Shown here: piece after piece, positions 1-64,000 of the stretch
Position numbering within the stretch: the stretch's first letter is position 1
How the letters are laid out: each line of letters begins with the position of its first letter
Source of the DNA: Candidatus Gordonibacter avicola
Lineage (GTDB): Bacteria > Actinomycetota > Coriobacteriia > Coriobacteriales > Eggerthellaceae
Assembly: GCA_019113915.1 (NCBI GenBank)
Contig: DXGM01000012.1
Location: 1-64,000 of the forward strand
Length of the DNA: 64,000 bases
Direction of reading: 5' to 3'
Translations under genes and position numbers: made by a program
The notes under the pieces: generated by a model
The model's database searches: none
What the model saw: only the letters and a program-made list of their open reading frames with translations
Told to the model about the DNA's origin: nothing

Positions 1-78
1 AAAACAAACGAGAAAAACCCCGAATTACCTATTGACTCTTTATAGCTGGACTACGGTTAACCTGCTACTGCTTTCCGG

Positions 79-156
79 TCAGTTAACCTGCGTCGTAAAG
101 CTAGGGAAGGGCTACCCTATAGCGTATTAGCTAGCGCGAAGCGCGTCACACTTTTA
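79..156. repeat. Right half of a dispersed nested-palindrome element (copy 1)
   Basis: The stretch contains the inner arm GTCAGTTAACCTGCGTCGTAA and ends with the outer arm TAGCGCGAAGCGCGTCACAC followed by TTT. Both arms recur in the complete copies at 5997-6331 and 33978-34339. The left half is absent or lies outside a recognisable match. A short hairpin, TATAGCG-TTT-CGCTATA (about 156-172), directly abuts it and overlaps the stop of the exporter gene on the minus strand, so it may help end that transcript. Bases 1-78 show no gene. Confidence 0.7.
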
Positions 157-166
157 TAGCGTTTCG

Positions 167-2023
167 CTATAGGGCATCGTCGGCGGGGTGGCCGGTGTGG
201 TTTACGTTGGTGGCCAGGGGGTTCTCCTTCAGAGTGAGCATGAGGATGAAGCCCACAGCCAGAAGCGGCACCACGTACAGGAAGATGGGCACAAGCGCGT
301 CCGAATACGCGGTGGTGATGATGTCGCGCGTCGGGCCGCTGAGGTGGTCAACGAAGTCGGGTGTGATGCGGTTCATGCTGATGTTGTCCACGCGCGGCAG
401 CTGCGCGGCGAGGTCGGCCGCTAGCCGCGACGTAAACAGCGCGCCCACGAGCGACGCCCCCAGCGTGGAACCAATCTGGCGGAAGAAGTTGTTCGCCGCC
501 GTGGCCGTACCCACAATGGCGTGCGGGAATTCGTTCTGCACAATAAGCACGAGAATTTGCTGCCCCAGACCAATGCCAAAGCCCAGCACGAACAAATACA
601 CGCCTGTCATCAGCAGCGACGTATCCGGCGTCAGGCGCGACAGCAGCAAGAACCCCCCGGCCGCCACCACGCACGATGCGATGGGCATCCACTTATAGCG
701 CCCCGTTTTCGTCGCCAGAAAACCGGTGCCCACGGCGGTGAGCAGCACGCCCGCCATCATGGGGAACGTCATGAGTCCGGCCTGCTCAGGCGCGAGGCCG
801 TCCACAATTTGGAAGTACGTGGGCAAATACGACACCGTGCCCATCATGCCAATCATGATAAACATGCCCGTGAGGGTGCACACCACGAAGTTGCGGTTCT
901 TGAACAGCAGCATCGGGATGATTGGTTCCTGCGCCCGCCGCTCCACCAGCACAAACACCACGGCCGCCACCACAAACAGCGCGAATAGCCCCAGAATTTG
1001 CCACGACAGCCACGGGAACAGCGTGCCGCCCCACGCGGTGGCCAGCACGAGCGAGGACACCGACACGGCCATGGACATCATGCCGAGCACATCCACCGGC
1101 GGCCGGTTGTCGCGCCGCTGCGGGTTCGTGAGGAAGAAGGCGACCGCCGCAATGGCCAGCACCGCCAGCGGAATGTTGAACGCGAACAGCCAGCGCCAGC
1201 CCGTCACCTGCACAAACCAGCCGCCGAGCAGCGGTCCCACCACCGTGGACACGGCGAACACCGACCCCATGACGCCCATGTACTTGCCTCGCTGGCGCGG
1301 CGGGATGATGTCGGCAATGGTGGCTTGCGCCAAAATGATGAGGCCACCGCCGCCGAGACCTTCCACGGCGCGGCCCGCAATGAGTCCGTCCATGCTGGGC
1401 GCGAGCCCGCAGGTGGCCGAGCCTATAATAAAGATAGAAAGCGCCACAATGAACAGGTATTTTCGTCCGAAGAGGTCGCCCAGTTTGCCGTAGATGGGCA
1501 TCATGATGGTGGACGCCAAAATATAGGCCGTCGTGACCCACTGCATGTGGTCGACGCCGCCGAGGTCGCCCACAATGGTGGGCAGCGCCGTGGCCGTCAC
1601 TGTTTCCGACAGCGTGCTCACGAACATGGCCAGCAGAAGGCCCGCGAACACGGCGGCCACGCCGCGCTTGCGCTCGGGCGCGGCGTCATTCGGGGGCACG
1701 TCGCCCTGGCGTGCGGTGTCGGCTGCAAGCTTCGCCGCACGTCGGGCGGCGCGACGCTCGGCGCGCGTTTCGTGCGTGGAGGTGGATGCTGAAGCAGGCG
1801 CGGGTGTTGGCGCTGGTTGAGTCGCCGGGGCGGGTGCGCTCGTCGAAGGCTCGCGCGGCGGCATATTCGCCACCGTCCCCGCTGCCGGATCGGCCGCAGG
1901 TGGTGCCCCGGTGAGCAGCATATTCGCCACTTTGTTCGGCTCGGTTGTTGTGTTGGGTTCCGCCGCCTCGCGCACGCGCGCCTCGTCAGCCGCCGTGCTT
2001 CCCGTTCGATCTACGCCTTCCAT
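167..2023 (-). CDS. DHA2-type MFS multidrug exporter (EmrB/QacA-like)
   Basis: A 618-residue secondary transporter predicted to export drugs or other amphipathic compounds using the proton gradient across the inner membrane. After residue ~120 it has about 14 hydrophobic helices. Motif A is visible as GKLGDLFGRKYLF after helix 2, and a motif C-like run (VVGPLLGGWF) lies in helix 5; both are typical of drug/H+ antiporters. The first ~120 residues are a low-complexity Ala/Pro/Thr tail ending in an Arg-rich stretch (RAERRAARRAAK), which is unusual for the family and probably cytoplasmic. It is monocistronic on the minus strand. The substrate cannot be read from sequence. The ATG at 2023 is preceded by a GGAGCAA-type ribosome-binding site. 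Confidence 0.88.
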   Translation of the reverse strand: MEGVDRTGSTAADEARVREAAEPNTTTEPNKVANMLLTGAPPAADPAAGTVANMPPREPSTSAPAPATQPAPTPAPASASTSTHETRAERRAARRAAKLAADTARQGDVPPNDAAPERKRGVAAVFAGLLLAMFVSTLSETVTATALPTIVGDLGGVDHMQWVTTAYILASTIMMPIYGKLGDLFGRKYLFIVALSIFIIGSATCGLAPSMDGLIAGRAVEGLGGGGLIILAQATIADIIPPRQRGKYMGVMGSVFAVSTVVGPLLGGWFVQVTGWRWLFAFNIPLAVLAIAAVAFFLTNPQRRDNRPPVDVLGMMSMAVSVSSLVLATAWGGTLFPWLSWQILGLFALFVVAAVVFVLVERRAQEPIIPMLLFKNRNFVVCTLTGMFIMIGMMGTVSYLPTYFQIVDGLAPEQAGLMTFPMMAGVLLTAVGTGFLATKTGRYKWMPIASCVVAAGGFLLLSRLTPDTSLLMTGVYLFVLGFGIGLGQQILVLIVQNEFPHAIVGTATAANNFFRQIGSTLGASLVGALFTSRLAADLAAQLPRVDNISMNRITPDFVDHLSGPTRDIITTAYSDALVPIFLYVVPLLAVGFILMLTLKENPLATNVNHTGHPADDAL

Positions 2024-2225
2024 AGTTGCTCCTTCGCGCCACGTCAGTTCGCTCTAGTATCCGGGAAGCGAAGCGAGCGAAGTGCGTGCGCGCGGCGGCG
2101 GCAACCGCCCCGTTGCGCGGTGGAGGGCGTGCTGAAAGGAACTAAGTTACCCATGCCAAGCGGCAAGGGCAGAGCCTCGCCCTACGAAGAATGTACAAAA
2201 ACTTTGGTTGGAATCCCCGAGTGAC

Positions 2226-3086
2226 CTAGCGGTCGATGTCCTCGCGCGGGTCGTGGAGGTCGTTCGGGGGAACGCGCACTTCGCTCCAGCCCATCTGCGC
2301 GAGGGCGTCGGCGGTGCGCCAGGGGGGTGTGATATCGTCGTGGCGCGCGCAGTAGTTCAGCGCCTCCACCACGGTAATGGCGTGCATGAGGTCGGCCATG
2401 GTGTCCACGTCGGGAATGGGCGGCAGGTAGAGCGCCGGCAGGTCGCGCTCGCGAGCCTTCGCGATGTAGGCGGGCAGCACGGTGAGGCCCTCGGCGTTGT
2501 AGAACACGCCCGTGTGGCTGAAGTCGGTCGCGCGCGTCCAGCCGATCACCGACACGCCCATCTCCTGGTCAGGGGCCAGCACGATGCCGCCGCCCTCCAC
2601 GTTGTCCAGGCGATGCAGCGCGTCGAAGCCGGCGAAGATGTCCGCCTTGGTGAGGGCCGGCATGTCGGCGCCCATGGACAGCACGGCGTCGGCCCCGCGT
2701 TCGAACGCCTGGTCAAACGCATGATTGTAATGTTCGTCGAAGCTGGCTCCCTCGTCGGCAATGAACACAATTTCGCGCGGCCAAGTGCCCGACTCTTCGA
2801 ACAGGCGTCGCATCACGTCCACGTTCGACGCCGGCGTTGTGGAGATGATCAGCTCGTACACGTCGCGCACGTCCGCACCCGCCGCAACGGCGGCCTCGGC
2901 GCGCGCCTCAAGGTCGGCCAGCGCTGCGCAACATATTTCGGTCACGTCGAACAGCATGCAGTGATACAGTGCCGATGCCACCTCAGGCGTGAACACACCG
3001 TCCTTGAGCGTGGTCAAGCGCGTTTTCACCAGCCCCGGCACCGGCGGCTTACTGAACAGCAGCAGCACATTCTTACGTTCCCTCAC
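2226..3086 (-). CDS. DUF2064 / TIGR04282-like nucleotide-diphospho-sugar transferase
   Basis: A 286-residue protein with the N-terminal signature LLLFSKPPVPGLVKTRLT (residues ~8-25). This is the FxKxPxPGxVKTRL motif of the DUF2064 GT-A-fold family, annotated as 'rSAM/selenodomain-associated transferase 1' or ArsS-associated glycosyltransferase. A later GADMPALT segment fits the acidic metal/nucleotide site. It is somewhat longer than usual (about 200-230 residues). A GTG start at 3086 follows AAGGAGGG at good spacing. In other genomes such genes often accompany an ArsS-like radical SAM enzyme. Here a radical SAM domain of that type lies about 60 kb away at the other end of the window. The actual sugar or nucleotide substrate is unknown. 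Confidence 0.75.
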   Translation of the reverse strand: MRERKNVLLLFSKPPVPGLVKTRLTTLKDGVFTPEVASALYHCMLFDVTEICCAALADLEARAEAAVAAGADVRDVYELIISTTPASNVDVMRRLFEESGTWPREIVFIADEGASFDEHYNHAFDQAFERGADAVLSMGADMPALTKADIFAGFDALHRLDNVEGGGIVLAPDQEMGVSVIGWTRATDFSHTGVFYNAEGLTVLPAYIAKARERDLPALYLPPIPDVDTMADLMHAITVVEALNYCARHDDITPPWRTADALAQMGWSEVRVPPNDLHDPREDIDR

Positions 3087-3131
3087 AACACCCTCCTTGC
3101 AACCTTACGAGCACAACGCGGCCAGCCCTCT

Positions 3132-3280
3132 TTGTCATCCTGAGCGAACGAAGTGAGTCGAAGGATCCCGTGTGGCGCCAGCAGGAAGTCTCACTGTTGG
3201 CACCGCTCGGGATCCTTCCCCTGCGGGACTAGCTTCGCGTCGCGACTACGCGCCTTGCGGCGCTTCGCTCAGGATGACAA
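3132..3280. repeat. Dispersed GTCATCCTGAGCG palindromic repeat (copy A, complete)
   Basis: The outer arms TTGTCATCCTGAGCGAA and TTCGCTCAGGATGACAA are inverted repeats, and the inner arms GAAGGATCCCG and CGGGATCCTTC are nested within them. The whole forms a long hairpin between two minus-strand genes. Related copies lie at 14005-14085 (one arm), 25724-25855 (complete) and 53378-53440 (degenerate). It may act as a terminator or be a miniature mobile element. Confidence 0.8.
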
Positions 3281-3285
3281 AGGAA

Positions 3286-3717
3286 TTACTTCGCGATGAG
3301 TACCGGGACCGGCGAGCCGTTCAGTACTTTGTGGCTGACGCTGCCCATGTACTCTTTCAGGCCGCTCAGGCCGCGGCTGCCTATGACCACCATGTCGTAG
3401 TCGCGCTGCTCCAGCAGCTTGATGATTTCCGTAGCCGGATTCGTGCCCGTAAGCAACAGTGTGTCGGTGCGATCGACCACGGCTTCGCCCATTTCTTCTT
3501 CCATGTCGGCCAGCACGCCCTCGCCGTCGGCAATCATCATGTCGAGGATGTCCTTGAAGCTGGCCGTTTGCGATTCGTCCAGCAGCGGGATGGGCACCAC
3601 ATACACCAGGTCCAGGTGAATGGCGGGGTTGGGGGCCGCAAGCGCTGCGGCAAGTTCGAGCGCGCGCTTCGATCCTTCGGACTCGTCGACCGCAACCGCA
3701 ATCTTCTTAATCTCCAT
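3286..3717 (-). CDS. Universal stress protein, UspA family
   Basis: A 143-residue single-domain cytoplasmic Usp protein. The N-terminus IKKIAVAVDESEGSKRALELA is the first beta-strand/helix of the fold. The C-terminal VIGSRGLSGLKEYMGSVS carries the G-x2-G-x9-G-S/T ATP-binding signature, so it is likely of the nucleotide-binding class. The open frame extends upstream to 4050, but the ATG at 3717 is preferred because AAGGAGA lies just upstream and homology to the family begins there. The leader contains a short hairpin (GCGGACG...CGTCCGC, 3753-3774). Usp proteins bind ATP under stress or growth arrest; the specific role here is not visible. Confidence 0.9.
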   Translation of the reverse strand: MEIKKIAVAVDESEGSKRALELAAALAAPNPAIHLDLVYVVPIPLLDESQTASFKDILDMMIADGEGVLADMEEEMGEAVVDRTDTLLLTGTNPATEIIKLLEQRDYDMVVIGSRGLSGLKEYMGSVSHKVLNGSPVPVLIAK

Positions 3718-4019
3718 GCTGGTCTCCTTCCACGCATTACCCCTGAGGGCTGGCGGACGCTTTCGGCCGTCCGCGCTACCGATATGCCCCCAGTATAAAG
3801 GTTTTACGGCGTGCGCGGGGCCTGATCGGAGCCCGATTACATCCCATTCGTGCCAGTTCCCCAACAGGCGCGTGCCAAGCGCCGCACACCCGATGCGCTG
3901 GCGACGGCCGCAGCGGCGCAGGGCGTAGCATGCACAGGAAACGCCCGCGCACGCGCGGCAGACGCGCCCCGGTGCGCACCGGCGCGGCGGCGGAAGAACC
4001 GACAAGGGAAGGACGCACC
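3718..4019. other. Divergent intergenic region between the stress protein and the oxidoreductase
   Basis: About 300 bp of GC-rich DNA holding the promoters of two divergent genes. A hairpin (3753-3774) lies in the stress-protein leader. The AT-rich core near 3793-3806 (AGTATAAAGGTTTTAC) is the most promoter-like part. Open frames that cross it are upstream extensions without ribosome-binding sites. No further gene was seen. Confidence 0.5.
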
Positions 4020-5399
4020 ATGGAGCACTCCAACCAGGTAGACGCGGCAATCATTGGCTACGGGGCGGCGGCAAAACCGCTGGCCGTGGCCCTGGCAGAC
4101 GCGGGGCAGACCGTCGCGGTCATTGAGCGCTCGCACAAGATGTACGGCGGCGCGTGCGTGAACACGGCCTGTCTGCCGTCGAAGATGCTGGTGCACGCCG
4201 CCGAGGTAAGTGCCTTCGAAGGGGGCGAATTCCCCGCCCGCGCCGAGCGGTTTCAGGCAGCCGTCAACCTGAAGAATCAGGCTACGAGCCGTCTGCGCGA
4301 GCGCAACTACCGCGTGTTGGCCGACCACCCAGGCGTGGAAGTGATCGATGGCGAAGCGTCGTTCATCGACACCACGCACCTGCGCGTACGCACCGACGAG
4401 GGCGAACGCACACTGGAAGCCACGCGCACGTTCATCGACACCGGCTCCGAGCCCAAGCTGCCACCCATCCCGGGCCTCGACGGCTCGCGCGTGTACACCA
4501 GCGAGTCACTACTGGACGTGGAGGTGCTGCCCGAAACCGCCATCATCATTGGCGCAGGTTACGTGGGGCTGGAATTCGCCTCGCTGTTCGCCGACTTCGG
4601 CGTGGACGTAACGGTTATGCAGAGCGGCACCGACTTTTTGCCGCGCGAGGACGCTGAGGTGGCCCGTGTCGTGCGTGCCAACTTCGAGCAGCGCGGCATC
4701 CATTTTATGTTGGGCGCAAACGTGAAAGCCGTGGAAGATGACGTGGCCGAAGCCCTTGTGGTGGTGGACGTCGACGGCAAGGAATCCCGTCTCACCTGCG
4801 ATTTGGTGTTAGTAGCCACCGGGAGGCGCGCTGCCGTTGATCACCTGAACCTGGAGGCCGCCGGCGTGCGCACCGACGAGCGCGGCACCATCGTCACCGA
4901 CGAGCACCTGCGCACCACGGCCCCGAACATCTGGGCCATGGGCGACGCGGCCGAGGCGCAGCAGTTCACGTACGTGTCGTACGACGGCTACCGCATTGTG
5001 GCCTCCGATGTACTGGGCGACGGCAGCTACACACTTGCCACTCGCGGCGCCGTGCCGTCGTGTATTTTCGCTGACCCGCCCATCGCGCACGTCGGGCTGA
5101 CCGAGAAGGAAGCTCGTGACCAGGGCTTCGAGGTGGCCACTGCCACGCTTACAGCCGACGATATGCCTAAGGTGCCGCTGCTGGGCAAGGAGGCGCTGCT
5201 GATGAAAGCCGTGGTGGACGCATCCACCGACCGCGTGCTGGGCGTGCACCTCTACTGCACCGGTGCGCCCGAAATCGTGAACCTGGCGAAGCGCTTCCTC
5301 GACGACAACGCCACCGCCGCCGACTTCCGCGACGCCGTGTTCACCCACCCCACGGTCACCGAGGAACTAAACAACCTGTTCGCCAGCGTAGGGAAGTAG
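4020..5399 (+). CDS. FAD-dependent pyridine nucleotide-disulfide oxidoreductase (mercuric/lipoamide reductase-like)
   Basis: A 459-residue flavoprotein of the class I disulfide reductase family. It begins with a Rossmann motif variant (DAAIIGYGAAAKPLA), followed by the redox-active CVNTAC pair in GGACVNTACLPSK, a second dinucleotide motif (AIIIGAGYVGLEFA), the FAD-binding WAMGDAA segment and the C-terminal HPTVTEEL catalytic His-Glu motif. There is no N-terminal heavy-metal domain and no C-terminal vicinal Cys pair, so it is not a classical MerA. Dithiol/disulfide or related thiol redox chemistry with NAD(P)H is expected. The first motif, GYGAAA instead of GxGxxG, is atypical. The ATG at 4020 follows AAGGGAAGGA. 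Two rhodanese genes lie downstream but have their own promoters. Confidence 0.85.
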   Translation: MEHSNQVDAAIIGYGAAAKPLAVALADAGQTVAVIERSHKMYGGACVNTACLPSKMLVHAAEVSAFEGGEFPARAERFQAAVNLKNQATSRLRERNYRVLADHPGVEVIDGEASFIDTTHLRVRTDEGERTLEATRTFIDTGSEPKLPPIPGLDGSRVYTSESLLDVEVLPETAIIIGAGYVGLEFASLFADFGVDVTVMQSGTDFLPREDAEVARVVRANFEQRGIHFMLGANVKAVEDDVAEALVVVDVDGKESRLTCDLVLVATGRRAAVDHLNLEAAGVRTDERGTIVTDEHLRTTAPNIWAMGDAAEAQQFTYVSYDGYRIVASDVLGDGSYTLATRGAVPSCIFADPPIAHVGLTEKEARDQGFEVATATLTADDMPKVPLLGKEALLMKAVVDASTDRVLGVHLYCTGAPEIVNLAKRFLDDNATAADFRDAVFTHPTVTEELNNLFASVGK

Positions 5400-5425
5400 T
5401 GCCCGTGCTTTTCTTCTCTTCTTTC

Positions 5426-5466
5426 TTGACACGTATAACTGTACGTACTAGTGTTACAGTTATACG
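5426..5466 (+). promoter_or_regulatory. Promoter with 11-bp inverted-repeat operator before the first rhodanese gene
   Basis: A TTGACA box at 5426-5431 is 17 bp from TAGTGT at 5449-5454. Overlapping this promoter is a perfect inverted repeat, CGTATAACTGT (5432-5442) and ACAGTTATACG (5456-5466), with a 13-bp spacer. The same half-site pattern with identical internal spacing recurs before the second rhodanese gene at 6446-6472, so one repressor or activator may control both. The cognate regulator is unknown. Confidence 0.65.
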
Positions 5467-5520
5467 AAGCGGAGACACCTCGTAACCGAGGCGGCGCAGA
5501 GAGCGCGGAAGGAGAGCGGC

Positions 5521-5973
5521 ATGGCGGACGAAGCAAAGCGGGACAACGCACCTGAAAACATGCTTGCGAACAGCACCGACGGCGAAGGCGCGCCCGAGAA
5601 ACCGGACGAAGAACTGAGTGCCGCCCAGGCGTTCTTAGCCACGTGCGATGCCTACCATCAGCTCACGGCCGATGAGGCCGAAGAGTTCGTCGACGCCGGC
5701 GGCGTAACGGTAGTGGACGTGCGCTCGGCGGCGGAATACGCCGATGGGCATCTGCGCGGCTGCCTGCACATCCCCGCCGTCGAGGTGGGCACCACGCCCC
5801 CGCCCGCGCTGGCAGAGCACCAGCATGACCCCGTGCTGCTGTACTGCCGCACCGGCTCGCGCAGCAAGAAGACCGCCGCCAAACTTATTAAGATGGGCTT
5901 CACCAACATCTACGACATGGCCGGCGGCATCCTCGACTGGTCCGGCGTAACCGTAGGCGGCGACAAGGGATAA
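5521..5973 (+). CDS. Rhodanese-like sulfurtransferase, cytoplasmic
   Basis: A 150-residue protein with an acidic ~45-residue N-terminal extension followed by one rhodanese domain: VTVVDVRSAAEYADGHLRGCLHIP, then the active-site loop LYCRTGSRS with the persulfide-forming Cys109. The CRTGSRS loop has the six-residue size of sulfur-specific rhodaneses rather than Cdc25-type phosphatases. No signal peptide is seen. It probably accepts or delivers sulfane sulfur in the cytoplasm. The ribosome-binding site is GGAAGGAGA before 5521. It shares a putative operator with the exported rhodanese 1 kb downstream, suggesting a matched inside/outside pair. Confidence 0.9.
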   Translation: MADEAKRDNAPENMLANSTDGEGAPEKPDEELSAAQAFLATCDAYHQLTADEAEEFVDAGGVTVVDVRSAAEYADGHLRGCLHIPAVEVGTTPPPALAEHQHDPVLLYCRTGSRSKKTAAKLIKMGFTNIYDMAGGILDWSGVTVGGDKG

Positions 5974-5996
5974 GCGGGTATCTCACTTCGCGTTAT

Positions 5997-6331
5997 AAAA
6001 AGGTGACGCGCTGACGCGCTACTGAATACGCTATAGGGTATTCAAGTCCCTAACTTTACGACGCAGGCTGACTGACTTGAAGGCAAGATCCAACAAGAAG
6101 CATAGCCCCCGTAGGGATGCACTCCAGTGCATCCGCTCCGCCGAAGGCGGAGAACACGAGCATGACCTGCGTTTTCGCGCTTCGCGCGAACGGATGCTCT
6201 GGAGAGCATCCCTACGGGGGCTGTCCCGATTGCAAGTCAACGCCTACAAGGCAGTCAGCCCGCGTCATAAGGTTAGGGACGCAAGAAAACTCGTGGTGTA
6301 TTAGCCAGCGCGAAGCGCGTCACACTTTTTT
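5997..6331. repeat. Complete nested-palindrome element of about 335 bp (copy 2)
   Basis: The outer arms are AAAAGGTGACGCGCTGACGC at the left and AGCGCGAAGCGCGTCACACT at the right. A second pair (CGACGCAGGCTGACTGACTT with the complementary GCAGTCAGCCCGCGTC) lies inside. A third pair (CCCGTAGGGATGCACTCCAG with GCTCTGGAGAGCATCCCTAC) is nested in that. At the centre are the small hairpins CCGCCGAAGGCGG and TTCGCGCTTCGCGCGAA. No open frame of note is inside, so it is non-coding. It could be a miniature inverted-repeat element or a structured RNA/terminator. Together with the promoter at 6419 it fills the 520-bp gap between the two rhodanese genes. Confidence 0.8.
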
Positions 6332-6418
6332 GCGACGCGAAACGCAGCCTGAGCAGCAAGGGCAGAGTAACAAAATGGTTTCGCGGGTTTTTCCCGTATT
6401 GTTTTCCTAGGTTTTTGC

Positions 6419-6472
6419 TTGACTTTGCTTGTGGTGCGTTCTATGGTGTAACTGTACTTAATTTGATTACAG
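6419..6472 (+). promoter_or_regulatory. Promoter and shared operator of the exported rhodanese gene
   Basis: TTGACT (6419-6424) and TATGGT (6442-6447) are separated by 17 bp. Starting at 6446, GTGTAACTGTAC, nine bases and TTACAG reproduce the operator before the first rhodanese gene (GTATAACTGTAC, nine bases, TTACAG). The right arm is less complete here than in the first site. Confidence 0.6.
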
Positions 6473-6494
6473 AAACGCGGCGAAAGGACCGGCC

Positions 6495-6986
6495 ATGAGA
6501 ACACGAACGATTTCCCGAACAGCCTTGGGAGGCGTCGTGGTGGCGGTGGCGTTGGTAGCTGCGCTGGGGCTTTCGGCCTGCGCAGGCGGCCCAACTAACA
6601 GCGACAGCTCAGCAGAAGGATCAAATGGCGGTATAAATACCGCCACAGATACCGAGACCAGCGCTTATCACAAGATTACCGCAGCCGACGCAAAGGCCCT
6701 CATGGACGAAGGCGACGTCACCGTGGTGGACGTGCGCACGCCGCAGGAGTATGCCGACGGCCACGTGCCCGGCTCCGTGAACATCCCGAACGAGGACATC
6801 ACCACCACCCCGCCCGACGGCCTGAACAAGGACGACACCCTCATCGTGTACTGCCGCACCGGCGTACGCAGCAAACAAGCTTCCGACAAGTTGGTGAGCA
6901 TGGGCTTCACCAATGTGAACGACATGGGCGGCATTGTCGACTGGACGTACGACACCGTGAAAGGCACCACACCGAACGGCGACTAA
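6495..6986 (+). CDS. Rhodanese-like lipoprotein, exported
   Basis: A 163-residue protein with a lipoprotein signal peptide: positively charged start, hydrophobic stretch and lipobox LSAC with Cys29. A Ser/Asn/Gly linker to residue ~55 follows, then a rhodanese domain (VTVVDVRTPQEYADGHVPGSVNIP) with active-site loop VYCRTGVRS (Cys120). It should sit on the outer face of the cytoplasmic membrane and handle sulfane sulfur or thiosulfate there. The domain closely parallels the cytoplasmic rhodanese at 5521. Its promoter carries the same putative operator. The ATG at 6495 follows GAAAGGACC. Confidence 0.9.
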   Translation: MRTRTISRTALGGVVVAVALVAALGLSACAGGPTNSDSSAEGSNGGINTATDTETSAYHKITAADAKALMDEGDVTVVDVRTPQEYADGHVPGSVNIPNEDITTTPPDGLNKDDTLIVYCRTGVRSKQASDKLVSMGFTNVNDMGGIVDWTYDTVKGTTPNGD

Positions 6987-7017
6987 CCCACCTCCCACCT
7001 TCCCATCTCCCACTCCC

Positions 7018-7122
7018 CTCGGGAGGGTTGAAGGAGCGCGCCGCCCCTGACCACACGTAGGTGTAGGCAAACGCAATCGTGACGAGTCATCCCGGCCGGC
7101 ACGCTCCCCCAACCCTCCCGAG
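7018..7122. other. Long imperfect inverted repeat after the rhodanese lipoprotein gene
   Basis: CTCGGGAGGGTTG (7018-7030) pairs with CAACCCTCCCGAG (7110-7122), and further inside GGAGCG and CGCTCC can extend the stem. It lies between convergent genes and probably acts as a bidirectional terminator, although no long T-run follows. The remainder of 6987-7170 holds nothing else recognisable. Confidence 0.55.
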
Positions 7123-7170
7123 CCCCTCCTTCTCTTCCCCTCACTTTCCCCAGTTCATCCCCACCCTCAT

Positions 7171-7602
7171 TTAGAACTCGAAAGATTCATAGCCCAAATG
7201 GGCTATGAGTTCGGTGGGTGTGAACTTAGGAATGGCTCTGGTGTTGAACGCGGCAGCATCACGTGAAAGAATGGCATCTACTTGCTCTACTTGCGCACAG
7301 GCGGCAATAATGCCATCTTCGTAGTCGGGCTTTTCCAATGTGAGGGCCTGTTTACACACCGGGTCGTCCACAGCGGCAATATCAGCAATGCTAAACAGCA
7401 GGTCAAGCGCACGATAGCCCGCATCAGCGCCGGCCGACTTGGCCGCCCAATAAAATACATCCTTCACCGAGGTGCCCACTACCAACAGGCGCACGCCCTT
7501 GTCAATGCACACCATGACCGCACCCAGAGAGTCCTCAACGAAATCGGGCCGCTTTAATACAATATCGACCCAGACATTGGTATCAACCAGCACACTATTC
7601 AT
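7171..7602 (-). CDS. PIN-domain ribonuclease toxin (VapC-like)
   Basis: A 143-residue PIN-domain protein. The first acidic residue lies in SVLVDTNVWVDI (Asp7). A central acidic pair lies in KPDYEDGIIAACA, and a third site in AILSRDAAAFN. This is the acidic pattern that binds Mg2+/Mn2+ in toxin RNases. The start overlaps the end of the upstream antitoxin gene by 8 bp, as expected for a translationally coupled toxin-antitoxin pair. The target RNA is unknown. Confidence 0.82.
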   Translation of the reverse strand: MNSVLVDTNVWVDIVLKRPDFVEDSLGAVMVCIDKGVRLLVVGTSVKDVFYWAAKSAGADAGYRALDLLFSIADIAAVDDPVCKQALTLEKPDYEDGIIAACAQVEQVDAILSRDAAAFNTRAIPKFTPTELIAHLGYESFEF

Positions 7603-7879
7603 AGCGGCTCATATACAGGTCGCGCATCTCGTTATCAGTGAGGTTCGAGCACAACCCCTCGCCTACACCCGCCAGTTCCAGCAACGCCGCCTTCTTCTGC
7701 GTTCGCCCGCTCGACTTCTGAAGACTCTCCTGCAAAAACGGCGGAAGCTCACGCGAGGAAGCGAGTTGCTCCCACAAGGCGCGCACGGCAGCCGACGTAC
7801 TCACGCCATGATCGCGCAACACTTTGTCGCCGCGCTCTTTGAGCGTCTGATCAATCCGAATATTCAACGTAGCCTGCAT
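7595..7879 (-). CDS. RelB/DinJ-type ribbon-helix-helix antitoxin
   Basis: A 94-residue protein whose N-terminus, QATLNIRIDQTLKERGDKVLRDHGVSTSAAVRALWEQL, has the ribbon-helix-helix form of RelB/DinJ antitoxins and should bind the operon's own promoter. The C-terminal half should wrap the PIN toxin encoded immediately downstream. The ATG at 7879 follows GGAAGGAGG. The open frame extends to 7996 but without supporting signals. The pairing is slightly unusual, since RelB/DinJ antitoxins more often partner RelE-type toxins. A TTGCAG-17 bp-GTAAAA promoter lies just upstream on the minus strand. Confidence 0.78.
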   Translation of the reverse strand: MQATLNIRIDQTLKERGDKVLRDHGVSTSAAVRALWEQLASSRELPPFLQESLQKSSGRTQKKAALLELAGVGEGLCSNLTDNEMRDLYMSRYE

Positions 7880-8115
7880 ACGCCTCCTTCCGCTTTGGCG
7901 GTTCATTTTACCATAGTGCATTACCGTACTGCAAACGCTTCCTTTCCCTTGCCTCTTCTTCTCTTGCTCCCTCTCTCCCCTTCCACACAAATACACCTCC
8001 CCGGTGGCAAAACTTAGGACACCGGGGAGTTCAATAGTATTTTGAAGGATTGACTTGGGGTTTCTCTATAACGAGGATGGTCATTGCACCTATTTCACAA
8101 GGGAGAGGAGTCATT

Positions 8116-8265
8116 ATGTCGGTTGAAGCTTATTGCATGAAGTGCAAGGAGAAGAAGGTCATGAAAGACCCGGTGGCGGGCGAGACGAAGAACGGCAAGC
8201 CCATCACGAAGGGTAAGTGCCCGGATTGCGGCAGCACCATTTGCCGCATCGGCAGCATGAAGTAG
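8116..8265 (+). CDS. Small zinc-ribbon protein (DUF5679-like)
   Basis: A 49-residue protein with two Cys pairs, C7-x2-C10 and C35-x2-C38, separated by a basic loop. This is the treble-cleft/zinc-ribbon pattern of DUF5679, common in actinobacteria. The ATG at 8116 follows GGGAGAGGAG. A longer frame starting at 8050 lacks a good ribosome-binding site. Zinc binding is inferred. The role is unknown, possibly nucleic-acid or ribosome-linked. Confidence 0.8.
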   Translation: MSVEAYCMKCKEKKVMKDPVAGETKNGKPITKGKCPDCGSTICRIGSMK

Positions 8266-8328
8266 GCTTCGCGTTTCGCGAGCAAGCACAACGAACACGT
8301 ACGCACAGAAAGCTAGGGGAGCCTACAC

Positions 8329-9039
8329 ATGGAAGTATCGTCAGTAAAGAAATACGCCGCCGAGGCATTCGGCACCTTCGTCCTTACGCTGTTCGGCTGC
8401 GGAAGCGCGGCTGTGGCGGGGGCCACGCTGGGAACGCTGGGCATTGCGCTGGCGTTCGGTCTGTCCATCATTGCCATGGCGTTTGTCATTGGCAACGTGT
8501 CCGGATGCCACATCAACCCGGCCGTATCACTGGGACTGTTTTTGGACAAGCGACTGTCGGCCAAGGACCTCATCGGCTACTGGGTTGCCCAGTTCATCGG
8601 GGGACTTGTGGCGGCGGCGGTGCTGGCGCTTATCATTAGTATGTGCGACTTGGGCGGCGTCATTATGACGGGGCTCGGCTGCAACGGCTTCGGCGAGCAG
8701 TCGGCCGTGGGGCTGTCTGTAGTGGGCGCCCTCATTGTGGAAGTCATTCTCACCTGCGTGTTCGTGCTGAGCGTGCTGGGCTCTACGGCGGATGAGCGCA
8801 CGGCGCCCTACGCCGGCATCATCATTGGCCTCACGTTGGCATTTGTCCACATCATGGGCATTCCGCTGACGGGCACGTCGGTGAACCCGGCGCGCAGCTT
8901 CGGCCCGGCCGCCGTGCTGGCCGCCTCGGGCGACGTAACCGCGCTCAGCCAGGTGTGGGTGTTCATCGTGGCCCCGCTGGTGGGTGCCGCACTGGCCGCG
9001 CTCATCTGGGCAGGCCTCAAGAAGAAGGCGACGAACTAG
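8329..9039 (+). CDS. Aquaporin / glycerol facilitator (MIP family)
   Basis: A 236-residue channel with six hydrophobic helices and both pore loops: HINPAVSLG (first NPA, residue ~63) and SVNPARSFG (second NPA, residue ~185). The Arg directly after the second NPA is the conserved selectivity-filter residue. Sequence alone does not cleanly separate a water channel (AqpZ) from a glycerol channel (GlpF). The presence of glpK 9 kb away makes glycerol uptake possible. A strong terminator follows at 9062. Confidence 0.9.
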   Translation: MEVSSVKKYAAEAFGTFVLTLFGCGSAAVAGATLGTLGIALAFGLSIIAMAFVIGNVSGCHINPAVSLGLFLDKRLSAKDLIGYWVAQFIGGLVAAAVLALIISMCDLGGVIMTGLGCNGFGEQSAVGLSVVGALIVEVILTCVFVLSVLGSTADERTAPYAGIIIGLTLAFVHIMGIPLTGTSVNPARSFGPAAVLAASGDVTALSQVWVFIVAPLVGAALAALIWAGLKKKATN

Positions 9040-9061
9040 TATTCCGCACAGTTAAAAGGGA

Positions 9062-9101
9062 AAGGCCCGCGCACCAGCCTTCGGGCTTGGACGCGGGCCT
9101 T
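9062..9101 (+). terminator. Rho-independent terminator after the aquaporin gene
   Basis: AAGGCCCGCG and CGCGGGCCTT form a 10-bp stem around an 18-20 base loop that has its own small stem. TTTTC follows. It ends the aquaporin transcript. Confidence 0.85.
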
Positions 9102-9190
9102 TTCATAGGTGAGTCGCGGAAGGGGAAGATGGGGAAACGTAAGCGCACGGGCGCACGGGCGCACCTCCGCCTCCGCCGCGCAGCTCCGCC

Positions 9191-10132
9191 CTAGCCCAGC
9201 AAGGAGACAACATCCCCCAGCTTCAGCTTCTTCACCAGGGAAAGTATCGAAGAACTGCGTTCTTTCAGGCACACAATGCAAATGGGAGACATCACGGCAT
9301 CTTCCGCCGTCATCATGCGCATGGCCAAACCGGGCAGCGCGCGGCCGAACGCCGGGATGCCGGTGGTGAACAGAATGCCATCCTTCAGCAGAAACGGGCC
9401 GATGTCGTCGATCCCCAGATCAACGAAGTGCAAATGCGGAGCACGCTTCGAGTACTCGGACACAATGGTTTCGTTCGCCTCGTGGAACCAGTCGGCGAGA
9501 GCAATCGGATAAGGCTCCAGGTCAGCCACCGACACGTGATCCTTCTGCGCGAGCGCGTGATCTTTGCGCACGAGCACGCCCGCCGGAACGGTGCCCACAG
9601 CGCAGCAGGTGGTGGTGCTGTGATTGAACGCACCCACCGTGATAAGCGCGTCGTACGTGCCCGCGTGAAGGCCTTCCAGCCCCGCACGACCCATGACCTG
9701 CTCAATAACAACCTCTAAACCCATCTGCGACTTCAGCAGCGCCGCAGTGTTTTCGCACACCACCTCGTAGCCGGGAAACGGCGGCGTATTCAGCGCCATA
9801 TGCAAGGAGTTCAGCCGTTCCTTGTCGCCCTCGTCGTAGGTGCGCGCGAACTCTTCAAGTTCGTGGAAGCTTTCCATCACCTTCTCCGCCTTGCGATTGA
9901 AGGCGATGCCGAAGGGGGTGGGCCGCACGCCGTGGCTCTCTCGCACGAACAAACGATGGTTCAATTCGCGCTCAAGATCGGCGATAGCTTTCGAGACGGC
10001 CTGCACGGTCACATACAATTCTTTGGCGGCCGCCGACAGACTGCCACACTTCACCACGGTCACCATGTATGTGATTTGCTTAATGTTCAACAACACACCT
10101 TCATCAGGCCAAACGTGCACACCGGGAGCCAT
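9191..10132 (-). CDS. LysR-family transcriptional regulator
   Basis: A 313-residue regulator. The N-terminal winged helix-turn-helix is NIKQITYMVTVVKCGSLSAAAKELYVTVQAVSKAIADLERELNHRLFVR, and an effector-binding domain fills the rest. It is a close paralogue of the LysR gene just upstream (10328-11290): both share LSAAAK, TVQAVSKAIADLE, and RESxGVRPTPFG. No target gene is adjacent on the opposite strand; the nearest is the convergent aquaporin gene. The start is uncertain: ATG at 10132, GTG at 10150, or a GTG/TTG near 10092 that would begin close to the HTH. Confidence 0.85.
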   Translation of the reverse strand: MAPGVHVWPDEGVLLNIKQITYMVTVVKCGSLSAAAKELYVTVQAVSKAIADLERELNHRLFVRESHGVRPTPFGIAFNRKAEKVMESFHELEEFARTYDEGDKERLNSLHMALNTPPFPGYEVVCENTAALLKSQMGLEVVIEQVMGRAGLEGLHAGTYDALITVGAFNHSTTTCCAVGTVPAGVLVRKDHALAQKDHVSVADLEPYPIALADWFHEANETIVSEYSKRAPHLHFVDLGIDDIGPFLLKDGILFTTGIPAFGRALPGLAMRMMTAEDAVMSPICIVCLKERSSSILSLVKKLKLGDVVSLLG

Positions 10133-10225
10133 TGTACTCGCAGTGTGCACAGTACTTAGTCCTTAGAGGCGGCCTTCAAATTTATTTTTAAGCGAATTCG
10201 TATGAAAAATTGACAAGGGGGTACC

Positions 10226-10254
10226 GTAACTGCATGGTTACTTTTGTGCAAAAG
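10226..10254. promoter_or_regulatory. Paired palindromes upstream of the LysR gene
   Basis: GTAAC-TGCATG-GTTAC (10226-10241) runs directly into the perfect palindrome CTTTTG-TG-CAAAAG (10241-10254). They lie upstream of the LysR gene that starts near 10132 and downstream of its paralogue. They are candidate binding sites for either LysR protein; no functional evidence. Confidence 0.4.
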
Positions 10255-10327
10255 CACAAGAAGACACAGTGCGCGACCATCAGGCAGCGCGCTTGCAACC
10301 CCCTATCACACTTTGCCTGAGGGCACT

Positions 10328-11290
10328 CTAGTTCTGCGACGCAGTGGCACCGGCCATGAGGGCGAGCTGGGTTGCCAGCCAGTGCTCGAAGGCTCGATAG
10401 GCGGGGGTCTTGCGGGATTTCAGGCTGACGAGGCAAATGGGAATGGCGATGGTGTCGGCCGCAACCAGCGGCTTAATTGCCGTACCGGGGAACATTTCGC
10501 CCAGCGCAGGAACGTGAACGATAAAGCAAACTCCCTGGTTGATAAGGTAATGGCGGATGAGCGTGTCCGTGCTGTCTATCACCGTACTCGGCACGGGCAG
10601 GTTCCGCTTGCGATAAAGCGCCATGAGAGCTTCGTTGAACGTTTCGAAATTCGTAGAAAAGGATGCCGGGTAGGACTGCAAATCTTCCAAGCTGACGGCA
10701 TCGCGGTCCGCCAAGGGGTGACTCTTGATCATCTGCACGCCCGGAGACACCGTGCCCACCGGTATGCAGTCAACCTCCGGATGCGAGAAGGGGCCCACCA
10801 CGATAAAGGCGTCGTATTCGTCGGAACACAGCCCCGACAGCGCGCCTTTCCCTGTATCCAGCACGACGGAGGTGTCGATGCCCAGCCCTCGTTTCGCAAA
10901 CGCAGCTATGCTGCTGCACGCCCGCTCGTGGCCGACGAAGGGCGGCACGCACAAGGCCAAACGCAACGCGCCGGGCTGATGCACGTCCTCGTACGATGCA
11001 GAGAAGGCCTCCAAGTCATCAAAATTGCGCAAAACCGAAAGCGCGCGCTGATAAAACGCCGTACCGAAGGGAGTGGGACGCACACCACGACTCTCGCGTA
11101 CGAACAGCTGATGACCCAGTTCGTGCTCGAGATCTGCGATAGCTTTTGACACCGCTTGCACCGTGACAAATTGGTCTTTTGCTGCCGCCGACAGACTGCC
11201 GAGCTCAACCACGGCAGCAAAGTAGCGAATTTGCTTAATGTTCAACGATTTTGCTTTCACATTCACCTCAGTGGCATTGTCCTCGGGCAT
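10328..11290 (-). CDS. LysR-family transcriptional regulator, paralogue of the neighbour
   Basis: A 320-residue regulator with the N-terminal HTH NIKQIRYFAAVVELGSLSAAAKDQFVTVQAVSKAIADLEHELGHQLFVRES and a LysR substrate-binding domain. The region from the HTH through GVRPTPFG is nearly the same as in the adjacent LysR protein, while the effector domains have diverged. This fits a tandem duplication with new ligand specificity. The start is taken as ATG 11290; an upstream Met at 11314 is also in frame. The divergent neighbour across 326 bp is the dehydratase cluster at 11617, a plausible but unproven target. Confidence 0.85.
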   Translation of the reverse strand: MPEDNATEVNVKAKSLNIKQIRYFAAVVELGSLSAAAKDQFVTVQAVSKAIADLEHELGHQLFVRESRGVRPTPFGTAFYQRALSVLRNFDDLEAFSASYEDVHQPGALRLALCVPPFVGHERACSSIAAFAKRGLGIDTSVVLDTGKGALSGLCSDEYDAFIVVGPFSHPEVDCIPVGTVSPGVQMIKSHPLADRDAVSLEDLQSYPASFSTNFETFNEALMALYRKRNLPVPSTVIDSTDTLIRHYLINQGVCFIVHVPALGEMFPGTAIKPLVAADTIAIPICLVSLKSRKTPAYRAFEHWLATQLALMAGATASQN

Positions 11291-11616
11291 TTTACTGCGC
11301 TTCACCTGCCTCACCGCTCGCCTTGAACCCTTTCAAAAACTTTTGTAACCTCACGGATACAGAGGGGGCGCTCTGCGAACCCTCCTCTTTTGCGCCAGGG
11401 GGGGTTGAAGGGGGTGTCGAAGGAGCTGCCGACCCTCTCCCCCCAACAGCCCAACTGCCCAACTGCCCGACCACCCCCGAAGATCGCTTGCCTCCTTCGT
11501 ATACCTCGGCGGTTTGATGGCGTAGCTGCCGCATCGGCGACGCACCCGTTTCGGCCCCTGGAAGGTTTGTGGCGAAGCGCGCCTGCTCAGGGACGGCCAT
11601 GAAGTAAAGGGATACC
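11291..11616. other. Intergenic region between the LysR gene and the dehydratase cluster
   Basis: It holds a possible long hairpin: GGGGGGTTG near 11398-11406 pairs with CCCCCCAAC near 11439-11447. This resembles the inverted repeat at 7018-7122, as both begin with a G-run followed by TTGAAGG. A short CCCAACTGCCCAACTGCCC repeat follows at 11450-11470. Promoters for the two divergent genes should lie here, but none is convincing. Overlapping small open frames were not accepted. Confidence 0.4.
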
Positions 11617-12663
11617 ATGGTGGGCGAGAGATCGAGACTAAGGGGCCGCATGGGTATCCTCAAACAGAGCGACTACGCCGACGTGCAGCGCGTGGGCATC
11701 CCGCGTGCGCTTTTGTACCACCGCTATGGCGTGCTGTGGGAAACGCTGTTTGCCGAGTTGGGGCGTGAGGTGGTGCTCAGCCGCGAGACCGACCGCGCGC
11801 TCGTGGCCGAGGGCGAGGCGCTCTCCGTGGACGAAAGTTGCCTGGCGTCGAAAGTGTACATGGGTCACGCAGCCAGCCTCGTGGGCGCGTGCGATGCGCT
11901 GTTCGTACCCAGCTTTGCGAATCTGGGGCACCGCAAGGGGTTCTGCACCAAGTTCCAAGCACTGCCCGACATGGTGGCGAACACGCTGCGCGACCGCGAC
12001 GTGCGCGTGGTATCGTGCCTGGTAGACGAGCGGGGCGAGCGCCTGGGGATGCGCGAGGCATTCATGGGGCTGGCCGAGCGTTTTGGCGCGAACCCGCGCG
12101 AAGCGAAGCGGGTGTGGAAGGCGGCCTCGCGCGCTCAGGAGCGTGCGTGTCGGGCTACGGCGGAGGCGCAGGAGCGGCAGCTGGCGGCGCTGGAGGCGGC
12201 GGGCGCGGGCGGCGGCGCGGGTGACGCGCTGGCCGAGCAGCCGCTTACTATAGTAGTAGTAGCGCATCCGTATTTGGCGCACGACCCCTACCTGGGCGGC
12301 AGCGTGACCGACCCACTCAAACGCCTGGGTGCCGTGGTGCTCTACGCCGATGAGATGGATCGCTGGCGCGCCTTCAAAGCCAGCTTGGAATTCTCCGAAA
12401 CGCTGCAGTGGATTGTGAACCGCGAGCTCATTGGCGCGCTGACGCTTCTGCACAACAAGGTGGACGGCGTGGTGCTGCTGAGCGCGTTTCCGTGCGGGCC
12501 GGACTCCATGACCGACGACGCCATCATGCGCTGTATCCAGGGCAAACCCATTTTGAACCTGACCATCGACGCACAGAGCGGCACGGCCGGGCTGGAAACG
12601 CGCATCGAGAGTTTCGTCGACATTCTGCGCTACCAGAAGAGCGGAGGCTACGTCCATGGCTGA
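11617..12663 (+). CDS. Acyl-CoA dehydratase activase-related protein (DUF2229-like)
   Basis: A 348-residue protein of the DUF2229 / HgdB-related family. Its N-terminus, RVGIPRALLYHRYGVLWETLFAELGREVVLS, is the usual start of these domains. Conserved Cys motifs follow: DESCLASKVYMGH, a GFCTKFQ site and SAFPCGPDSM. In many anaerobes this domain is one part of a giant multidomain activase/dehydratase protein. Here it is a separate gene, overlapped by the next one by 8 bp. The Ala-rich insertion at ~residues 165-205 is species-specific-looking. Iron-sulfur binding is inferred. The substrate is unknown. An alternative ATG at 11650 also has an upstream AAGGGG. Confidence 0.75.
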   Translation: MVGERSRLRGRMGILKQSDYADVQRVGIPRALLYHRYGVLWETLFAELGREVVLSRETDRALVAEGEALSVDESCLASKVYMGHAASLVGACDALFVPSFANLGHRKGFCTKFQALPDMVANTLRDRDVRVVSCLVDERGERLGMREAFMGLAERFGANPREAKRVWKAASRAQERACRATAEAQERQLAALEAAGAGGGAGDALAEQPLTIVVVAHPYLAHDPYLGGSVTDPLKRLGAVVLYADEMDRWRAFKASLEFSETLQWIVNRELIGALTLLHNKVDGVVLLSAFPCGPDSMTDDAIMRCIQGKPILNLTIDAQSGTAGLETRIESFVDILRYQKSGGYVHG

Positions 12664-13957
12664 GATGTTTGAGGGCGGCGCGGGCGCAGAAAACGCGCCA
12701 GCCACTGGCGGCGCAGCCCCCGCCGCAAGCAACTCCCCCACCAGCGACGACCGCACGCGCAGCGGGTTCACCCTGTTCAACGGGTCGGACGACGATTCGC
12801 TGCGCGCCCGCATTGCCCTGCAGCTGGAACGCAAGCGCCCGCCGCGCCTTCTGCCGCCGCGCCCGCGCCAGCCCAAACGCGACCGCCACGCCCGCACGCG
12901 CGTAGCCTTTTTGCGCTACAGCTACTACGACATCGTGTTCAAATTCTTTGTTGAGCAGGTGCTCGACGCCGACTACCTGCCGCTCCCTGAGCCCACAAAA
13001 CGCACGGTTGAACTGGGCAGTCGCAACGCGAGCGACTACGTGTGTGCCCCCTTCAAGCACATTCTGGGCGACTACATTGAGGCGCTGGAGCTGGGCGCCG
13101 ACGTGCTCGTGCAGTTCGCAGGCCCCTGTCGCCTGGGCTATTACGGCGAGCTACAGGAGTCCATCCTGCGCGACATGGGCTACGAATTCCAGATGCTGAA
13201 CTTCGCCACCGTCACCGGCAAGCCGCTGACGGAGTACATCGAGGTGTGCAAGAAAACGGTGAATCCGAATCTGTCGGTGCCGCGCGGCGTGCGCGGTATG
13301 CTGGCGGTGTTCAAGATGATTGAATGCTTGGACGAAGCGCAGGACTTTTACCTGGCCCACGCCGGATTTGAGGTGGAGCGCGGGTCGTTCGACCGCACGC
13401 TGGCGGCTTATCACGCCGACATGCGCGCCGCCACCACCGAGCGCGACATTGCCGAGGCACAGCGTCGCGGCATGGAGGCTCTGCGCGCGCTTCCCCTGCG
13501 CCACGTTGAGCGCCCCGTGCGCGTGGGCGTGGTGGGCGAATACTTCACCGCGGTAGACCCCCACTCCAACCTGGGGCTGGAGCGCAAGCTGCTGGACATG
13601 GGCGTGGAGGTGCATCGCCTGCTGAACATGACCAACCGCAACCTGCGCTACCACGAGAAGAATCTACGCGCCAGCATTGCCGACTACGTACGTTACGACA
13701 TGGGCCCCACGTCTAGCATGACCATCGCCGCCACGCTGAAGTACGCGCAAGAAGGCTTCGACGGCGTGGTGCACTTGAAGTCGTCCGGCTGCACGCCCGA
13801 GGTGGACTGCATCCCCGTGTTGCAGCAGGTCAGCCGCGACACCGGCATGCCCATCCTGTACCTCAGCTACGATTCGCAAACCAGCGACACCGGCCTCGAC
13901 ACCCGCCTGGAGGCCTTCTACGACATGCTCGCCATGAAAAAGGAGAAGACACGATGA
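12656..13957 (+). CDS. 2-hydroxyacyl-CoA dehydratase-like subunit (HgdB/DUF2229-related)
   Basis: A 433-residue protein. Residues 1-75 are a low-complexity Ala/Pro/Arg-rich extension. A conserved region then begins RVAFLRYSYYDIVFKFFVEQV, followed by SDYVCAPFKHILGDYIEALELGADVLVQFAGPCRLGYYGELQE and HLKSSGCTPEVDCIPVLQQVS, which carry the Cys residues expected for cluster ligation. The layout fits the CoA-protein activase/dehydratase family found as part of giant proteins in clostridia. It is translationally coupled to the preceding gene. Its stop codon overlaps a vestigial ATG (ATGA at 13954) that looks like the original start of the activase gene; see the duplicated start region at 13937-14139. 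Confidence 0.75.
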   Translation: MAEMFEGGAGAENAPATGGAAPAASNSPTSDDRTRSGFTLFNGSDDDSLRARIALQLERKRPPRLLPPRPRQPKRDRHARTRVAFLRYSYYDIVFKFFVEQVLDADYLPLPEPTKRTVELGSRNASDYVCAPFKHILGDYIEALELGADVLVQFAGPCRLGYYGELQESILRDMGYEFQMLNFATVTGKPLTEYIEVCKKTVNPNLSVPRGVRGMLAVFKMIECLDEAQDFYLAHAGFEVERGSFDRTLAAYHADMRAATTERDIAEAQRRGMEALRALPLRHVERPVRVGVVGEYFTAVDPHSNLGLERKLLDMGVEVHRLLNMTNRNLRYHEKNLRASIADYVRYDMGPTSSMTIAATLKYAQEGFDGVVHLKSSGCTPEVDCIPVLQQVSRDTGMPILYLSYDSQTSDTGLDTRLEAFYDMLAMKKEKTR

Positions 13958-14139
13958 GCGAATAGCCCGCCTTTGTCGCCCGGGGTGCCGAATACGCCAC
14001 CCCTTGTCATCCTGAGCGGAGGCGCGTAGCGCCGGAGTCGCGACGCGAAGCTAGTCCCGCAGGGGAAGGATCCCGAGCGGCGACAGCTAGCTTTGTTACG
14101 AGGGGTTTTCGCAGTAAAAGGAGAAGCAAGATGAGCGAA
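13937..14139. repeat. Duplicated ribosome-binding/start segment flanking a half-copy of the GTCATCCTGAGCG repeat
   Basis: AAAAGGAGAAGACACG+ATGAGCGAA at 13938-13962 and AAAAGGAGAAGCAAG+ATGAGCGAA at 14116-14139 are near-identical direct repeats. The first ATG is dead, giving only Met-Ser-Glu-stop. The ~153 bp between them contain one arm of the dispersed palindrome (14005-14085: TTGTCATCCTGAGCGGAGG... GAAGGATCCCGAGCGGCG). This looks like an insertion that duplicated its target. Confidence 0.75.
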
Positions 14140-15120
14140 GCAGAATCAAACTACTACCTGGGGATAGACATTGGATCCATTTCCACGAAGGGCGTGATCA
14201 TTGACGCGAATCGCTCCATTGTGGCGCGCTCGTATTTGTGGACGGAGGGCAATCCCGCCGAGGCCGCGCGGCGCGTTGTGGCCGACCTGGGGTCGCAGGT
14301 AGACCGCGACACCGTGTGCGTGCGCGCCGTAGGAACCACGGGCAGCGCGCGGCGACTGGTGGGCGCGCTCTGCGGCGCAGCCGTGGTGAAAAACGAGATC
14401 ACCGCGCACGCCGTGGGCACCACGTTTCTGCACCCCGACGTGCGCACCATTCTGGAAATTGGCGGACAGGATTCCAAGATCATCTGCGTGGAAGGCGGCG
14501 TGGCGGTGGACTACGCCATGAACACGCTCTGCGCTGCTGGCACGGGCGCGTTTCTGTCGAGCCAAGCGCACCGGCTGGGCGTAGAGGTGGAGGAATTCGG
14601 CGCCATTGCGCTCACGTCGCAGAAGCCGGCGAACATCGCGGCGCGCTGCACCGTGTTTGCCGAGAGCGACCTCGTGCACAAGATTCAGGTGGGTTACGCG
14701 CGCGAAGATATCATCGCCGGGCTCTGCCGCGCCGTGGCGTCGAACTACCTGAATAACGTGGGCAAAGGCAAGAAAATTGTCGCGCCGGTGGTGTTCCAAG
14801 GCGGCGTGAGCAAGAACGCCGGTGTGGTGCAAGCATTCGAGGACATGCTGGGCATGGACGTGCTGGTAGACCCAGACGGCCACCTCATGGGCGCGTTCGG
14901 CGTGGCCCTGCTGGCCGCCGAGGCTGCACCCGGGGCCGGCGCGGGTGGCGGCGAGCCCTTCGACTTCGATGCCCTCAACACCTTCGAGTTCGCCACCCGC
15001 GAGGTCGAGTGCCAAAAATGCGCCAACCACTGCGAAATCATCTGCGTCTACCGCAACGAGTCCCTCATAGACTCCTGGGGCAACCGCTGCGACAAAGGCG
15101 CCATAAAACCAAGCGTGTAG
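14131..15120 (+). CDS. 2-hydroxyacyl-CoA dehydratase activator (HgdC-like ASKHA ATPase)
   Basis: A 329-residue BadF/BadG/BcrA/BcrD-type ATPase. It has the phosphate-1 motif YLGIDIGSISTKGVIID and the adenosine/connect region ILEIGGQDSKII. The two cysteines that bridge the [4Fe-4S] cluster of the homodimer are present: Cys134 in NTLCAAGTGAFL and Cys173 in AARCTVFAESDL. Such proteins drive ATP-dependent one-electron reduction of a dehydratase. The C-terminal tail carries an additional Cys cluster (C294, C297, C301, C305, C320), a fragment normally seen between domains of giant activases. It very likely activates the products of the two preceding genes, though it is separated from them by a repeat insertion. 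Confidence 0.88.
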   Translation: MSEAESNYYLGIDIGSISTKGVIIDANRSIVARSYLWTEGNPAEAARRVVADLGSQVDRDTVCVRAVGTTGSARRLVGALCGAAVVKNEITAHAVGTTFLHPDVRTILEIGGQDSKIICVEGGVAVDYAMNTLCAAGTGAFLSSQAHRLGVEVEEFGAIALTSQKPANIAARCTVFAESDLVHKIQVGYAREDIIAGLCRAVASNYLNNVGKGKKIVAPVVFQGGVSKNAGVVQAFEDMLGMDVLVDPDGHLMGAFGVALLAAEAAPGAGAGGGEPFDFDALNTFEFATREVECQKCANHCEIICVYRNESLIDSWGNRCDKGAIKPSV

Positions 15121-15233
15121 GTGCAGCGCTGTAAATGCTGTAAAGGTAACGCATTACACTACCTCTTTGCCTAAAGCGCTCCGCTAACCTTCATTCATTC
15201 CACAAACCGACTGGCGTTCTGCGCGACGCAACA

Positions 15234-15435
15234 ATGTGACGCGCTTACGCGCTACCAATTACGCCAAAATCATTCCGCATCCCTCACTTTATGCCGTAGG
15301 CTGACTAGCAGGAAGGCGAAACCCTACAAGCAAGGCAGGCCTTGTAGGGATGCTATCAGCGACGGCGCACAGCGCCTAGTCCCTTTAGGGAAGCATCCGT
15401 TCGCGCAAAGCGCGAAAACACAGGTCGTAGGATGA
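15234..15435. repeat. Truncated nested-palindrome element (copy 3)
   Basis: The left outer arm ATGTGACGCGCTTACGCGCT (15234-15253) is followed by the second-level arm ATGCCGTAGGCTGACT. A core follows whose central piece (TTCGCGCAAAGCGCGAAAAC) is inverted relative to the complete copies. The right outer arm is missing, and IS-related sequence begins about 100 bp further on. Together with the IS left flank this accounts for the 455-bp gene-free stretch after the activase gene. Confidence 0.65.
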
Positions 15436-15546
15436 TTCGATCCCTAGTGAACCAGCCATTCATCTCTATGCAGCGGAAGGCAACAATCAATCACCCCCCC
15501 TTCGCTGTGCAAGCACCTCCCCCAAAATCGGCACAAAATCGCGTTT

Positions 15547-17121
15547 GGGGCGTGCGGCAGGATTCTTGGACTTACTCAGGCTACCAGCCCGAGTCTTCTA
15601 CGGCGGCCTGCGATGGTTTCGCAGGATATCTTCTTGCCGTTTCTTTTGAACGTCTTAAGACGATTTTGATTGTACCACGTCATATAGCGCTCAATAGCCT
15701 TGAGAAGCTCGGCAACAGTCGCGCCGGCACGAACCAGAGAGTGGAACAACTCGACCTTTGCTCTACCGAAGAAGCCCTCGCATGCTGCGTTGTCGGGGCT
15801 GTGCCCTTTGCGCGACATCGAGCGCACGAGTCCCGCTTCATTACATATACGTATCCACCCAGGCCAGCGGTAATGACCTCCTCGATCTGAGTGGATGATG
15901 GGATGCTGTCCAGGCTGTAGATGCGCTACTGCATCGAGCAGCGTTGAGTTAGCAAGTTCAGCATTCGGGCTGGTCGACACCTTCCACGCTGCTACTTTGC
16001 CGTCGAAGCAGTCGACGATGACAGACAGATAGATCTTGCCATCACGCCCCCTCATCTCGGTGATGTCAGTAAGCCACAGCGCATTGGGCACCTCAGTTAC
16101 AAAGCGGTGGCGCATGTGCTTGTCGAGCAACAGGTTGTTTGGCGCATCGGAAACCTCGCCTGCATATGAACTCCACTTCTTCTCTGCACGTGAGCAATGA
16201 GCGATGAGTCCTTGGCGAGCCATAGACACGCGCACCTTGCGCTCAGGTGCACGTATGCCCTTTGCGCTGAGGGCTGCTGCGATGCGACGATACCCGTAAG
16301 TGGCACCGCTTTCAATAAACACCGAGGCCACAGCCACATCGAGTTCGAAGGCATCTTTCTTTGCGTAGGCGTTGTTAAGATGAGCGCGGTGGTAGAGGTA
16401 GGTACTTTTCGAGATTCCCAAGAACGTCAAGATCTGGACCAGGGAGTACCCGTAGTCCCGCCTCAGCTTCTCTCCTAACCCGACGAGCTGCCTCTTCGAG
16501 AGACTCGCCGGGTTTGCGACTTTTGGGTCGCGCATCAACTCCTTGTAAGCTGCAACTTCAAGTAGCGCTTCATTAAGCTGTGCCTTGAGAGCCTCTGTTT
16601 CTTCGGAGGGTTTCTCTTCTGCACTTTTTCTCATGGCTTTGACCTTTGTACCGACCTTGTCAGTTTTAGTGGATGCGCTTTTGGTGTCCGTCTTAGACAT
16701 GGTAGCGTCTTTCAAGGCCTTGCGGCTCCACCCAGGAATAATGCTAGATTTAAGAATACCGAGTCGCCGTGCGATGTGAGCGGGTTTTTCACCCGCACGA
16801 TAAAGACGAACAGCCTCATCTTTTATCTTGTTGGGATAGCGAGTGTGCTTAGCATGCTTGATGGCAACATGGCTTTTCGGCATCTCGGCAGGCAGCTTTC
16901 CAGCTTCGGCGAGCTTTTCCCATTGCCTTAGGGTGGCTCGTGCCGGTAGACCCCATTTGCGTCCTGCAGCGCAGGGTGTGAGTCCTTCGGCCCACATCAT
17001 CTCGACGTATCTTACTTTCTCTCTTTCTGAGTACATACGGCGCCCTCCTCGCGGCCCCTACGGGGCCACTCGATCGGTCGTGGACCGCCTCAAGGCGGTC
17101 CAACTTTCTGCCGCACGCCCC
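15547..17121. mobile_element. IS3-family-like insertion sequence
   Basis: A single transposase gene is enclosed by inverted ends: GGGGCGTGCGGCAG (15547-15560) matches the reverse complement of CTGCCGCACGCCCC (17108-17121), and a few bases later TTGGAC is also shared. A second, outer pair, GGCACAAAATCGC (15530-15542) and GCGATTTGTGCC (17233-17244), could mark longer true ends with one base of slippage. No clear target duplication was found with either. Near the right end lie two hairpins, TGGACCGCC-TCAA-GGCGGTCCA (17081-17102) and GGCCCC-TAC-GGGGCC. Confidence 0.75.
15576..17036 (-). CDS. IS3-family transposase, OrfA and OrfB in one frame
   Basis: A 486-residue transposase. The first ~150 residues contain two helix-turn-helix-like DNA-binding segments (LTPCAAGRKWGLPARATLRQWEK and KPAHIARRLGILKSSIIPGWSRK) and a Lys/Ser-rich linker. 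A HTH_21-like region (YAKKDAFELDVAVASVFIESGATYGYRRI) is next, then the rve integrase core with acidic residues in WLTDITEM, IIHSDRGGHY and DNAACEGFFGRAKVE, i.e. a complete DDE triad. Classical IS3 elements need a -1 frameshift to fuse OrfA and OrfB; here the reading frame is continuous. The gene appears intact and may be active. Confidence 0.9.
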   Translation of the reverse strand: MYSEREKVRYVEMMWAEGLTPCAAGRKWGLPARATLRQWEKLAEAGKLPAEMPKSHVAIKHAKHTRYPNKIKDEAVRLYRAGEKPAHIARRLGILKSSIIPGWSRKALKDATMSKTDTKSASTKTDKVGTKVKAMRKSAEEKPSEETEALKAQLNEALLEVAAYKELMRDPKVANPASLSKRQLVGLGEKLRRDYGYSLVQILTFLGISKSTYLYHRAHLNNAYAKKDAFELDVAVASVFIESGATYGYRRIAAALSAKGIRAPERKVRVSMARQGLIAHCSRAEKKWSSYAGEVSDAPNNLLLDKHMRHRFVTEVPNALWLTDITEMRGRDGKIYLSVIVDCFDGKVAAWKVSTSPNAELANSTLLDAVAHLQPGQHPIIHSDRGGHYRWPGWIRICNEAGLVRSMSRKGHSPDNAACEGFFGRAKVELFHSLVRAGATVAELLKAIERYMTWYNQNRLKTFKRNGKKISCETIAGRRRRLGLVA

Positions 17122-17363
17122 TTATGTACGGATTGAGCGCTCCAAGGATTGTTTGGAAATATGCCGACCAGGGGTTTCTTCAAAGGAAGTGAACTTTCCA
17201 CCTATTTTGGAAGCGGAAATCCGTACCTAAAGGGCGATTTGTGCCAGCTAGGTCCACTATCTGTGTCGCAAGGGGTTGGTTCGCTTCGTTCCCACCATCC
17301 GCCCACGGGTGCGGTTGCTCTACCGGGTATAATGAAGGTGAGACCACCTGGGGAGGGGATCGT

Positions 17364-18341
17364 ATGGAAACTTCGGCTACTGTTACGCCTGTTGGCTTTC
17401 TTTCGCACGATGGCACGTCCACCATTAAGGGCCTCGTGTGGGCGCCCGCGTCCTCGCAGGGGCAGCGCGCCACGGCGCCACGGGGCGTCGTCCAGATTGT
17501 CCACGGCATGTCCGAGTACGTGGGCCGCTATGACGAATTCGCGCGCCACCTTGTTGACCAGGGCTTTGTCGTGTGCGCGACCGACCACATCGGCCACGGC
17601 AAAAGCGTGGCAAGCCCCGACAAACTGGGGTGCTTGCCCACTCATGGCAAAGAAATCCTCATCGAAGACGTGCACGAGCTGCGCAAAACCGTCACCTCAC
17701 GCTATTCGCGGCAGACGCCCTACGTGCTGTTCGGCCACTCCATGGGCAGCTTCATCGTGCGCGCCTACCTCGCGCGCCACGGCGAGGGCGTCACGGCGGC
17801 CATCATCTGCGGCACGGGCCAGCAGCCGCTTATGCTATCGCGCGCCGGCAACTTCCTCGCGCGCCGCCTCGCCGCGTCGAAGGGGGAGGACCACCGCAGC
17901 ACGCTGCTCGACGGCATGGGCGCGGGCGCGTTCGCGAAACAGATTCCCGACGCGCGCACGCCGTTCGACTGGATAGCCACCGACCCGGCGGTTGTTGACG
18001 CCTACATTGCCGACGAACTCTGCGGCGCGATGTTCTCCGTCGGCGGCTACGCCACACTCACCGACCTCACGGCCGAGGTGGTCACGCCCGCCTGTGCCGC
18101 GAAGGTGCCGAAAGAGCTGCCCGTGCTGTTCATCGCCGGTGCCGAGGACCCGGTGGGTGCGTGCGGCAAGGGTGTGCGCCAGGCGGCTGACCTCCTGCGC
18201 CGCGCCGGCGTGCGCGACGTGCAGATGAAGCTCTACGACGGCATGCGCCACGAAATCTTGAATGAGCCGGGCCGGACCCAGGTTTATACTGATGTCGTCA
18301 CTTGGATTGAGGAGCACGCATGCCATCAGCCTACGTCGTAG
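17364..18341 (+). CDS. Alpha/beta hydrolase, monoacylglycerol lipase/lysophospholipase type
   Basis: A 325-residue serine hydrolase of the Hydrolase_4 group. Oxyanion-side motif VVQIVHGMSEYVGRYDEFARHL, nucleophile elbow FGHSMGS, acid in IAGAEDPVG and His in GMRHEILNE form a full catalytic triad. No signal peptide is seen. The ATG at 17364 is preferred because GGGAGGGG lies upstream and family similarity starts there; the frame is open to 17241. The last 22 bases overlap the start of glpK, so the two are translationally coupled. This suggests the enzyme frees glycerol from monoacylglycerols or glycerophospholipids for phosphorylation. Confidence 0.88.
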   Translation: METSATVTPVGFLSHDGTSTIKGLVWAPASSQGQRATAPRGVVQIVHGMSEYVGRYDEFARHLVDQGFVVCATDHIGHGKSVASPDKLGCLPTHGKEILIEDVHELRKTVTSRYSRQTPYVLFGHSMGSFIVRAYLARHGEGVTAAIICGTGQQPLMLSRAGNFLARRLAASKGEDHRSTLLDGMGAGAFAKQIPDARTPFDWIATDPAVVDAYIADELCGAMFSVGGYATLTDLTAEVVTPACAAKVPKELPVLFIAGAEDPVGACGKGVRQAADLLRRAGVRDVQMKLYDGMRHEILNEPGRTQVYTDVVTWIEEHACHQPTS

Positions 18342-19813
18342 CGCTCGACCAGGGAACCACCTCGTCGCGCGCCATGCTCATCGACGCGCACGGCCGCGCC
18401 GTCGATGCCGTGCAAAACCCGTTCCCGCAAATTTACCCGCAGCCCGGTTGGGTGGAACACGACCCGCGCGACATTCTATCGTCCCAGATAGGAGCGCTCA
18501 CCGAGTTGCTCGTGTCGAACAATTTGGGCCCGGGCGACCTCAACAGCATTGGCATTACGAATCAGCGCGAAACCACCGTGGTGTGGAATCGCGAAACGGG
18601 TGAGCCGGTGGCGAACGCCATCGTGTGGCAGTGCCGCCGCACCGCGCAGCTGGTGGAAGACATCTGCGGCGACCCGGCCGTGGCTGAGCGCATCATGGTA
18701 ACGACGGGCCTCATCCCTGACGCTTATTTCTCCGCGAGCAAAATCAAGTGGATTCTCGATAACGTGGAAGGTGCCCGTGCCGACGCGGAGGCGGGCAAGC
18801 TGGCCTTCGGTACCGTGGACACGTGGCTCATCTGGGCGCTTACCCACGGGCAGGTGCACGCCACCGATGTGACGAACGCCAGCCGCACCATGCTGTACGA
18901 CATTCACGAAATGCGCTGGGACCCGTGGTTGCTCGGCCTGTTCGACATCCCCGCGTCAATGCTGCCCGAGGTGCGCCCCTCGTCGGGCGACTTCGGCTGT
19001 ACGGCCGCCGACGGCATCGTGCCCGGTGTGCCCATCCGCGGCGTGGCGGGCGACCAGCAAGCCGCCCTCTTCGGCCAGTGCTGCTTCGAGCCCGGTCAGG
19101 CGAAGAACACGTACGGCACCGGCTGCTTTCTGCTTATGCATACAGGTGGGGAGGCGTGCCGCTCCACGCATGGCCTGGTTACCACCGTGGCCGCGTCCGC
19201 GCCGGGGGCGACGGGCCCCGAATACGCGCTTGAGGGCAGCGTGTTTATGGCGGGCGCGCTCATGCAGTGGCTGCGCGATGACCTGGGCATTCTGAGTCAC
19301 GTGGCCGATTCGTCCGCACTGGCGCGCAGCGTGCCGGATACGGGCGGCGTCTACGTGGTGCCCGCGTTCACGGGCCTCGGCGCGCCGTACTGGGACGCGG
19401 AAGCGCGCGGTGCCATCTACGGCCTCACGCGCGGCACGCGCCGCGAACACATTGTGCGCGCGGCGCTGGAATCGCTTGCGTACCAGGTACGCGACCTGGC
19501 CGTGGCCATGGAGGCTGCCGCCGGCGTGCCGCTGAAGGTGCTCAACGTGGACGGCGGCGCCTCGGCGAACGACTTCCTCATGCAGTTCCAAAGCGACATC
19601 CTGCGTACGCCGCTGCGTCGCCCGCAAAACACCGAAACCACGGCACTCGGCGCGGCGTATCTGGCGGGTCTGGCCACCGGCTTTTGGGAAAATGTCGACA
19701 CGCTGTGCGCCCTTCGCGCCGACGATGATACCTATGAACCCGGCATGGAGGACGTTCGCCACGCCCGTTTGCTCGAAGGCTGGAAACGTGCCGTCGAACG
19801 CACCATGTCGTAG
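18320..19813 (+). CDS. glpK: Glycerol kinase
   Basis: A 497-residue FGGY-family kinase converting glycerol and ATP to sn-glycerol 3-phosphate. It begins YVVALDQGTTSSRAMLIDAHG (ATPase phosphate motif). It carries the substrate segment GITNQRETTVVWNRETGEPVANAIVWQCRRT, GTGCFLLMHTG, and the C-terminal FGGY signature region (LAYQVRDLAVAMEAAAGVPLKVLNVDGGASANDFLMQFQSDIL). Length matches the family. The upstream overlap with the lipase-like hydrolase and the aquaglyceroporin elsewhere in the window support a glycerol pathway. Confidence 0.97.
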   Translation: MPSAYVVALDQGTTSSRAMLIDAHGRAVDAVQNPFPQIYPQPGWVEHDPRDILSSQIGALTELLVSNNLGPGDLNSIGITNQRETTVVWNRETGEPVANAIVWQCRRTAQLVEDICGDPAVAERIMVTTGLIPDAYFSASKIKWILDNVEGARADAEAGKLAFGTVDTWLIWALTHGQVHATDVTNASRTMLYDIHEMRWDPWLLGLFDIPASMLPEVRPSSGDFGCTAADGIVPGVPIRGVAGDQQAALFGQCCFEPGQAKNTYGTGCFLLMHTGGEACRSTHGLVTTVAASAPGATGPEYALEGSVFMAGALMQWLRDDLGILSHVADSSALARSVPDTGGVYVVPAFTGLGAPYWDAEARGAIYGLTRGTRREHIVRAALESLAYQVRDLAVAMEAAAGVPLKVLNVDGGASANDFLMQFQSDILRTPLRRPQNTETTALGAAYLAGLATGFWENVDTLCALRADDDTYEPGMEDVRHARLLEGWKRAVERTMS

Positions 19814-19856
19814 TAGTATTTCTGTAACAAACGAAGGACGCAAGGAAAGGCATCCC

Positions 19857-20297
19857 ATGAAAATCAGCATCGCAAGCGACCACGCGGGGTTCGAGCAGAA
19901 GCAGATGCTCGTGGATTATCTGGCGAAACAGGGCCACGACGTGATCGACCGCGGCCCGGACACCGACGACCGCGTCGATTACCCCGACTACGCTGAACTG
20001 GTCGCGCGCGACGTGGCGGACGGGTCGGCCGAGCGCGGCGTGCTCGTGTGCGGCACGGGCATCGGCATGGCCGTGGCTGCCACCAAGATCAACGGCGTGC
20101 GCGCGGTCAACGTCATCACGCCCCAGTTCGCCGAACTGGCCCGCGAGCACAACGACGCAAACGTGGTCACCCTCTCCGGCCGCTTCGTCGACGAAGCCAC
20201 AAACCGCGCCATCCTGGATGCCTTCCTCACCACCGCATTCGGCGAAGGCCGCCACACCGCCCGCGTAGAGAAGATCATGGCCTTGGAGAACAAGTAG
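19857..20297 (+). CDS. rpiB: Ribose-5-phosphate isomerase B
   Basis: A 146-residue RpiB/LacAB-family isomerase interconverting ribose 5-phosphate and ribulose 5-phosphate. It has KISIASDHAGFEQKQMLVDYL at the N-terminus (Asp/His phosphate-binding region), DYPDYAELVARDVADG, and the catalytic-loop GVLVCGTGIGMAVAATKINGVRAV with the active-site Cys. Length is typical. It follows glpK by 43 bp and is closed by a strong terminator, so the hydrolase, glpK and rpiB probably form one transcript. Confidence 0.95.
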   Translation: MKISIASDHAGFEQKQMLVDYLAKQGHDVIDRGPDTDDRVDYPDYAELVARDVADGSAERGVLVCGTGIGMAVAATKINGVRAVNVITPQFAELAREHNDANVVTLSGRFVDEATNRAILDAFLTTAFGEGRHTARVEKIMALENK

Positions 20298-20320
20298 ATA
20301 GAGCGAGCCTTTTATCACAA

Positions 20321-20356
20321 ACGCCCACCCCCGCATGAAGCCGGGGTGGGCGTTTT
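20321..20356 (+). terminator. Rho-independent terminator after rpiB
   Basis: ACGCCCACCCC and GGGGTGGGCGT form a perfect 11-bp stem with a CGCATGAAGCC-type loop, followed by TTTTTC. On the minus strand it may also serve the convergent flavin reductase gene. Confidence 0.92.
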
Positions 20357-20403
20357 TCTCTCCACGCGAGCGGGGAGGGGAGGCTCGCGGGGTGAACAGC
20401 AAC

Positions 20404-22650
20404 CTACAGTTTGCGCGCCGCGAGGTTCGCCGACGCAATGGCCTCGGAAATGTTGTACGGGTCGGCGCAGTCGCCCACGGCTACCGTTTCAACACCCGAC
20501 AGCCCGTCAATCAGCGCCGTGTTGGGCATCATGTCGCGCATGTCAACCAGCGCATCGCATGCCACAGTCTCTTCCACGCCGGCTTCACTCGTGAACGTAA
20601 TCTCGCCATCGCCCACTGCAATCACCTTTGCGGACGGCCACACGCGCACGCCTTGCGCGGCAATGGCGCTCTCAATGAACCCGCGCACGTTCACGGAATG
20701 ACCCTTCTCGAACAGCTCCATCGGGTCGGGCGTCACAATGGTCACGTGCTTTCCCTGCGCCAGCAAGAACACGGCCACGTCCACCGACTGCGCGTTGCTG
20801 CCAAGTACCGTCACCTTGTCGCCCATCTCGGCGCCCACCACGTCGGCAAACGACAGCACGGCAGTGCCGCTCGTGGCGGAGAACTCGGCCTCGGGGCGCG
20901 TGCCGCCCACCGCCAGCACCACGGCATCGGGCTTCTCCTGCTTGATGAGCGCCGCATCCACTTCGGTGCTCAGCTTCACGTTCACGCCGGCAACTTCCTG
21001 CTGTTTAGCCAGGTAGGTGGACAGGCGCTCAAGGTTCTCATGCGGGCCCTTAATAGCAGCGGCCGAGGTCAGCAACCCACCCAGGCTCCCGCTCTTCTCG
21101 TACAGCGTCACCTCGTGGCCGCGCTCGGCCGCAACGCGCGCCGCCTCCATGCCGGCGGGGCCACCGCCAATAACCATGACCTTCTTCGGCGTTGCCGCCG
21201 GCGCGGGCGTCCAGCCCTCGGGCATGTCTTCGCCGAACGCGCGCCAGTTGGCGGCGTTCACACGGCAGTGCTCCATCAGTTTGCCGGACTTGTCCGGGTC
21301 GTAGAAGCAGTGCAGGCAGCGCGTGCACGGGGCAATCTCGTCGATGCGCCCTTCGCGCAGCTTGTTCACGTACTCCGGATCCACGCACAGCGGGCGGTTC
21401 ATCACCAGAAAGTCAAGCTTGCCCTCGGCCAGCGCTTCTTCGAAGTAATCGGGCGCCTGAGCAGGGTCCATGTAGGTGGCTGCGCCCACGGGAATGGATA
21501 CCGCGCTCTTGATTTCGGCCGCCACGTCAATCATCATGCCGCAGCCCGAGTGGTTCGCGCGCAGCTTGCCCTGGTAGTGGCGGCTGAAGTCGAACCGCGT
21601 GCCAAAGCCGCTCGCGCCTTCCAGCCCGTGCGCCGTGAAGTACAGGTCGTTTGCGAACTGGGCGATGTGCTGCCCGCAGGGCCCCAGACGCACGTGCAAG
21701 CTGTCCGCGCCGGCCTCTTCCAGAATCTTGGCGATAGCTTTCACTTCTTCAACCGAGTTGTAGGCGGCATCCTGGCCGAGCATCTTGTCGTTCGCTTCAA
21801 TGCCGTTGATGAGCACCTGCACCACGAAGTCCTTGCCGCAGGCCTCCTTCACGCCCTTGATTACCTCAACGGCAAACTTGGTGCGGCTCTCAAGGGTTTG
21901 CGGGCCGTATTCGTCGGTGCGGTTGTTGCGGGCGCGCGAAAGGAACGACTGGCCCACGTTGTTGGCCGCGAAGTTCAGTTCGTAGGCGTCGAAGCCGTCG
22001 TCGTGCAGCTTCTTGCCAATGCCGACGATGGTCTGTACCCAACTTTTCACCTCGTCAGTGGAGTAGTTCCCCAGGAAGTTCTCGGTGAAGTCCAGCGGCC
22101 CAATGGCCGAGCCCATGGTGTCGAACTGGTAGCCCACGTGCGCGCCAGCCGCGTGCAGGCGGTCGAGCAGCGCCTTCACGTCGTACACGCCGTAGTCCTG
22201 CTTGAGTGGGCTTGCGGTCATGTCCCAAATGTTGGCGAAGTCCTCAACCCAGATCATCTCCACGCCGCCCTTGGCCATGCGCTCGTAGTAACCGATGTAC
22301 TCGTCGGGGTTGTTCTTCATGAACGCCAGCTGGAACGCGGCCGATTTCACCATGCGGTTGTGGATGGTGAGGGGCCCCAGCTGCCAGTCGGAGAACAGTG
22401 TGCTCGACCCAAAGTCGGTGATGGAGTTGGTGGTGTAGTTGTAGTCCTGCGGGTTCAGCGTGCCTGTCGTGGACGTACCCGTGCCACTCGCCGGCGTGGA
22501 GCCCTGCGACTTTGAGGGCGCTTCTTCCTTGGCCTGCGGCGCGCAGCCTGCGAGGGCAAGCCCGCCTACGCCCAGCGTCGAGGCGCCCACGGTGCCAAGC
22601 GCCATGCCTTGCAGGAAGCTGCGGCGAGAGATGCCAGTGTGTTTCGTCAT
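20404..22650 (-). CDS. Tat-exported lipoprotein flavin reductase: Old Yellow Enzyme domain plus FeS and FAD/NAD domains
   Basis: A 748-residue flavoprotein. The N-terminus has a twin-arginine signal (ISRRSFLQG) that ends in a lipobox, LAGC with Cys36, then a Ser/Thr/Gly linker. Residues ~75-420 form a TIM-barrel NADH:flavin oxidoreductase domain, with DGFDAYELNFAANNVGQSFLSRARNNRTDEYG typical of the family. CTRCLHCFYDPDKSGKLMEHC supplies cysteines for a [4Fe-4S] cluster. The last third is a pyridine-nucleotide reductase domain (KKVMVIGGGPAGMEAARVAAERGHEVTLYEKSGSLGG). The layout matches 2,4-dienoyl-CoA reductase/BaiCD-type enzymes, but export is unusual for an NAD(P)H-dependent enzyme. The start at 22650 is supported by GGGAGGAAT. 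A divergent LysR gene probably controls it. Confidence 0.9.
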   Translation of the reverse strand: MTKHTGISRRSFLQGMALGTVGASTLGVGGLALAGCAPQAKEEAPSKSQGSTPASGTGTSTTGTLNPQDYNYTTNSITDFGSSTLFSDWQLGPLTIHNRMVKSAAFQLAFMKNNPDEYIGYYERMAKGGVEMIWVEDFANIWDMTASPLKQDYGVYDVKALLDRLHAAGAHVGYQFDTMGSAIGPLDFTENFLGNYSTDEVKSWVQTIVGIGKKLHDDGFDAYELNFAANNVGQSFLSRARNNRTDEYGPQTLESRTKFAVEVIKGVKEACGKDFVVQVLINGIEANDKMLGQDAAYNSVEEVKAIAKILEEAGADSLHVRLGPCGQHIAQFANDLYFTAHGLEGASGFGTRFDFSRHYQGKLRANHSGCGMMIDVAAEIKSAVSIPVGAATYMDPAQAPDYFEEALAEGKLDFLVMNRPLCVDPEYVNKLREGRIDEIAPCTRCLHCFYDPDKSGKLMEHCRVNAANWRAFGEDMPEGWTPAPAATPKKVMVIGGGPAGMEAARVAAERGHEVTLYEKSGSLGGLLTSAAAIKGPHENLERLSTYLAKQQEVAGVNVKLSTEVDAALIKQEKPDAVVLAVGGTRPEAEFSATSGTAVLSFADVVGAEMGDKVTVLGSNAQSVDVAVFLLAQGKHVTIVTPDPMELFEKGHSVNVRGFIESAIAAQGVRVWPSAKVIAVGDGEITFTSEAGVEETVACDALVDMRDMMPNTALIDGLSGVETVAVGDCADPYNISEAIASANLAARKL

Positions 22651-22816
22651 ATCATTCCTCCCTTGTTGTGGTTTTCCCCTGCGCACATCTAACTGCGATT
22701 TCGCGGGCTTGGGAAGCAACGGTCGGCTTCCTCCCCGCAAGGCTTTCTTGCGTCGTTGAAGCTGCGTACGCGCAGGTTGCGGGTTTGCTACAATGGCAAA
22801 AGGAGAGGGGAAGAGT

Positions 22817-23695
22817 ATGGATATTCGAAGTCTTACGTGCTTTCGTTTGGCGTACGAAAGTGGCTCTATTGGCAAGGCGGCCAAGCACGCGTTCCTCACG
22901 CGCCAGGGCCTGAGTGGCGTGCTGAAAGGGGTGGAAGCCGAGCTCGGTCAAACGCTGTTTGTGCGTGGCGCCCAGGGGCTGGAACCCACCGAGGCGGCAC
23001 GGCAAGTGTATCCGCTGGTAGTAGAGCTGCTTGACACCTATCGACGCATCACCGATATCTGTGGCAACGACGCCGCGGCGCGCGAAACCGTGGGGTTGGC
23101 CATTGCGTACGGCGCGCTGTTGTCGCTTCCCGTTGACGAGTTGGTGGGCGCGTTTGAGGCGGAGCATCCCACGATGGCGCTTGACGTGGACATCGTTGAG
23201 CCGGTGTTCGCCGCGCAGTGTGTGGCGGAAAAAGGCAAAGACTTTGCGCTGGTGGCAGGGCCGTTTGAGTCGCCCAATGTGAAGAGTGTGTCGCTTTGCC
23301 GGGTGGCACTCTGCGCCGCGGTGCGCGCCGACGTGCTGGGGGAGGGCGCCCCGCAAGCAATCGAAAGCCTGCGCGGCCTGCCCTGGCTGGGTCTCAATGA
23401 AACGTTCCCCCTCGACGCGGCGCTGGAGGCGTTCTCCCGCGAGCGCGACCTCAACCTGGATTTGGTGTACGAGTGGCACGACTATCACCTTATCCTTGAT
23501 CAGATGCGTCAGGGGCGCGGGGCGTGCATTGTGCCCGCAAGTTGCGCCGAGCGGTTTCGTGCGGAAGGCATCGCTGTTATTCCTCTTGATGACCCACGTC
23601 TGACCTGGGATATATGCGCGCTCTTGCCGCGTTCGCGCACGCTTTCGCATGCGGCACAAATCGCGTTCGGGTGGTTTTCCGATCATATTTCGTGA
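22817..23695 (+). CDS. LysR-family regulator divergent from the flavin reductase
   Basis: A 292-residue regulator with an N-terminal winged HTH (MDIRSLTCFRLAYESGSIGKAAKHAFLTRQGLSGVLKGVEAELGQTLFVRGAQGLEPTEAA) and a LysR effector domain. The ATG at 22817 follows AGGAGAGGGG at 22801-22810. Transcribed away from the Tat flavoprotein gene across a 166-bp gap, the classic arrangement for LysR control of a divergent target. The inducer may be the flavoprotein's substrate. Confidence 0.92.
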   Translation: MDIRSLTCFRLAYESGSIGKAAKHAFLTRQGLSGVLKGVEAELGQTLFVRGAQGLEPTEAARQVYPLVVELLDTYRRITDICGNDAAARETVGLAIAYGALLSLPVDELVGAFEAEHPTMALDVDIVEPVFAAQCVAEKGKDFALVAGPFESPNVKSVSLCRVALCAAVRADVLGEGAPQAIESLRGLPWLGLNETFPLDAALEAFSRERDLNLDLVYEWHDYHLILDQMRQGRGACIVPASCAERFRAEGIAVIPLDDPRLTWDICALLPRSRTLSHAAQIAFGWFSDHIS

Positions 23696-23803
23696 AGCAC
23701 GCGGCCACTCTCCTGTCGATTCGTTGCGTGGGGCCATCGGCGGAGGGTCTTTGTGCTAGCATAAGCCGCATCTCAAAACAAACCCGGTCGAAAGGGGCAT
23801 TGC

Positions 23804-25060
23804 ATGCCGCTCACTTATCTGCCCGAGGCCGATCCGGCCGTCGCCGACGCACTGCGCCAGGAACTCGCCCGCGAGCGCGGCTCCGTGGAACTCATCGCTT
23901 CGGAAAACTTCACGTCGCCCGCCGTGCTGGAAGCCGTCGGCAGCGTGCTTACTAATAAGTATGCTGAAGGCTACCCACGCAAGCGCTACTACGGCGGCTG
24001 CGAAAAGGTCGACATTGTGGAAGACCTCGCGCGCGACCGCGCCTGCGCGCTCTTCGGCGCCGGCTTCGCCAACGTGCAGCCCCACTGCGGCGCGAACGCC
24101 AACTTCGGCGCGTACACGGCGCTGTTGGAGTTGGGCGACACTGTGCTTGGCATGAGCCTTGATCAGGGTGGACACCTCACGCACGGCTCGCCGGTGAACT
24201 TCTCGGGCCGCTACTACAACTTCGCCAGCTACGGTGTGGATCCCGAGACCGAAACCATCAACTACGACGAGGTGGAGCGCATTGCCAAGGAAGTGCGCCC
24301 GAAACTCATCGTGGGCGGCGCGAGCGCCTACCCGCGCATCATCGACTTTGAGCGCATGGCTGCCATCGCGAAGGAAGTTGACGCATACTTCATGGTTGAC
24401 ATGGCGCACATCGCCGGCCTCGTGGCGACGGGCGCGCACCCCAGCCCCGTGCCGCATGCGGATGTCACCACGTCCACCAGCCACAAAACCCTGCGCGGCC
24501 CGCGCGGCGGCTTCATCCTCTCCAACGACGAGGACATCGCGAAGAAAATCGACAAGGCTGTGTTCCCGGGCGCCCAGGGCGGCCCGCTCATGCACGTCAT
24601 CGCCGGCAAGGCCGTCGCGTTCGGCGAAGCCGCGCAGCCTGCGTACAAAGAGTACATCGACCACGTGGTGGAGAACGCCCGCACGCTGGGGGCTGGCATG
24701 ATGGACGGCGGCCTGCGCCTCGTCTCCGGCGGCACCGACAACCACCTGTGCCTGGTCGACCTCACCGCCGCCGACGTCACCGGCAAGGATGCCGAGAAGC
24801 TGCTTGAGAGCGTGGGCCTTACGGTGAACAAGAACTCCATCCCCAACGAAACCCGCAGCCCGTTTGTCACCAGCGGCATCCGCGTGGGCAGCGCCGCAGC
24901 CACCACCCGTGGCTTCACGGCCGATGACTTCTACGAGGTAGGCCAACTCATCGCCCGCACCGTCTTCAACGCAAACGACGAGTCCACCCTCGCCGACGTC
25001 CGCAAGCAGGTAGAAACCCTCCTCGCCGCCCACCCCCTCTACCCGGAACTGAACTACTAA
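23804..25060 (+). CDS. glyA: Serine hydroxymethyltransferase
   Basis: A 418-residue PLP enzyme converting serine and tetrahydrofolate to glycine and 5,10-methylenetetrahydrofolate. It has the N-terminal [23 protein letters not shown], the substrate-binding [16 protein letters not shown], and the PLP-lysine segment [16 protein letters not shown]. The full family length is present. upp follows 21 bp downstream, so they are likely co-transcribed. This couples one-carbon and nucleotide salvage functions. Confidence 0.97.
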
Positions 25061-25081
25061 TATAGTAAGGAAAGGCAAACC

Positions 25082-25717
25082 ATGCAGTATGAACGCGTAA
25101 CGGTGGTCGACCATCCGATGGTGCAGCACAAGCTCTCGAAGCTGCGCAACAAGAACACGTCCTCCAAGGACTTCCGCGCCCTCGTGCGCGAGCTCGCCAT
25201 GTTCGAGGGCTACGAAGCCACGCGCGATTTGGCGCTGGAAGACGTCGAGGTGGAAACCCCCATCTGCACCGCCCAGTGCAAGCAGGTGGCGGGCAAGAAA
25301 ATGGTCATCGTCCCCATTCTGCGCGCTGGCCTCGGCATGGTGGAAGGCCTGCAAGAACTCATGCCGTCCACGTTCGTGGGGCACCTTGGCATGTACCGCG
25401 ACCCCGACACCCACGAGCCGCACGAGTACTACGCGAAACTGCCCGACAGCATCGCCCAGCGTGACGTGCTAGTGGTGGATCCCATGCTCGCCACCGGCGG
25501 CAGCGCCACCGCTGCCATCGCGTATCTGCGCAAGCAGGGCGTGAAGAACATCAAGCTGGTAGTGCTGGTGGCAGCCCCCGTGGGCATCGAGACCGTCCTC
25601 GCCGCCGACCCGGACGTGCAAATCTACACCTGCGCCATCGACGAGGGCCTAAACGACCACGCCTACATAGTCCCCGGTCTCGGCGACGCCGGCGACCGCA
25701 TTTTTGGCACGAAGTAG
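25082..25717 (+). CDS. upp: Uracil phosphoribosyltransferase
   Basis: A 211-residue type I phosphoribosyltransferase forming UMP from uracil and PRPP. It has [19 protein letters not shown] in the N-terminal half, the PRPP loop [21 protein letters not shown] (residues ~130-150), and the C-terminal uracil-binding [17 protein letters not shown]. Length is standard. It is the second gene of a probable glyA-upp operon. The ribosome-binding site is AAGGAAAGG. Confidence 0.97.
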
Positions 25718-25723
25718 TTAGAT

Positions 25724-25855
25724 TGTCATCCTGAGCGAAGGCGGCAAAGCCGCCGTAGTCGAAGGATCCCGAGCGGCGCCAGCTGGAAGATCCCCTGCTA
25801 TCGCCAAACGGGATCCTTCGACTCCGCGCCAGAGGCGCTCCGCTCAGGATGACAA
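25724..25855. repeat. Dispersed GTCATCCTGAGCG palindromic repeat (copy C, complete)
   Basis: TTGTCATCCTGAGCGAAGGCGG at the left pairs with CGCTCCGCTCAGGATGACAA at the right, and GAAGGATCCCG pairs with CGGGATCCTTC inside. It sits 7 bp after the upp stop codon and may act as its terminator. The 388-bp gap to the deaminase gene otherwise holds only the hairpin at 25999. Confidence 0.85.
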
Positions 25856-25998
25856 GAAGGTCTACATCTTAGGTTGAACCCCCCCATGAGTGAGCAGTTT
25901 CATGAAGCGGGACGGAGAAGCGAACGGCGTTGACTGCGCAAAATAGTTTTCAACCACCTTGGAGGGGAGGGGTGTGGCGGTACTCACCAAGCGAGTTC

Positions 25999-26034
25999 CG
26001 CACGAGCCGAACAGCCCAGTGGGCTGTTCGTGCG
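25999..26034. other. Hairpin in the leader of the dCMP deaminase gene
   Basis: GAACAGCCC-AGT-GGGCTGTTC is a 9-bp perfect stem with a three-base loop, extended by CGCAC and GTGCG across a five-base bulge. It lies about 70 bp before the start codon, so it could be a transcribed regulatory structure. No riboswitch class was recognised. Confidence 0.45.
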
Positions 26035-26105
26035 AGCTCAGGACTGTTTGAGCGACTGAGTGCTGCCGAGCCCTTCCCCGGACAAGCAGGTAGAAAAGAG
26101 ACAAC

Positions 26106-26564
26106 ATGGAACCAATTGATCATCGCCCCAGCTGGGACGAATACTTCATGAAACTAGCGAACGAAGTCGCTACGCGTACCACGTGTTTGCGCCGTGGGGT
26201 AGGGGCCGTCATCGTGAAGGATCGCCGCATCCTGGCCACGGGCTACAACGGTGTTCCCACGGGCATGCGCCACTGCGCCGAGACGGGGTGTCTGCGCCAG
26301 CAGCTGGGTGTCCCCAGTGGCCAGCGCCACGAAATCTGCCGCGGTTTGCACGCCGAGCAGAACGCCATCATTCAGGCCGCCCGCTACGGCATCAACATCA
26401 CGGGAGCGTCCATCTACGTAAACACGCAGCCCTGCGTCGTGTGCGCCAAGATGCTCATCAACGCCGGCATCGAGGAAATCATCTACCAGAACCCGTATCC
26501 CGACGAGCTGGCCATGTCCATGCTCGAAGAGGCGGGCATGAAACTGCGGGTCTTCGAAGGCTAG
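26106..26564 (+). CDS. comEB: dCMP deaminase / ComE operon protein 2-like cytidine deaminase
   Basis: A 152-residue zinc deaminase. Zinc and proton-transfer residues are in LHAEQNAII (His-Ala-Glu, residues ~77-79) and QPCVVCAKM (Cys-x2-Cys, ~102-105). The N-terminal [31 protein letters not shown] is the dCMP deaminase/ComEB form. It should convert dCMP to dUMP for thymidylate synthesis. It is monocistronic, with no competence genes nearby. Length is normal. Confidence 0.93.
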
Positions 26565-26794
26565 CACAGGCGCGCGCCGCGGCCACCGCGCTGCACGCGC
26601 GCCCACCAGCGCACGACCGTTCACCGCCCCAGCATGCCTCTGATATGGGATAACAGCGCTAGCAATTCACGCCCCGCCAATCCCGCAGGGAATATACGGT
26701 TTGACACACCGTAGCGTGCAGATTATTCAGTTTTCTGCCGCTTTTAACCATCCACTCACCCGAAAAATGAAAGATTTTGTTATCTTCTCGTAAG

Positions 26795-26822
26795 TTAACT
26801 AAGAACTTGCCGTTATTATACG
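26795..26822 (+). promoter_or_regulatory. Candidate promoter of the ATP synthase operon
   Basis: TTAACT (26795-26800) and TATACG (26817-26822) are 16 bp apart in the AT-rich end of the 270-bp gap before the first operon gene. This is the only promoter-like pair near the operon start. The preceding stretch 26565-26790 shows no gene. Confidence 0.4.
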
Positions 26823-26837
26823 TACCGGTTTACTAGG

Positions 26838-27152
26838 GTGCGCGCAGAGCGCACGGATCGAAAGCGGGATATGGTACTGGCTATCGTTTTAGGGGCGCTT
26901 TCCGGAGTCGCGGGCGTGCTGCCGTTGTTTTTCGGATTGCGAATGACGAGGCGGGTGACCGACACCAGCAACTTGGGCCACGCAGGAGCTTTGATGCTTG
27001 GCGTGCTGTTGTCGTTCGCCGTCCTTTTCCTCGCAGCCATAGCCTGTGTCGTGCTCGCCCGTGAATCCGCGGTGCCCTTTGTCTTGGCGGAAGCGGCGGT
27101 GCTCGTTGCCTCCGCGATCGGCTACGGCGTGTATACGTTCGTGCGGAAGTAG
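26838..27152 (+). CDS. Small membrane protein in the AtpI position
   Basis: A 104-residue hydrophobic protein with three to four predicted helices and few charges apart from the N-terminal RAERTDRKRD. It opens the ATP synthase operon, 18 bp before atpB, the usual site of atpI, whose product helps assemble the c-ring or supply Mg2+. Sequence similarity to AtpI is not evident by eye, so the assignment rests on position, size and topology. The start is uncertain: GTG at 26838 or ATG at 26871, the latter with GGGA close upstream. Confidence 0.65.
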   Translation: MRAERTDRKRDMVLAIVLGALSGVAGVLPLFFGLRMTRRVTDTSNLGHAGALMLGVLLSFAVLFLAAIACVVLARESAVPFVLAEAAVLVASAIGYGVYTFVRK

Positions 27153-27170
27153 GATGGAAAGGTAAGACAC

Positions 27171-27956
27171 GTGAATCCTCTTGAAGAACTAGCGGCCGAG
27201 GTGCCCCATCTGCAGCATTCGTTCGACCCGGCCTTCGTGTTTGGCTCGGGCTCGTTCGGTATGACTCAGTACGTGTTGTGGATGATCATCTGCTTCGTCA
27301 TTACCCTTATTGTGGTTCTGACGGCGGGGAAGCGCCTGACGCTCATCCCGACGAGCAAGTTCACGAACATGGTCGAGTACGGCTACGAGTTCGTGAAGAA
27401 GGACATGGGCGAAAGCGCCATCGGCCACGGCTATCGCAAGCATCTGCCGTTTTTGGCCACGCTCTTCTTCTTTATCCTTATTAGTAACTTTGTAGGGCTG
27501 ATCCCCGGTTGCAAGACACCGACGGGCTCCATCTCCATCACCTGGGCGCTCGCTGGCATTTCGTTTGTGTACTTCATCTTCTGGGGCATCAAGGCCAAGG
27601 GCCTCGGTGGCTACCTGAAGTCGTTCGCTCCTGCGGGTCTACCCGTGGTCATGGTGCCCATCGTGTGGTTCCTCGAGCTGTTCTCCACGGTGCTGCGTGT
27701 GCTCACGCTGGCCGTTCGACTTTATGGCAACATGTTCGCTGGCCACATGGTGCTGGGCATCTTCGCCTTGCTCACCAGCGTGTTCATTGGCTCCGCTATC
27801 CAGGGCGCGGGCATTGGTACCGGCGCTATCTCCATCGCGTGGATGCTGTTTCTGTTCGTCATGTACGCGCTTGAGGTGCTGGTTGCCTTCCTGCAGGCTT
27901 ACGTGTTCACCATCTTAAGCGCGGTGTACATCGGCCTGGCTACGTCCGACCACTAA
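27171..27956 (+). CDS. atpB: ATP synthase Fo subunit a
   Basis: A 261-residue integral membrane subunit that forms the proton half-channels of Fo. The essential Arg is present in LTLAVRLYGNMFAGHMVLGIF, the conserved helix facing the c-ring, and ALEVLVAFLQAYVFTILSAVYIGLA forms the last helix. It uses a GTG start at 27171. It is the first recognised subunit gene of the operon. Confidence 0.96.
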   Translation: MNPLEELAAEVPHLQHSFDPAFVFGSGSFGMTQYVLWMIICFVITLIVVLTAGKRLTLIPTSKFTNMVEYGYEFVKKDMGESAIGHGYRKHLPFLATLFFFILISNFVGLIPGCKTPTGSISITWALAGISFVYFIFWGIKAKGLGGYLKSFAPAGLPVVMVPIVWFLELFSTVLRVLTLAVRLYGNMFAGHMVLGIFALLTSVFIGSAIQGAGIGTGAISIAWMLFLFVMYALEVLVAFLQAYVFTILSAVYIGLATSDH

Positions 27957-28100
27957 GATTCACCCCGCCGCCGAGCGTTTGGGCGGCCGCGCGCACGCTG
28001 CGCACCCCTTTGGTTCTAACCGGCTTCCACGGCCGGTTGACATACACAGTTGTTAGTAGTTATCCGGGGTTGGCTCGGAAACGACAAAAGGAGGAAAATC

Positions 28101-28322
28101 GTGGGAGAAATTACGATCGCGCTTGCGGCCTTGAAACTCGTGGGCTACGGCCTGTCGACCATCGGCCCCGGCCTGGGCATTGGCATCGCCTGCTACGGCT
28201 GCTGCGTCGCTACCGCTCGCCAGCCCGAACTGCAGGGTCGTCTGTTCACGAACTTCATCATTGGTGCTGCTCTTGCTGAGGCTCTCGGCCTCATCGGCTT
28301 CGTTCTTACCTTCATCGTGTAA
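28101..28322 (+). CDS. atpE: ATP synthase Fo subunit c
   Basis: A 73-residue hairpin subunit of the rotor ring. The ion-binding acidic residue is Glu60 in GAALAEALGLIGFV, and the polar loop is ARQPELQGR. The residue after Glu60 is Ala, and helix 1 has no Gln at the usual position. The Na+-binding side chains of sodium-driven rings are therefore absent and proton coupling is expected. Helix 1 reads GPGLGIGIACYGCC, with three cysteines (31, 34, 35) where a glycine-packing motif is normal. The GTG at 28101 follows AAAGGAGG; an in-frame upstream extension to 28050 is not supported. Confidence 0.95.
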   Translation: MGEITIALAALKLVGYGLSTIGPGLGIGIACYGCCVATARQPELQGRLFTNFIIGAALAEALGLIGFVLTFIV

Positions 28323-28374
28323 CTCAAGCCTTATTCGGATACAGTGCCGTTAAAGGCTTAAAGGAGGTACGAAC

Positions 28375-28995
28375 GTGAAATTTGAAGCGAAAAAAGCATC
28401 GATGCGCATGGGGGTTGCCGCTCTTGCTGGCACCACTATGACGTGTGCTTTTCCCGCGCTCGCGTTCGCCAGTGAAGGAGAGGCGACGGGTGGCATCTCA
28501 GCGATTCTGCCCGACATGGCGGAGTTCATCCCCATGCTCGTCATCTTCATCTTGCTGTGGATCGTCCTCGCGAAGTTTGGCTGGCCGAAGTTCGAGGCCA
28601 TGCTGGACAAGCGTGAGCAGACCATCAAGGATTCCCTTGAGAAGTCCGAGGCGGCCCGCATTGAGAGCGAGCGCGTGCTCGAAGAGTACAAGCGTCAGCT
28701 GGAAGACGCGAAGTCCCAGGCTGCAAGCATTGTCGCCGATGCCAAGAGGACGGGCGAGGCTGTGAAAGCAGACCTCACCGAAAAGGCTCAGACCGAAGCT
28801 GCCGGTATGATCGAGAAGGCCCGCGCGGCCATCGAGACCGAGAAGAAGGCCGCTATCGCTGAACTCCAGGGTTCTGTGGCTGACGCGTCCATCGCCGTGG
28901 CGTCTCGCCTGATCGGCGAGGATCTGAACGACGATGAACATCGCAAGATCATCGAGCGTTACGTGAACGAGGCAGGTAGTTTCAATGCCAACTAA
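28375..28995 (+). CDS. atpF: ATP synthase Fo subunit b
   Basis: A 206-residue peripheral-stalk subunit. One membrane helix (FIPMLVIFILLWIVLAKFGWPKFE, ~60-80) is followed by a long charged coiled coil. The ~50 residues before that helix include a positively charged start, a hydrophobic run and an ALAFAS segment that looks like a cleavable signal peptide. This is longer than the usual b subunit N-terminus. The GTG at 28375 follows AAAGGAGG. The gene end overlaps atpH by 11 bp. Confidence 0.94.
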   Translation: MKFEAKKASMRMGVAALAGTTMTCAFPALAFASEGEATGGISAILPDMAEFIPMLVIFILLWIVLAKFGWPKFEAMLDKREQTIKDSLEKSEAARIESERVLEEYKRQLEDAKSQAASIVADAKRTGEAVKADLTEKAQTEAAGMIEKARAAIETEKKAAIAELQGSVADASIAVASRLIGEDLNDDEHRKIIERYVNEAGSFNAN

Positions 28996-29563
28996 CCGCC
29001 ACGTCGTCAAAGAGAAAGTCGCCACGTACGCAGCTGTCCTTCTGGACGGTGCCTACGAGGCGGGCGGCCAAGGGGTCGTGCTTGAGGTGCGTGATCAGCT
29101 GGAGCGTATCCTGCGCATCACGCGTTCGAACATGGATCTCTCCGGCGCGCTGGAGGACAGCTCCTACACGCCCGAGCAGCGAGAGACTCTCGCACGCGGC
29201 GTGTTCGCGGCATGCAACCCGATTCTCGTCGACGTGCTGGCTGTCATGGCCGAGCGCGGTGACATGGCGCTGCTGACGCGCGTGTGGGAAAGCTACAACG
29301 ACCAACTCGAGCGCAAACTCAACGTGAGCGTGGTCGACGTCACAACGGTGGTGGAGCTCGACGACCACCTGCGCGACCTTATTGTCAAAAAGGCCGAAGC
29401 CGACTTGGGCACGAGCGTGGTGCTGCGCGAGCGCATCGACAAGTCCCTGTTGGGCGGCATACGTATGAGTGCGAACGGAAAGCGCATCGACGCAAGCGTT
29501 CTCACGCAACTGGAAAGCGCTCGCAACGTGCTCAAACTATCAACAGATGGAGGTGAATGCTAG
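28985..29563 (+). CDS. atpH: ATP synthase F1 subunit delta
   Basis: A 192-residue OSCP/delta subunit that links the stator stalk to F1. The N-terminal helical domain is followed by the conserved C-terminal segment [61 protein letters not shown], typical of the family. It overlaps atpF by 11 bp, and its stop codon adjoins the start of atpA. Confidence 0.93.
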
Positions 29564-31128
29564 TGACTGAAATCACCGCACAGTCTATTGACGATGCACT
29601 GCGCAAGCAGCTCGACGCGCTGAACACGAGTGTCGAATCCCGCGAGGTGGGCACCGTTATCCAGATCGGCGACGGTATTGCCCGTATCGACGGCCTGAAA
29701 GACGCGATGGCCGGCGAACTTCTTGAGTTCGTGGGTCAGAGCGGCCGCACGGTCTACGGTTTGGCCCAGAACCTCGAAGAGGACGAAGTGGGCGCCGTGC
29801 TTCTCGGTGACGTCACCGCAATCAAGGAGAACGACCAGGTCCGTACCACGGGCCGCATCGTGGAGGTGCCCTCGGGCCGCGAAATGCTCGGCCGCGTGGT
29901 GAACCCGCTCGGCATGCCTATCGACGGCAAGGGCCCCATCAAGGCTGAGGGCACGCGCCCCGTGGAGTTCAAGGCTCCGGGCGTTATTGCTCGTAAGCCC
30001 GTGCACGAGCCCATGCAGACGGGTATCCTGGCTATCGACTCGATGATTCCTATCGGCCGTGGTCAGCGTGAGCTTATCATTGGCGACCGCCAGACCGGTA
30101 AAACCGCCATTGCGGTTGATGCTATCATCAACCAAAAGGGCAAGGACATGATCTGCATCTACGTGGCTATCGGCCAGAAGGCCTCCACGGTTGCAGGCAT
30201 CGTTGAAACCCTCGAGCGCTATGGCGCCATGGACTACACCATTGTTGTGGCTGCCTCCGCGTCCGACTCGGCGCCGCTGCAGTACATCGCTCCTATGGCG
30301 GGTGCCGCTATCGGCGAGTTCTTCATGTACAACGGCGAAGACGGCAAGCCGGCCAACGCCGACAACCCGGGCCGCCACGTGCTCTGCATCTACGACGACC
30401 TGTCCAAGCAGGCTGTGGCTTACCGCCAGATGTCGCTGACGTTGCGTCGTCCTCCGGGACGCGAGGCGTACCCGGGCGACGTGTTCTACCTGCACTCCCG
30501 TCTGCTGGAGCGCGCGGTGAAGATGAACGACGAGAACGGTGCTGGTTCGCTCACGGCTCTGCCCGTCATTGAGACGCAGGCAGGCGACGTGTCCGCCTAC
30601 ATCCCGACGAACGTTATCTCCATCACCGACGGTCAGATATTCCTGCAGACCGACCTGTTCTTCCAGGGTCAGCGCCCCGCTGTCGACGTCGGCATTTCCG
30701 TGTCGCGCGTTGGTGGTTCCGCGCAGATCAAGGCCATGAAGCAGGTTGCTGGCTCGCTGCGTCTGGACCTGGCTTCCTACCGCGAGTTGCAGGCCTTCAC
30801 GCAGTTCGGTAGCGACCTGGACAAGGCTACGCAGGATCAGCTGAACCGCGGTGCTCACATGACCGAGCTTCTGAAGCAGGGCCGCTACAACCCGATGCCC
30901 GTCGAGGAGCAGGCTGTCGCCATTTACGCCGGCGGCCATGGCTACCTGGATGATATTCCGGTGGGCGACGTGGTTCGCTTCCGCACGGAGCTGCTCGATT
31001 ACATCCGCGCTTCCAAGCCGGAGATCTTCGAGAACATCGTGAAGGAGCAGAAGTTTACCGACGCGATCGAAACGGAGCTGAACGCCGCTATTGAGGCCTT
31101 CAAGCTGCAGTTTTCGGCTACGGCTTAA
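29563..31128 (+). CDS. atpA: ATP synthase F1 subunit alpha
   Basis: A 521-residue non-catalytic nucleotide-binding subunit of the F1 hexamer. Walker A is [10 protein letters not shown], and the Walker B region is [17 protein letters not shown]. The beta-barrel N-domain ([17 protein letters not shown]) and the C-terminal helical domain are complete. GTG at 29563 is preferred over ATG at 29557 because GGAGG at 29549-29553 is nine bases from the GTG but only three from the ATG. The GTG shares its first base with the atpH stop. Confidence 0.96.
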
Positions 31129-31141
31129 AGGTAGGTAGACT

Positions 31142-32050
31142 ATGCCCAACCTTCACGACATAGAACGGCGCATCAACTCCGTCACCTCGACGAAGCAGAT
31201 CACGCGCACCATGGAGATGGTTGCCGCCGCCAAGATCCGTCGCGCTACCGAGCGCGTGGAGGACGCGACGCCGTACTCCGACTCCATGATGGAGATGCTG
31301 GCGAACGTCGCCGAACGCGTGGGCGGGGCTGAGAACGCGCTTCTGAGCAAGCACGACGAGATTAAGAATGTGCTTGTGGTGGTTGTCGTGTCGGACCGAG
31401 GGCTCGCGGGTGGCTTCAACAGCAACGTGCTGCGTCACGCCGAGCACCTGATGAAAGAAAAGAAAGCCGCAGGCGCCGATGTGCACATTGTCGCCTGCGG
31501 TAAGAAGGCCTGCGGCTACTTCAGCTATCGCAAGATTGCACCGGTGCTGGAGTTCAAAGACCTCTCTGCCGATCCTACGGTGGATGAGGCAGCCGCCATT
31601 GCGGCCTATGCCATCGACGGCTACGAGAAGGGCGAACTCGACGAGGTAATCGTCGTGTACAACCACGCCAAGAACGCAGCCGAACAGACGCTGCGCGAGG
31701 AACTGGTACTGCCTGTTGACACCACAACGCTGCTCGAGGAATCGGGTGCCCAGGATGCTGACAAGGAAGCCGAGTCCTCTGCGCTTTCGGGTGACGTGGT
31801 GTTCGAGCCCGATGCGGCGGGTGTGCTCGACCGGCTTCTGCCGGCCTACGTGCGCACGACGCTGTATCACGCGCTCATCGACTCGGCGGCTGCCGAGCAG
31901 GCCGCACGCCGCAGCGCCATGAAGTCGGCGACCGACAACGCCAACGAAATGGTCGAAACGCTGACCAGACTGTATAACCGTGTACGCCAGGGTGCCATCA
32001 CGACCGAGATTTCCGAGATCGTCGGCGGCGCTTCGGCATTGGAGGATTAA
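31142..32050 (+). CDS. atpG: ATP synthase F1 subunit gamma
   Basis: A 302-residue central rotor shaft subunit. The N-terminal coiled-coil helix DIERRINSVTSTKQITRTMEMVAAAKIRRA and the C-terminal helix AEQAARRSAMKSATDNANEMVETLTRLYNRVRQGAITTEISEIVGGASAL are both well conserved. SDRGLAGGFNSNV marks the Rossmann-like domain. The gene lies 13 bp after atpA and abuts atpD. Confidence 0.96.
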   Translation: MPNLHDIERRINSVTSTKQITRTMEMVAAAKIRRATERVEDATPYSDSMMEMLANVAERVGGAENALLSKHDEIKNVLVVVVVSDRGLAGGFNSNVLRHAEHLMKEKKAAGADVHIVACGKKACGYFSYRKIAPVLEFKDLSADPTVDEAAAIAAYAIDGYEKGELDEVIVVYNHAKNAAEQTLREELVLPVDTTTLLEESGAQDADKEAESSALSGDVVFEPDAAGVLDRLLPAYVRTTLYHALIDSAAAEQAARRSAMKSATDNANEMVETLTRLYNRVRQGAITTEISEIVGGASALED

Positions 32051-33486
<1,436 letters not shown>

Positions 33487-33487
<1 letters not shown>

Positions 33488-33894
33488 TGGCCGGGCTCGT
33501 GTGCGACATCGTGACGCCTGCGGCGAAGCTGTACTCCGACGACGCGTATATGGTGGTCGTGCCGGGCGTCGAGGGCGAGATGGGCTTTTTGCAGGGCCAC
33601 GTGCCGCTGGTATCGGTGCTGGCCGACGGCGTTGCGCGCGTCCAGAACCAGAAGGACGGCGAAATCAAGCGTTTCGCCTTGCAGGGCGGCTATGTAGAAG
33701 TGACGGGCGAAAAGGTTATCATCCTGGCCGACCGCGCACTTCCGGCATCAGATATTGATGCCGCTGCCGTTCGCGACCAGCTGGCCGGCCTTGAGGCCGA
33801 CCTGGCATCGAAGTCGGAGGAAGAGGCCGCCAAGACCACACTTCCCGCCGACGTCGAATGGTGCAAGGTTCAACTGCGAGCCGTAGAGGCATAA
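33487..33894 (+). CDS. atpC: ATP synthase F1 subunit epsilon
   Basis: A 135-residue rotor subunit. The N-terminal beta-sandwich is recognised from LVCDIVTPAAKLYSDDAYMVVVPGVEGEMGFLQGHVPLVSVLADGVARV, and the helical C-terminus (residues ~90-125) can inhibit ATP hydrolysis. It is the last operon gene, followed by a strong terminator at 33921. Confidence 0.94.
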
Positions 33895-33920
33895 CACCGC
33901 CACCACTCGCAAGCAATCCA

Positions 33921-33946
33921 AAAAGCCCCCGCAAGGGGGCTTTTTT
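33921..33946 (+). terminator. Rho-independent terminator of the ATP synthase operon
   Basis: AAAAGCCCCC-GCAA-GGGGGCTTTTTT forms a stem of about 9 bp with a GCAA tetraloop and six Ts. Confidence 0.95.
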
Positions 33947-33977
33947 GTGGGCGTTGTTGCTGCACTCCCGCCTTGCA

Positions 33978-34339
33978 AAAGTGTGACGCGCTTACGCGCT
34001 ACCAAATACAAGTGTGACGCGCTGTCGCGCTACCTAATACGCTACGAGGCAACCACTATTTCTCGCATTATGACGCAGACTGACTGACTTGAAGACGTTG
34101 ACGTGCGACTAGAATAACCCTCGTAGGGACGCTCTCCAGAGCGTCCGCTCCGCCGTTAGGCGGAGAACCCAATCATGACCTGCGTTTTCGCGCTTCGCGC
34201 GAACGGCGCTCTGGAGAACGCCGCTACGGAGGTTATGCCTCTTGTAAGACCTCGCCTTCAAGTCAGTCAGCCCGCGTCGTAAGGCAAGGAATGTGGGAAA
34301 CTCGTGGCGTACTAGCTAGCGCGAAGCGCGTCACACTTT
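33978..34339. repeat. Complete nested-palindrome element of about 360 bp (copy 4)
   Basis: Left outer arm AAAGTGTGACGCGCTTACGC is repeated once, as AAGTGTGACGCGCTGTCGCG (34010-34029). The right outer arm is AGCGCGAAGCGCGTCACACT. Between them are the same nested arms as in copy 2 (GACGCAGACTGACTGACTTG with CAAGTCAGTCAGCCCGCGTC; GTAGGGACGCTCTCCAGAGC with GCTCTGGAGAACGCCGCTAC) and the central TTCGCGCTTCGCGCGAA hairpin. It fills most of the 510-bp gap between atpC and the LuxR gene. No gene was seen in it. Confidence 0.85.
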
Positions 34340-34404
34340 CTTGAAGCGGGAGGGGGCTTCTGATACAGCCTCCAACGGACAACCAAGCGGGGTAGAGACG
34401 TTGG

Positions 34405-35928
34405 TTACGCCCTCTTCTCTGTGTGGGTTGCTTCGTCGGGGGTGGCGGCTTCTATGGCGTCGAGGAGTTCTTCTCGGGAGCCGATGCCCATTTTGCGGTA
34501 GATATTGTAGGTGTGGGTCTTCACGGTGTGACCGGAGATGCACAGTTTGTTTTGGATGTGTTCGATGCCGCGGCCTTTCGCCAGCAGGAAGAATACCTCG
34601 GTTTCGCGGACGGACAGCCCGGCGTCGCGCGCCACGGCGGCGCAGCGGGCCTTCCAGTGGCCCTCGTGCGGCTCTTCCGACTCAGGTTCGCTCTGCTCCT
34701 CCACGACGGGCTCGCGGGTGGGGGCGAACGTGATGAAGGCAGCCAGCAGCACCACGAGCGCCAGCGCCACGGCCGAAAGCACACCGTAGTCGAGCGCTCC
34801 CGTGGCTGACGGCAGAAGCCCCAGACCAAAGCCCACTGCCATGCCGCCGCTGAGCGCGCTTTGGCTCATACCCACCACATACAGAGGCGAGGCGCCACGC
34901 GAGCGCGCGGTCTGCACCTCAAACGCCACGCTCACGGCCACCAAGAACACGTAGCTCGCAAGCAGAAGCAGGTTGCTGAGCGCATACACCGGGCCCGTGA
35001 ACAGCGCCATCGTCACGAGCGACACCACCAAAAAGGGGAACAGCATGCGCAGCACGTCAATCTGGCGCATGCGATCGGCGAAGCGGCGCATGAACGCCCA
35101 GGCTGCTGCGCCTCCTATCAAGATGAACGCCGCAATACCCGCGAACAATAGCGTGCCGCCGGCAATCTGTGTGATGGAGCCCGCACCCAGGCCAAACACG
35201 ATGCCATACACCACATAGATGACACCAAACGACCAGGACAGCCCCGCGTTACGCTTCGATGTGGCATAGGGAATGCCTTCAATGGGCACTTCGCCCCGTT
35301 CGCCTTCTTCGCCTTCACTCTCGCTCCGGCGCGACTCGGCCACCACCACATACAGCACACCCAAGCTCGCAAGCGCACACAGCGACAAGAAACCCGTGCC
35401 ATACAGCGACGGGAGCAAGTTCACAATAAGGTAAATGAGGCCGCCGCATCCCGCCGACAGCGCCATGGAGCGCGCCGCCGCCGCTTCGTCCAAGCGCGCA
35501 ACCACGGGCAGCCACAGAAACAAAAGACAACACAGCCCCACACCCGACACGGCCCACACTGCGATATCAAACACAGCGGGCAGCGGCTGCCCGAGCGCCA
35601 CATACATCGCTGGCGACGCGCTCGCAATAACCGCAAACACCACCACCAGCACACCCATAACGCGTTTGGTACGCCGACCCGTTACGCCATCGGCTGTTCG
35701 TGCGAGCCACGCGGCCGCTGCACCAAAGCCAATAAAAAACGCGATGCGCAACACCAAGTGATACGCTAGCCGCTCGATGTCGGCATCCAAAAAGGCATTT
35801 CGCATGAGCATGGCGAAGAAGCATGCCCAAAACAAAGAAAAGCCACCAACGAGAACCAACGTGGTGGTAGAAAGATAAGAAACAGGCTCCTGATCTGGTG
35901 CTTTATCAGCACTCAACCTTTTTTCCAT
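34405..35928 (-). CDS. Membrane-embedded LuxR-type transcriptional regulator
   Basis: A 507-residue one-component regulator. About 12 hydrophobic helices span residues ~20-420, resembling an MFS-like sensor. A cytoplasmic C-terminal LuxR/FixJ helix-turn-helix then follows, LSVRETEVFFLLAKGRGIEHIQNKLCISGHTVKTHTYNIYRKMGIGSREELLDAI. This architecture is abundant in Eggerthellaceae, next to reductases of dietary or host compounds. The ATG at 35928 follows GGAG; the frame is open to 36150. It is transcribed divergently from the molybdoenzyme gene with a 202-bp gap containing an inverted repeat, so it likely controls that operon. Confidence 0.88.
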   Translation of the reverse strand: MEKRLSADKAPDQEPVSYLSTTTLVLVGGFSLFWACFFAMLMRNAFLDADIERLAYHLVLRIAFFIGFGAAAAWLARTADGVTGRRTKRVMGVLVVVFAVIASASPAMYVALGQPLPAVFDIAVWAVSGVGLCCLLFLWLPVVARLDEAAAARSMALSAGCGGLIYLIVNLLPSLYGTGFLSLCALASLGVLYVVVAESRRSESEGEEGERGEVPIEGIPYATSKRNAGLSWSFGVIYVVYGIVFGLGAGSITQIAGGTLLFAGIAAFILIGGAAAWAFMRRFADRMRQIDVLRMLFPFLVVSLVTMALFTGPVYALSNLLLLASYVFLVAVSVAFEVQTARSRGASPLYVVGMSQSALSGGMAVGFGLGLLPSATGALDYGVLSAVALALVVLLAAFITFAPTREPVVEEQSEPESEEPHEGHWKARCAAVARDAGLSVRETEVFFLLAKGRGIEHIQNKLCISGHTVKTHTYNIYRKMGIGSREELLDAIEAATPDEATHTEKRA

Positions 35929-36002
35929 AGTGTACTCCGCATCCCCCTCGTGCGTTGCGCCGATGCTTCGCCAGATAAACCAGACGAAACGGCGATGGTG
36001 CC

Positions 36003-36028
36003 CATGATACGCGGTCGATAGTATCGTG
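36003..36028. promoter_or_regulatory. Inverted repeat in the LuxR-molybdoenzyme intergenic region
   Basis: CATGATAC (36003-36010) and GTATCGTG (36021-36028) are inverted copies with one mismatch and a 10-bp spacer. The location between divergent genes makes this a candidate LuxR operator. Confidence 0.4.
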
Positions 36029-36130
36029 GCAAGAAAACGCAACGGGTGCAAGAAACCCGTGAGGCCCAGCAAACGGGCTGCACGGCTGCACATCGGGGCG
36101 TCGGACGAGAAGGAACAAGGAGGCTTGAGC

Positions 36131-38365
36131 ATGGGAGAAGAGTATCGCACCGTGAATCACGAGAAGCCGTTTTCCTACGAGGAAGGCGACTTGCACGTAA
36201 CGCGCGGTTGTGCGTGGACGGGCCCGGGCTGCCACTTGGGTTGCGGCGTGGTCATGTACACGAACGACGAGGGTAAGCTCGTCAAGTGCGAAGGCGACCC
36301 GGAGGATCCGTGGACGAATGGTCGTCTGTGCATGCGCTGCCTGGACGTGCCCGAGGTGACGCACCACAAGGAGCGCCTGCAGTACCCCATGAAGCGTGCT
36401 CGCGAGGACCGCGGCAAGGACAAATGGGAGCGCATCAGCTGGGACGAGGCCTACGACCTCATCACCGAGAAGTTCATGGATATGAAAGAAAAGTACGGCG
36501 CCGAGTCCGTGGTGTTTGCTCAGGGTACCGGCCGCGACATCGCTGCCTATATCACGCGTCTGTGCTGGTCCTTCGGCAGCCCCAACTACACGGGCTTCCT
36601 GTCCGGTCAGTGCTGCTACCTGCCGCGTATCGCTGGCATGGCTGCCACCACCGGCGCGCCGTGGATTCCCGACGCCGCCCAGCAGTTCCCCGAGCGCTAC
36701 GACCATCCGGACTACGAGGTGCCCGAGGCCATGTTCATCTGGGGTAACTACCCGCTGAAGTCCAACATCGAAGGCTTCTATGGTCACTGGGTGATCGACC
36801 TCATGAAGCGCGGCATGAAGATTGTCACCGTTGACCCGAAGGTCACCTGGCTGGCCACGAAGTCCGAACTGCACCTGCGCGTGCGCCCCGGCACCGACGC
36901 GGCGCTGGCACTCGGCATGATGAAGATCATCATCGACGAGAACCTCTACGACCACGAGTTCGTTGACAACTGGTGCTACGGCTTCGACGAGCTGGCTGCA
37001 CGCGCCGCTGAGTTCGACGTGAAGCGCGTGAGCGAGATCACCTGGGTGCCCGAGGAAAAGATCATCGCCGCCGCCCGTATGCTGGGCAATGCCAAGAACT
37101 CCACGCTGCAGTGGGGCGTGGCCGTGGACATGACCCGCGAAGCTATGCCGGCTGGTCAGGCCATCCTTGCTCTCTGGGAGATCACGGGCAACATGGAGCG
37201 CCCGGGCGGCATGATTGTGGCCCCCGAAATCCTTTCCGTGGCCGGCGGCTGGGGCCGCGAGGTGCTGGGCGAGGAACAGGAAGCCAAGCGTATCGGCATC
37301 AAGGACTACCCGCTGTTCAACTTCGGTTTCGCTGTGTCTCAGCCCGACGAGACGGTGAAGACCATCGAAACTGGCGTGCCGTACGAGATTCACGGCGCAT
37401 GGCTGCAAACCACGAACCCCATCGCCTGCATGGGTGCCGACCCGCAGCGTTTGTACAAGGCCCTGAACAAGCTCGACTTCATCGTGGTTGTCGACCTGTT
37501 CAAGACGCCCACCATCGCCGCTCTGGCCGACGTGGTGCTGCCTGCCTGCACGTTCCCCGAGCGCAACGGCATCGCATTCGTGTCCGGCGCGCAGCGCGGT
37601 TCCACCATCAACAAGGTGACCGACGTGGGCGAGTGCCGCTCCGACATGCAAATCAACCTTGAGCTGGGCAAGCGCTGGAACCCCGAGGCATGGCCGTGGG
37701 ACAACGTGGACGACATGTTCACCGACATGCTGAAGCCCACCGAGATGTCCTTCGAGGAACTACAGAGCGTGGCACCGGCGTATCAGCCCATCGAGTACTA
37801 TCGCTACAAGACGGGCAAGCTGCGCAAGGACGGTCAGCCCGGCTTCAACACGCCGACCGGCCGCATTGAGCTTTGGAGCAACTTCTACAACCAGGCCGGC
37901 CTTGACCCGCTGCCCTACTTCGAAGAGCCCGAGCCCGGCCCCGGTTCCACCCCCGAGCTCATGGACGAGTTCCCGTTGGTTATGACGAGCGGCGCCCGCA
38001 CCTGGGGTATGTTCCACTCCGAGCATCGTCAGATCGAGCGTATGCGTCACTATCGCCCCTGGCCTCTCATGGAGATTCACCCCGAGACGGCCGCCAAGTA
38101 CGGCATCAAGGACGGCGACTGGGTGTGGATGGAAGGCCCCATGGGTCGCGCCAAGCGCAAGGCGAAGCTCACGCCCATCATGGATCGCCGCATCGTGTCG
38201 TGTGACCACGGCTGGTGGTTCCCCGAGGGCGACCCGGAGAAGTTCTACGACGTGTTTGACCTGAACATCAACAACACCATTCCGTGGATCCCGGGCAAGA
38301 GCGGTTTCGGTTCCAACTACAAGAGCTTCATCTGCAAGGTCTACAAAGTGGAAGAGGGGGAATAA
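36131..38365 (+). CDS. Molybdopterin oxidoreductase, DMSO reductase family catalytic subunit
   Basis: A 744-residue bis-MGD enzyme. The N-terminal FeS site has Cys27, Cys34, Cys38 and Cys67 (CAWTGPGCHLGC, then LCMRC). The C-x6-C spacing between the first two is unusual compared with the common C-x2/3-C. The Mo-MGD domains continue through QGTGRDIAAYITRLCWSFGSPN, KIVTVDPKVTWLATKSELHLRVRPGTDAALALGMMKIIIDENLYDHEFVDNW and the C-terminal dinucleotide-binding domain (FNTPTGRIELWSNFYNQAG). No Tat signal is present, so it is cytoplasmic. It resembles the acetylene hydratase/transhydroxylase/catechol dehydroxylase branch, but the substrate cannot be read. The ATG at 36131 follows AAGGAGG. The ferredoxin gene follows directly. 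Confidence 0.88.
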   Translation: MGEEYRTVNHEKPFSYEEGDLHVTRGCAWTGPGCHLGCGVVMYTNDEGKLVKCEGDPEDPWTNGRLCMRCLDVPEVTHHKERLQYPMKRAREDRGKDKWERISWDEAYDLITEKFMDMKEKYGAESVVFAQGTGRDIAAYITRLCWSFGSPNYTGFLSGQCCYLPRIAGMAATTGAPWIPDAAQQFPERYDHPDYEVPEAMFIWGNYPLKSNIEGFYGHWVIDLMKRGMKIVTVDPKVTWLATKSELHLRVRPGTDAALALGMMKIIIDENLYDHEFVDNWCYGFDELAARAAEFDVKRVSEITWVPEEKIIAAARMLGNAKNSTLQWGVAVDMTREAMPAGQAILALWEITGNMERPGGMIVAPEILSVAGGWGREVLGEEQEAKRIGIKDYPLFNFGFAVSQPDETVKTIETGVPYEIHGAWLQTTNPIACMGADPQRLYKALNKLDFIVVVDLFKTPTIAALADVVLPACTFPERNGIAFVSGAQRGSTINKVTDVGECRSDMQINLELGKRWNPEAWPWDNVDDMFTDMLKPTEMSFEELQSVAPAYQPIEYYRYKTGKLRKDGQPGFNTPTGRIELWSNFYNQAGLDPLPYFEEPEPGPGSTPELMDEFPLVMTSGARTWGMFHSEHRQIERMRHYRPWPLMEIHPETAAKYGIKDGDWVWMEGPMGRAKRKAKLTPIMDRRIVSCDHGWWFPEGDPEKFYDVFDLNINNTIPWIPGKSGFGSNYKSFICKVYKVEEGE

Positions 38366-38367
38366 CC

Positions 38368-38709
38368 ATGGCGAAGTACGGAATCCTGGTTGATGCGCAG
38401 TGGTGCTCCGGTTGCCATAGCTGCGAAGTGGCCTGCCAGATGGAGCATGGCCTGCCGGTTGGCGAGACGGGCGTCAAAGTGGTAAAGATTGGCCCATGGG
38501 TTATTGGTGATGAGGCTGACGAGAACTGGCAGTTCAGCTATTTGCCCATTCCCACGAAGCAGTGCGACACCTGTGCCGCTCGCCGCGCTGCGGGCAAGGT
38601 GCCCACCTGCGTGCAGCACTGCCAGTCGATGTGCCTGGAGTTCGGCCCGCTGGACGAGCTGTCCGCAAAGATGGATGAAAAGCAGAAGACGCTGTTCGTC
38701 GTAGCATAA
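38368..38709 (+). CDS. Ferredoxin-like electron-transfer subunit of the molybdoenzyme
   Basis: A 113-residue iron-sulfur protein. Cys13, 16, 19 and 23 (CSGCHSCEVAC) and Cys66, 69, 81, 85 and 89 (CDTC...CVQHCQSMC) can bind two [4Fe-4S] clusters. It is shorter than the usual four-cluster DmsB-type subunits, and no signal peptide is present. The gene lies 2 bp after the molybdoenzyme gene and is certainly co-transcribed. It should pass electrons between the molybdenum subunit and an unknown donor or acceptor. Confidence 0.9.
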   Translation: MAKYGILVDAQWCSGCHSCEVACQMEHGLPVGETGVKVVKIGPWVIGDEADENWQFSYLPIPTKQCDTCAARRAAGKVPTCVQHCQSMCLEFGPLDELSAKMDEKQKTLFVVA

Positions 38710-38776
38710 GGGGATTTTCCTGATCTTTTGTGTGCCGCTCGCGGGTACGCGGGCGGCACACGGACAAGGAGCGGAA

Positions 38777-39307
38777 ATGCACAGCAAGAAGTACTACATC
38801 GTGTACGGTTTGTTCTTCTCGTTTATTGTGGCGGCGGTTTTGTGCCTGTGCCTCACCATCATGCAGGGCGTGCCGCATATTGACCCGGTGTTTTACGGTA
38901 TGTCATTCGCCGTGGCCTTTGTGGTGTCGTTCGTGGTAACGGCCGTGATTCCGCTGGCGCGCATTGCGGCGGCGTGCGCCGTGTACTACGACGCGAAGCC
39001 GGGGTCGGTGGCATTTCGCCTGATCCAGAACGTGTTTTTCAGCACGCTTATCATGTTCTTCCTGGGCATTGTGATGACGGCATTCATGACGGGCATCGGG
39101 GATGTACCGGCGATGAACGCTATGACGGGTGAAATGATTGCTACGAACGTGTTCGATAGGTTTGTAAGCCTGTGCCTGCAGTTCTGGCCGACCATCGTCA
39201 TTGTGGCTTTCCTGTCCGACCCCGCAGCGGGCGGCTTGGCGAAGCTGCTGGTGAAAGAGCCGGAGCTTGATGCCGCGCGCAAGCCGTCGGAGGCCCCGAC
39301 CGCATGA
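38777..39307 (+). CDS. Four-helix membrane protein of the molybdoenzyme locus
   Basis: A 176-residue protein of unknown function with four predicted helices (~8-28, ~40-68, ~90-115, ~135-160). The two halves look loosely similar (hydrophobic pair with Phe/Val-rich start), reminiscent of a DUF2798-type duplication, but this is weak. There are no haem-ligand His pairs as in DmsC or NrfD subunits, so it is probably not a quinol-oxidising anchor. The ATG at 38777 follows AAGGAGCGG; the frame is open to 38732. The gene end overlaps the next gene by 4 bp (ATGA). Confidence 0.72.
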   Translation: MHSKKYYIVYGLFFSFIVAAVLCLCLTIMQGVPHIDPVFYGMSFAVAFVVSFVVTAVIPLARIAAACAVYYDAKPGSVAFRLIQNVFFSTLIMFFLGIVMTAFMTGIGDVPAMNAMTGEMIATNVFDRFVSLCLQFWPTIVIVAFLSDPAAGGLAKLLVKEPELDAARKPSEAPTA

Positions 39308-39669
39308 GCCCTGAGCACGACAACGTGGATGCCGTAACGGGTGCCACCGTTGATGCGGTGACGGGCGCCACCAGGTGGGAGGGCGAGGCGAAGGTTGATG
39401 GCGAAGGCTCGGGTGAGATGTCCCGTGGCGAAGCCGAGATGGGCGCTGAGCCCTGTGGCGAAGCTGAACCTGGTGCTGAGTCCGGTGGTGAAGAGGCTGG
39501 CGAAGATGCTCCCGCCCGCACCCGCAGCATCCAGGAGGTTGTGGACGCTGTAACGGGCGCCACGTGGAGCACGCGCAACCGCATCATGGAGGACCTGTTC
39601 CGCGAGGACCTCAACGCCGGAGCCTCCAACCTCCCCACCTTCGCACCCCCCGGCACCCCCGTGCGATAG
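39304..39669 (+). CDS. Small acidic protein with three DAVTGAT flavinylation-like motifs
   Basis: A 121-residue protein of no recognised family. The heptapeptide DAVTGAT occurs at residues 9-15, 17-23 and 81-87. This is the core of the sequence in which ApbE attaches FMN to a threonine in NqrC/RnfG-type proteins (D-x-x-S/T-G-A-T-x-x-S/T). Only the third copy, DAVTGATWST, has the downstream Ser/Thr. Between the motifs lies a Gly/Glu/Ala-rich acidic linker (~25-72). No signal peptide, membrane helix or complete FMN-binding domain is present. Start overlaps the membrane protein gene by 4 bp, so the two are translationally coupled. Covalent flavin is an inference. Confidence 0.75.
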   Translation: MSPEHDNVDAVTGATVDAVTGATRWEGEAKVDGEGSGEMSRGEAEMGAEPCGEAEPGAESGGEEAGEDAPARTRSIQEVVDAVTGATWSTRNRIMEDLFREDLNAGASNLPTFAPPGTPVR

Positions 39670-39670
39670 C

Positions 39671-39717
39671 AAAAAGCCCCCGTCATCTGGCCGAGACCAG
39701 GTCAGCGACGGGGGCTT
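39671..39717. terminator. Bidirectional terminator between the flavinylation-motif gene and the TetR gene
   Basis: AAAAAGCCCCCGTC pairs with GACGGGGGCTTT around a CTGG...CCAG inner hairpin. The T-run serves the plus strand and the A-run the minus strand. It overlaps the last codons of the convergent TetR gene. Confidence 0.88.
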
Positions 39718-40394
39718 TGTTGTTTCTGGGCCTTTTCGGGCGTATCGCAATAAAGATCAATGGTTGCTTGGATCATCCGATGCCCGTACGAGAAGAAGGG
39801 GTTGAGCTCGTCCTGCATCATAAAAGATTGCGTACGGGTGTAATGGTAAAGAACGCGTCCGAAAATACCCATCGTATGGTATTCCGTCAAGAATTTGATC
39901 ACCACTTCGGGCATCTCGCGATCTCCCAGCATGATGCGTATGTCGGCTTCTATGGCGGGGAAGTAGAGAAGCGTAATATAGTCAAAAAACTCGAAGTACG
40001 TTGCTCCCATAAATATGCGCCGATAGTATTCGCGGTTTTGCTGAAAGTAGCGGCCCCAATATTTGAAGTAAATCATTTGATGGATGAAATTGTCTCCATC
40101 CTTGACCTGAACGTAAAAAGGTAACTCAGGGAAGGGGTCGTGCAGATCCTCTTGGGGGTAGGCGAGTTTAGCCGAGGAAAATTCAGGCCGCGACACAATA
40201 GATGACATGGCTTTGCGAAAAATCCACTGCACCAGATTGTCGGTTGTCTCAAAATAGTAGTAGAACGTCTTCCGATCGATGCCCATCCGTCGAGCGATGT
40301 CGGTGACCGTTACCCGATGAGGCGCGTCGCCTTCGACGACGAGAGAGGCAAATGTCTTCGCTATCTCAAATCTCATATTGATCTGGCGAATCAT
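39702..40394 (-). CDS. TetR-family transcriptional regulator
   Basis: A 230-residue regulator with N-terminal HTH VTVTDIARRMGIDRKTFYYYFETTDNLVQWIFRKAM and a diverged ligand-binding domain, rich in Tyr and Phe (FDYITLLYFPA). ATG 40394 is chosen because GGGAG lies five bases upstream; ATG 40406 and GTG 40412 are alternatives. It is divergent from the FAD oxidoreductase operon across 415 bp that contain a tandem 21-bp repeat, suggesting local control. Confidence 0.87.
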   Translation of the reverse strand: MIRQINMRFEIAKTFASLVVEGDAPHRVTVTDIARRMGIDRKTFYYYFETTDNLVQWIFRKAMSSIVSRPEFSSAKLAYPQEDLHDPFPELPFYVQVKDGDNFIHQMIYFKYWGRYFQQNREYYRRIFMGATYFEFFDYITLLYFPAIEADIRIMLGDREMPEVVIKFLTEYHTMGIFGRVLYHYTRTQSFMMQDELNPFFSYGHRMIQATIDLYCDTPEKAQKQQSPRR

Positions 40395-40581
40395 CGAATC
40401 TCCCATCAGCACAATTCAGACATGAACCGCCATGTCTTCCGTTTAAGCGGATGGTTCTGTTTATGCTTTGCAACAGAGAGACGCACTATCCCCTTGCCCC
40501 TTGATCACAGATGGTACCAACTTGCAAATGCCCATTTGGCGGACGATGGATAAGCCACCCCACTCTTTTCGAAGTGGGGAA

Positions 40582-40623
40582 AAGCATAGCTGAAGGCTTG
40601 ACAAGCGTAGCTGAGGTTTTGAC
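40582..40623. promoter_or_regulatory. Tandem 21-bp repeat, candidate TetR operator
   Basis: AAGCATAGCTGAAGGCTTGAC (40582-40602) is followed immediately by AAGCGTAGCTGAGGTTTTGAC (40603-40623), with four mismatches. A 21-bp period places both copies on the same face of the helix. It lies in the 415-bp gap between the TetR gene and the oxidoreductase operon. The rest of that gap has no credible gene. Confidence 0.5.
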
Positions 40624-40809
40624 CTGCTAAAAACACTGCTCAGTTGTTGCTCCTGAGTTCTCGGTGGGGTGTATGTTCCTCATTACCCCATTTCAGACAA
40701 AGTGTCCGTAACACTCCACTCGTGGCGCGTGGTAAAAAGTAAGTGCATCGATGCGATTCATACAGGAATTCCGACCAACGACCCAATCCTTAGTATCAAG
40801 GAGGGAACC

Positions 40810-42423
40810 ATGTCAGGAACCTATGATTTCGTGGTCATCGGAGGCGGACACAACGGACTGCTTACCACGGCCTATCTGGCAAAAGCTGGATTCAGTGTCT
40901 GCTGTCTCGAGGCCAATGACGAGTTCGGAGGCGGAACGCGCTCTGGCGAAGTGTGTGCGCCAGGCTATATCAGCGACTTGGGCGGCATGATTCACAGCAT
41001 GATTGCCCGCACACCCATCGTACGTGATGACGAACTCGGACTTATTTCTAAGTATGGTTTGGAATACGTCAACACCGATGCGCTGTTCTGTTCCGTTTTC
41101 CCCGACAATACCGTGTTGTTGATGGATCCGGATGTTGACAAAGCATGCGAGAACATTGCGCAGTTCTCGGAAAAAGATGCCATTGCCTATCGCGAATTCC
41201 ATGACTACATGGAAAAGATGATGGCGGTTGCTCATGTGGGAGCACAGTCTCCTCCGCCGCCTTGGGGAGCTATGCACAGTGCCATGTATATGAGCCCCGA
41301 GGGTCGAGAGTTCCAGCGCGTGCTGAACTTGAGCGCCCAGCAACTCGTCGAGGAATGGTTCGAAAGCGAAGAGGTGCGCACCACGTTCACTCGTTGGTGT
41401 ACCGAGATGATGATCGATCCGCGTGAGATCGGTACCGCTACGCTTCTGTACTTCACCGTCAATATTCACAAGCCTGATCTGTATGTGATCAATGGTAAGG
41501 TGAACCCCGATCATCCGGGTGCTCCCTTCCCGAAGGGCGGCAGCAAAAGCTTTATTGACGCGCTCATGCAGTGCTGTCGCGATGATGGCGCCGAGTTGTT
41601 CGCCAACAAATATGTTGCCGACATCGTGGTCGAGAACGGCGAGGCTCGCCAGGTTGTCACAAAAGATGGTGATATCTTTACGGCTAACAATGCGGTTATC
41701 AGCTGTATTAATGTTAAGCAGATCTATGAGATGGTGGCAGACGATGTGCCTGCTGATGAACTGGAAGCCATCCGCCGCATCAAGCATGCCGATTTTGGCG
41801 CGCTCAACCAGTCCTTCGCTTTGAAGAAGATTCCTGAATTTAAGGCTGGCCCAGAAGTGTTGAAGGCGTTCTGCATCGAGGCTGCCCCGCGCGAGAAAGA
41901 GTACTTGCAAATCTTCAGCAACTACACCCTCGGCGAATTCAGTCCCAAGCTGCCGCTCATCACCATTCCTTCCTTGCTTGATGACACACGTTGTCCTGAG
42001 GGACACAGCGTCGTGAACATCTACCAGTACGCTCCCTACAACCTTTGGGGCGACCCGCAGAACTGGGTTACCCACAAAGAAGAGCTTGAGCGTCAGGTGT
42101 GGGAGTTCTTTAAGGACATGACCACTAACATCACCGATGACGACATCATTGGCCACTGGAGCCTGACACCGCTTGAGTATGAACAGTGGGATCCGGCCAT
42201 GGTACACGGCGATATCGGTCAGATTGGCTTGCAGCCCAGCCAGATGTACGACATGCGTCCGTTGGTTGGCAAGGGCCATGAGTATCACGGTGCCATTGAA
42301 AACCTGTATTTCCTTGGCTGCTGCTCGCATCCTGGAGCAGGTATTGCGGCATCGGCTCGCGCAGGCGTTCAAAAGGTGCTCGAAGACTTCGGTGTCGACT
42401 TCCGCGACGTTGTGAGGAAGTAA
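40810..42423 (+). CDS. FAD-dependent oxidoreductase, phytoene desaturase-related (paralogue 1)
   Basis: A 537-residue flavoprotein of the COG1233/PYROXD2-like group. The N-terminal dinucleotide motif is YDFVVIGGGHNGLLTTAYLAKAGFSVCCLEANDEFGGGTRSGE; GGGHNG is typical of this branch. The C-terminal MRPLVGKGHEYHGAIENLYFLGCCSHPGAGIAASARAGVQ is the second FAD-contact region. No signal peptide is seen. It is about two-thirds identical by eye to the next gene, but carries an extra ~20-residue loop (LYVINGKVNPDHPGA) near residue 225. Carotenoid synthesis is unlikely because no phytoene synthase is nearby. Context with two transporters suggests catabolic oxidation of an imported compound. The ATG at 40810 follows AAGGAGGG. 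Confidence 0.85.
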   Translation: MSGTYDFVVIGGGHNGLLTTAYLAKAGFSVCCLEANDEFGGGTRSGEVCAPGYISDLGGMIHSMIARTPIVRDDELGLISKYGLEYVNTDALFCSVFPDNTVLLMDPDVDKACENIAQFSEKDAIAYREFHDYMEKMMAVAHVGAQSPPPPWGAMHSAMYMSPEGREFQRVLNLSAQQLVEEWFESEEVRTTFTRWCTEMMIDPREIGTATLLYFTVNIHKPDLYVINGKVNPDHPGAPFPKGGSKSFIDALMQCCRDDGAELFANKYVADIVVENGEARQVVTKDGDIFTANNAVISCINVKQIYEMVADDVPADELEAIRRIKHADFGALNQSFALKKIPEFKAGPEVLKAFCIEAAPREKEYLQIFSNYTLGEFSPKLPLITIPSLLDDTRCPEGHSVVNIYQYAPYNLWGDPQNWVTHKEELERQVWEFFKDMTTNITDDDIIGHWSLTPLEYEQWDPAMVHGDIGQIGLQPSQMYDMRPLVGKGHEYHGAIENLYFLGCCSHPGAGIAASARAGVQKVLEDFGVDFRDVVRK

Positions 42424-42434
42424 AGAGTACGCTC

Positions 42435-42459
42435 GCCGGGCGGTCACACGCCGCCCGGC
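42435..42459. terminator. GC-rich hairpin between the two oxidoreductase genes
   Basis: GCCGGGCGG-TCACACG-CCGCCCGGC forms a 9-bp stem. A T-rich stretch (CATTTCTTCTC) follows, but not a pure T-run. It may reduce read-through or stabilise the upstream mRNA. Confidence 0.5.
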
Positions 42460-42511
42460 AGCATTTCTTCTCACGCGATTCAGCTTATCACTCTACTGCA
42501 AAGGAGAAGCC

Positions 42512-44086
42512 ATGTCTTCTACCTATGATTTTGTCGTGTTGGGTGGCGGCCATAATGGCTTGATCACCACGGCTTATCTGGCAAAAGCCGGTTTTAGCGT
42601 GTGCTGTCTGGAAGCCAATGAGGAATGCGGCGGATCCACTCGGTCAGGTGAAGTGTGCGCTCCAGGATACGTTTCAGATCTTGGCGGCATGGTTCACAAC
42701 ATGATATCGGCCACCCCTATCGTTACCGAAGATGAGTTGGGATTGTTTTCGAAATACGGCTTCGAATACGCGCATGCTAAAGCCTTGTTCTGCTCTATTT
42801 TCCCCGATCAGACAAGCCTTATAATGCACCACGACATTGACAAAGCCTGCGAGAACATCGCGCGATTCTCGAAGCATGATGCCGAGGTATATCCAAAATT
42901 TCACGAATACATGGTGAACATGCTTGCCGTGGCTGGCATCGGCTCCCAAAGCGCTCCACCGCCCTATGGCGCCATGATGAATGTTATGTATATGAGTCCT
43001 GAGGGGCGCGAATTTCAGCGTGTCCTCAACTCGTCTGCTCAGCAGATAGTGGAAGAGTGGTTTGAGAGTGAGCAGGTGCGTGTCACGTTCACCCGTTGGT
43101 GTACCGAGATGATGATCGACCCACGCGCCATTGGCACGGCCACGCTATTGTACTTCACCGGACGCGTGCATAAGCCCACCTATGCGCCGCCGTTCCCGAA
43201 GGGCGGAAGCCAAGCTTTTGTTCATGCGCTCGAGAGTTGTTGCAAGGACAACGGTGCAGACGTGTTTACTAACGCGTGGATTGACAACATTATCGTCGAA
43301 GGTGGCGAAGTGAAAGGCGTGCGCACCAAAGCGGGCGAGGAGTATCTGGCCAATAATGCCGTAGTGAGCACCATCAACATTAAAGACGTTTACGACATGC
43401 TAGGCGATGATGCTCCTGCCGAAGAGGCCCGTTATGTCCATCGCTTGAAGCAAGCCGATTTCGCGGCACTCAATCAATCGTTTGCCCTGAGCAAGATCCC
43501 CGAGTTCAAAGCTGGCCCCGAGGTCCTTGATGCCTACTGTATTGAGTTTGCGCCCGAGGAGAAAGAGTACCTCGAGACGTTCAGTAACTACCGGCTTGGT
43601 GAGTTCAATCCGCGGCTGCCTCTGGTCACTATTCCGTCGCTTTGGGATCCGACGCGTTGCCCTGAGGGACACAGCGTTGTCAACCTATACAGCTATGCCC
43701 CCTATCGCCTGTGGGGCGACGAAAAGAACTGGGAAACGCACGGCGATGAGCTTAAGCAGCAAGTGTGGGAGTTCTTCAAGTCTCAAACCACGAACATCAC
43801 CGATGACGACATCGTAGGACACTGGGGACTCACGCCGCTGGAGTACGAGCAATGGAACCCTGCCATGAAAGAGGGTGACCTGGGCATGATTGGCTTGCAG
43901 CCTAGTCAAATGTATGACATGCGTCCCTTCCCGGGTAAAGGTCATACCTATCATGGCGAGATTGAGAACCTGTATTTTGTTGGTTGCTGTGGACATCCGG
44001 GTGGCGGCATAGCCGCTGGTGCGCGACCGGGCGCTCTCAAAATCCTTGAGGATTATGGCGTCGATTTCCGGTCAGTAGTTAAGTAA
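42512..44086 (+). CDS. FAD-dependent oxidoreductase, phytoene desaturase-related (paralogue 2)
   Basis: A 524-residue flavoprotein with N-terminal YDFVVLGGGHNGLITTAYLAKAGFSVCCLEANEECGGSTRSGE and C-terminal MRPFPGKGHTYHGEIENLYFVGCCGHPGGGIAAGARPGAL. It is colinear with the preceding gene product except for a missing ~13-20 residue loop (KPTYAPPFPKGG here). A recent tandem duplication with divergence is likely. The two may form a heterodimer or act on related substrates. AAAGGAG precedes the ATG. Confidence 0.85.
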   Translation: MSSTYDFVVLGGGHNGLITTAYLAKAGFSVCCLEANEECGGSTRSGEVCAPGYVSDLGGMVHNMISATPIVTEDELGLFSKYGFEYAHAKALFCSIFPDQTSLIMHHDIDKACENIARFSKHDAEVYPKFHEYMVNMLAVAGIGSQSAPPPYGAMMNVMYMSPEGREFQRVLNSSAQQIVEEWFESEQVRVTFTRWCTEMMIDPRAIGTATLLYFTGRVHKPTYAPPFPKGGSQAFVHALESCCKDNGADVFTNAWIDNIIVEGGEVKGVRTKAGEEYLANNAVVSTINIKDVYDMLGDDAPAEEARYVHRLKQADFAALNQSFALSKIPEFKAGPEVLDAYCIEFAPEEKEYLETFSNYRLGEFNPRLPLVTIPSLWDPTRCPEGHSVVNLYSYAPYRLWGDEKNWETHGDELKQQVWEFFKSQTTNITDDDIVGHWGLTPLEYEQWNPAMKEGDLGMIGLQPSQMYDMRPFPGKGHTYHGEIENLYFVGCCGHPGGGIAAGARPGALKILEDYGVDFRSVVK

Positions 44087-44116
44087 GTACGGAAAACACG
44101 CGAAAAGGAGCGACGT

Positions 44117-44404
44117 ATGGTTCGAAAAGCAGTTAAACGGCCTTCCATCATAGCGAAAACAGAAGACGGTTCGCCCATGGTGGAGGTGTTCTCTATGAGG
44201 ACCGAGGGTGACCGACTCATCATGGATTGCAAGGCTCTCGACAGCATGCGCATGGATGTGGTTGTCACAACAGAGGATATCGCAAAAGGCATGCCGGTTG
44301 TCAAGGAAAGCAAAGCGGCCATTATCGCGTTTGCGAAGCAAATCCCCGCAGCTATCCGCAGACAGAAGAAAGCGGAGAAGGGGGCGCGAGAAGATCGCTC
44401 CTGA
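44117..44404 (+). CDS. Orphan 95-residue protein in the FAD oxidoreductase operon
   Basis: Not recognised. It is soluble and basic, with a predicted beta-rich first half (SIIAKTEDGSPMVEVFSMRTEGDRLIMDCKALDSMRMDVVVTTEDIAKGM) and a helical, Lys/Arg-rich C-terminus. The central section has the look of a small-molecule or peptide-binding beta domain, but this is only an impression. The start follows AAAAGGAGCG, 30 bp after the second oxidoreductase gene, so it is likely translated as part of the operon. Confidence 0.75.
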   Translation: MVRKAVKRPSIIAKTEDGSPMVEVFSMRTEGDRLIMDCKALDSMRMDVVVTTEDIAKGMPVVKESKAAIIAFAKQIPAAIRRQKKAEKGAREDRS

Positions 44405-44489
44405 ATGCCCTGTCGGGAGAGCCGGCGCTTGAGGGGTTAGTGCTGGCTTCCTCCTTTACGAGGCGTCAACTACAACGTAAGGGGACGTT

Positions 44490-45881
44490 ATGAAGAACTT
44501 CTCTTCGAAGAATTTGATTATTGTCGTGTTGGCGATAGTTATTGGCGCCATCATCGGACAGCTGGCCCCTCCTGAGGGACTAACTGAAGTCGCTATGGCG
44601 TACCTGGGGATTTTTGTGGGAATGCTCATTCTCCTTATCACGGGTGCATTGCCGTCTTGGGCGGCTTGTCTCGGCGCGCTTGCGCTCATGGTTGTATTCA
44701 AAGTGGGTACCATCCCCGAAATATTCAGCGCATTTGCCGGTAGCATTGTGTGGCTGATGATAGCCGTGTTCGCTTTTTCGGCGGCGGTTATCAAAAGTGG
44801 ACTTATGACGCGTATGGCGCTGAAACTGCTGACTGTGTTTCCGAAGAACTATCGTGGTCAGGTACTTTCTCTCATGACGGTTGGTACGGTTATCAGCCCA
44901 CTTATTCCCAGTTCGAACGCTAAAGTTAACCTACTTATTCCCATGGCAACGGAGATGACGAAAGAGGTAGGTTACGAGAAGAAAAGCAAGCCCGCCTTGG
45001 GATTGTTCACTGCTTGCTTCATGCCGCCCTATGTTGGTTCGCACGCGTTTCTTACGGGCAACGCGAATGTGCCTTTCATGATTGGCATCATGGGTCTTTC
45101 GTTTTCGTGGATTGGTTGGTTCCAACTCACGTGGCTGTGGCTCATCGTTGTGCTCATAGGAACGTATATTTTTTGCATGACCTACTGCAAGCCGAAGGAG
45201 AAACTCAACCTGCCTGACGAGTACTTCAGCGACAAGCTGAAAGAATTAGGCAAGATGTCGTTCAATGAAAAAGTGGCAGCCATTGTGGTAGTCATCTGTT
45301 TGGTTTTGTGGATTGCCCAGCCGTTGCATGGTGTGGATGCGGGCATCATTTGCTTGATTGGCGCAATTGTACTTGCCCTGTTCGGCGTTTTGGAGACGAA
45401 GGATTTCCGGACGCAGGTGCCGTGGGATCTCATCATGTTCATCGGCGCACTGATTGGCGGCGCGGGTCTCATGAGTACCGTCGGCGTGAGCACATGGCTG
45501 GCAGGTATTATGGGTCCGGTGCTATCACCGTTGGTGAACAACATCTGGTTGTTTGTCCCGGCGCTTTGCATTATCACTTGGATCATGCGAGCCGTTATCC
45601 CTGCGAACGGTGTGGTGCTGGTTATTTTGTTCGCCATCTTCTCGCCACTGCTTGAGTCGGCAGGTATTTCGCCATTCGTACTGTGCTTTGTTGTGTACGT
45701 GGTAAGCAATATTTGGTTCAACTCGTTCCAAAACCCCTTTGTCATTGGCATTTTGGGAGTTGCTGGCAACGAGTACGTCACCATCAAAGAGTTCAAGAAA
45801 TCGGCTTATGCCTACATGCTCATATCGCTGGTGGCCATGATGGGGAGCATTCCTCTGTGGAGCCTCATGGGATTCTGCTAG
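44490..45881 (+). CDS. SLC13/DASS-family anion (dicarboxylate) transporter
   Basis: A 463-residue membrane protein with about 12 helices. The family hallmarks are paired re-entrant regions, seen as TVGTVISPLIPSSNAKVNLLIPMA in the first half and MRAVIPANGVVLVILFAIFSPL in the second. DASS carriers import di- or tricarboxylates or sulfate with Na+, but members of the wider ion transporter superfamily move other anions. Its position after the FAD oxidoreductases suggests it imports their substrate. A terminator follows at 45907. Confidence 0.82.
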   Translation: MKNFSSKNLIIVVLAIVIGAIIGQLAPPEGLTEVAMAYLGIFVGMLILLITGALPSWAACLGALALMVVFKVGTIPEIFSAFAGSIVWLMIAVFAFSAAVIKSGLMTRMALKLLTVFPKNYRGQVLSLMTVGTVISPLIPSSNAKVNLLIPMATEMTKEVGYEKKSKPALGLFTACFMPPYVGSHAFLTGNANVPFMIGIMGLSFSWIGWFQLTWLWLIVVLIGTYIFCMTYCKPKEKLNLPDEYFSDKLKELGKMSFNEKVAAIVVVICLVLWIAQPLHGVDAGIICLIGAIVLALFGVLETKDFRTQVPWDLIMFIGALIGGAGLMSTVGVSTWLAGIMGPVLSPLVNNIWLFVPALCIITWIMRAVIPANGVVLVILFAIFSPLLESAGISPFVLCFVVYVVSNIWFNSFQNPFVIGILGVAGNEYVTIKEFKKSAYAYMLISLVAMMGSIPLWSLMGFC

Positions 45882-45906
45882 CACCTCACTAACAGATACG
45901 TGATCG

Positions 45907-45935
45907 AGGGGTTCGGACTAGTTCCGAACCCCTTT
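45907..45935 (+). terminator. Hairpin between the two transporter genes
   Basis: AGGGGTTCGGA-CTAGT-TCCGAACCCCT is an 11-bp perfect stem followed by TTC. It sits 17 bp before the ribosome-binding region of the next gene, so it may act as an attenuator between the two transporter genes. Confidence 0.7.
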
Positions 45936-45952
45936 CGAAAGGGTGAACTAAC

Positions 45953-47413
45953 ATGAGCCTACCCTTTATCATGCTTGTTGCCTATATCGTTGTCACCGTT
46001 CTTATTGGTATCGCAGTTGCCGTGCGTGGTGCGCGTCGAGAAAAAGCCTCTTCGGCGCAATTCCTCACGGCGCAAGGTAACCTTGCCTGGTTTATGGTCA
46101 TCCCGCTGCTGTTCGCCGAGATGATGGCTGGTGCAGCAACTATCGGCAAGGCGGCCACGGGATACACTACTGGTTTATCTGCGGTGTGGGTGAACTGGGG
46201 CATGTCCATTGGCATGATTGTTTTCATCGTGTTTGCGGCGCGCTTTTATCGTGCCATGAACAGGAAATATGGCATTCTTTCGGTGCCTGAGGCATTCAAA
46301 TTCATGTTTGATCAAAGATGTCGCACCATCATGTTGATAATCATTGTGGTGGTGTATTGCTTCCTGTATTCGTCGCAGCCCATTAGTGCGGCGGCCCTTA
46401 TAGCACCTATGATAGGTCTGGATGTGACCCTTGTTGCGTGGGTTGTGTCGGCGCTGTTTATTGTTGTTACCCTGCTGGGTGGAATGAAGGGCCTTGCCCT
46501 TATGAATATCGTCCACATGGTGGTCATGTATGCGGGGCTTATCGCGGCAACATCGGGGGGCCTTGATATGGTGGGAGGTCTTGGCGCTCTGTATGAGCAG
46601 TTGCCAGCGAGTTATTTTGATCTGCTTCAGCCTGATATCTGGTCGACGCTTGCTAACGCTTTGGGTATTGGTATCAGCTTTCTGGCGGCAGCCACCATGG
46701 TGACAGCCACCATTTCTGCACGGTCGCCGCGCGATATGGCTATCGGTGCGTGGGGTGCTGCTGCCATTGTCATACCGTTTGCCACACTGCCAGCTATTAT
46801 TGGTATGTGCGCGGCAATTGCCTTACCTGGCATTGATCCCAATACGGCGTTGTTTGCTATGTCAAATGCCCAAGGACCTGCGATATCGGGTGTGGTGTCG
46901 ATGGCTATTGCGGCGGCAATCTGGTCATCGGCTCCGGCAGCGTTGCTGTTTATCTCGAATACGTTGACGCAAGATCTTTATGCAGTTGTTCGACCACAGA
47001 GCACCGATTGCCAGCGTCTTGTGTTTTCGCGGCTCATGGTGGTGCTGCTGGGTATTGTGGCCACCTGGCTTGGTTTGAATGCGTCATCCATTCTGGGGCA
47101 ATTGTATGCAGCGTTCCAGATACGCTCGGTCGTGGGTATTGTGTTGCTAGTTGCTATGGTGTGGCCACGCGTGACAAGTGGGGCGGCGTTCTGGTCGATG
47201 CTGGGCGGCGGGCTAGTTGCCGCGGTTTGGCATTTCGCCGCAAACCCGTTTGGTGTTGAGCCGCTGTGGCCCGCCTGTGCTGTAACCATTGTTGTGTTGG
47301 TGGGTATTACACTTGCCAGCAAGGAGAAAGTGTCCGAAGGATATAAGCGCTATCGAGTTGCGCGTGACGAACTCGCTGCGAGCGAGGGACGGAGCGTTAA
47401 AAAGACGGCCTAA
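45953..47413 (+). CDS. Sodium:solute symporter (SSF family)
   Basis: A 486-residue membrane protein with about 13 helices. It belongs to the SSF/LeuT-fold family (relatives of PanF, PutP). Family features include FLTAQGNLAWFMVIPLLFAEMMAGAATIGKAATGYTTGLSAVWVNWG at the N-terminus and LFISNTLTQDLYAVVRPQ in the middle. Substrate is unknown. It is the last gene of the probable catabolic operon starting at 40810, although the hairpin at 45907 could give partial termination before it. The ribosome-binding site is AAAGGG. Confidence 0.88.
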   Translation: MSLPFIMLVAYIVVTVLIGIAVAVRGARREKASSAQFLTAQGNLAWFMVIPLLFAEMMAGAATIGKAATGYTTGLSAVWVNWGMSIGMIVFIVFAARFYRAMNRKYGILSVPEAFKFMFDQRCRTIMLIIIVVVYCFLYSSQPISAAALIAPMIGLDVTLVAWVVSALFIVVTLLGGMKGLALMNIVHMVVMYAGLIAATSGGLDMVGGLGALYEQLPASYFDLLQPDIWSTLANALGIGISFLAAATMVTATISARSPRDMAIGAWGAAAIVIPFATLPAIIGMCAAIALPGIDPNTALFAMSNAQGPAISGVVSMAIAAAIWSSAPAALLFISNTLTQDLYAVVRPQSTDCQRLVFSRLMVVLLGIVATWLGLNASSILGQLYAAFQIRSVVGIVLLVAMVWPRVTSGAAFWSMLGGGLVAAVWHFAANPFGVEPLWPACAVTIVVLVGITLASKEKVSEGYKRYRVARDELAASEGRSVKKTA

Positions 47414-47453
47414 GCTGTGCGCTCTATGTTTTCGTTAAGGCCAGGAGGAGCGC

Positions 47454-47723
47454 TTACCAGGCGCTCCTCTGGTGGATGAGGCCGAGTAGGTAGACGGTGT
47501 CTTCGTCCTCGTGATATTCGTACACTATCAGAAATGGCGATACCACCAGTTTTCGTACGGTGTCGCCGTACTGCTCAACAAGGGAGCGAGGTAAGTTCGG
47601 CGACCCGAGTTCGGGAAATCCTGAAAGCAGGTCTACGCGACGCTTTATTTCGTTGCGCTTACTTTCGAAACGAATTTGCGCGACATCCGCAACGAAACCT
47701 TCGGTATAAATAAGTTCAGGCAT
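47454..47723 (-). CDS. ParE/RelE-type toxin
   Basis: An 89-residue protein of the RelE/ParE fold: an N-terminal helical pair (ELIYTEGFVADVAQIRFESKRNEIKRRVDLLSGFPELGS) and a beta-sheet end (VRKLVVSPFLIVYEYHEDEDTVYLLGLIHQRSAW). The R-K-L-V...F-L-I-V-Y pattern is typical. It overlaps the antitoxin gene by 8 bp. Whether it poisons gyrase (ParE-like) or ribosome-bound mRNA (RelE-like) cannot be decided by eye. Confidence 0.85.
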   Translation of the reverse strand: MPELIYTEGFVADVAQIRFESKRNEIKRRVDLLSGFPELGSPNLPRSLVEQYGDTVRKLVVSPFLIVYEYHEDEDTVYLLGLIHQRSAW

Positions 47724-48006
47724 GGCTTGCGGCTCGCTTCTCTATTTCAGCAAAGGCGCTTTCGGTGCCACGGTAAAGCCGCCCTGCTTCTATGTCGTGA
47801 CGTCCGCGCTCGATAACAGTTGCTATCCGTGCCTCGTAGGCTGCGTCTTCGGCTACTTGGCGGAGTTTTTGTTCGAATACTTCGTCGGAGCAGAATACGA
47901 AGGCGCCGCGGCCGTTTTCGGTGATGCGGACGATGCCTTCACGTGCAGCTTTCTTGACTTCGCCCTGCTGCTTTTGCAGTGCCGTGACGGGAAAAATAGC
48001 TTCCAT
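47716..48006 (-). CDS. Phd/YefM-type antitoxin
   Basis: A 96-residue protein beginning IFPVTALQKQQGEVKKAAREGIVRITENGRGAFVFCSDEVFEQKLRQ. The first ~50 residues match the Phd/YefM DNA-binding fold, where VRITENGRGAFVF is the characteristic beta hairpin. The charged C-terminal helix should neutralise the toxin of the next gene. The ATG at 48006 follows AAAGGAGTCACC. It probably autoregulates the pair. Confidence 0.85.
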   Translation of the reverse strand: MEAIFPVTALQKQQGEVKKAAREGIVRITENGRGAFVFCSDEVFEQKLRQVAEDAAYEARIATVIERGRHDIEAGRLYRGTESAFAEIEKRAASHA

Positions 48007-48077
48007 GGTGACTCCTTTCGATGTACGTGAAGCATAGCAGGAAAGGAGTGGGAAGTATATATAATGATATATAAAAT

Positions 48078-48110
48078 AAGGCGACAGAAGGATGTCCTTT
48101 CTGTCGCCTT
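48078..48110 (-). terminator. Terminator of the B3/B4-domain gene
   Basis: AAGGCGACAGAA pairs perfectly with TTCTGTCGCCTT over 12 bp. On the minus strand the stem is followed by ATTTTATATATC, a weak T-rich tail. It separates this gene from the antitoxin promoter. Confidence 0.8.
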
Positions 48111-48144
48111 GTGAAGTCTGGGTTAGCCGGAATTCCCTTCGGCT

Positions 48145-48870
48145 TTACTCCTTGATGACCGCCTCGGGGTGATCGCGGTCGATGATGGTGTGTTGGGTGA
48201 TGGTGGCGTTGAAGTAGCGTTGCACGAGAGTGGCGAACTCATCCAGCGCGGCGCGGAGGTCGTCTGTGCGGGCGGGGTCGACGTTCTCTATGATGAGGAA
48301 TGCGTTCGCCGAATCGTCAGTGAGTGCGGTGCGCTTGCCGTCGCGCCAGTTCCAGCAGCGGCAGACGGCACCCACGTTGTCGCAGTAGCAAAGCTCACCG
48401 GGCAGGGTGGGGTCTTCGTCCTCTTCGCCGAGGGGCAGAAACGCGTCGCCGCCTTCGGTGATGCCCAGCCTGAGGTCGCCGTCAAGCGCATCCAGGTCCT
48501 CGCCGCCCACGGGGAAGGCGTACTTGAGCGAAATGGCGTTGTACACGTCCACCGACGGCGTGATGGAGCCCACAGGGTTGCCCTTCAGTACGCGCTTGAG
48601 CAGGTTCTCCACTGAGCTGCGCGCACCCTTCTTCGTCTTGAACTGCTGGTAGGCCTCGCGCCAGGCGCGCACGGGCTCGTTTTCGGAGATGGTGTTGCTG
48701 GTGAGATAGCTGTTCGCGTGCTCGTTCGCCTCGTGCAAAAGCTTTGCGATGGCGGCCGCGTCGTCGGGCGGTATCGCGCTCGCTGGCTTCATGCCGCGCG
48801 CCACCATGATGCCAATTGAGGCGTGGGGGAATAGCTCCCAAAATGAATCGTCCGCAATGAATTTCTGCAT
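48145..48870 (-). CDS. B3/B4 tRNA-binding domain protein (PheT-like editing domain)
   Basis: A 241-residue protein of the stand-alone B3/4 family, related to the editing domain of phenylalanyl-tRNA synthetase beta. The middle (NLLKRVLKGNPVGSITPSVDVYNAISLKYAFPVGGEDLDAL, then LRLGITEGGDAFLPLG) is the conserved core. The C-terminal FLIIENVDPARTDDLRAALDEFATLVQRYF also fits. Freestanding B3/B4 proteins may clear mischarged tRNA or bind amino acids. The ATG at 48870 has AAGGAGG upstream. Only 18 bases before the ATG lies a terminator-like hairpin with a T-run, so expression may depend on attenuation. Confidence 0.85.
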   Translation of the reverse strand: MQKFIADDSFWELFPHASIGIMVARGMKPASAIPPDDAAAIAKLLHEANEHANSYLTSNTISENEPVRAWREAYQQFKTKKGARSSVENLLKRVLKGNPVGSITPSVDVYNAISLKYAFPVGGEDLDALDGDLRLGITEGGDAFLPLGEEDEDPTLPGELCYCDNVGAVCRCWNWRDGKRTALTDDSANAFLIIENVDPARTDDLRAALDEFATLVQRYFNATITQHTIIDRDHPEAVIKE

Positions 48871-48888
48871 GGTGTCCTCCTTACAAAA

Positions 48889-48942
48889 AAGCATGCGACC
48901 TCCCTCGTCTTCTCAGGCCTAACGATGAGGGTGCGCATGCTT
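48889..48942 (-). promoter_or_regulatory. Terminator-like hairpin in the leader of the B3/B4 gene
   Basis: Read on the minus strand, AAGCATGCG pairs with CGCATGCTT, extended by ACC/GGT across a bulged C, and the stem is followed by TTTTTTG. The ribosome-binding site AAGGAGG starts about three bases after the T-run. No other minus-strand gene lies upstream (dinB runs the opposite way), so the hairpin can only act on this gene. It looks like an attenuator of a leader RNA. No T-box or known riboswitch consensus was recognised. The 428-bp gap up to dinB otherwise holds the LexA-type box at 49146. Confidence 0.65.
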
Positions 48943-49145
48943 TGCGTCTCGATCTACCCGGCGGCAGATAATTCTCTGAGATTTGTTCGGCAGGGTACTA
49001 CGCTTGGCGGCGCTGGTCAAGGTGGTATTTGCTGGTGGCGACCCGGCCCCGTGGAGGCTTTGCGTCATATATCACCAGATCAGGCACCGTATTTTCTCGC
49101 TGAAACTCCATGGTCTGTTCGCTTGCGCAGCCGGTTATTCTGTGC

Positions 49146-49157
49146 GAACATGTGTTC
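49146..49157 (+). promoter_or_regulatory. LexA-type SOS box upstream of dinB
   Basis: GAAC-ATGT-GTTC, flanked as C-GAACATGTGTTC-C, is a perfect match to the Gram-positive/actinobacterial LexA operator core GAAC-N4-GTTC. It lies about 140 bp before the preferred dinB start, overlapping a TATTCT -10-like element at ~49134-49139. Confidence 0.75.
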
Positions 49158-49298
49158 CCTATGAAGGAATGCGGCGTGCGGAAGAAGGCGGGGCGTATGG
49201 CGACGGCGACAGCAACAGCAACAGCGACAGTGGCGGATGCAGGTGCAATCTATGAGACGTTCGGCGGGTGCGTGATTGGCTCGCCGGGAGGCATTGAC

Positions 49299-50564
49299 AT
49301 GCACCGCGTGATTCTCCATTCGGACATGAACGCGTTTTATGCGAGCGTTGAACAGGCCGAACGCCCGGAGTTGCGCGGGGTGCCGCTGGTGGTGGGCGGG
49401 CATGAGGAAACGCGCCACGGCATTGTGCTGGCGAAGAGCGCCCAGGCCAAGGCCGCCGGCGTGAAAACGGGCGAGGCGCTGTGGGAGGCGCGCGCGAAGT
49501 GCCCGGGGCTGGTGGTGGTGCCACCGCGCTACGACGTGTACCAGCGCTATTCGGCTCTGGCGCGGCGCATCTACTACCAGTACACCGACCTCGTGGAGCC
49601 GTTTGGCCTCGACGAATGTTGGATCGACCTCACCGGTGCGCTCGCCCTGTCCACCCGCGCGCCGCTCGATGTGGCGCGCGAGATCAGCCAACGCATGAAA
49701 GACGAGTTGGGTTGCACCGTGTCCGTTGGGGTGTCGTGGAACAAGGTGTTCGCGAAATTCGGCAGCGACCTGCGCAAACCCGACGCCGTTACCGCTATCA
49801 CGCCGGAGAATTACCAGCAGCTGGTGTGGAAGGCACCGGTGGGGGAGCTTCTCTACGTGGGGCGGGCGACGCGCGCCAAGCTGCATTCGTCGGGCGTCGA
49901 CACCGTGGGGGACTTGGCGTGCGCCTCGCCCGAACTGTTGCGTCGTCGGTTGGGGAAGGTGGGCCTCGTGCTGCGCGCCTTTGCACGCGGCGAGGATGCG
50001 ACGCCGGTGAAGCCTTTCGACCCCACGCGCAACGAGGTGGATCGCACGGTGAAAAGCTTCGGCAACGGACTCACCTGCCCGCACGACATCGTGTGCGCCG
50101 CCGACGCGAAGGCGCTCATCTATTTGCTGGCGGAATCGGTGGCGCAGCGGCTGCGTGAGGCGCGCTTTCGGGCATCCACCGTGTCCATTGGCGTGCGCGA
50201 CGCCCACGACTTAACCAGCTATGGCCGCCAGACCACGCTGCCGCGCGCCACAAACACGACGGGCCAGATAGCGCGTATGGCCTGGGAGCTGCTGTCGGCC
50301 AATGAACCGCTCGACGAGGAACATCCCCTGCGCGGCCTGCATGTGCGCGCGTCCAACCTGGAGCCCATGGACGCGCCACAACAGCTTGACCTGGGTTTTG
50401 ACGCGCGTCGTCGCGTCTTGGAGGACCTGGACGAAACCATTGATGACCTGCGCCGTCGCTTCGGCAACACCTGCATCCAGCGCGGCGTGGAGCTGATGGA
50501 CGAAAGCCTGCTGGATTTGGACGTGAAGCGCGACAACGTGGTGCACCCGGTGGGCTACTTCTAG
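49299..50564 (+). CDS. dinB: DNA polymerase IV (Y-family translesion polymerase)
   Basis: A 421-residue error-prone polymerase that bypasses damaged bases. Catalytic acidic residues are in RVILHSDMNAFYASVE and FGLDECWIDLTG. The thumb/HhH region follows (VGRATRAKLHSSGVDTVGDLA), then the little-finger domain (FGNGLTCPHDIV). QQLDLGF near residue 370 fits a beta-clamp-binding motif. The ATG at 49299 has GGGAG upstream and matches where homology begins. A longer in-frame start at 49161 would add 46 residues including an alternating Ala-Thr run (MATATATATATV) from a repetitive GCGACAGCAACAG tract, judged unlikely. The LexA-type box suggests SOS control. Confidence 0.93.
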   Translation: MHRVILHSDMNAFYASVEQAERPELRGVPLVVGGHEETRHGIVLAKSAQAKAAGVKTGEALWEARAKCPGLVVVPPRYDVYQRYSALARRIYYQYTDLVEPFGLDECWIDLTGALALSTRAPLDVAREISQRMKDELGCTVSVGVSWNKVFAKFGSDLRKPDAVTAITPENYQQLVWKAPVGELLYVGRATRAKLHSSGVDTVGDLACASPELLRRRLGKVGLVLRAFARGEDATPVKPFDPTRNEVDRTVKSFGNGLTCPHDIVCAADAKALIYLLAESVAQRLREARFRASTVSIGVRDAHDLTSYGRQTTLPRATNTTGQIARMAWELLSANEPLDEEHPLRGLHVRASNLEPMDAPQQLDLGFDARRRVLEDLDETIDDLRRRFGNTCIQRGVELMDESLLDLDVKRDNVVHPVGYF

Positions 50565-50609
50565 TTCTCGCCGTCACCTGCGGAAAGGGCGAAGGGGGAG
50601 TGAGCGAAC

Positions 50610-50954
50610 ATGGTGCAAGGCATCGCGGGTAGGCGCAAGCGGTATGTGGAAGTGGAAGCCGAGTTTTTGAGCGACGGAGTTATTGTTCCCCGTGCTGTGA
50701 TGTGGCACGACGGACGGCGGTTTCCGGTGCGCGCGGTGCTGGGCATGCGGCGCTGCGCCTCGCTTAAGGTGGGCGGCGAGGGCGTGCGCTACGACGTGCT
50801 GGTGGGTCACGCGCGCACGTTCCTCTTCCACGAGGGCCCGCGCTGGTTCGTGGAAGAGATCGTGCCGGAAGGGGAGGGGCCGGGCGCTGGGCCGGATGCG
50901 GCTGCGGGACAGGAGTGCTCCGCAGCACGCGAGTGCTACAGCGGGCACTCGTAG
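50610..50954 (+). CDS. Small dinB-linked protein (DUF6504-like)
   Basis: A 114-residue soluble protein with a beta-rich core, RKRYVEVEAEFLSDGVIVPRAVMWHDGRRFPVRAVLGMRRCASLKVGGEGVRYDVLVGHARTFLFHEGPRWFVEEIV. It resembles the small DUF6504-type proteins found beside Y-family polymerases in actinobacteria, where it may help polymerase function. The last ~30 residues are Gly/Ala-rich. It is 45 bp behind dinB on the same strand and likely co-transcribed. The 3' end overlaps the convergent acetyltransferase gene by 19 bp. The function is inferred from position only. Confidence 0.72.
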   Translation: MVQGIAGRRKRYVEVEAEFLSDGVIVPRAVMWHDGRRFPVRAVLGMRRCASLKVGGEGVRYDVLVGHARTFLFHEGPRWFVEEIVPEGEGPGAGPDAAAGQECSAARECYSGHS

Positions 50955-51499
50955 AGGGCAGTGGCCAATGTCGGGTCGATGTGCAGGTAGAAGCGCGGGT
51001 ACTCGCCCACGCACACAAAGCCGCAGGATTCGTAGAGCCCGCGCCCGCGCGCGTTCGTGGTGAACGTGTCCAGGCGCACGGCCTTCTTTCCCGCCGCCCG
51101 GGCTGCGTCAATGCTGGCGCTCACCAGCTGGCGCGCGAACCCGCGACCATGGAAGGCTGAAAGCGTGCCCACCACGTGCAGCACGGCCACTTCGTCGGGG
51201 GCTGCGTCCACCTGCCACGCACCCCGCTCGTAGCCTTCGTCCGCCTCGCTGTTCATGATGAGCGCGCACGCAAGCCGCGAGGCACCTTCGGCGCGGGCGG
51301 CATCCGGGTCGTCCGCGTCCAGCACGCCAACGTAGGTTTCACCTGCGGCAACCGACGCGCGCAAAAATGCTGGCGAAGGGTGCACGTCGTGCTCCCATAG
51401 CACGTCGAAGTCCGCCCCGCGCATCTCGTCAATCATGCGCGTGTAGAGCGCCACCACTTGTTCGGCTTCGTCGTTTCGCGCCTTCCGCACCGTCAGCAT
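50936..51499 (-). CDS. GNAT-family N-acetyltransferase
   Basis: A 187-residue acetyltransferase. The N-terminal LTVRKARNDEAEQVVALYTRMIDEM is the first strand/helix of the fold. The acetyl-CoA site lies in VVGTLSAFHGRGFARQLVSASIDAARAAGKKAVRLDTFTTNARGRGLYESCGFVCVGE, with the Q/RxxGxG/A equivalent in HGRGFA. Substrate unknown. The ATG at 51499 is preceded by AAGGATGG. The open frame continues to 51688, but the added residues do not resemble the fold. Confidence 0.87.
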   Translation of the reverse strand: MLTVRKARNDEAEQVVALYTRMIDEMRGADFDVLWEHDVHPSPAFLRASVAAGETYVGVLDADDPDAARAEGASRLACALIMNSEADEGYERGAWQVDAAPDEVAVLHVVGTLSAFHGRGFARQLVSASIDAARAAGKKAVRLDTFTTNARGRGLYESCGFVCVGEYPRFYLHIDPTLATALYECPL

Positions 51500-51686
51500 G
51501 CACGCACCATCCTTACTCGTTTCGTCAGTGAAAGTGAAAATGATACCGCATTTGGGGCGCTTGGTGAGGCGTTGTGCGGGTTCGCCATTCTCGCGGTTTG
51601 CTGACGGCAGCGTCACCCCGTGCGTCTTACGCGCGGGTGGGGCGTATACTGCGCCTTGAAACGAACGGACGCGGCAAGGAGGCGCC

Positions 51687-52280
51687 ATGGCGCAGACGGG
51701 TATCGCCGCTCAAAGCGGTTCTCTCATCGGCGGACACGTCGCGCTGGTGGCGTGCACGATTTTCTACCTGGCGTGGTGGCTCATCTTCTTCAACCCGCGC
51801 GCGCCGAAGGCGACGGGTGTGCTGTACGGCATCGGCGTCGGGTGCATTGTGGTGGCGGCCGTGGTTGGCATAGCGGGCGTGGTGCTGGCGGTGCGGGGAA
51901 TTGGCGGCCTGGCCCCGTCTATGACGCGGGGCGTGCCCGTGTTGGCCATCGCGGCGGGAGGCGTGCTGGCGTATATCGCGCTCGTGTTCGTGACAACGCG
52001 CTTCTTCCACCGTCCGGTCACGACGGAGCTCATCCTGTTCACCGCGTGGCTCACGCTTGAACTGGCGGTACTCGACGCGCTCTACGGTGCAGGAGCCCTG
52101 GGCGCGTTGGAGGCGGCGCTGCTCGCAGTGCTGGTGGCAGTAGTGATGGTAGGCTGCCTCGTCTGCTACATCTTCTACTTCAACCTCGCCCCCTTCCCCT
52201 CCTTCATAGCCGGCACCATCCCCCTCGCCGCCGTAGGAGTAACCGCCGCCATCCTGGCCACCGCTATTGCGCTAGCGTGA
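51687..52280 (+). CDS. Six-helix membrane protein of unknown function
   Basis: A 197-residue hydrophobic protein with about six helices. A distinctive start, HVALVACTIFYLAWWLIFFNPRAPKATGV, has Trp-Trp and the NPRAP turn after helix 1. No transporter or enzyme motif is visible. The ATG follows AAGGAGGCGCC. Neighbours are a divergent acetyltransferase and a downstream Xre regulator; no clear operon. Confidence 0.75.
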   Translation: MAQTGIAAQSGSLIGGHVALVACTIFYLAWWLIFFNPRAPKATGVLYGIGVGCIVVAAVVGIAGVVLAVRGIGGLAPSMTRGVPVLAIAAGGVLAYIALVFVTTRFFHRPVTTELILFTAWLTLELAVLDALYGAGALGALEAALLAVLVAVVMVGCLVCYIFYFNLAPFPSFIAGTIPLAAVGVTAAILATAIALA

Positions 52281-52449
52281 GGCGACGCGAAGCGTAAACG
52301 CGTTCGAGGTGCTCCTGAACAGGCATGACAACCACTGGTTGGCAGAAGAGATGCGAGAAAAGCATCCGGAGGTTGGTTGCGGCGGCCGCACTTTGCGTGC
52401 ATGCTGTGAGTGAAAGCTAAAGCAGCGGGCGAACGAGAGGGGCGCGATC

Positions 52450-53274
52450 ATGGGATTCCGAGAGAACCTTCAATATTTGCGTGGAACGCGCGACATGAGT
52501 CAAACGGAGTTGGCGCAGCTACTTGGCGTGAGCCGTCAGTCGGTGGCGAAGTGGGAAGCCGAGAAGAGCTATCCCGAAATGGATAAGCTTATTGCCATCT
52601 GCGATCTCTTCGAGTGCACGCTGGACGAGTTAGTGCGCAGGGATTTAACGGGGAGCAAAAGCGAACTTGTTGTGCGTGAAGCTGGGGCGAAAGTCAACGC
52701 TGAAGTTGCGCGCGAAGACGAAACCGAGGACGAAACTGCGCCTGAGGTTGAGCCAACCGCCAACGTCACGTCTACTGATACCTGGGGCTATGACGAACAC
52801 ATGCGCCGCCGCGCGTGGGATTATGCTGTTGGTTTGGCGGCGGTTGTGTTGTCGATAGGGGTGGGGCTGTTCGTTTCGCACTCTGACCTGGTCACAGGGC
52901 TGGTGCCGTTCTTTATTGCTATGGGTGCGGGTGTTGGTGTGGCACTTCTTCTCATGGTGCCGGGCTATACAGGGCATCAACTATTTATGCGTGAGCACCC
53001 GCGCATCGAGGACTTCTACACGGCCGAGCAGAAATCCGAAGCACGTCGGAGGAAAGCATTTGGTATCGCAGGTGGGGTTGTGCTGGCGATTGCAGGTTTG
53101 AACATGCCGGGGTTGTTCAGTGTGTTCCATATGCAGACATTCTCATCGCTGGGGTTGTTTCTGTGTCTGGCGGCGGCTGCGGGATTACTGGCGTACGCCA
53201 TCATGATGGATCATCGCATCGACGTGACCCGCTACAACGCCGCCGCTCCCACGATGACCGCCGAGGACCACTAG
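52450..53274 (+). CDS. Xre-type HTH regulator with membrane domain
   Basis: A 274-residue protein. Residues 1-62 are a Cro/CI-type HTH (NLQYLRGTRDMSQTELAQLLGVSRQSVAKWEAEKSYPEMDKLIAICDLFECTLDELV). A flexible Glu/Thr-rich linker to ~115 follows, then four hydrophobic helices with a cytoplasmic-looking loop (HPRIEDFYTAEQKSEARRRKAFG). This one-component design suggests a membrane-held repressor that senses envelope conditions. The ATG at 52450 follows GAGAGGGG. No obvious adjacent target gene. Confidence 0.88.
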   Translation: MGFRENLQYLRGTRDMSQTELAQLLGVSRQSVAKWEAEKSYPEMDKLIAICDLFECTLDELVRRDLTGSKSELVVREAGAKVNAEVAREDETEDETAPEVEPTANVTSTDTWGYDEHMRRRAWDYAVGLAAVVLSIGVGLFVSHSDLVTGLVPFFIAMGAGVGVALLLMVPGYTGHQLFMREHPRIEDFYTAEQKSEARRRKAFGIAGGVVLAIAGLNMPGLFSVFHMQTFSSLGLFLCLAAAAGLLAYAIMMDHRIDVTRYNAAAPTMTAEDH

Positions 53275-53307
53275 GCAGGGAGTAGTGGAGAGCAGCCACC
53301 CGCGCGA

Positions 53308-53440
53308 AAAAGTGTGACGCGCTTCGCGCTACCGATTACGCCAAGGGACATTCGGCTTCCTAGCATTATGACGAGGGCATTCGCTCAGGATGACAGAGAG
53401 GCGCTAGCTTCGTGTCGCGACTCCGAGTGCTCAGGATAGC
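53308..53440. repeat. Composite of both dispersed repeat families (copy 5 and copy D)
   Basis: The left outer arm AAAAGTGTGACGCGCTTCGC (53308-53327) and following bases match the nested-palindrome family up to ATTATGACG near 53373. The sequence then switches to TTCGCTCAGGATGACA (53380-53395) and CTAGCTTCGTGTCGCGACT, which belong to the GTCATCCTGAGCG family. Right arms of both are missing. It suggests one element inserted into, or recombined with, the other. Confidence 0.65.
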
Positions 53441-53444
53441 AAGG

Positions 53445-53882
53445 TTACGAACGCGCTGATTCTTGTTCCCGGAGTATGCAGGCGGTGAGATACGCGGCGT
53501 CCCTGATGCAGTCGTTGCAGGTGCAGAGGAGGTGGGTTGTGGTGGTGCCTTTGAGTTCGGGGCAGAGGGTGGAGCCGTTCTTTTCGCGGAAAGCGGTAAC
53601 CAGCTGGCGCACCAGGTGGTAGGTGGCCGCTTTGCTCGTGCGCTCGGCAATGCCGCTGCTGTTGGCCAGCCCCAGAATGAGCGCGCCGCCCGTGAGTGCG
53701 CCACAGGTTTCGGTGAGGCCGCCCAGACCAGCCCCGAGCGCCTCGGCTGCGCGGAAGCAAGTATCCTCATCAGCCCCAACGAGCGGCGCGAGTGTGCAGG
53801 CAACACACTGTGCACAGTTGCATTTTGCGGCATGCATCTCGACGGCCTGCGCGGCGAGCGCTTCGGGATCGATCGGTTCCAT
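53445..53882 (-). CDS. C_GCAxxG_C_C family redox protein
   Basis: A 145-residue soluble protein of the C_GCAxxG_C_C (TIGR01909/PF09719) family. Conserved cysteines occur at the start (C21, C23, C26, C29 in KCNCAQCVACT), then DEDTCFRAAEALGAGLGGLTETCGALTGGALILGLA, and a C-terminal group in LLCTCNDCIRDAAYLTACIL. These may bind an iron-sulfur cluster or do disulfide chemistry. The function is unproven for the family. Convergent downstream region carries the composite repeat. Confidence 0.8.
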   Translation of the reverse strand: MEPIDPEALAAQAVEMHAAKCNCAQCVACTLAPLVGADEDTCFRAAEALGAGLGGLTETCGALTGGALILGLANSSGIAERTSKAATYHLVRQLVTAFREKNGSTLCPELKGTTTTHLLCTCNDCIRDAAYLTACILREQESARS

Positions 53883-53982
53883 GGACTCCCCTTCTTAATA
53901 GGTATAGCCATCATAGCAAACTGCAAGGCTCCGGTTGGCGGATAGCGGGGCTATAATGGCGGCATGTTTTGGAGAAAGGGAA

Positions 53983-55440
53983 ATGTTCATGATTGTGCTT
54001 GCTGTTGTTCTTGCGCTGATCGCGGTGCTGGTAGTGGTGTTGGTGGTGAATGCGGTGCGCCTGAAGCCCACGCCGGTGGGCGACCCGCTGCCGCCCTCTG
54101 ACGTGCGTGGCGATGACGCGGCGGTTGCGCGCTTCCAGGAAATGCTGCGTTGCCCTACGGTGTGGGACTTGCGCAACCCCAACGCCGACCGCTCCGCGTT
54201 CGACGAGTTCGTGCCGCTCTTGCGTCGCCTGTACCCGCGCGTGTTCGACGCGCTTGAACTGGAACTTGTCGACGGCTACGGCATCGCGCTTCTGTGGAAG
54301 GGCGCCGACCGCGACCTTGCGCCTGTGGTGCTGATGGCGCACCACGACGTGGTAAGCGCGAACGCGGACGAGTGGACGCACGACCCCTTCGCGGCTGAGA
54401 TCGCCGACAACGCCATCTATGCGCGCGGCGCGGTGGACACGAAATGCATCTGGGCGGGCCTGCTGGAAGCGACCGAGAAACTGCTGGCCGAGGGCTATGT
54501 GCCGCCGCGCGATGTGTATCTGTTCTCGTCGAATACCGAAGAGGACGGCGGCGACACCACGCCGCACTTCGTGCAACTGCTGCAAGAGCGCGGGCGCGTG
54601 CCGTATATGGTGCTTGACGAGGGTGGTGCGGTCATCGACAATCCGCCGCTTGGCATACAGGGCCAGTTCGCCGTCGTGGGCGTGGCCGAAAAAGGCATCT
54701 TCAACACACATATTACTACGAGCGCAGAAGGTGGCCACGCAGCTACGCCGTCGCTCAAGGATGCCACGGCGAAGCTTATCTCCGGTCTTGACGGGCTGCA
54801 AAAGAACCCGCCCACCTCGAAGCTGTCCGCCCCGGTGGCGGCCATGCTCCGCGAGTTGGCCGCGCGCGGCGGCTTCGGGTTGCGTCTTGTGTTCGGCAAC
54901 CTGTGGCTCTTCCGGCCGCTTGTCATTCGCATCATGCAGGGCAACTCCGAGACGGCCGCCATGGTGCGCACCACCTACGCGCTCACGCAGCTTGAGGGCA
55001 GCCCGGCGCACAATATTATTCCGAAGCGGGCGCGCGCCACGGTGAACGTGCGCGTTGACCCTGGTGAGACGGTGGACATAGCCACCCAGCGCATCAAGGA
55101 TCGCTTCGACGATCGCACCACCTACGAGTTGTTCGAGGTCAGTGAGCCGTCACCCATCGCGCCCTTCGACGGCGACCCGGCGTTTGACTACCTGCGCCGC
55201 GTCATCGCGAGCGTGTACCCCACGGCCGGCATCGCGCCCTACGTACAATCCAGCTGCTCCGACGCGCGCCACTTCCACCGCGTGTGCTCGCGCACGTACC
55301 GCTTTGCGGGCATCTTGTTCGCGGGCGATTCGCGCTCGCGCATCCATGGGCAGGACGAACGCTTGGATGTGGACGCGTACCTGCGCGGCATCGGCTTCTA
55401 CACGGAATTCATTCGTCACCTCAACCTGCTGGGAAAGTGA
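53983..55440 (+). CDS. Membrane-anchored M20-family metallopeptidase
   Basis: A 485-residue peptidase. Residues ~2-22 are one hydrophobic helix (MIVLAVVLALIAVLVVVLVVNAV) that acts as an uncleaved anchor. Zinc ligands of the M20 family follow: LMAHHDVVSANADEWTHDPF (His), GAVDTKCI (Asp), SSNTEEDGGD (catalytic Glu pair) and SSCSDARHFH near the end. The lid domain is HITTSAEGGHAATPS. Similar to carboxypeptidase Ss1/Cps1-like enzymes. The active site may be outside the cell. The ATG at 53983 follows GGAGAAAGGG. The MFS pseudogene begins 6 bp downstream, suggesting a peptide-release and uptake pair. Confidence 0.9.
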   Translation: MFMIVLAVVLALIAVLVVVLVVNAVRLKPTPVGDPLPPSDVRGDDAAVARFQEMLRCPTVWDLRNPNADRSAFDEFVPLLRRLYPRVFDALELELVDGYGIALLWKGADRDLAPVVLMAHHDVVSANADEWTHDPFAAEIADNAIYARGAVDTKCIWAGLLEATEKLLAEGYVPPRDVYLFSSNTEEDGGDTTPHFVQLLQERGRVPYMVLDEGGAVIDNPPLGIQGQFAVVGVAEKGIFNTHITTSAEGGHAATPSLKDATAKLISGLDGLQKNPPTSKLSAPVAAMLRELAARGGFGLRLVFGNLWLFRPLVIRIMQGNSETAAMVRTTYALTQLEGSPAHNIIPKRARATVNVRVDPGETVDIATQRIKDRFDDRTTYELFEVSEPSPIAPFDGDPAFDYLRRVIASVYPTAGIAPYVQSSCSDARHFHRVCSRTYRFAGILFAGDSRSRIHGQDERLDVDAYLRGIGFYTEFIRHLNLLGK

Positions 55441-55446
55441 GACACC

Positions 55447-56850
55447 ATGGCTGACACGAAAGCACCCGCCACTGCGAGTGCAAGCACCGGCGCGACCGCG
55501 GGCGCAAACACAGGCGCGCCGCACGGCAAGTTCTTCTTCGGCTGGTGGATAGTGGCAGGCGGCCTGCTCATCATGGCCACCTGCTACACGGTGTTTGTGA
55601 ACTGCATTCCGCTCTTCCAGACGCACATCGTGCGCGACCTGGGGCTTACGGTGGGGCAGTTCAACACGGGCGTGTCCATCACCACGGTGGTGGCGGTGTT
55701 CGCATCGCTCGTCATCGGGCGGCTTACCGACAAATGCTCGGCGCGCGTGCTGGGCACGGTGACGGTGCTCACCAGCTCAATTGTGCTGGTGGGGCTCTCG
55801 TTTATCACGGCCGTGTGGCAGCTGTATCTGCTGTGCGTGGTGGCCGGCATGGTGGTGGTGGCCGGCACGCGCCTTTTGGTGTCGGTGGTCATTTCGAACT
55901 GGTTCACGCTCAAGCGCGGGCTGGCGGTATCCATTGCGCTGTCGGGTTCGGGCATTGGCGGCGTGCTGCTTTCGCCCGCCACCAGCGCCATGATTGAAGC
56001 GTCCGGCTGGCGCGCGGCGTTTCTGCTGCTGGCAGTGGTGTGCCTCGTGGCGGCGCTTCCGCTGGTGCTGGCCACGTTCAGCACGCGCCCGAGCGACCGC
56101 GGGCTTCTGCCTTACGGCGCAGGCCAAGAGGAGTAGACGAAGGCCGATCGTTCGCCCGACAAGCCCGTCACCGTATCGGTGGGGTGGAAAACCCTGCGCA
56201 AAAGCGTCGCGTTTTGGCTGCTCGTTGTGGGGTTTGTGGCCATGGGCATCACGAACGGCTGCATCATCACGAACTCTATTGCCAACATGACCAGTGTCAC
56301 CGTGGGTGGCACCGAGGTGGTCACGGGTGGACACTCCACCCTCTGGGCCGGCAGCGTGTGGTCGTTCTACCTGGCCGTGGTCATCGTGGCGAAGGTGGCG
56401 CTCGGGGCTATCTATGACCGTTGGGGTATGCGCACGGGCACCATCCTTGGCACTATCACGTCGGCGCTGGCTGGCGTCATGTTGCTGTTCCCGACCACCG
56501 ACTGGGGCCCCATTCTGGCCTGCCTTTTCTTCGGATTCGCCACGTGCATGGGCACGGTGGCGCCGCCCATCATGGTGGTGAAGGAGTACGGGAAGAAAGA
56601 CCTCGGCACCATGACGGGTATCGTGACAGCGTTTGAACTGCTGGGAGCCGCGGTGGGCGCGGTGCTGTCGGGCGTGATGTTCGACGCATTTCTGTCGTTC
56701 GCGCCGGTGTGGATCATGGTGATTGTGGCCAGCGTGGTCATGGGTGTGGCGCTGCTTGCGTCCATCCCCGCCGCGCGTCGCCTGGTGGAGCGCCGCCGCG
56801 CCGAGGGCGCGCCGGAACTGGACGCGGAAGGGTTCGAAATCGCGGCATAA
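55447..56850 (+). pseudogene. MFS transporter interrupted by an in-frame amber codon
   Basis: One frame of 468 codons reads as a complete 12-helix MFS transporter (OxlT/monocarboxylate-like: FFFGWWIVAGGLLIMATCYTVFVNCIPLFQ) but has TAG at 56134-56136. The first part (55447-56136, 229 residues) ends in the cytoplasmic loop after helix 6, and the second (TM7-12: KSVAFWLLVVGFVAMGITNGC) continues in the same frame. A GTG at 56179 has no good ribosome-binding site. The likeliest reading is a recent nonsense mutation or strain-specific polymorphism. Base composition and codon use stay coding-like throughout both halves. Coupled to the M20 peptidase gene. Confidence 0.8.
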
Positions 56851-56962
56851 CGCGTGCGCCCCGGGCGTGTGGGCGTGCCGTGCACCCCGCGCCGCACGCC
56901 CGCGGGGCGCTGTCGCCGCGCGCCCACACCCCGCGCCGCAACCTCCTTTCGAAAACCATCAT

Positions 56963-56998
56963 TTGTTCGAACAACGCTGCCGCGGTTGCTGGTATGAT
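56963..56998 (+). promoter_or_regulatory. Palindrome and extended -10 promoter upstream of dnaE
   Basis: TTGTTCGAACAA (56963-56974) is a perfect 12-bp palindrome. TGGTATGAT (56990-56998) fits an extended -10 box (TGnTATnAT), about 50 bp before the dnaE ATG. The palindrome lies about where a -35 region or operator would be. A GC-rich imperfect hairpin follows the MFS gene at 56860-56940. Confidence 0.45.
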
Positions 56999-57046
56999 GG
57001 CAACGACACAAGCGAGCGCATCTACAACTGATTCGAGGCACAAGAT

Positions 57047-60000
57047 ATGGCATTCGTCCATTTGCATAACCATACCGAATATTCCCTGCTCGACGGGGCA
57101 ACGCACGTCAAAGACATGGTGCGACGCGCGGCTGACCTGGGCATGCCAGCGGTCGCCATCTCTGACCACGGCGTGATGTCGGGCGTGCCGGAGCTTTGCG
57201 ACGCGTGCGACGCCGTGGAGAAGGAAACGGGCAAGCGCGTGAAGCCCATCTACGGCTGCGAGGTGTACTTCACCACCGACGAGGAACTCAAGCGCGATGG
57301 CAAGCCGAAGCTCTATCACCTGCTGCTGCTGGCGAAAACCAACGAGGGGTATCACAACCTGTTGCGCCTCGTCAGCGAGTCGCACGTCGACAACTTCTAC
57401 TACAAGCCGCGCACGACGTTCTCCATGCTGGAAAAGTATGGCAAGGGCATCATTGGCTCGTCGGCCTGTATCGCGGGCATCATCCCGAAGCTGCTGGATA
57501 ACCGCCAGTTTGACGACGCCGTGGCCTGGGCAAAAAAGTTCGCCAGCTGCTTTGAGCCGGGCGACTTCTACATCGAGCTGCAAAACCAGGGCATCCGTAC
57601 CGACGGCGGCCTCACGCAAAACGAACTCAACCACCAGCTGACCGACGTTGCGCGTGCGGCGGGCCTCAAGACCATCGCCACGAACGACTTCCACTACCTC
57701 ACGCGCGAGGACGCACGCGCCCAGGACATCATGCTGTGCATCGGCACGGGCTCGGCTATGAACGATGCCAACCGCATGCGCTTTGAGAACGACCAGTTCT
57801 ACATGAAGACCGAAGAGGAAATGCGCGAGGCTATGCGCGACTTCCCGGAGGCGTGCGACACCACGGTGGAAGTGGCCGAAAAGGTGAACGTGGTGCTGGA
57901 GCGCGACTCCATCTTGCCGCGTTTCCCCTTGCCCGAGGGCGAAACCGAGGAGAGCTACTTCCGCAAGCGCGTACAGGAAGGCCTGGTCAAGCGCTATGGC
58001 GACCCAGTGCCGCAGGACGCGCAAGAGCGCGCCGAATACGAGATGAGCGTCATCATCCAGCAGGGCTTCCCGGCCTACTTCCTCATCGTGCAGGAATACA
58101 TCGAATGGGCGCGTAGCCAGGGCATTGGTGTTGGCCCGGGCCGTGGTTCGGCCGCAGGCGCTATCGTGGCGTACGCCATGGGCATTACCGACCTTGACCC
58201 GCTGTCCAACGGCCTGCTGTTCGAGCGCTTCCTGTCGCCCGAGCGCGTGGAGATGCCCGATATCGACGTCGACTTCGAGGATGAACGCCGCCAAGAAGTT
58301 ATCGAACACATTAAAGAAGTGTACGGCGAAGACCACGTATCAGGCGTTATCACCTTCGGCAAGCTCCAGGCGAAAAACGCCGTGCGCGACGCCGCGCGTG
58401 TGCTGGACTACCCCTACAGCACGGGTGACAAAATTACGAAGATGATTGGTGATGAGTTGGGCATCACCATTGACAAGGCGCTCGACACGAACCCCGACCT
58501 CAAGAAGGCTTACGAAACCGAAGAGGACGTGAAGGCTGTCATCGACGCCGCGAAGTCCATCGAAGGTCACGTGCGCGGCGAGGGCGTGCACGCATGCGCC
58601 ACCATCATCTGCCGCGACCCCATGAGCGACCACGTGCCCATGAAGCGCGACACCAAGGGCGGCGGCATCATCACGCAGTACGATGGCCACTACACGCCGG
58701 AGTTGGGCCTGCTGAAAATGGACTTCCTCGGTCTACGTACGCTGGGTGTGCTGTCGCGCGCGTGTCGCAACATTGAGGCGCGCTACGGCACGAAGGTTAT
58801 CCCCGAGGAAATTCCCATCGACGACGAGGGTGCCTTCGAACTCATGCGCTCCGGCAACATGGACGGCCTGTTCCAGGTGGAGGGCGCGCTGTACGTGAGC
58901 CTGTTCGCCCGCCTTCCCCCGCGCCGCTTCTCCGACATCGTGGCTTCCATCGCGCTGAACCGCCCGGGCCCCCTGGAGTCCGGCATGGTGGACGACTACG
59001 TAAAAGTGGCCAGCGGCAAAACCTCCATCCACTACTACGACGAGCGCCTTCGCCCCATCTTGGAGGAAACGTACGGCACCATGGTCTACCAAGAGCAGAT
59101 CATGCAGATATCTATGGCCATGAGCGGTTTCTCGGCGGGCAAGGCCGACAAGCTGCGCAAGGCCATGGGTAAGAAAAAACTCGACGTCATGCGTGGGTTG
59201 CAGGAAGACTGGAACACGGGCGCGGTGGAGAACGGCTATTCGCTGGAAATTGCAAAGCAGATCTGGGACGACGCTGAGAAGTTCGCTAAGTACGCGTTCA
59301 ACAAATCGCACTCGGCCGCGTACGCCATTCTGGTTATGCGTACGGCGTATTTGAAGGCGCACTATCCGAACGACTTCATGGCCGCTGTGCTGTCCAGCTA
59401 CATGGGCAACACCGACCGCCTCATTCGCTACATTGCCAGCTGCAACCACAACGGCACGCCGGTGCTGCCGCCGGACATCAACTCGTCGAATGCGGAATTC
59501 ACGCCGGTTGACGAGGGCATTCGCTTCGGCCTGGTGGGTGTGCGCGGCGTGGGTAAAAACGTTGCGGATGAAATTATTGCCGAGCGCGAGGCGAACGGCC
59601 CGTTCACGTCGCTGCACGACTTTGTGAGCCGTCTCGATTCGAAGTGCTACAACCGCAAGACGCTTGAAGCGCTCATCAAGGGCGGGGCGTTCGACTCAAC
59701 CGGCTACACGCGCAAGCAGCTTATGTACTTCGTGGACGAAACGCTGCTGCTGGAAAGCGCATCGAAGCGCCAAAAGGACCGCGACCGCGGGCAGGTGTCC
59801 ATGTTCGACCTGTTCGGCGATGACCCGGATTCCGGCTTCGACGAGGAAGTGCCCGAGCCCGACGGCGTGGAATGGCCCAAGCGCCAGCTGTTGTCTTACG
59901 AGAAGGAGATCATGAAGATCTACGTCTCGGACCACCCGCTGCGCCCGTATGAGGGCACCATCTCGCGCATGACGAAATACCAGCTGGGCGACTTGGCCGA

Positions 60001-60508
60001 GCGCACCAAGGAGATCAAATCCGCCGTGTTTGTGGGTATGATTTCCGGCGTGGTGACGAAGCTCACGAAGCGCGGCACCAAGATGGCCACGTTCACCCTG
60101 GAGGACACCACCGGACACGTCGAGTGCATCTGCTTCAAGTATGACGAGAATGCCGAGGCCATCCAAGAGGATGCCATCGTAAAGGTGAAGGGCAAGTTCG
60201 AGCACAACGACCGCGGCAACCAGATTATGGCGTTCGAGGTGGAGGCCATCGAACTCTCCGAGGCCGATGCGCGCCCCTCACACCTGGAGCTGAAGGTGTC
60301 GTCGGCCGACTTCAACCAGAACACCTCGCAGCGCCTCAACCGCATTTTGCGCTCCTATCCGGGACGCGACGGCGTGGTGCTGTTCGTGAGCCAGAGCGAC
60401 GGTCGCAAGTTCCGCGCTGAACTGCCTGTTTCCGTGGACGCGCGCAGCGCGGTGATGTTGGCCGAGATTCAAGATTTGTTCGGCGCTCCCATCTGGAAGG
60501 CGTCGTAG
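57047..60508 (+). CDS. dnaE: DNA polymerase III alpha subunit
   Basis: An 1153-residue replicative polymerase of the DnaE1 class. The N-terminal PHP domain keeps its metal residues (FVHLHNHTEYSLLDGA; ISDHGVMSG). The catalytic palm has VGPGRGSAAGAIVAYAMGITDLDPL and MPDIDVDFEDERR, with the Asp residues that hold Mg2+. Next are the fingers (QEQIMQISMAMSGFSAGKADKLRKAMGKKK), the tandem HhH, and an OB domain (FVGMISGVVTKLTKRGTKMATFTLEDTTGHVECICF, ~1000). Standard length. It is the housekeeping polymerase for chromosome replication. Confidence 0.97.
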   Translation: MAFVHLHNHTEYSLLDGATHVKDMVRRAADLGMPAVAISDHGVMSGVPELCDACDAVEKETGKRVKPIYGCEVYFTTDEELKRDGKPKLYHLLLLAKTNEGYHNLLRLVSESHVDNFYYKPRTTFSMLEKYGKGIIGSSACIAGIIPKLLDNRQFDDAVAWAKKFASCFEPGDFYIELQNQGIRTDGGLTQNELNHQLTDVARAAGLKTIATNDFHYLTREDARAQDIMLCIGTGSAMNDANRMRFENDQFYMKTEEEMREAMRDFPEACDTTVEVAEKVNVVLERDSILPRFPLPEGETEESYFRKRVQEGLVKRYGDPVPQDAQERAEYEMSVIIQQGFPAYFLIVQEYIEWARSQGIGVGPGRGSAAGAIVAYAMGITDLDPLSNGLLFERFLSPERVEMPDIDVDFEDERRQEVIEHIKEVYGEDHVSGVITFGKLQAKNAVRDAARVLDYPYSTGDKITKMIGDELGITIDKALDTNPDLKKAYETEEDVKAVIDAAKSIEGHVRGEGVHACATIICRDPMSDHVPMKRDTKGGGIITQYDGHYTPELGLLKMDFLGLRTLGVLSRACRNIEARYGTKVIPEEIPIDDEGAFELMRSGNMDGLFQVEGALYVSLFARLPPRRFSDIVASIALNRPGPLESGMVDDYVKVASGKTSIHYYDERLRPILEETYGTMVYQEQIMQISMAMSGFSAGKADKLRKAMGKKKLDVMRGLQEDWNTGAVENGYSLEIAKQIWDDAEKFAKYAFNKSHSAAYAILVMRTAYLKAHYPNDFMAAVLSSYMGNTDRLIRYIASCNHNGTPVLPPDINSSNAEFTPVDEGIRFGLVGVRGVGKNVADEIIAEREANGPFTSLHDFVSRLDSKCYNRKTLEALIKGGAFDSTGYTRKQLMYFVDETLLLESASKRQKDRDRGQVSMFDLFGDDPDSGFDEEVPEPDGVEWPKRQLLSYEKEIMKIYVSDHPLRPYEGTISRMTKYQLGDLAERTKEIKSAVFVGMISGVVTKLTKRGTKMATFTLEDTTGHVECICFKYDENAEAIQEDAIVKVKGKFEHNDRGNQIMAFEVEAIELSEADARPSHLELKVSSADFNQNTSQRLNRILRSYPGRDGVVLFVSQSDGRKFRAELPVSVDARSAVMLAEIQDLFGAPIWKAS

Positions 60509-60563
60509 GGCAGCCCTACTCGCACGGGGCGGTTTTGCAAGTAAACAATTTGGCAAGCGCATG

Positions 60564-60592
60564 AGGGCCCGGCCTTGCGGTCGGGCCCGGTT
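60564..60592 (+). terminator. Hairpin between dnaE and truA
   Basis: GGGCCCGGCC-TTGC-GGTCGGGCCC forms a 10-bp stem with one G-T pair. The trailing GGTTCGTTT is T-rich but not a strong T-run, so termination may be partial. It ends just before the truA start codons. Confidence 0.6.
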
Positions 60593-60597
60593 CGTTT

Positions 60598-61425
60598 ATG
60601 ATGGCGGCTATGAATACAGAAACCATTTCACATACCCCCGCCGCTTCGGCGGAAGGTCAGCGCAACCACACGCTTGCGCTGACGGTCTCGTACAACGGCG
60701 CTCCGTTCAGCGGTTTTGCGCGCCAACCGGGCCAACTTACCGTGCAGGGCGATTTGGAAGACGCCCTGCGCCTGCTGTTCAAGCGCGACGTGGAAACCAC
60801 GTGCGCCGGCCGCACCGACGCCGGCGTGCACGCGCTCGGCCAGGTGGTGAGCTTCGACGTGGACGACGTCGATATTGCCGGTCGGTCGCTGCCCAGCCTG
60901 CGGCGCTCCCTCAACGCGCTCACGCACGACGGCATTACCGTGCGCGAGGTGGAGCCAAAAAAGCTCGGCTTCTCGGCGCGCTTCGACGCTCAGGCGCGTG
61001 AGTACCACTACCACCTGTGTGTGGACAGCACGAGTCCCATCTTCATGAAGGACTTCTCCTGGTTCATCCCCGGCGGTCTGGACGTGACGGCCATGGAAGA
61101 GGCCTCGCGCCACCTGCTGGGCGAGCATGATTTCAAAAGTTTTTGTATGGCGGCCTCTGCGGAAGGTAAGCCCACGAATCGCAACGTGCGTGAGATATCA
61201 TTTCACCCCGAGACGGTGATGGGCGAAAATATCATGGCCATCAAGGTGGTGGGCAATGCGTTTTTGCACTCCATGGTGCGCACGATGGTGGGCACGCTCG
61301 TCATGGTGGGGAAGGGCCAGCGCAAGCCGGGCTGGGTGGCTGAGGTGCTTGAGGCCCGCGACCGCCAGGCGGCAGGAGAAAACGCACCCGCCCAGGGACT
61401 GGTGTTTTGGCGCGTAATCTACTGA
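60598..61425 (+). CDS. truA: tRNA pseudouridine synthase A
   Basis: A 275-residue TruA, which forms pseudouridine at tRNA positions 38-40. The catalytic Asp lies in CAGRTDAGVHALGQVV (residue ~67). SYNGAPFSGFARQPGQLTVQGDLEDAL, FSARFDAQAREYHYHL, and NAFLHSMVRTMVGTLVMVG are also conserved. The first ~20 residues are unconserved; Met codons at 60598, 60601 and 60610 are all possible starts and none has a strong ribosome-binding site. Confidence 0.95.
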   Translation: MMAAMNTETISHTPAASAEGQRNHTLALTVSYNGAPFSGFARQPGQLTVQGDLEDALRLLFKRDVETTCAGRTDAGVHALGQVVSFDVDDVDIAGRSLPSLRRSLNALTHDGITVREVEPKKLGFSARFDAQAREYHYHLCVDSTSPIFMKDFSWFIPGGLDVTAMEEASRHLLGEHDFKSFCMAASAEGKPTNRNVREISFHPETVMGENIMAIKVVGNAFLHSMVRTMVGTLVMVGKGQRKPGWVAEVLEARDRQAAGENAPAQGLVFWRVIY

Positions 61426-61483
61426 TGGGCCTGGTATACTGGGGTGTCGCATTTTAGATACCCGCAGCAGAGGGAGAGGCTTC

Positions 61484-62506
61484 ATGGTGTTCGGAAACAG
61501 CCCGGAGAAGCGCATCGCGCGCGAGGCTGATAAGGTGGCATCGCTCAAAGAGGACCTGGATGCCCTCTCGTGGTCGCGCGTACTTGACATTGGGAAGCTT
61601 CTGCAAACGGGCCGCGGCGACGCGTCCGACTTGGGCACGGAGCTGGTTTCCATCGCGCAGTCGAACATCTCGCTGGCGAATCGCCTGGGTGTTGCCCCTG
61701 CGTCAGAGAACCTGGTGATGGCCTCGGGTATTGAGGTGCTTGAAGGCGGCTTGGCTGAAGCGGCTGCTGAAAACCCCACGCCCACCGAGGTGGCGGCCAG
61801 TGGGTCTGTTGCGTATGTGGTTGCTGCGCCGGTGGAGACTGCTGCGCCGGCGAACGCGCCTGTGACGGCGAACGTACCTGCGCCGCGCGAGGTGAGCGCG
61901 GATGTTGAGGAAGAGACGTTCGACCCGCAAGGGCCTACTGCGGGAGTGGTGTTGCGCTCGATGACTGACCTGCCGTGCGTGCTGCCGCCGCTACCCAACT
62001 TGCAGGAGAAGCCTGCGGAAGCGACGATGGGGGAGTTGGCTGAGCCGGAAGTGGTGGCTGCTGAGGTGGCTGTGGTTGCTTCGGAGCAAGAGACAGTGCC
62101 AGTTACAGAGCCTGTGGCCGAGCCGGAGATGGTGGTTGTGCCGGAGCCTGCGACAGCATCCGAACCTGCTCCTGAACCTGAGCCGACACCCGTGTCGACG
62201 CCGCCCATGATAGATCCTGATGATACAGCACCCCTGCCTGTGGTGGTAGCTTCTCCCGCTGCTGACCCAGCCATAAACGAGGTTGTTCCCGCCGAAACCC
62301 CTGTTTCTGAGCCTGTTGCGCCAGTTCCTGAGCAGCAGGAGGTTCCCTGCGCTGCGCCGGAGCCTGAACAGCCCACCGATGTTCCGTCCGTACCTGAGCG
62401 ATTCTCGCGCTTCCGCAACCTCTACGAAAGTCGCGACGGTAGCCTCTGCGTTTTCGAAGACGAGCACGGCCACCTCGTTGCCGTGGATGCCTCAAAACTC
62501 GCCTAG
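61484..62506 (+). CDS. Pro/Glu/Val-rich low-complexity protein
   Basis: A 340-residue protein of no known family. Residues 1-80 form a compact, charged, probably helical domain (PEKRIAREADKVASLKEDLDALSWSRVLDIGKLLQTGRG). Residues ~85-315 are a long disordered stretch of Pro, Ala, Glu, Val with repeated EPE/PVxEP runs. The last ~35 residues (FSRFRNLYESRDGSLCVFEDEHGHLVAVDASKLA) form a second compact domain. The disordered linker may tether two interaction modules. No signal peptide or membrane helix. The ribosome-binding site is AGGGAGAGG. Confidence 0.72.
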   Translation: MVFGNSPEKRIAREADKVASLKEDLDALSWSRVLDIGKLLQTGRGDASDLGTELVSIAQSNISLANRLGVAPASENLVMASGIEVLEGGLAEAAAENPTPTEVAASGSVAYVVAAPVETAAPANAPVTANVPAPREVSADVEEETFDPQGPTAGVVLRSMTDLPCVLPPLPNLQEKPAEATMGELAEPEVVAAEVAVVASEQETVPVTEPVAEPEMVVVPEPATASEPAPEPEPTPVSTPPMIDPDDTAPLPVVVASPAADPAINEVVPAETPVSEPVAPVPEQQEVPCAAPEPEQPTDVPSVPERFSRFRNLYESRDGSLCVFEDEHGHLVAVDASKLA

Positions 62507-62534
62507 CGGAATTCCCTTCACAGGTACCCCGTAG

Positions 62535-62555
62535 GGCAAGGGTTCTACCCTTGCC
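62535..62555 (+). terminator. Hairpin after the Pro/Glu-rich gene
   Basis: GGCAAGGG-TTCTA-CCCTTGCC is an 8-bp perfect stem. No T-run follows. It is just before the start of a repeat copy. Confidence 0.55.
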
Positions 62556-62570
62556 GCACTCCCGCTCCAC

Positions 62571-62653
62571 AAAAGTGTGACGCGCTTCGCGCTAACTAAT
62601 ACGCCACAAGTTTTCCCCATTCCGTACTTTACGACGCGGGCTGACTGACTTGT
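62571..62653. repeat. Left half of the nested-palindrome element (copy 6)
   Basis: AAAAGTGTGACGCGCTTCGC (62571-62590) and TACGACGCGGGCTGACTGAC match the outer and second-level left arms of the complete copies. The centre and right half are missing. It lies about 70 bp before the phosphoesterase-radical SAM gene. Confidence 0.75.
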
Positions 62654-62723
62654 AGTATTGGCTCTTGGCGATTATTGGATATAATCCTATAAAAAGATTT
62701 TGCACGAGAAGGGACGTGTTTTC

Positions 62724-64000
62724 ATGTCGTCATGCGCTGTGCCCGGGCAGGTGCGCCGGGTGTTCAAAGATGCGGGTCGTGTGTGTCCGGTGGACTACCG
62801 CCTGGCTCCCGACGCGTTCGCGAGCGCACCAACCGAAGCGTGCGACGTGCTCTACGTGGTGGGCGGACTCTACGGCAACCCATTCGCGCTTGACGCTGTG
62901 GATGCCCTGGCGGCGAGCGAGCAGGGGAACGTGCGCGTTGTGCTGAATGGCGACGTGCACTGGTTCGACAAGACGGCCGAGAATTTCGCGAACATCGAGC
63001 GCCGCATTGCGCGCTACATGCCGCTTGTGGGAAACGTGGAGGCTGAGTTGCGCCGTCAGGTGGATGTGGGCGTGGGCTGCGGCTGTGCGTATCCGGAGTG
63101 CACGGGTGACGACGCGGTCAGTCGCTCGAACCGCATCCACAAGAAGCTGTCCGAGGCGGTGGACGCACATCCCGAACTCAAGGAGCCGCTGGTCGACCGC
63201 CCCTCCACGGCGACGGTGACGGTGGCAGGCAAGAAGGTCGCCATCACGCACGGCGACGAGCAGCTGCTCGGCGGCTGGGCCTGCTCGCGCGAATCGCTGC
63301 AGGATGTCCTGCGTCAGGATGAACTTGACCGCTGGATGACCGAGAACGACGTTGACGTGTTTACCACTACGCACACATGCGCGCCGGCCGCACTCGCGCT
63401 CGCGCGCGGGCTTGTGATAAACAACGGTGCCGCGGGTCTGCCGAACTTCACGGGGCAGCAGTTCGGTCTTGCCGTGCGCATAGCCGCAACACCTCATCCC
63501 GATGCGTTATTCGGTGCTGAGCGCGACGGGCTCTACGTGGAAGCCGTCCCGGTGCGCTACGACCACGACGCATTCCTGAACTGGTTCGATACCCTGTGGC
63601 CAGCCGCGAGTCCCGCGGCGGTGTCCTATCGCGCGCGCATTGCAGAAGGCCCCGATGACCATCTGGAAGATTCGCTCCTGGGCGGCTTCCGCCGCGGTCC
63701 GTCGGCGCGCACCGAGGTCTCGCCCCGGCGCGCGTACGCTACCAAGGAGGATGTAAACCTTGCGCTCGCGCAGCTCGTGTATTTCGAGGACATGGTGGAT
63801 GACTCCGCGTGCTTGCGCACCGTGGAAGAGCCCTCTACCATCCAAGTGAATGTCACTGCCCGCTGCAATTTGGCCTGCGCTCACTGCCACGTGGAGGCGG
63901 GGCCGCGTCGCACCGAGGCGATGGATCGCTCTGTGCTTGAGGCGGTGCTGGCTGTGGCAGCGCGTCCGCATATCGAAACCGTGGACGTCACGGGTGGCGC
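62724..64000 (+). CDS. Phosphoesterase-like domain fused to an ArsS-type radical SAM domain (partial)
   Basis: An open frame of 425 codons that runs off the window. Residues ~40-270 resemble a YfcE/MJ0936-type calcineurin-like phosphoesterase: LYVVGGLYGNPFALDAV, VVLNGDVHWFD, LVGNVEAEL, VAITHGDE, FTTTHTCAPAAL and VINNGAAGLPNF. But the first metal motif reads G-x-Y instead of D-x-H, and the GNH motif reads GNV, so catalysis may be lost or altered. Residues ~370 on begin a radical SAM domain with Cys381, Cys385 and Cys388 in ARCNLACAHCHVEAGPRRTE, the version seen in ArsS/'selenodomain' proteins. GA-rich residues ~290-360 link them. The ATG at 62724 follows GAGAAGGGA. The rest of the enzyme lies beyond 64000. 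Confidence 0.8.
   Translation, partial: MSSCAVPGQVRRVFKDAGRVCPVDYRLAPDAFASAPTEACDVLYVVGGLYGNPFALDAVDALAASEQGNVRVVLNGDVHWFDKTAENFANIERRIARYMPLVGNVEAELRRQVDVGVGCGCAYPECTGDDAVSRSNRIHKKLSEAVDAHPELKEPLVDRPSTATVTVAGKKVAITHGDEQLLGGWACSRESLQDVLRQDELDRWMTENDVDVFTTTHTCAPAALALARGLVINNGAAGLPNFTGQQFGLAVRIAATPHPDALFGAERDGLYVEAVPVRYDHDAFLNWFDTLWPAASPAAVSYRARIAEGPDDHLEDSLLGGFRRGPSARTEVSPRRAYATKEDVNLALAQLVYFEDMVDDSACLRTVEEPSTIQVNVTARCNLACAHCHVEAGPRRTEAMDRSVLEAVLAVAARPHIETVDVTGG

Follow-up and report, generated by a model that had tools for sequence, protein, structure and literature searches.

Flavin transfer by ApbE has been described mainly for FMN_bind proteins (PF04205) such as NqrC, RnfG, PplA and PceC. 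Other ApbE substrates, the folded exported domains DUF2271 and DUF3570, lie beside orphan apbE genes, lack FMN_bind and were inferred from genome context (PMC8238504). The same survey, the main one on flavinylation, left out proteins without signal peptides and acknowledged orphan apbE genomes without a recognised substrate as an open problem (PMC8238504). Cytosolic ApbE is known in Klebsiella, and cytosolic fumarate reductases of Klebsiella and trypanosomatids are flavinylated at a site within the enzyme (PMC12052999). Furthermore, seven residues suffice for ApbE and tags work at termini, as in the engineered Flavin-tag, a 7-residue terminal peptide; an A to V change in the motif about halves flavinylation in Klebsiella (PMC12052999). 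The Gordonibacter catechol dehydroxylases Dodh and Eadh1/2 combine a leaderless bis-MGD subunit with a small 4Fe-4S protein and a LuxR regulator (PMC7028382, PMC12771579), and their nearest characterised relative is acetylene hydratase (PMC7028382). LuxR-type regulators with a membrane domain have been found beside Coriobacteriia dehydroxylase genes (PMC9734109, PMC12771579). In the open-licence literature searched, the electron supply of cytosolic catechol-dehydroxylase-type molybdoenzymes of gut Coriobacteriia is not established.

Here we describe an operon in the window, the whole 64-kb stretch of DNA analysed, that shares features with each of these systems. Its last gene encodes a small protein which, like NqrC, RnfG, PplA and PceC, has D-x-x-T-G-A-T followed by a helix and a partial Pfam match. 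Unlike them, it lacks about two thirds of the domain and the export signal, and such small proteins (~60–121 residues) are coupled to a cytosolic molybdoenzyme. Both the fumarate reductases and the small protein pair a leaderless cytosolic ApbE with a (here predicted) cytosolic target, but here the motif is carried by a tiny protein of its own, one that has no flavoprotein domain. As in the Flavin-tag, a short motif sits at a terminus or in a disordered region and would need no flavin-binding fold; the small proteins, however, are natural, conserved, operon-encoded and sometimes tandem. The DUF2271 and DUF3570 substrates likewise lack FMN_bind and were recognised by context, but are folded and exported. 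With Dodh and Eadh1/2 the operon shares the bis-MGD subunit, the 4Fe-4S protein and the LuxR regulator; its membrane protein of four helices and the protein with the flavin motifs are additional.

A four-gene operon and its small motif protein

The first gene encodes a catalytic bis-MGD molybdoenzyme subunit of 744 residues (36131–38365, + strand; Pfam Molybdopterin and Molydop_binding) with no signal peptide. Its start at 36131 is consistent with relatives, acetylene hydratase 2e7z is the closest relative of solved structure (E 4.5e-87), and identity with the other operons is 86–95%. A DmsB-like, ferredoxin-like subunit of 113 residues follows (38368–38709, + strand), with two Cys clusters (2 × [4Fe-4S]), Fer4_11 and Fer4_2 matches near the cut-off and 80–92% identity in relatives. 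The third product is a membrane protein of 176 residues from an unnamed family (38777–39307, + strand), with four predicted long helices and 72–91% identity in relatives. It gave no match in Pfam or NCBIfam, its predicted model was helical with moderate confidence (pLDDT 69), and fold searches for it and for the small protein gave no significant match. A LuxR-type regulator with a membrane domain and a GerE match is encoded divergently (34405–36150, − strand, start uncertain). A leaderless subunit nearest acetylene hydratase with a small 4Fe-4S partner agrees with the definition of Gordonibacter-type catechol dehydroxylases in PMC7028382, for which this enzyme is a candidate. Identity with the 21-dehydroxylation cluster Elen_2451–2454 was rejected on account of the FdhD and SPFH genes present there; the absence of the operon from E. 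lenta (G117) is further evidence against it.

The fourth gene (39304–39669, + strand) encodes the small protein of 121 residues, the first member of what we call family I. Its ATG overlaps the stop codon of the membrane protein gene in a shared ATGA, which bears out the 4-bp overlap reported in the initial annotation. The heptapeptide DAVTGAT was found, as that annotation had it, at residues 9–15 (39328–39348, + strand), 17–23 (39352–39372, + strand; an eight-residue tandem unit with the first copy) and 81–87 (39544–39564, + strand), the third copy lying inside the conserved core VVDAVTGATWSTRNRIMEDLF (residues 79–99; 39538–39600, + strand). Across all six frames of the window, D-x-x-[ST]-G-A-[ST] matched nothing but these three copies, and 200,000 shuffles of the small protein gave three motifs in 0 cases and two motifs in 1. 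At least six codon changes separate the copies, every one of them synonymous (chance ~7e-4, random changes being synonymous at a fraction of 0.30). Since the copies differ by synonymous changes only, selection has maintained the peptide and not the DNA. No signal peptide or membrane helix was visible in the sequence, which argues against the extracytoplasmic location of FMN_bind proteins. The small protein had also been described as lacking an FMN_bind domain; the complete fold (~77 positions) is indeed absent, but Pfam FMN_bind matches residues 66–91 above its cut-off (23.3 bits, cut-off 22) over profile positions 39–66 of 77, i.e. the motif and the helix after it. In two other family I members tested, FMN_bind fell below the cut-off.

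The host shares its genus with Gordonibacter pamelaeae, and the same operon was found in 13 of 138 Eggerthellaceae species and in two other Coriobacteriia, G040 (another family) and the MAG L034. The initial annotation is supported in placing a motif of the flavinylation type on a cytoplasmic protein encoded in a molybdoenzyme operon. The small protein is ~40–52% identical between the window and relatives. All 15 intact copies keep motif 3 and the helix after it (DAVTGATWxxRNxIMxxxF; with variants, DA[VI]xG[AV]TWxxRNxIMxxxF, where D, A, G, T, W, R, N, I, M and F are invariant while their codons vary), and pN/pS over this core is ~0.3. The acceptor Thr of the ApbE-substrate motif, Thr87 in the window, is invariant in 15/15, while its codon varies; two relatives read DAVAGAT and one DAVTGVT. 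Two expectations of the initial annotation failed: relatives carry one motif rather than three, apart from G196, where a second motif, DASSGAT, stands N-terminally (DTASGAA in its sister), and the Thr at +3 after copy 3, thought to provide an important Ser/Thr context, is not conserved in relatives, among which E or A occur. The N-terminal motif pair is lineage-specific. Conservation runs past the motif through W, RN, IM and F to a PAFxPPG tail. The predicted model of a one-motif relative places the motif at the junction of two helices (pLDDT ~93), an arrangement that fits a flavin site as well as it fits a simple adaptor. In G004, of the same genus, the small gene ends just before the motif; because the other three genes are intact while the motif part is lost, the small protein is dispensable there. 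An apparent deletion reaching into the downstream convergent gene removed this part (L051/L106). Distant membrane-protein paralogues (24–38% identity) had no motif protein alongside.

ApbE and a second set of motif proteins

The window's genome encodes one ApbE (4.9e-81), with no signal peptide by eye and apparently cytosolic, so that enzyme and candidate substrate fall, by sequence, in the same compartment. It also encodes two apparently exported FMN_bind proteins, both with a lipobox by eye and one with a twin-arginine signal. The initial annotation had named loss of the third Thr and absence of ApbE as outcomes that would speak against flavinylation; since the Thr is kept in 15/15 copies and ApbE is present, neither occurred. 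ApbE was present in 13/13 operon genomes versus 82/125 others (p 0.006), and a leaderless ApbE clade in 12/13 versus 46/125 (p 1e-4), shared ancestry being ignored in both tests. G304, outside this clade, carries another ApbE without a visible signal. Leaders were read by eye in the operon genomes other than G408 and G409, and each genome read has at least one ApbE without a visible leader. Among FMN_bind-less Eggerthellaceae genomes, ApbE occurred in 5/5 with the operon versus 13/54 without (p 0.0017, shared ancestry ignored; p 0.006 minus a 56%-complete genome). These five come from five genera, and G040 likewise has ApbE and the operon but no FMN_bind; family II, described below, is present in only three of the 13 FMN_bind-less genomes with ApbE and no operon.

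Genomes were scanned at the DNA level with a degenerate pattern for D[A/G/S/T/R]x[ST]GAT, which does not capture motifs that end in Ser or have a different residue at position 2. In three genomes (G003, G304 and G358), every plausible in-frame match to D[AGST]x[ST]GAT fell within the small proteins. The scan of G325 gave no motif besides its DAVTGVT copy, and that of G040 gave one further motif, in a 218-aa ORF. In G026 (ApbE, no FMN_bind) a small motif protein was looked for and not found. G020, of the same genus as G304, lacks the operon, ApbE and FMN_bind altogether.

The same scan uncovered a second, unrelated set of small multi-motif proteins, family II, of ~60–190 residues and ending DAxTGA[TS]PGxxxACxxLG...GIKPPG. 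Examples are G000:C43 ~58242–58500 (L225 8242–8500, − strand), L189, L190, L191, L192 and L194–L210. Family II occurs in 17/138 Eggerthellaceae species, 16 of them with ApbE (p 0.01, partly biased by seeds taken from ApbE-bearing genomes). Homology with family I was considered and rejected: profile comparison aligned 13 motif columns only (probability 54%). The G025 member (L191 5477–6043) contains the tandem run IDATTGAT-VHATTGAT-VDAMTGAT-VDATSGAT with heavy synonymous divergence; its eight-residue unit is the one also seen in the window's tandem pair. At the loci whose neighbours were read, the family II gene usually comes after one for an MFS transporter, within catechol-dehydroxylase-like clusters that also encode LuxR regulators, a molybdoenzyme, a 4Fe-4S protein and often an amidohydrolase. 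These clusters resemble the ellagic-acid cluster of PMC12771579. Three genomes of different genera, G304, G330 and G373, have a leaderless apbE within the family II cluster (chance ~0.01, with the distance cut-off chosen afterwards). Leaderless apbE genes in molybdoenzyme/LuxR/MFS clusters were seen in three genera at L216 8791–9738, L219 1–592 and L224 16081–16923. Additionally, some family II members (L192, L196, L203, L204) have N-terminal CxxCxxCxxC clusters beside the flavin motifs, possibly Fe-S or metal sites.

Candidate roles of the small protein

Because seven residues suffice for ApbE, terminal tags are labelled and cytosolic ApbE is known, we propose covalent FMN on Thr87 and optionally on Thr15 and Thr23. 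Judged from sequence, the small protein is rather likely to be a domainless cytosolic ApbE substrate that carries covalent FMN and serves the molybdoenzyme as an electron carrier, probably a minimal flavin-bearing one inside the cell. The leaderless ApbE would move FMN from FAD onto Thr87 of the conserved DAVTGATW core, and in the window's species Thr15 and Thr23 in the N-terminal tags may take further FMN. The flexible flavin-bearing protein, if redox-active in the complex, would carry electrons between the [4Fe-4S] subunit and a donor located in the cytosol or the membrane, its tethered FMN working as a two-to-one-electron switch that could feed or drain the ferredoxin subunit. Motif residues invariant despite codon variation, the conserved operon and ApbE co-occurrence point to this role, as do the few other canonical motifs in the scanned FMN_bind-less operon genomes and an unrelated family II with the same motif, up to four in tandem, beside leaderless apbE. 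On the other side stand the survival of the other three genes without the motif part in G004, the DAVAGAT and DAVTGVT variants, and the 13 FMN_bind-less genomes that have ApbE without the operon. The conserved Trp, RN and IM near the motif may form a binding helix unrelated to flavin, and the ApbE of the window's genome may serve the two exported FMN_bind proteins. The interpretation in the initial annotation is partly supported: the motif, ApbE and the conserved Thr speak for it, but neither conservation of three motifs nor importance of the distal Ser/Thr is supported.

The small protein might instead be an unmodified adaptor, with a conserved helix-loop-helix through which the membrane protein holds on to the molybdoenzyme/ferredoxin pair, and with a GAT that is only a helix cap resembling an ApbE site. 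Conservation running past the motif, the modelled position between two helices and a gene that overlaps or closely adjoins the membrane gene all agree with an adaptor, but we consider it unlikely: it leaves unexplained the link to a leaderless ApbE with nearly no other substrates, the additional copies of the motif, whose codons differ only synonymously, and an unrelated family II with only the motif in common. A flavinylated protein that is no carrier for this molybdoenzyme, but delivers or stores FMN or recruits or titrates ApbE for the maturation of other flavoproteins, would suit several terminal tags that look like a loading platform and a genome with exported FMN_bind proteins and a single leaderless ApbE; the strict molybdoenzyme-operon linkage in five genomes without any FMN_bind protein makes it quite improbable. 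A remnant of a larger FMN_bind protein, as the initial annotation had also allowed, would account for the above-cut-off partial Pfam match and the truncated G004 copy, but is very improbable given the same short architecture in 15 genomes, purifying selection on the core and no longer version found.

The electron-carrier reading can be extended to both families. We hold it as a tentative idea, nearly as probable as its opposite, that cytosolic domainless flavin carriers, substrates of leaderless orphan ApbE, arose on two or more occasions from sequences with no common origin and multiplied into tandem octapeptide tags, and that they donate electrons to acetylene-hydratase/catechol-dehydroxylase-type molybdoenzymes of gut Coriobacteriia, possibly also those of the urolithin-forming clusters. 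No mention of such small cytosolic flavin-motif proteins was found in the open-licence literature (without supplements), and small flavin-bearing carriers inside the cell have hardly been described so far. If the small proteins carry FMN, they offer a testable answer both to electron supply and to the substrates of orphan ApbE; flavinylation would then reach cytosolic proteins that lack any fold for binding flavin, and the naturally occurring tandem arrays would be flavin tags ready for use.

Region downstream of the operon

In the window, ~8 kb (39702–48006) separates the operon from the gene at 48145–48894. In G. pamelaeae that gene comes immediately after the operon, which suggests an insertion in the window. 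The region contains a TetR-type regulator, two transporters, a small toxin-antitoxin-like pair and two CrtO/CrtI-like FAD oxidoreductases. The two oxidoreductases (40813–44086) are adjacent paralogues, CrtO-like and below family cut-offs.
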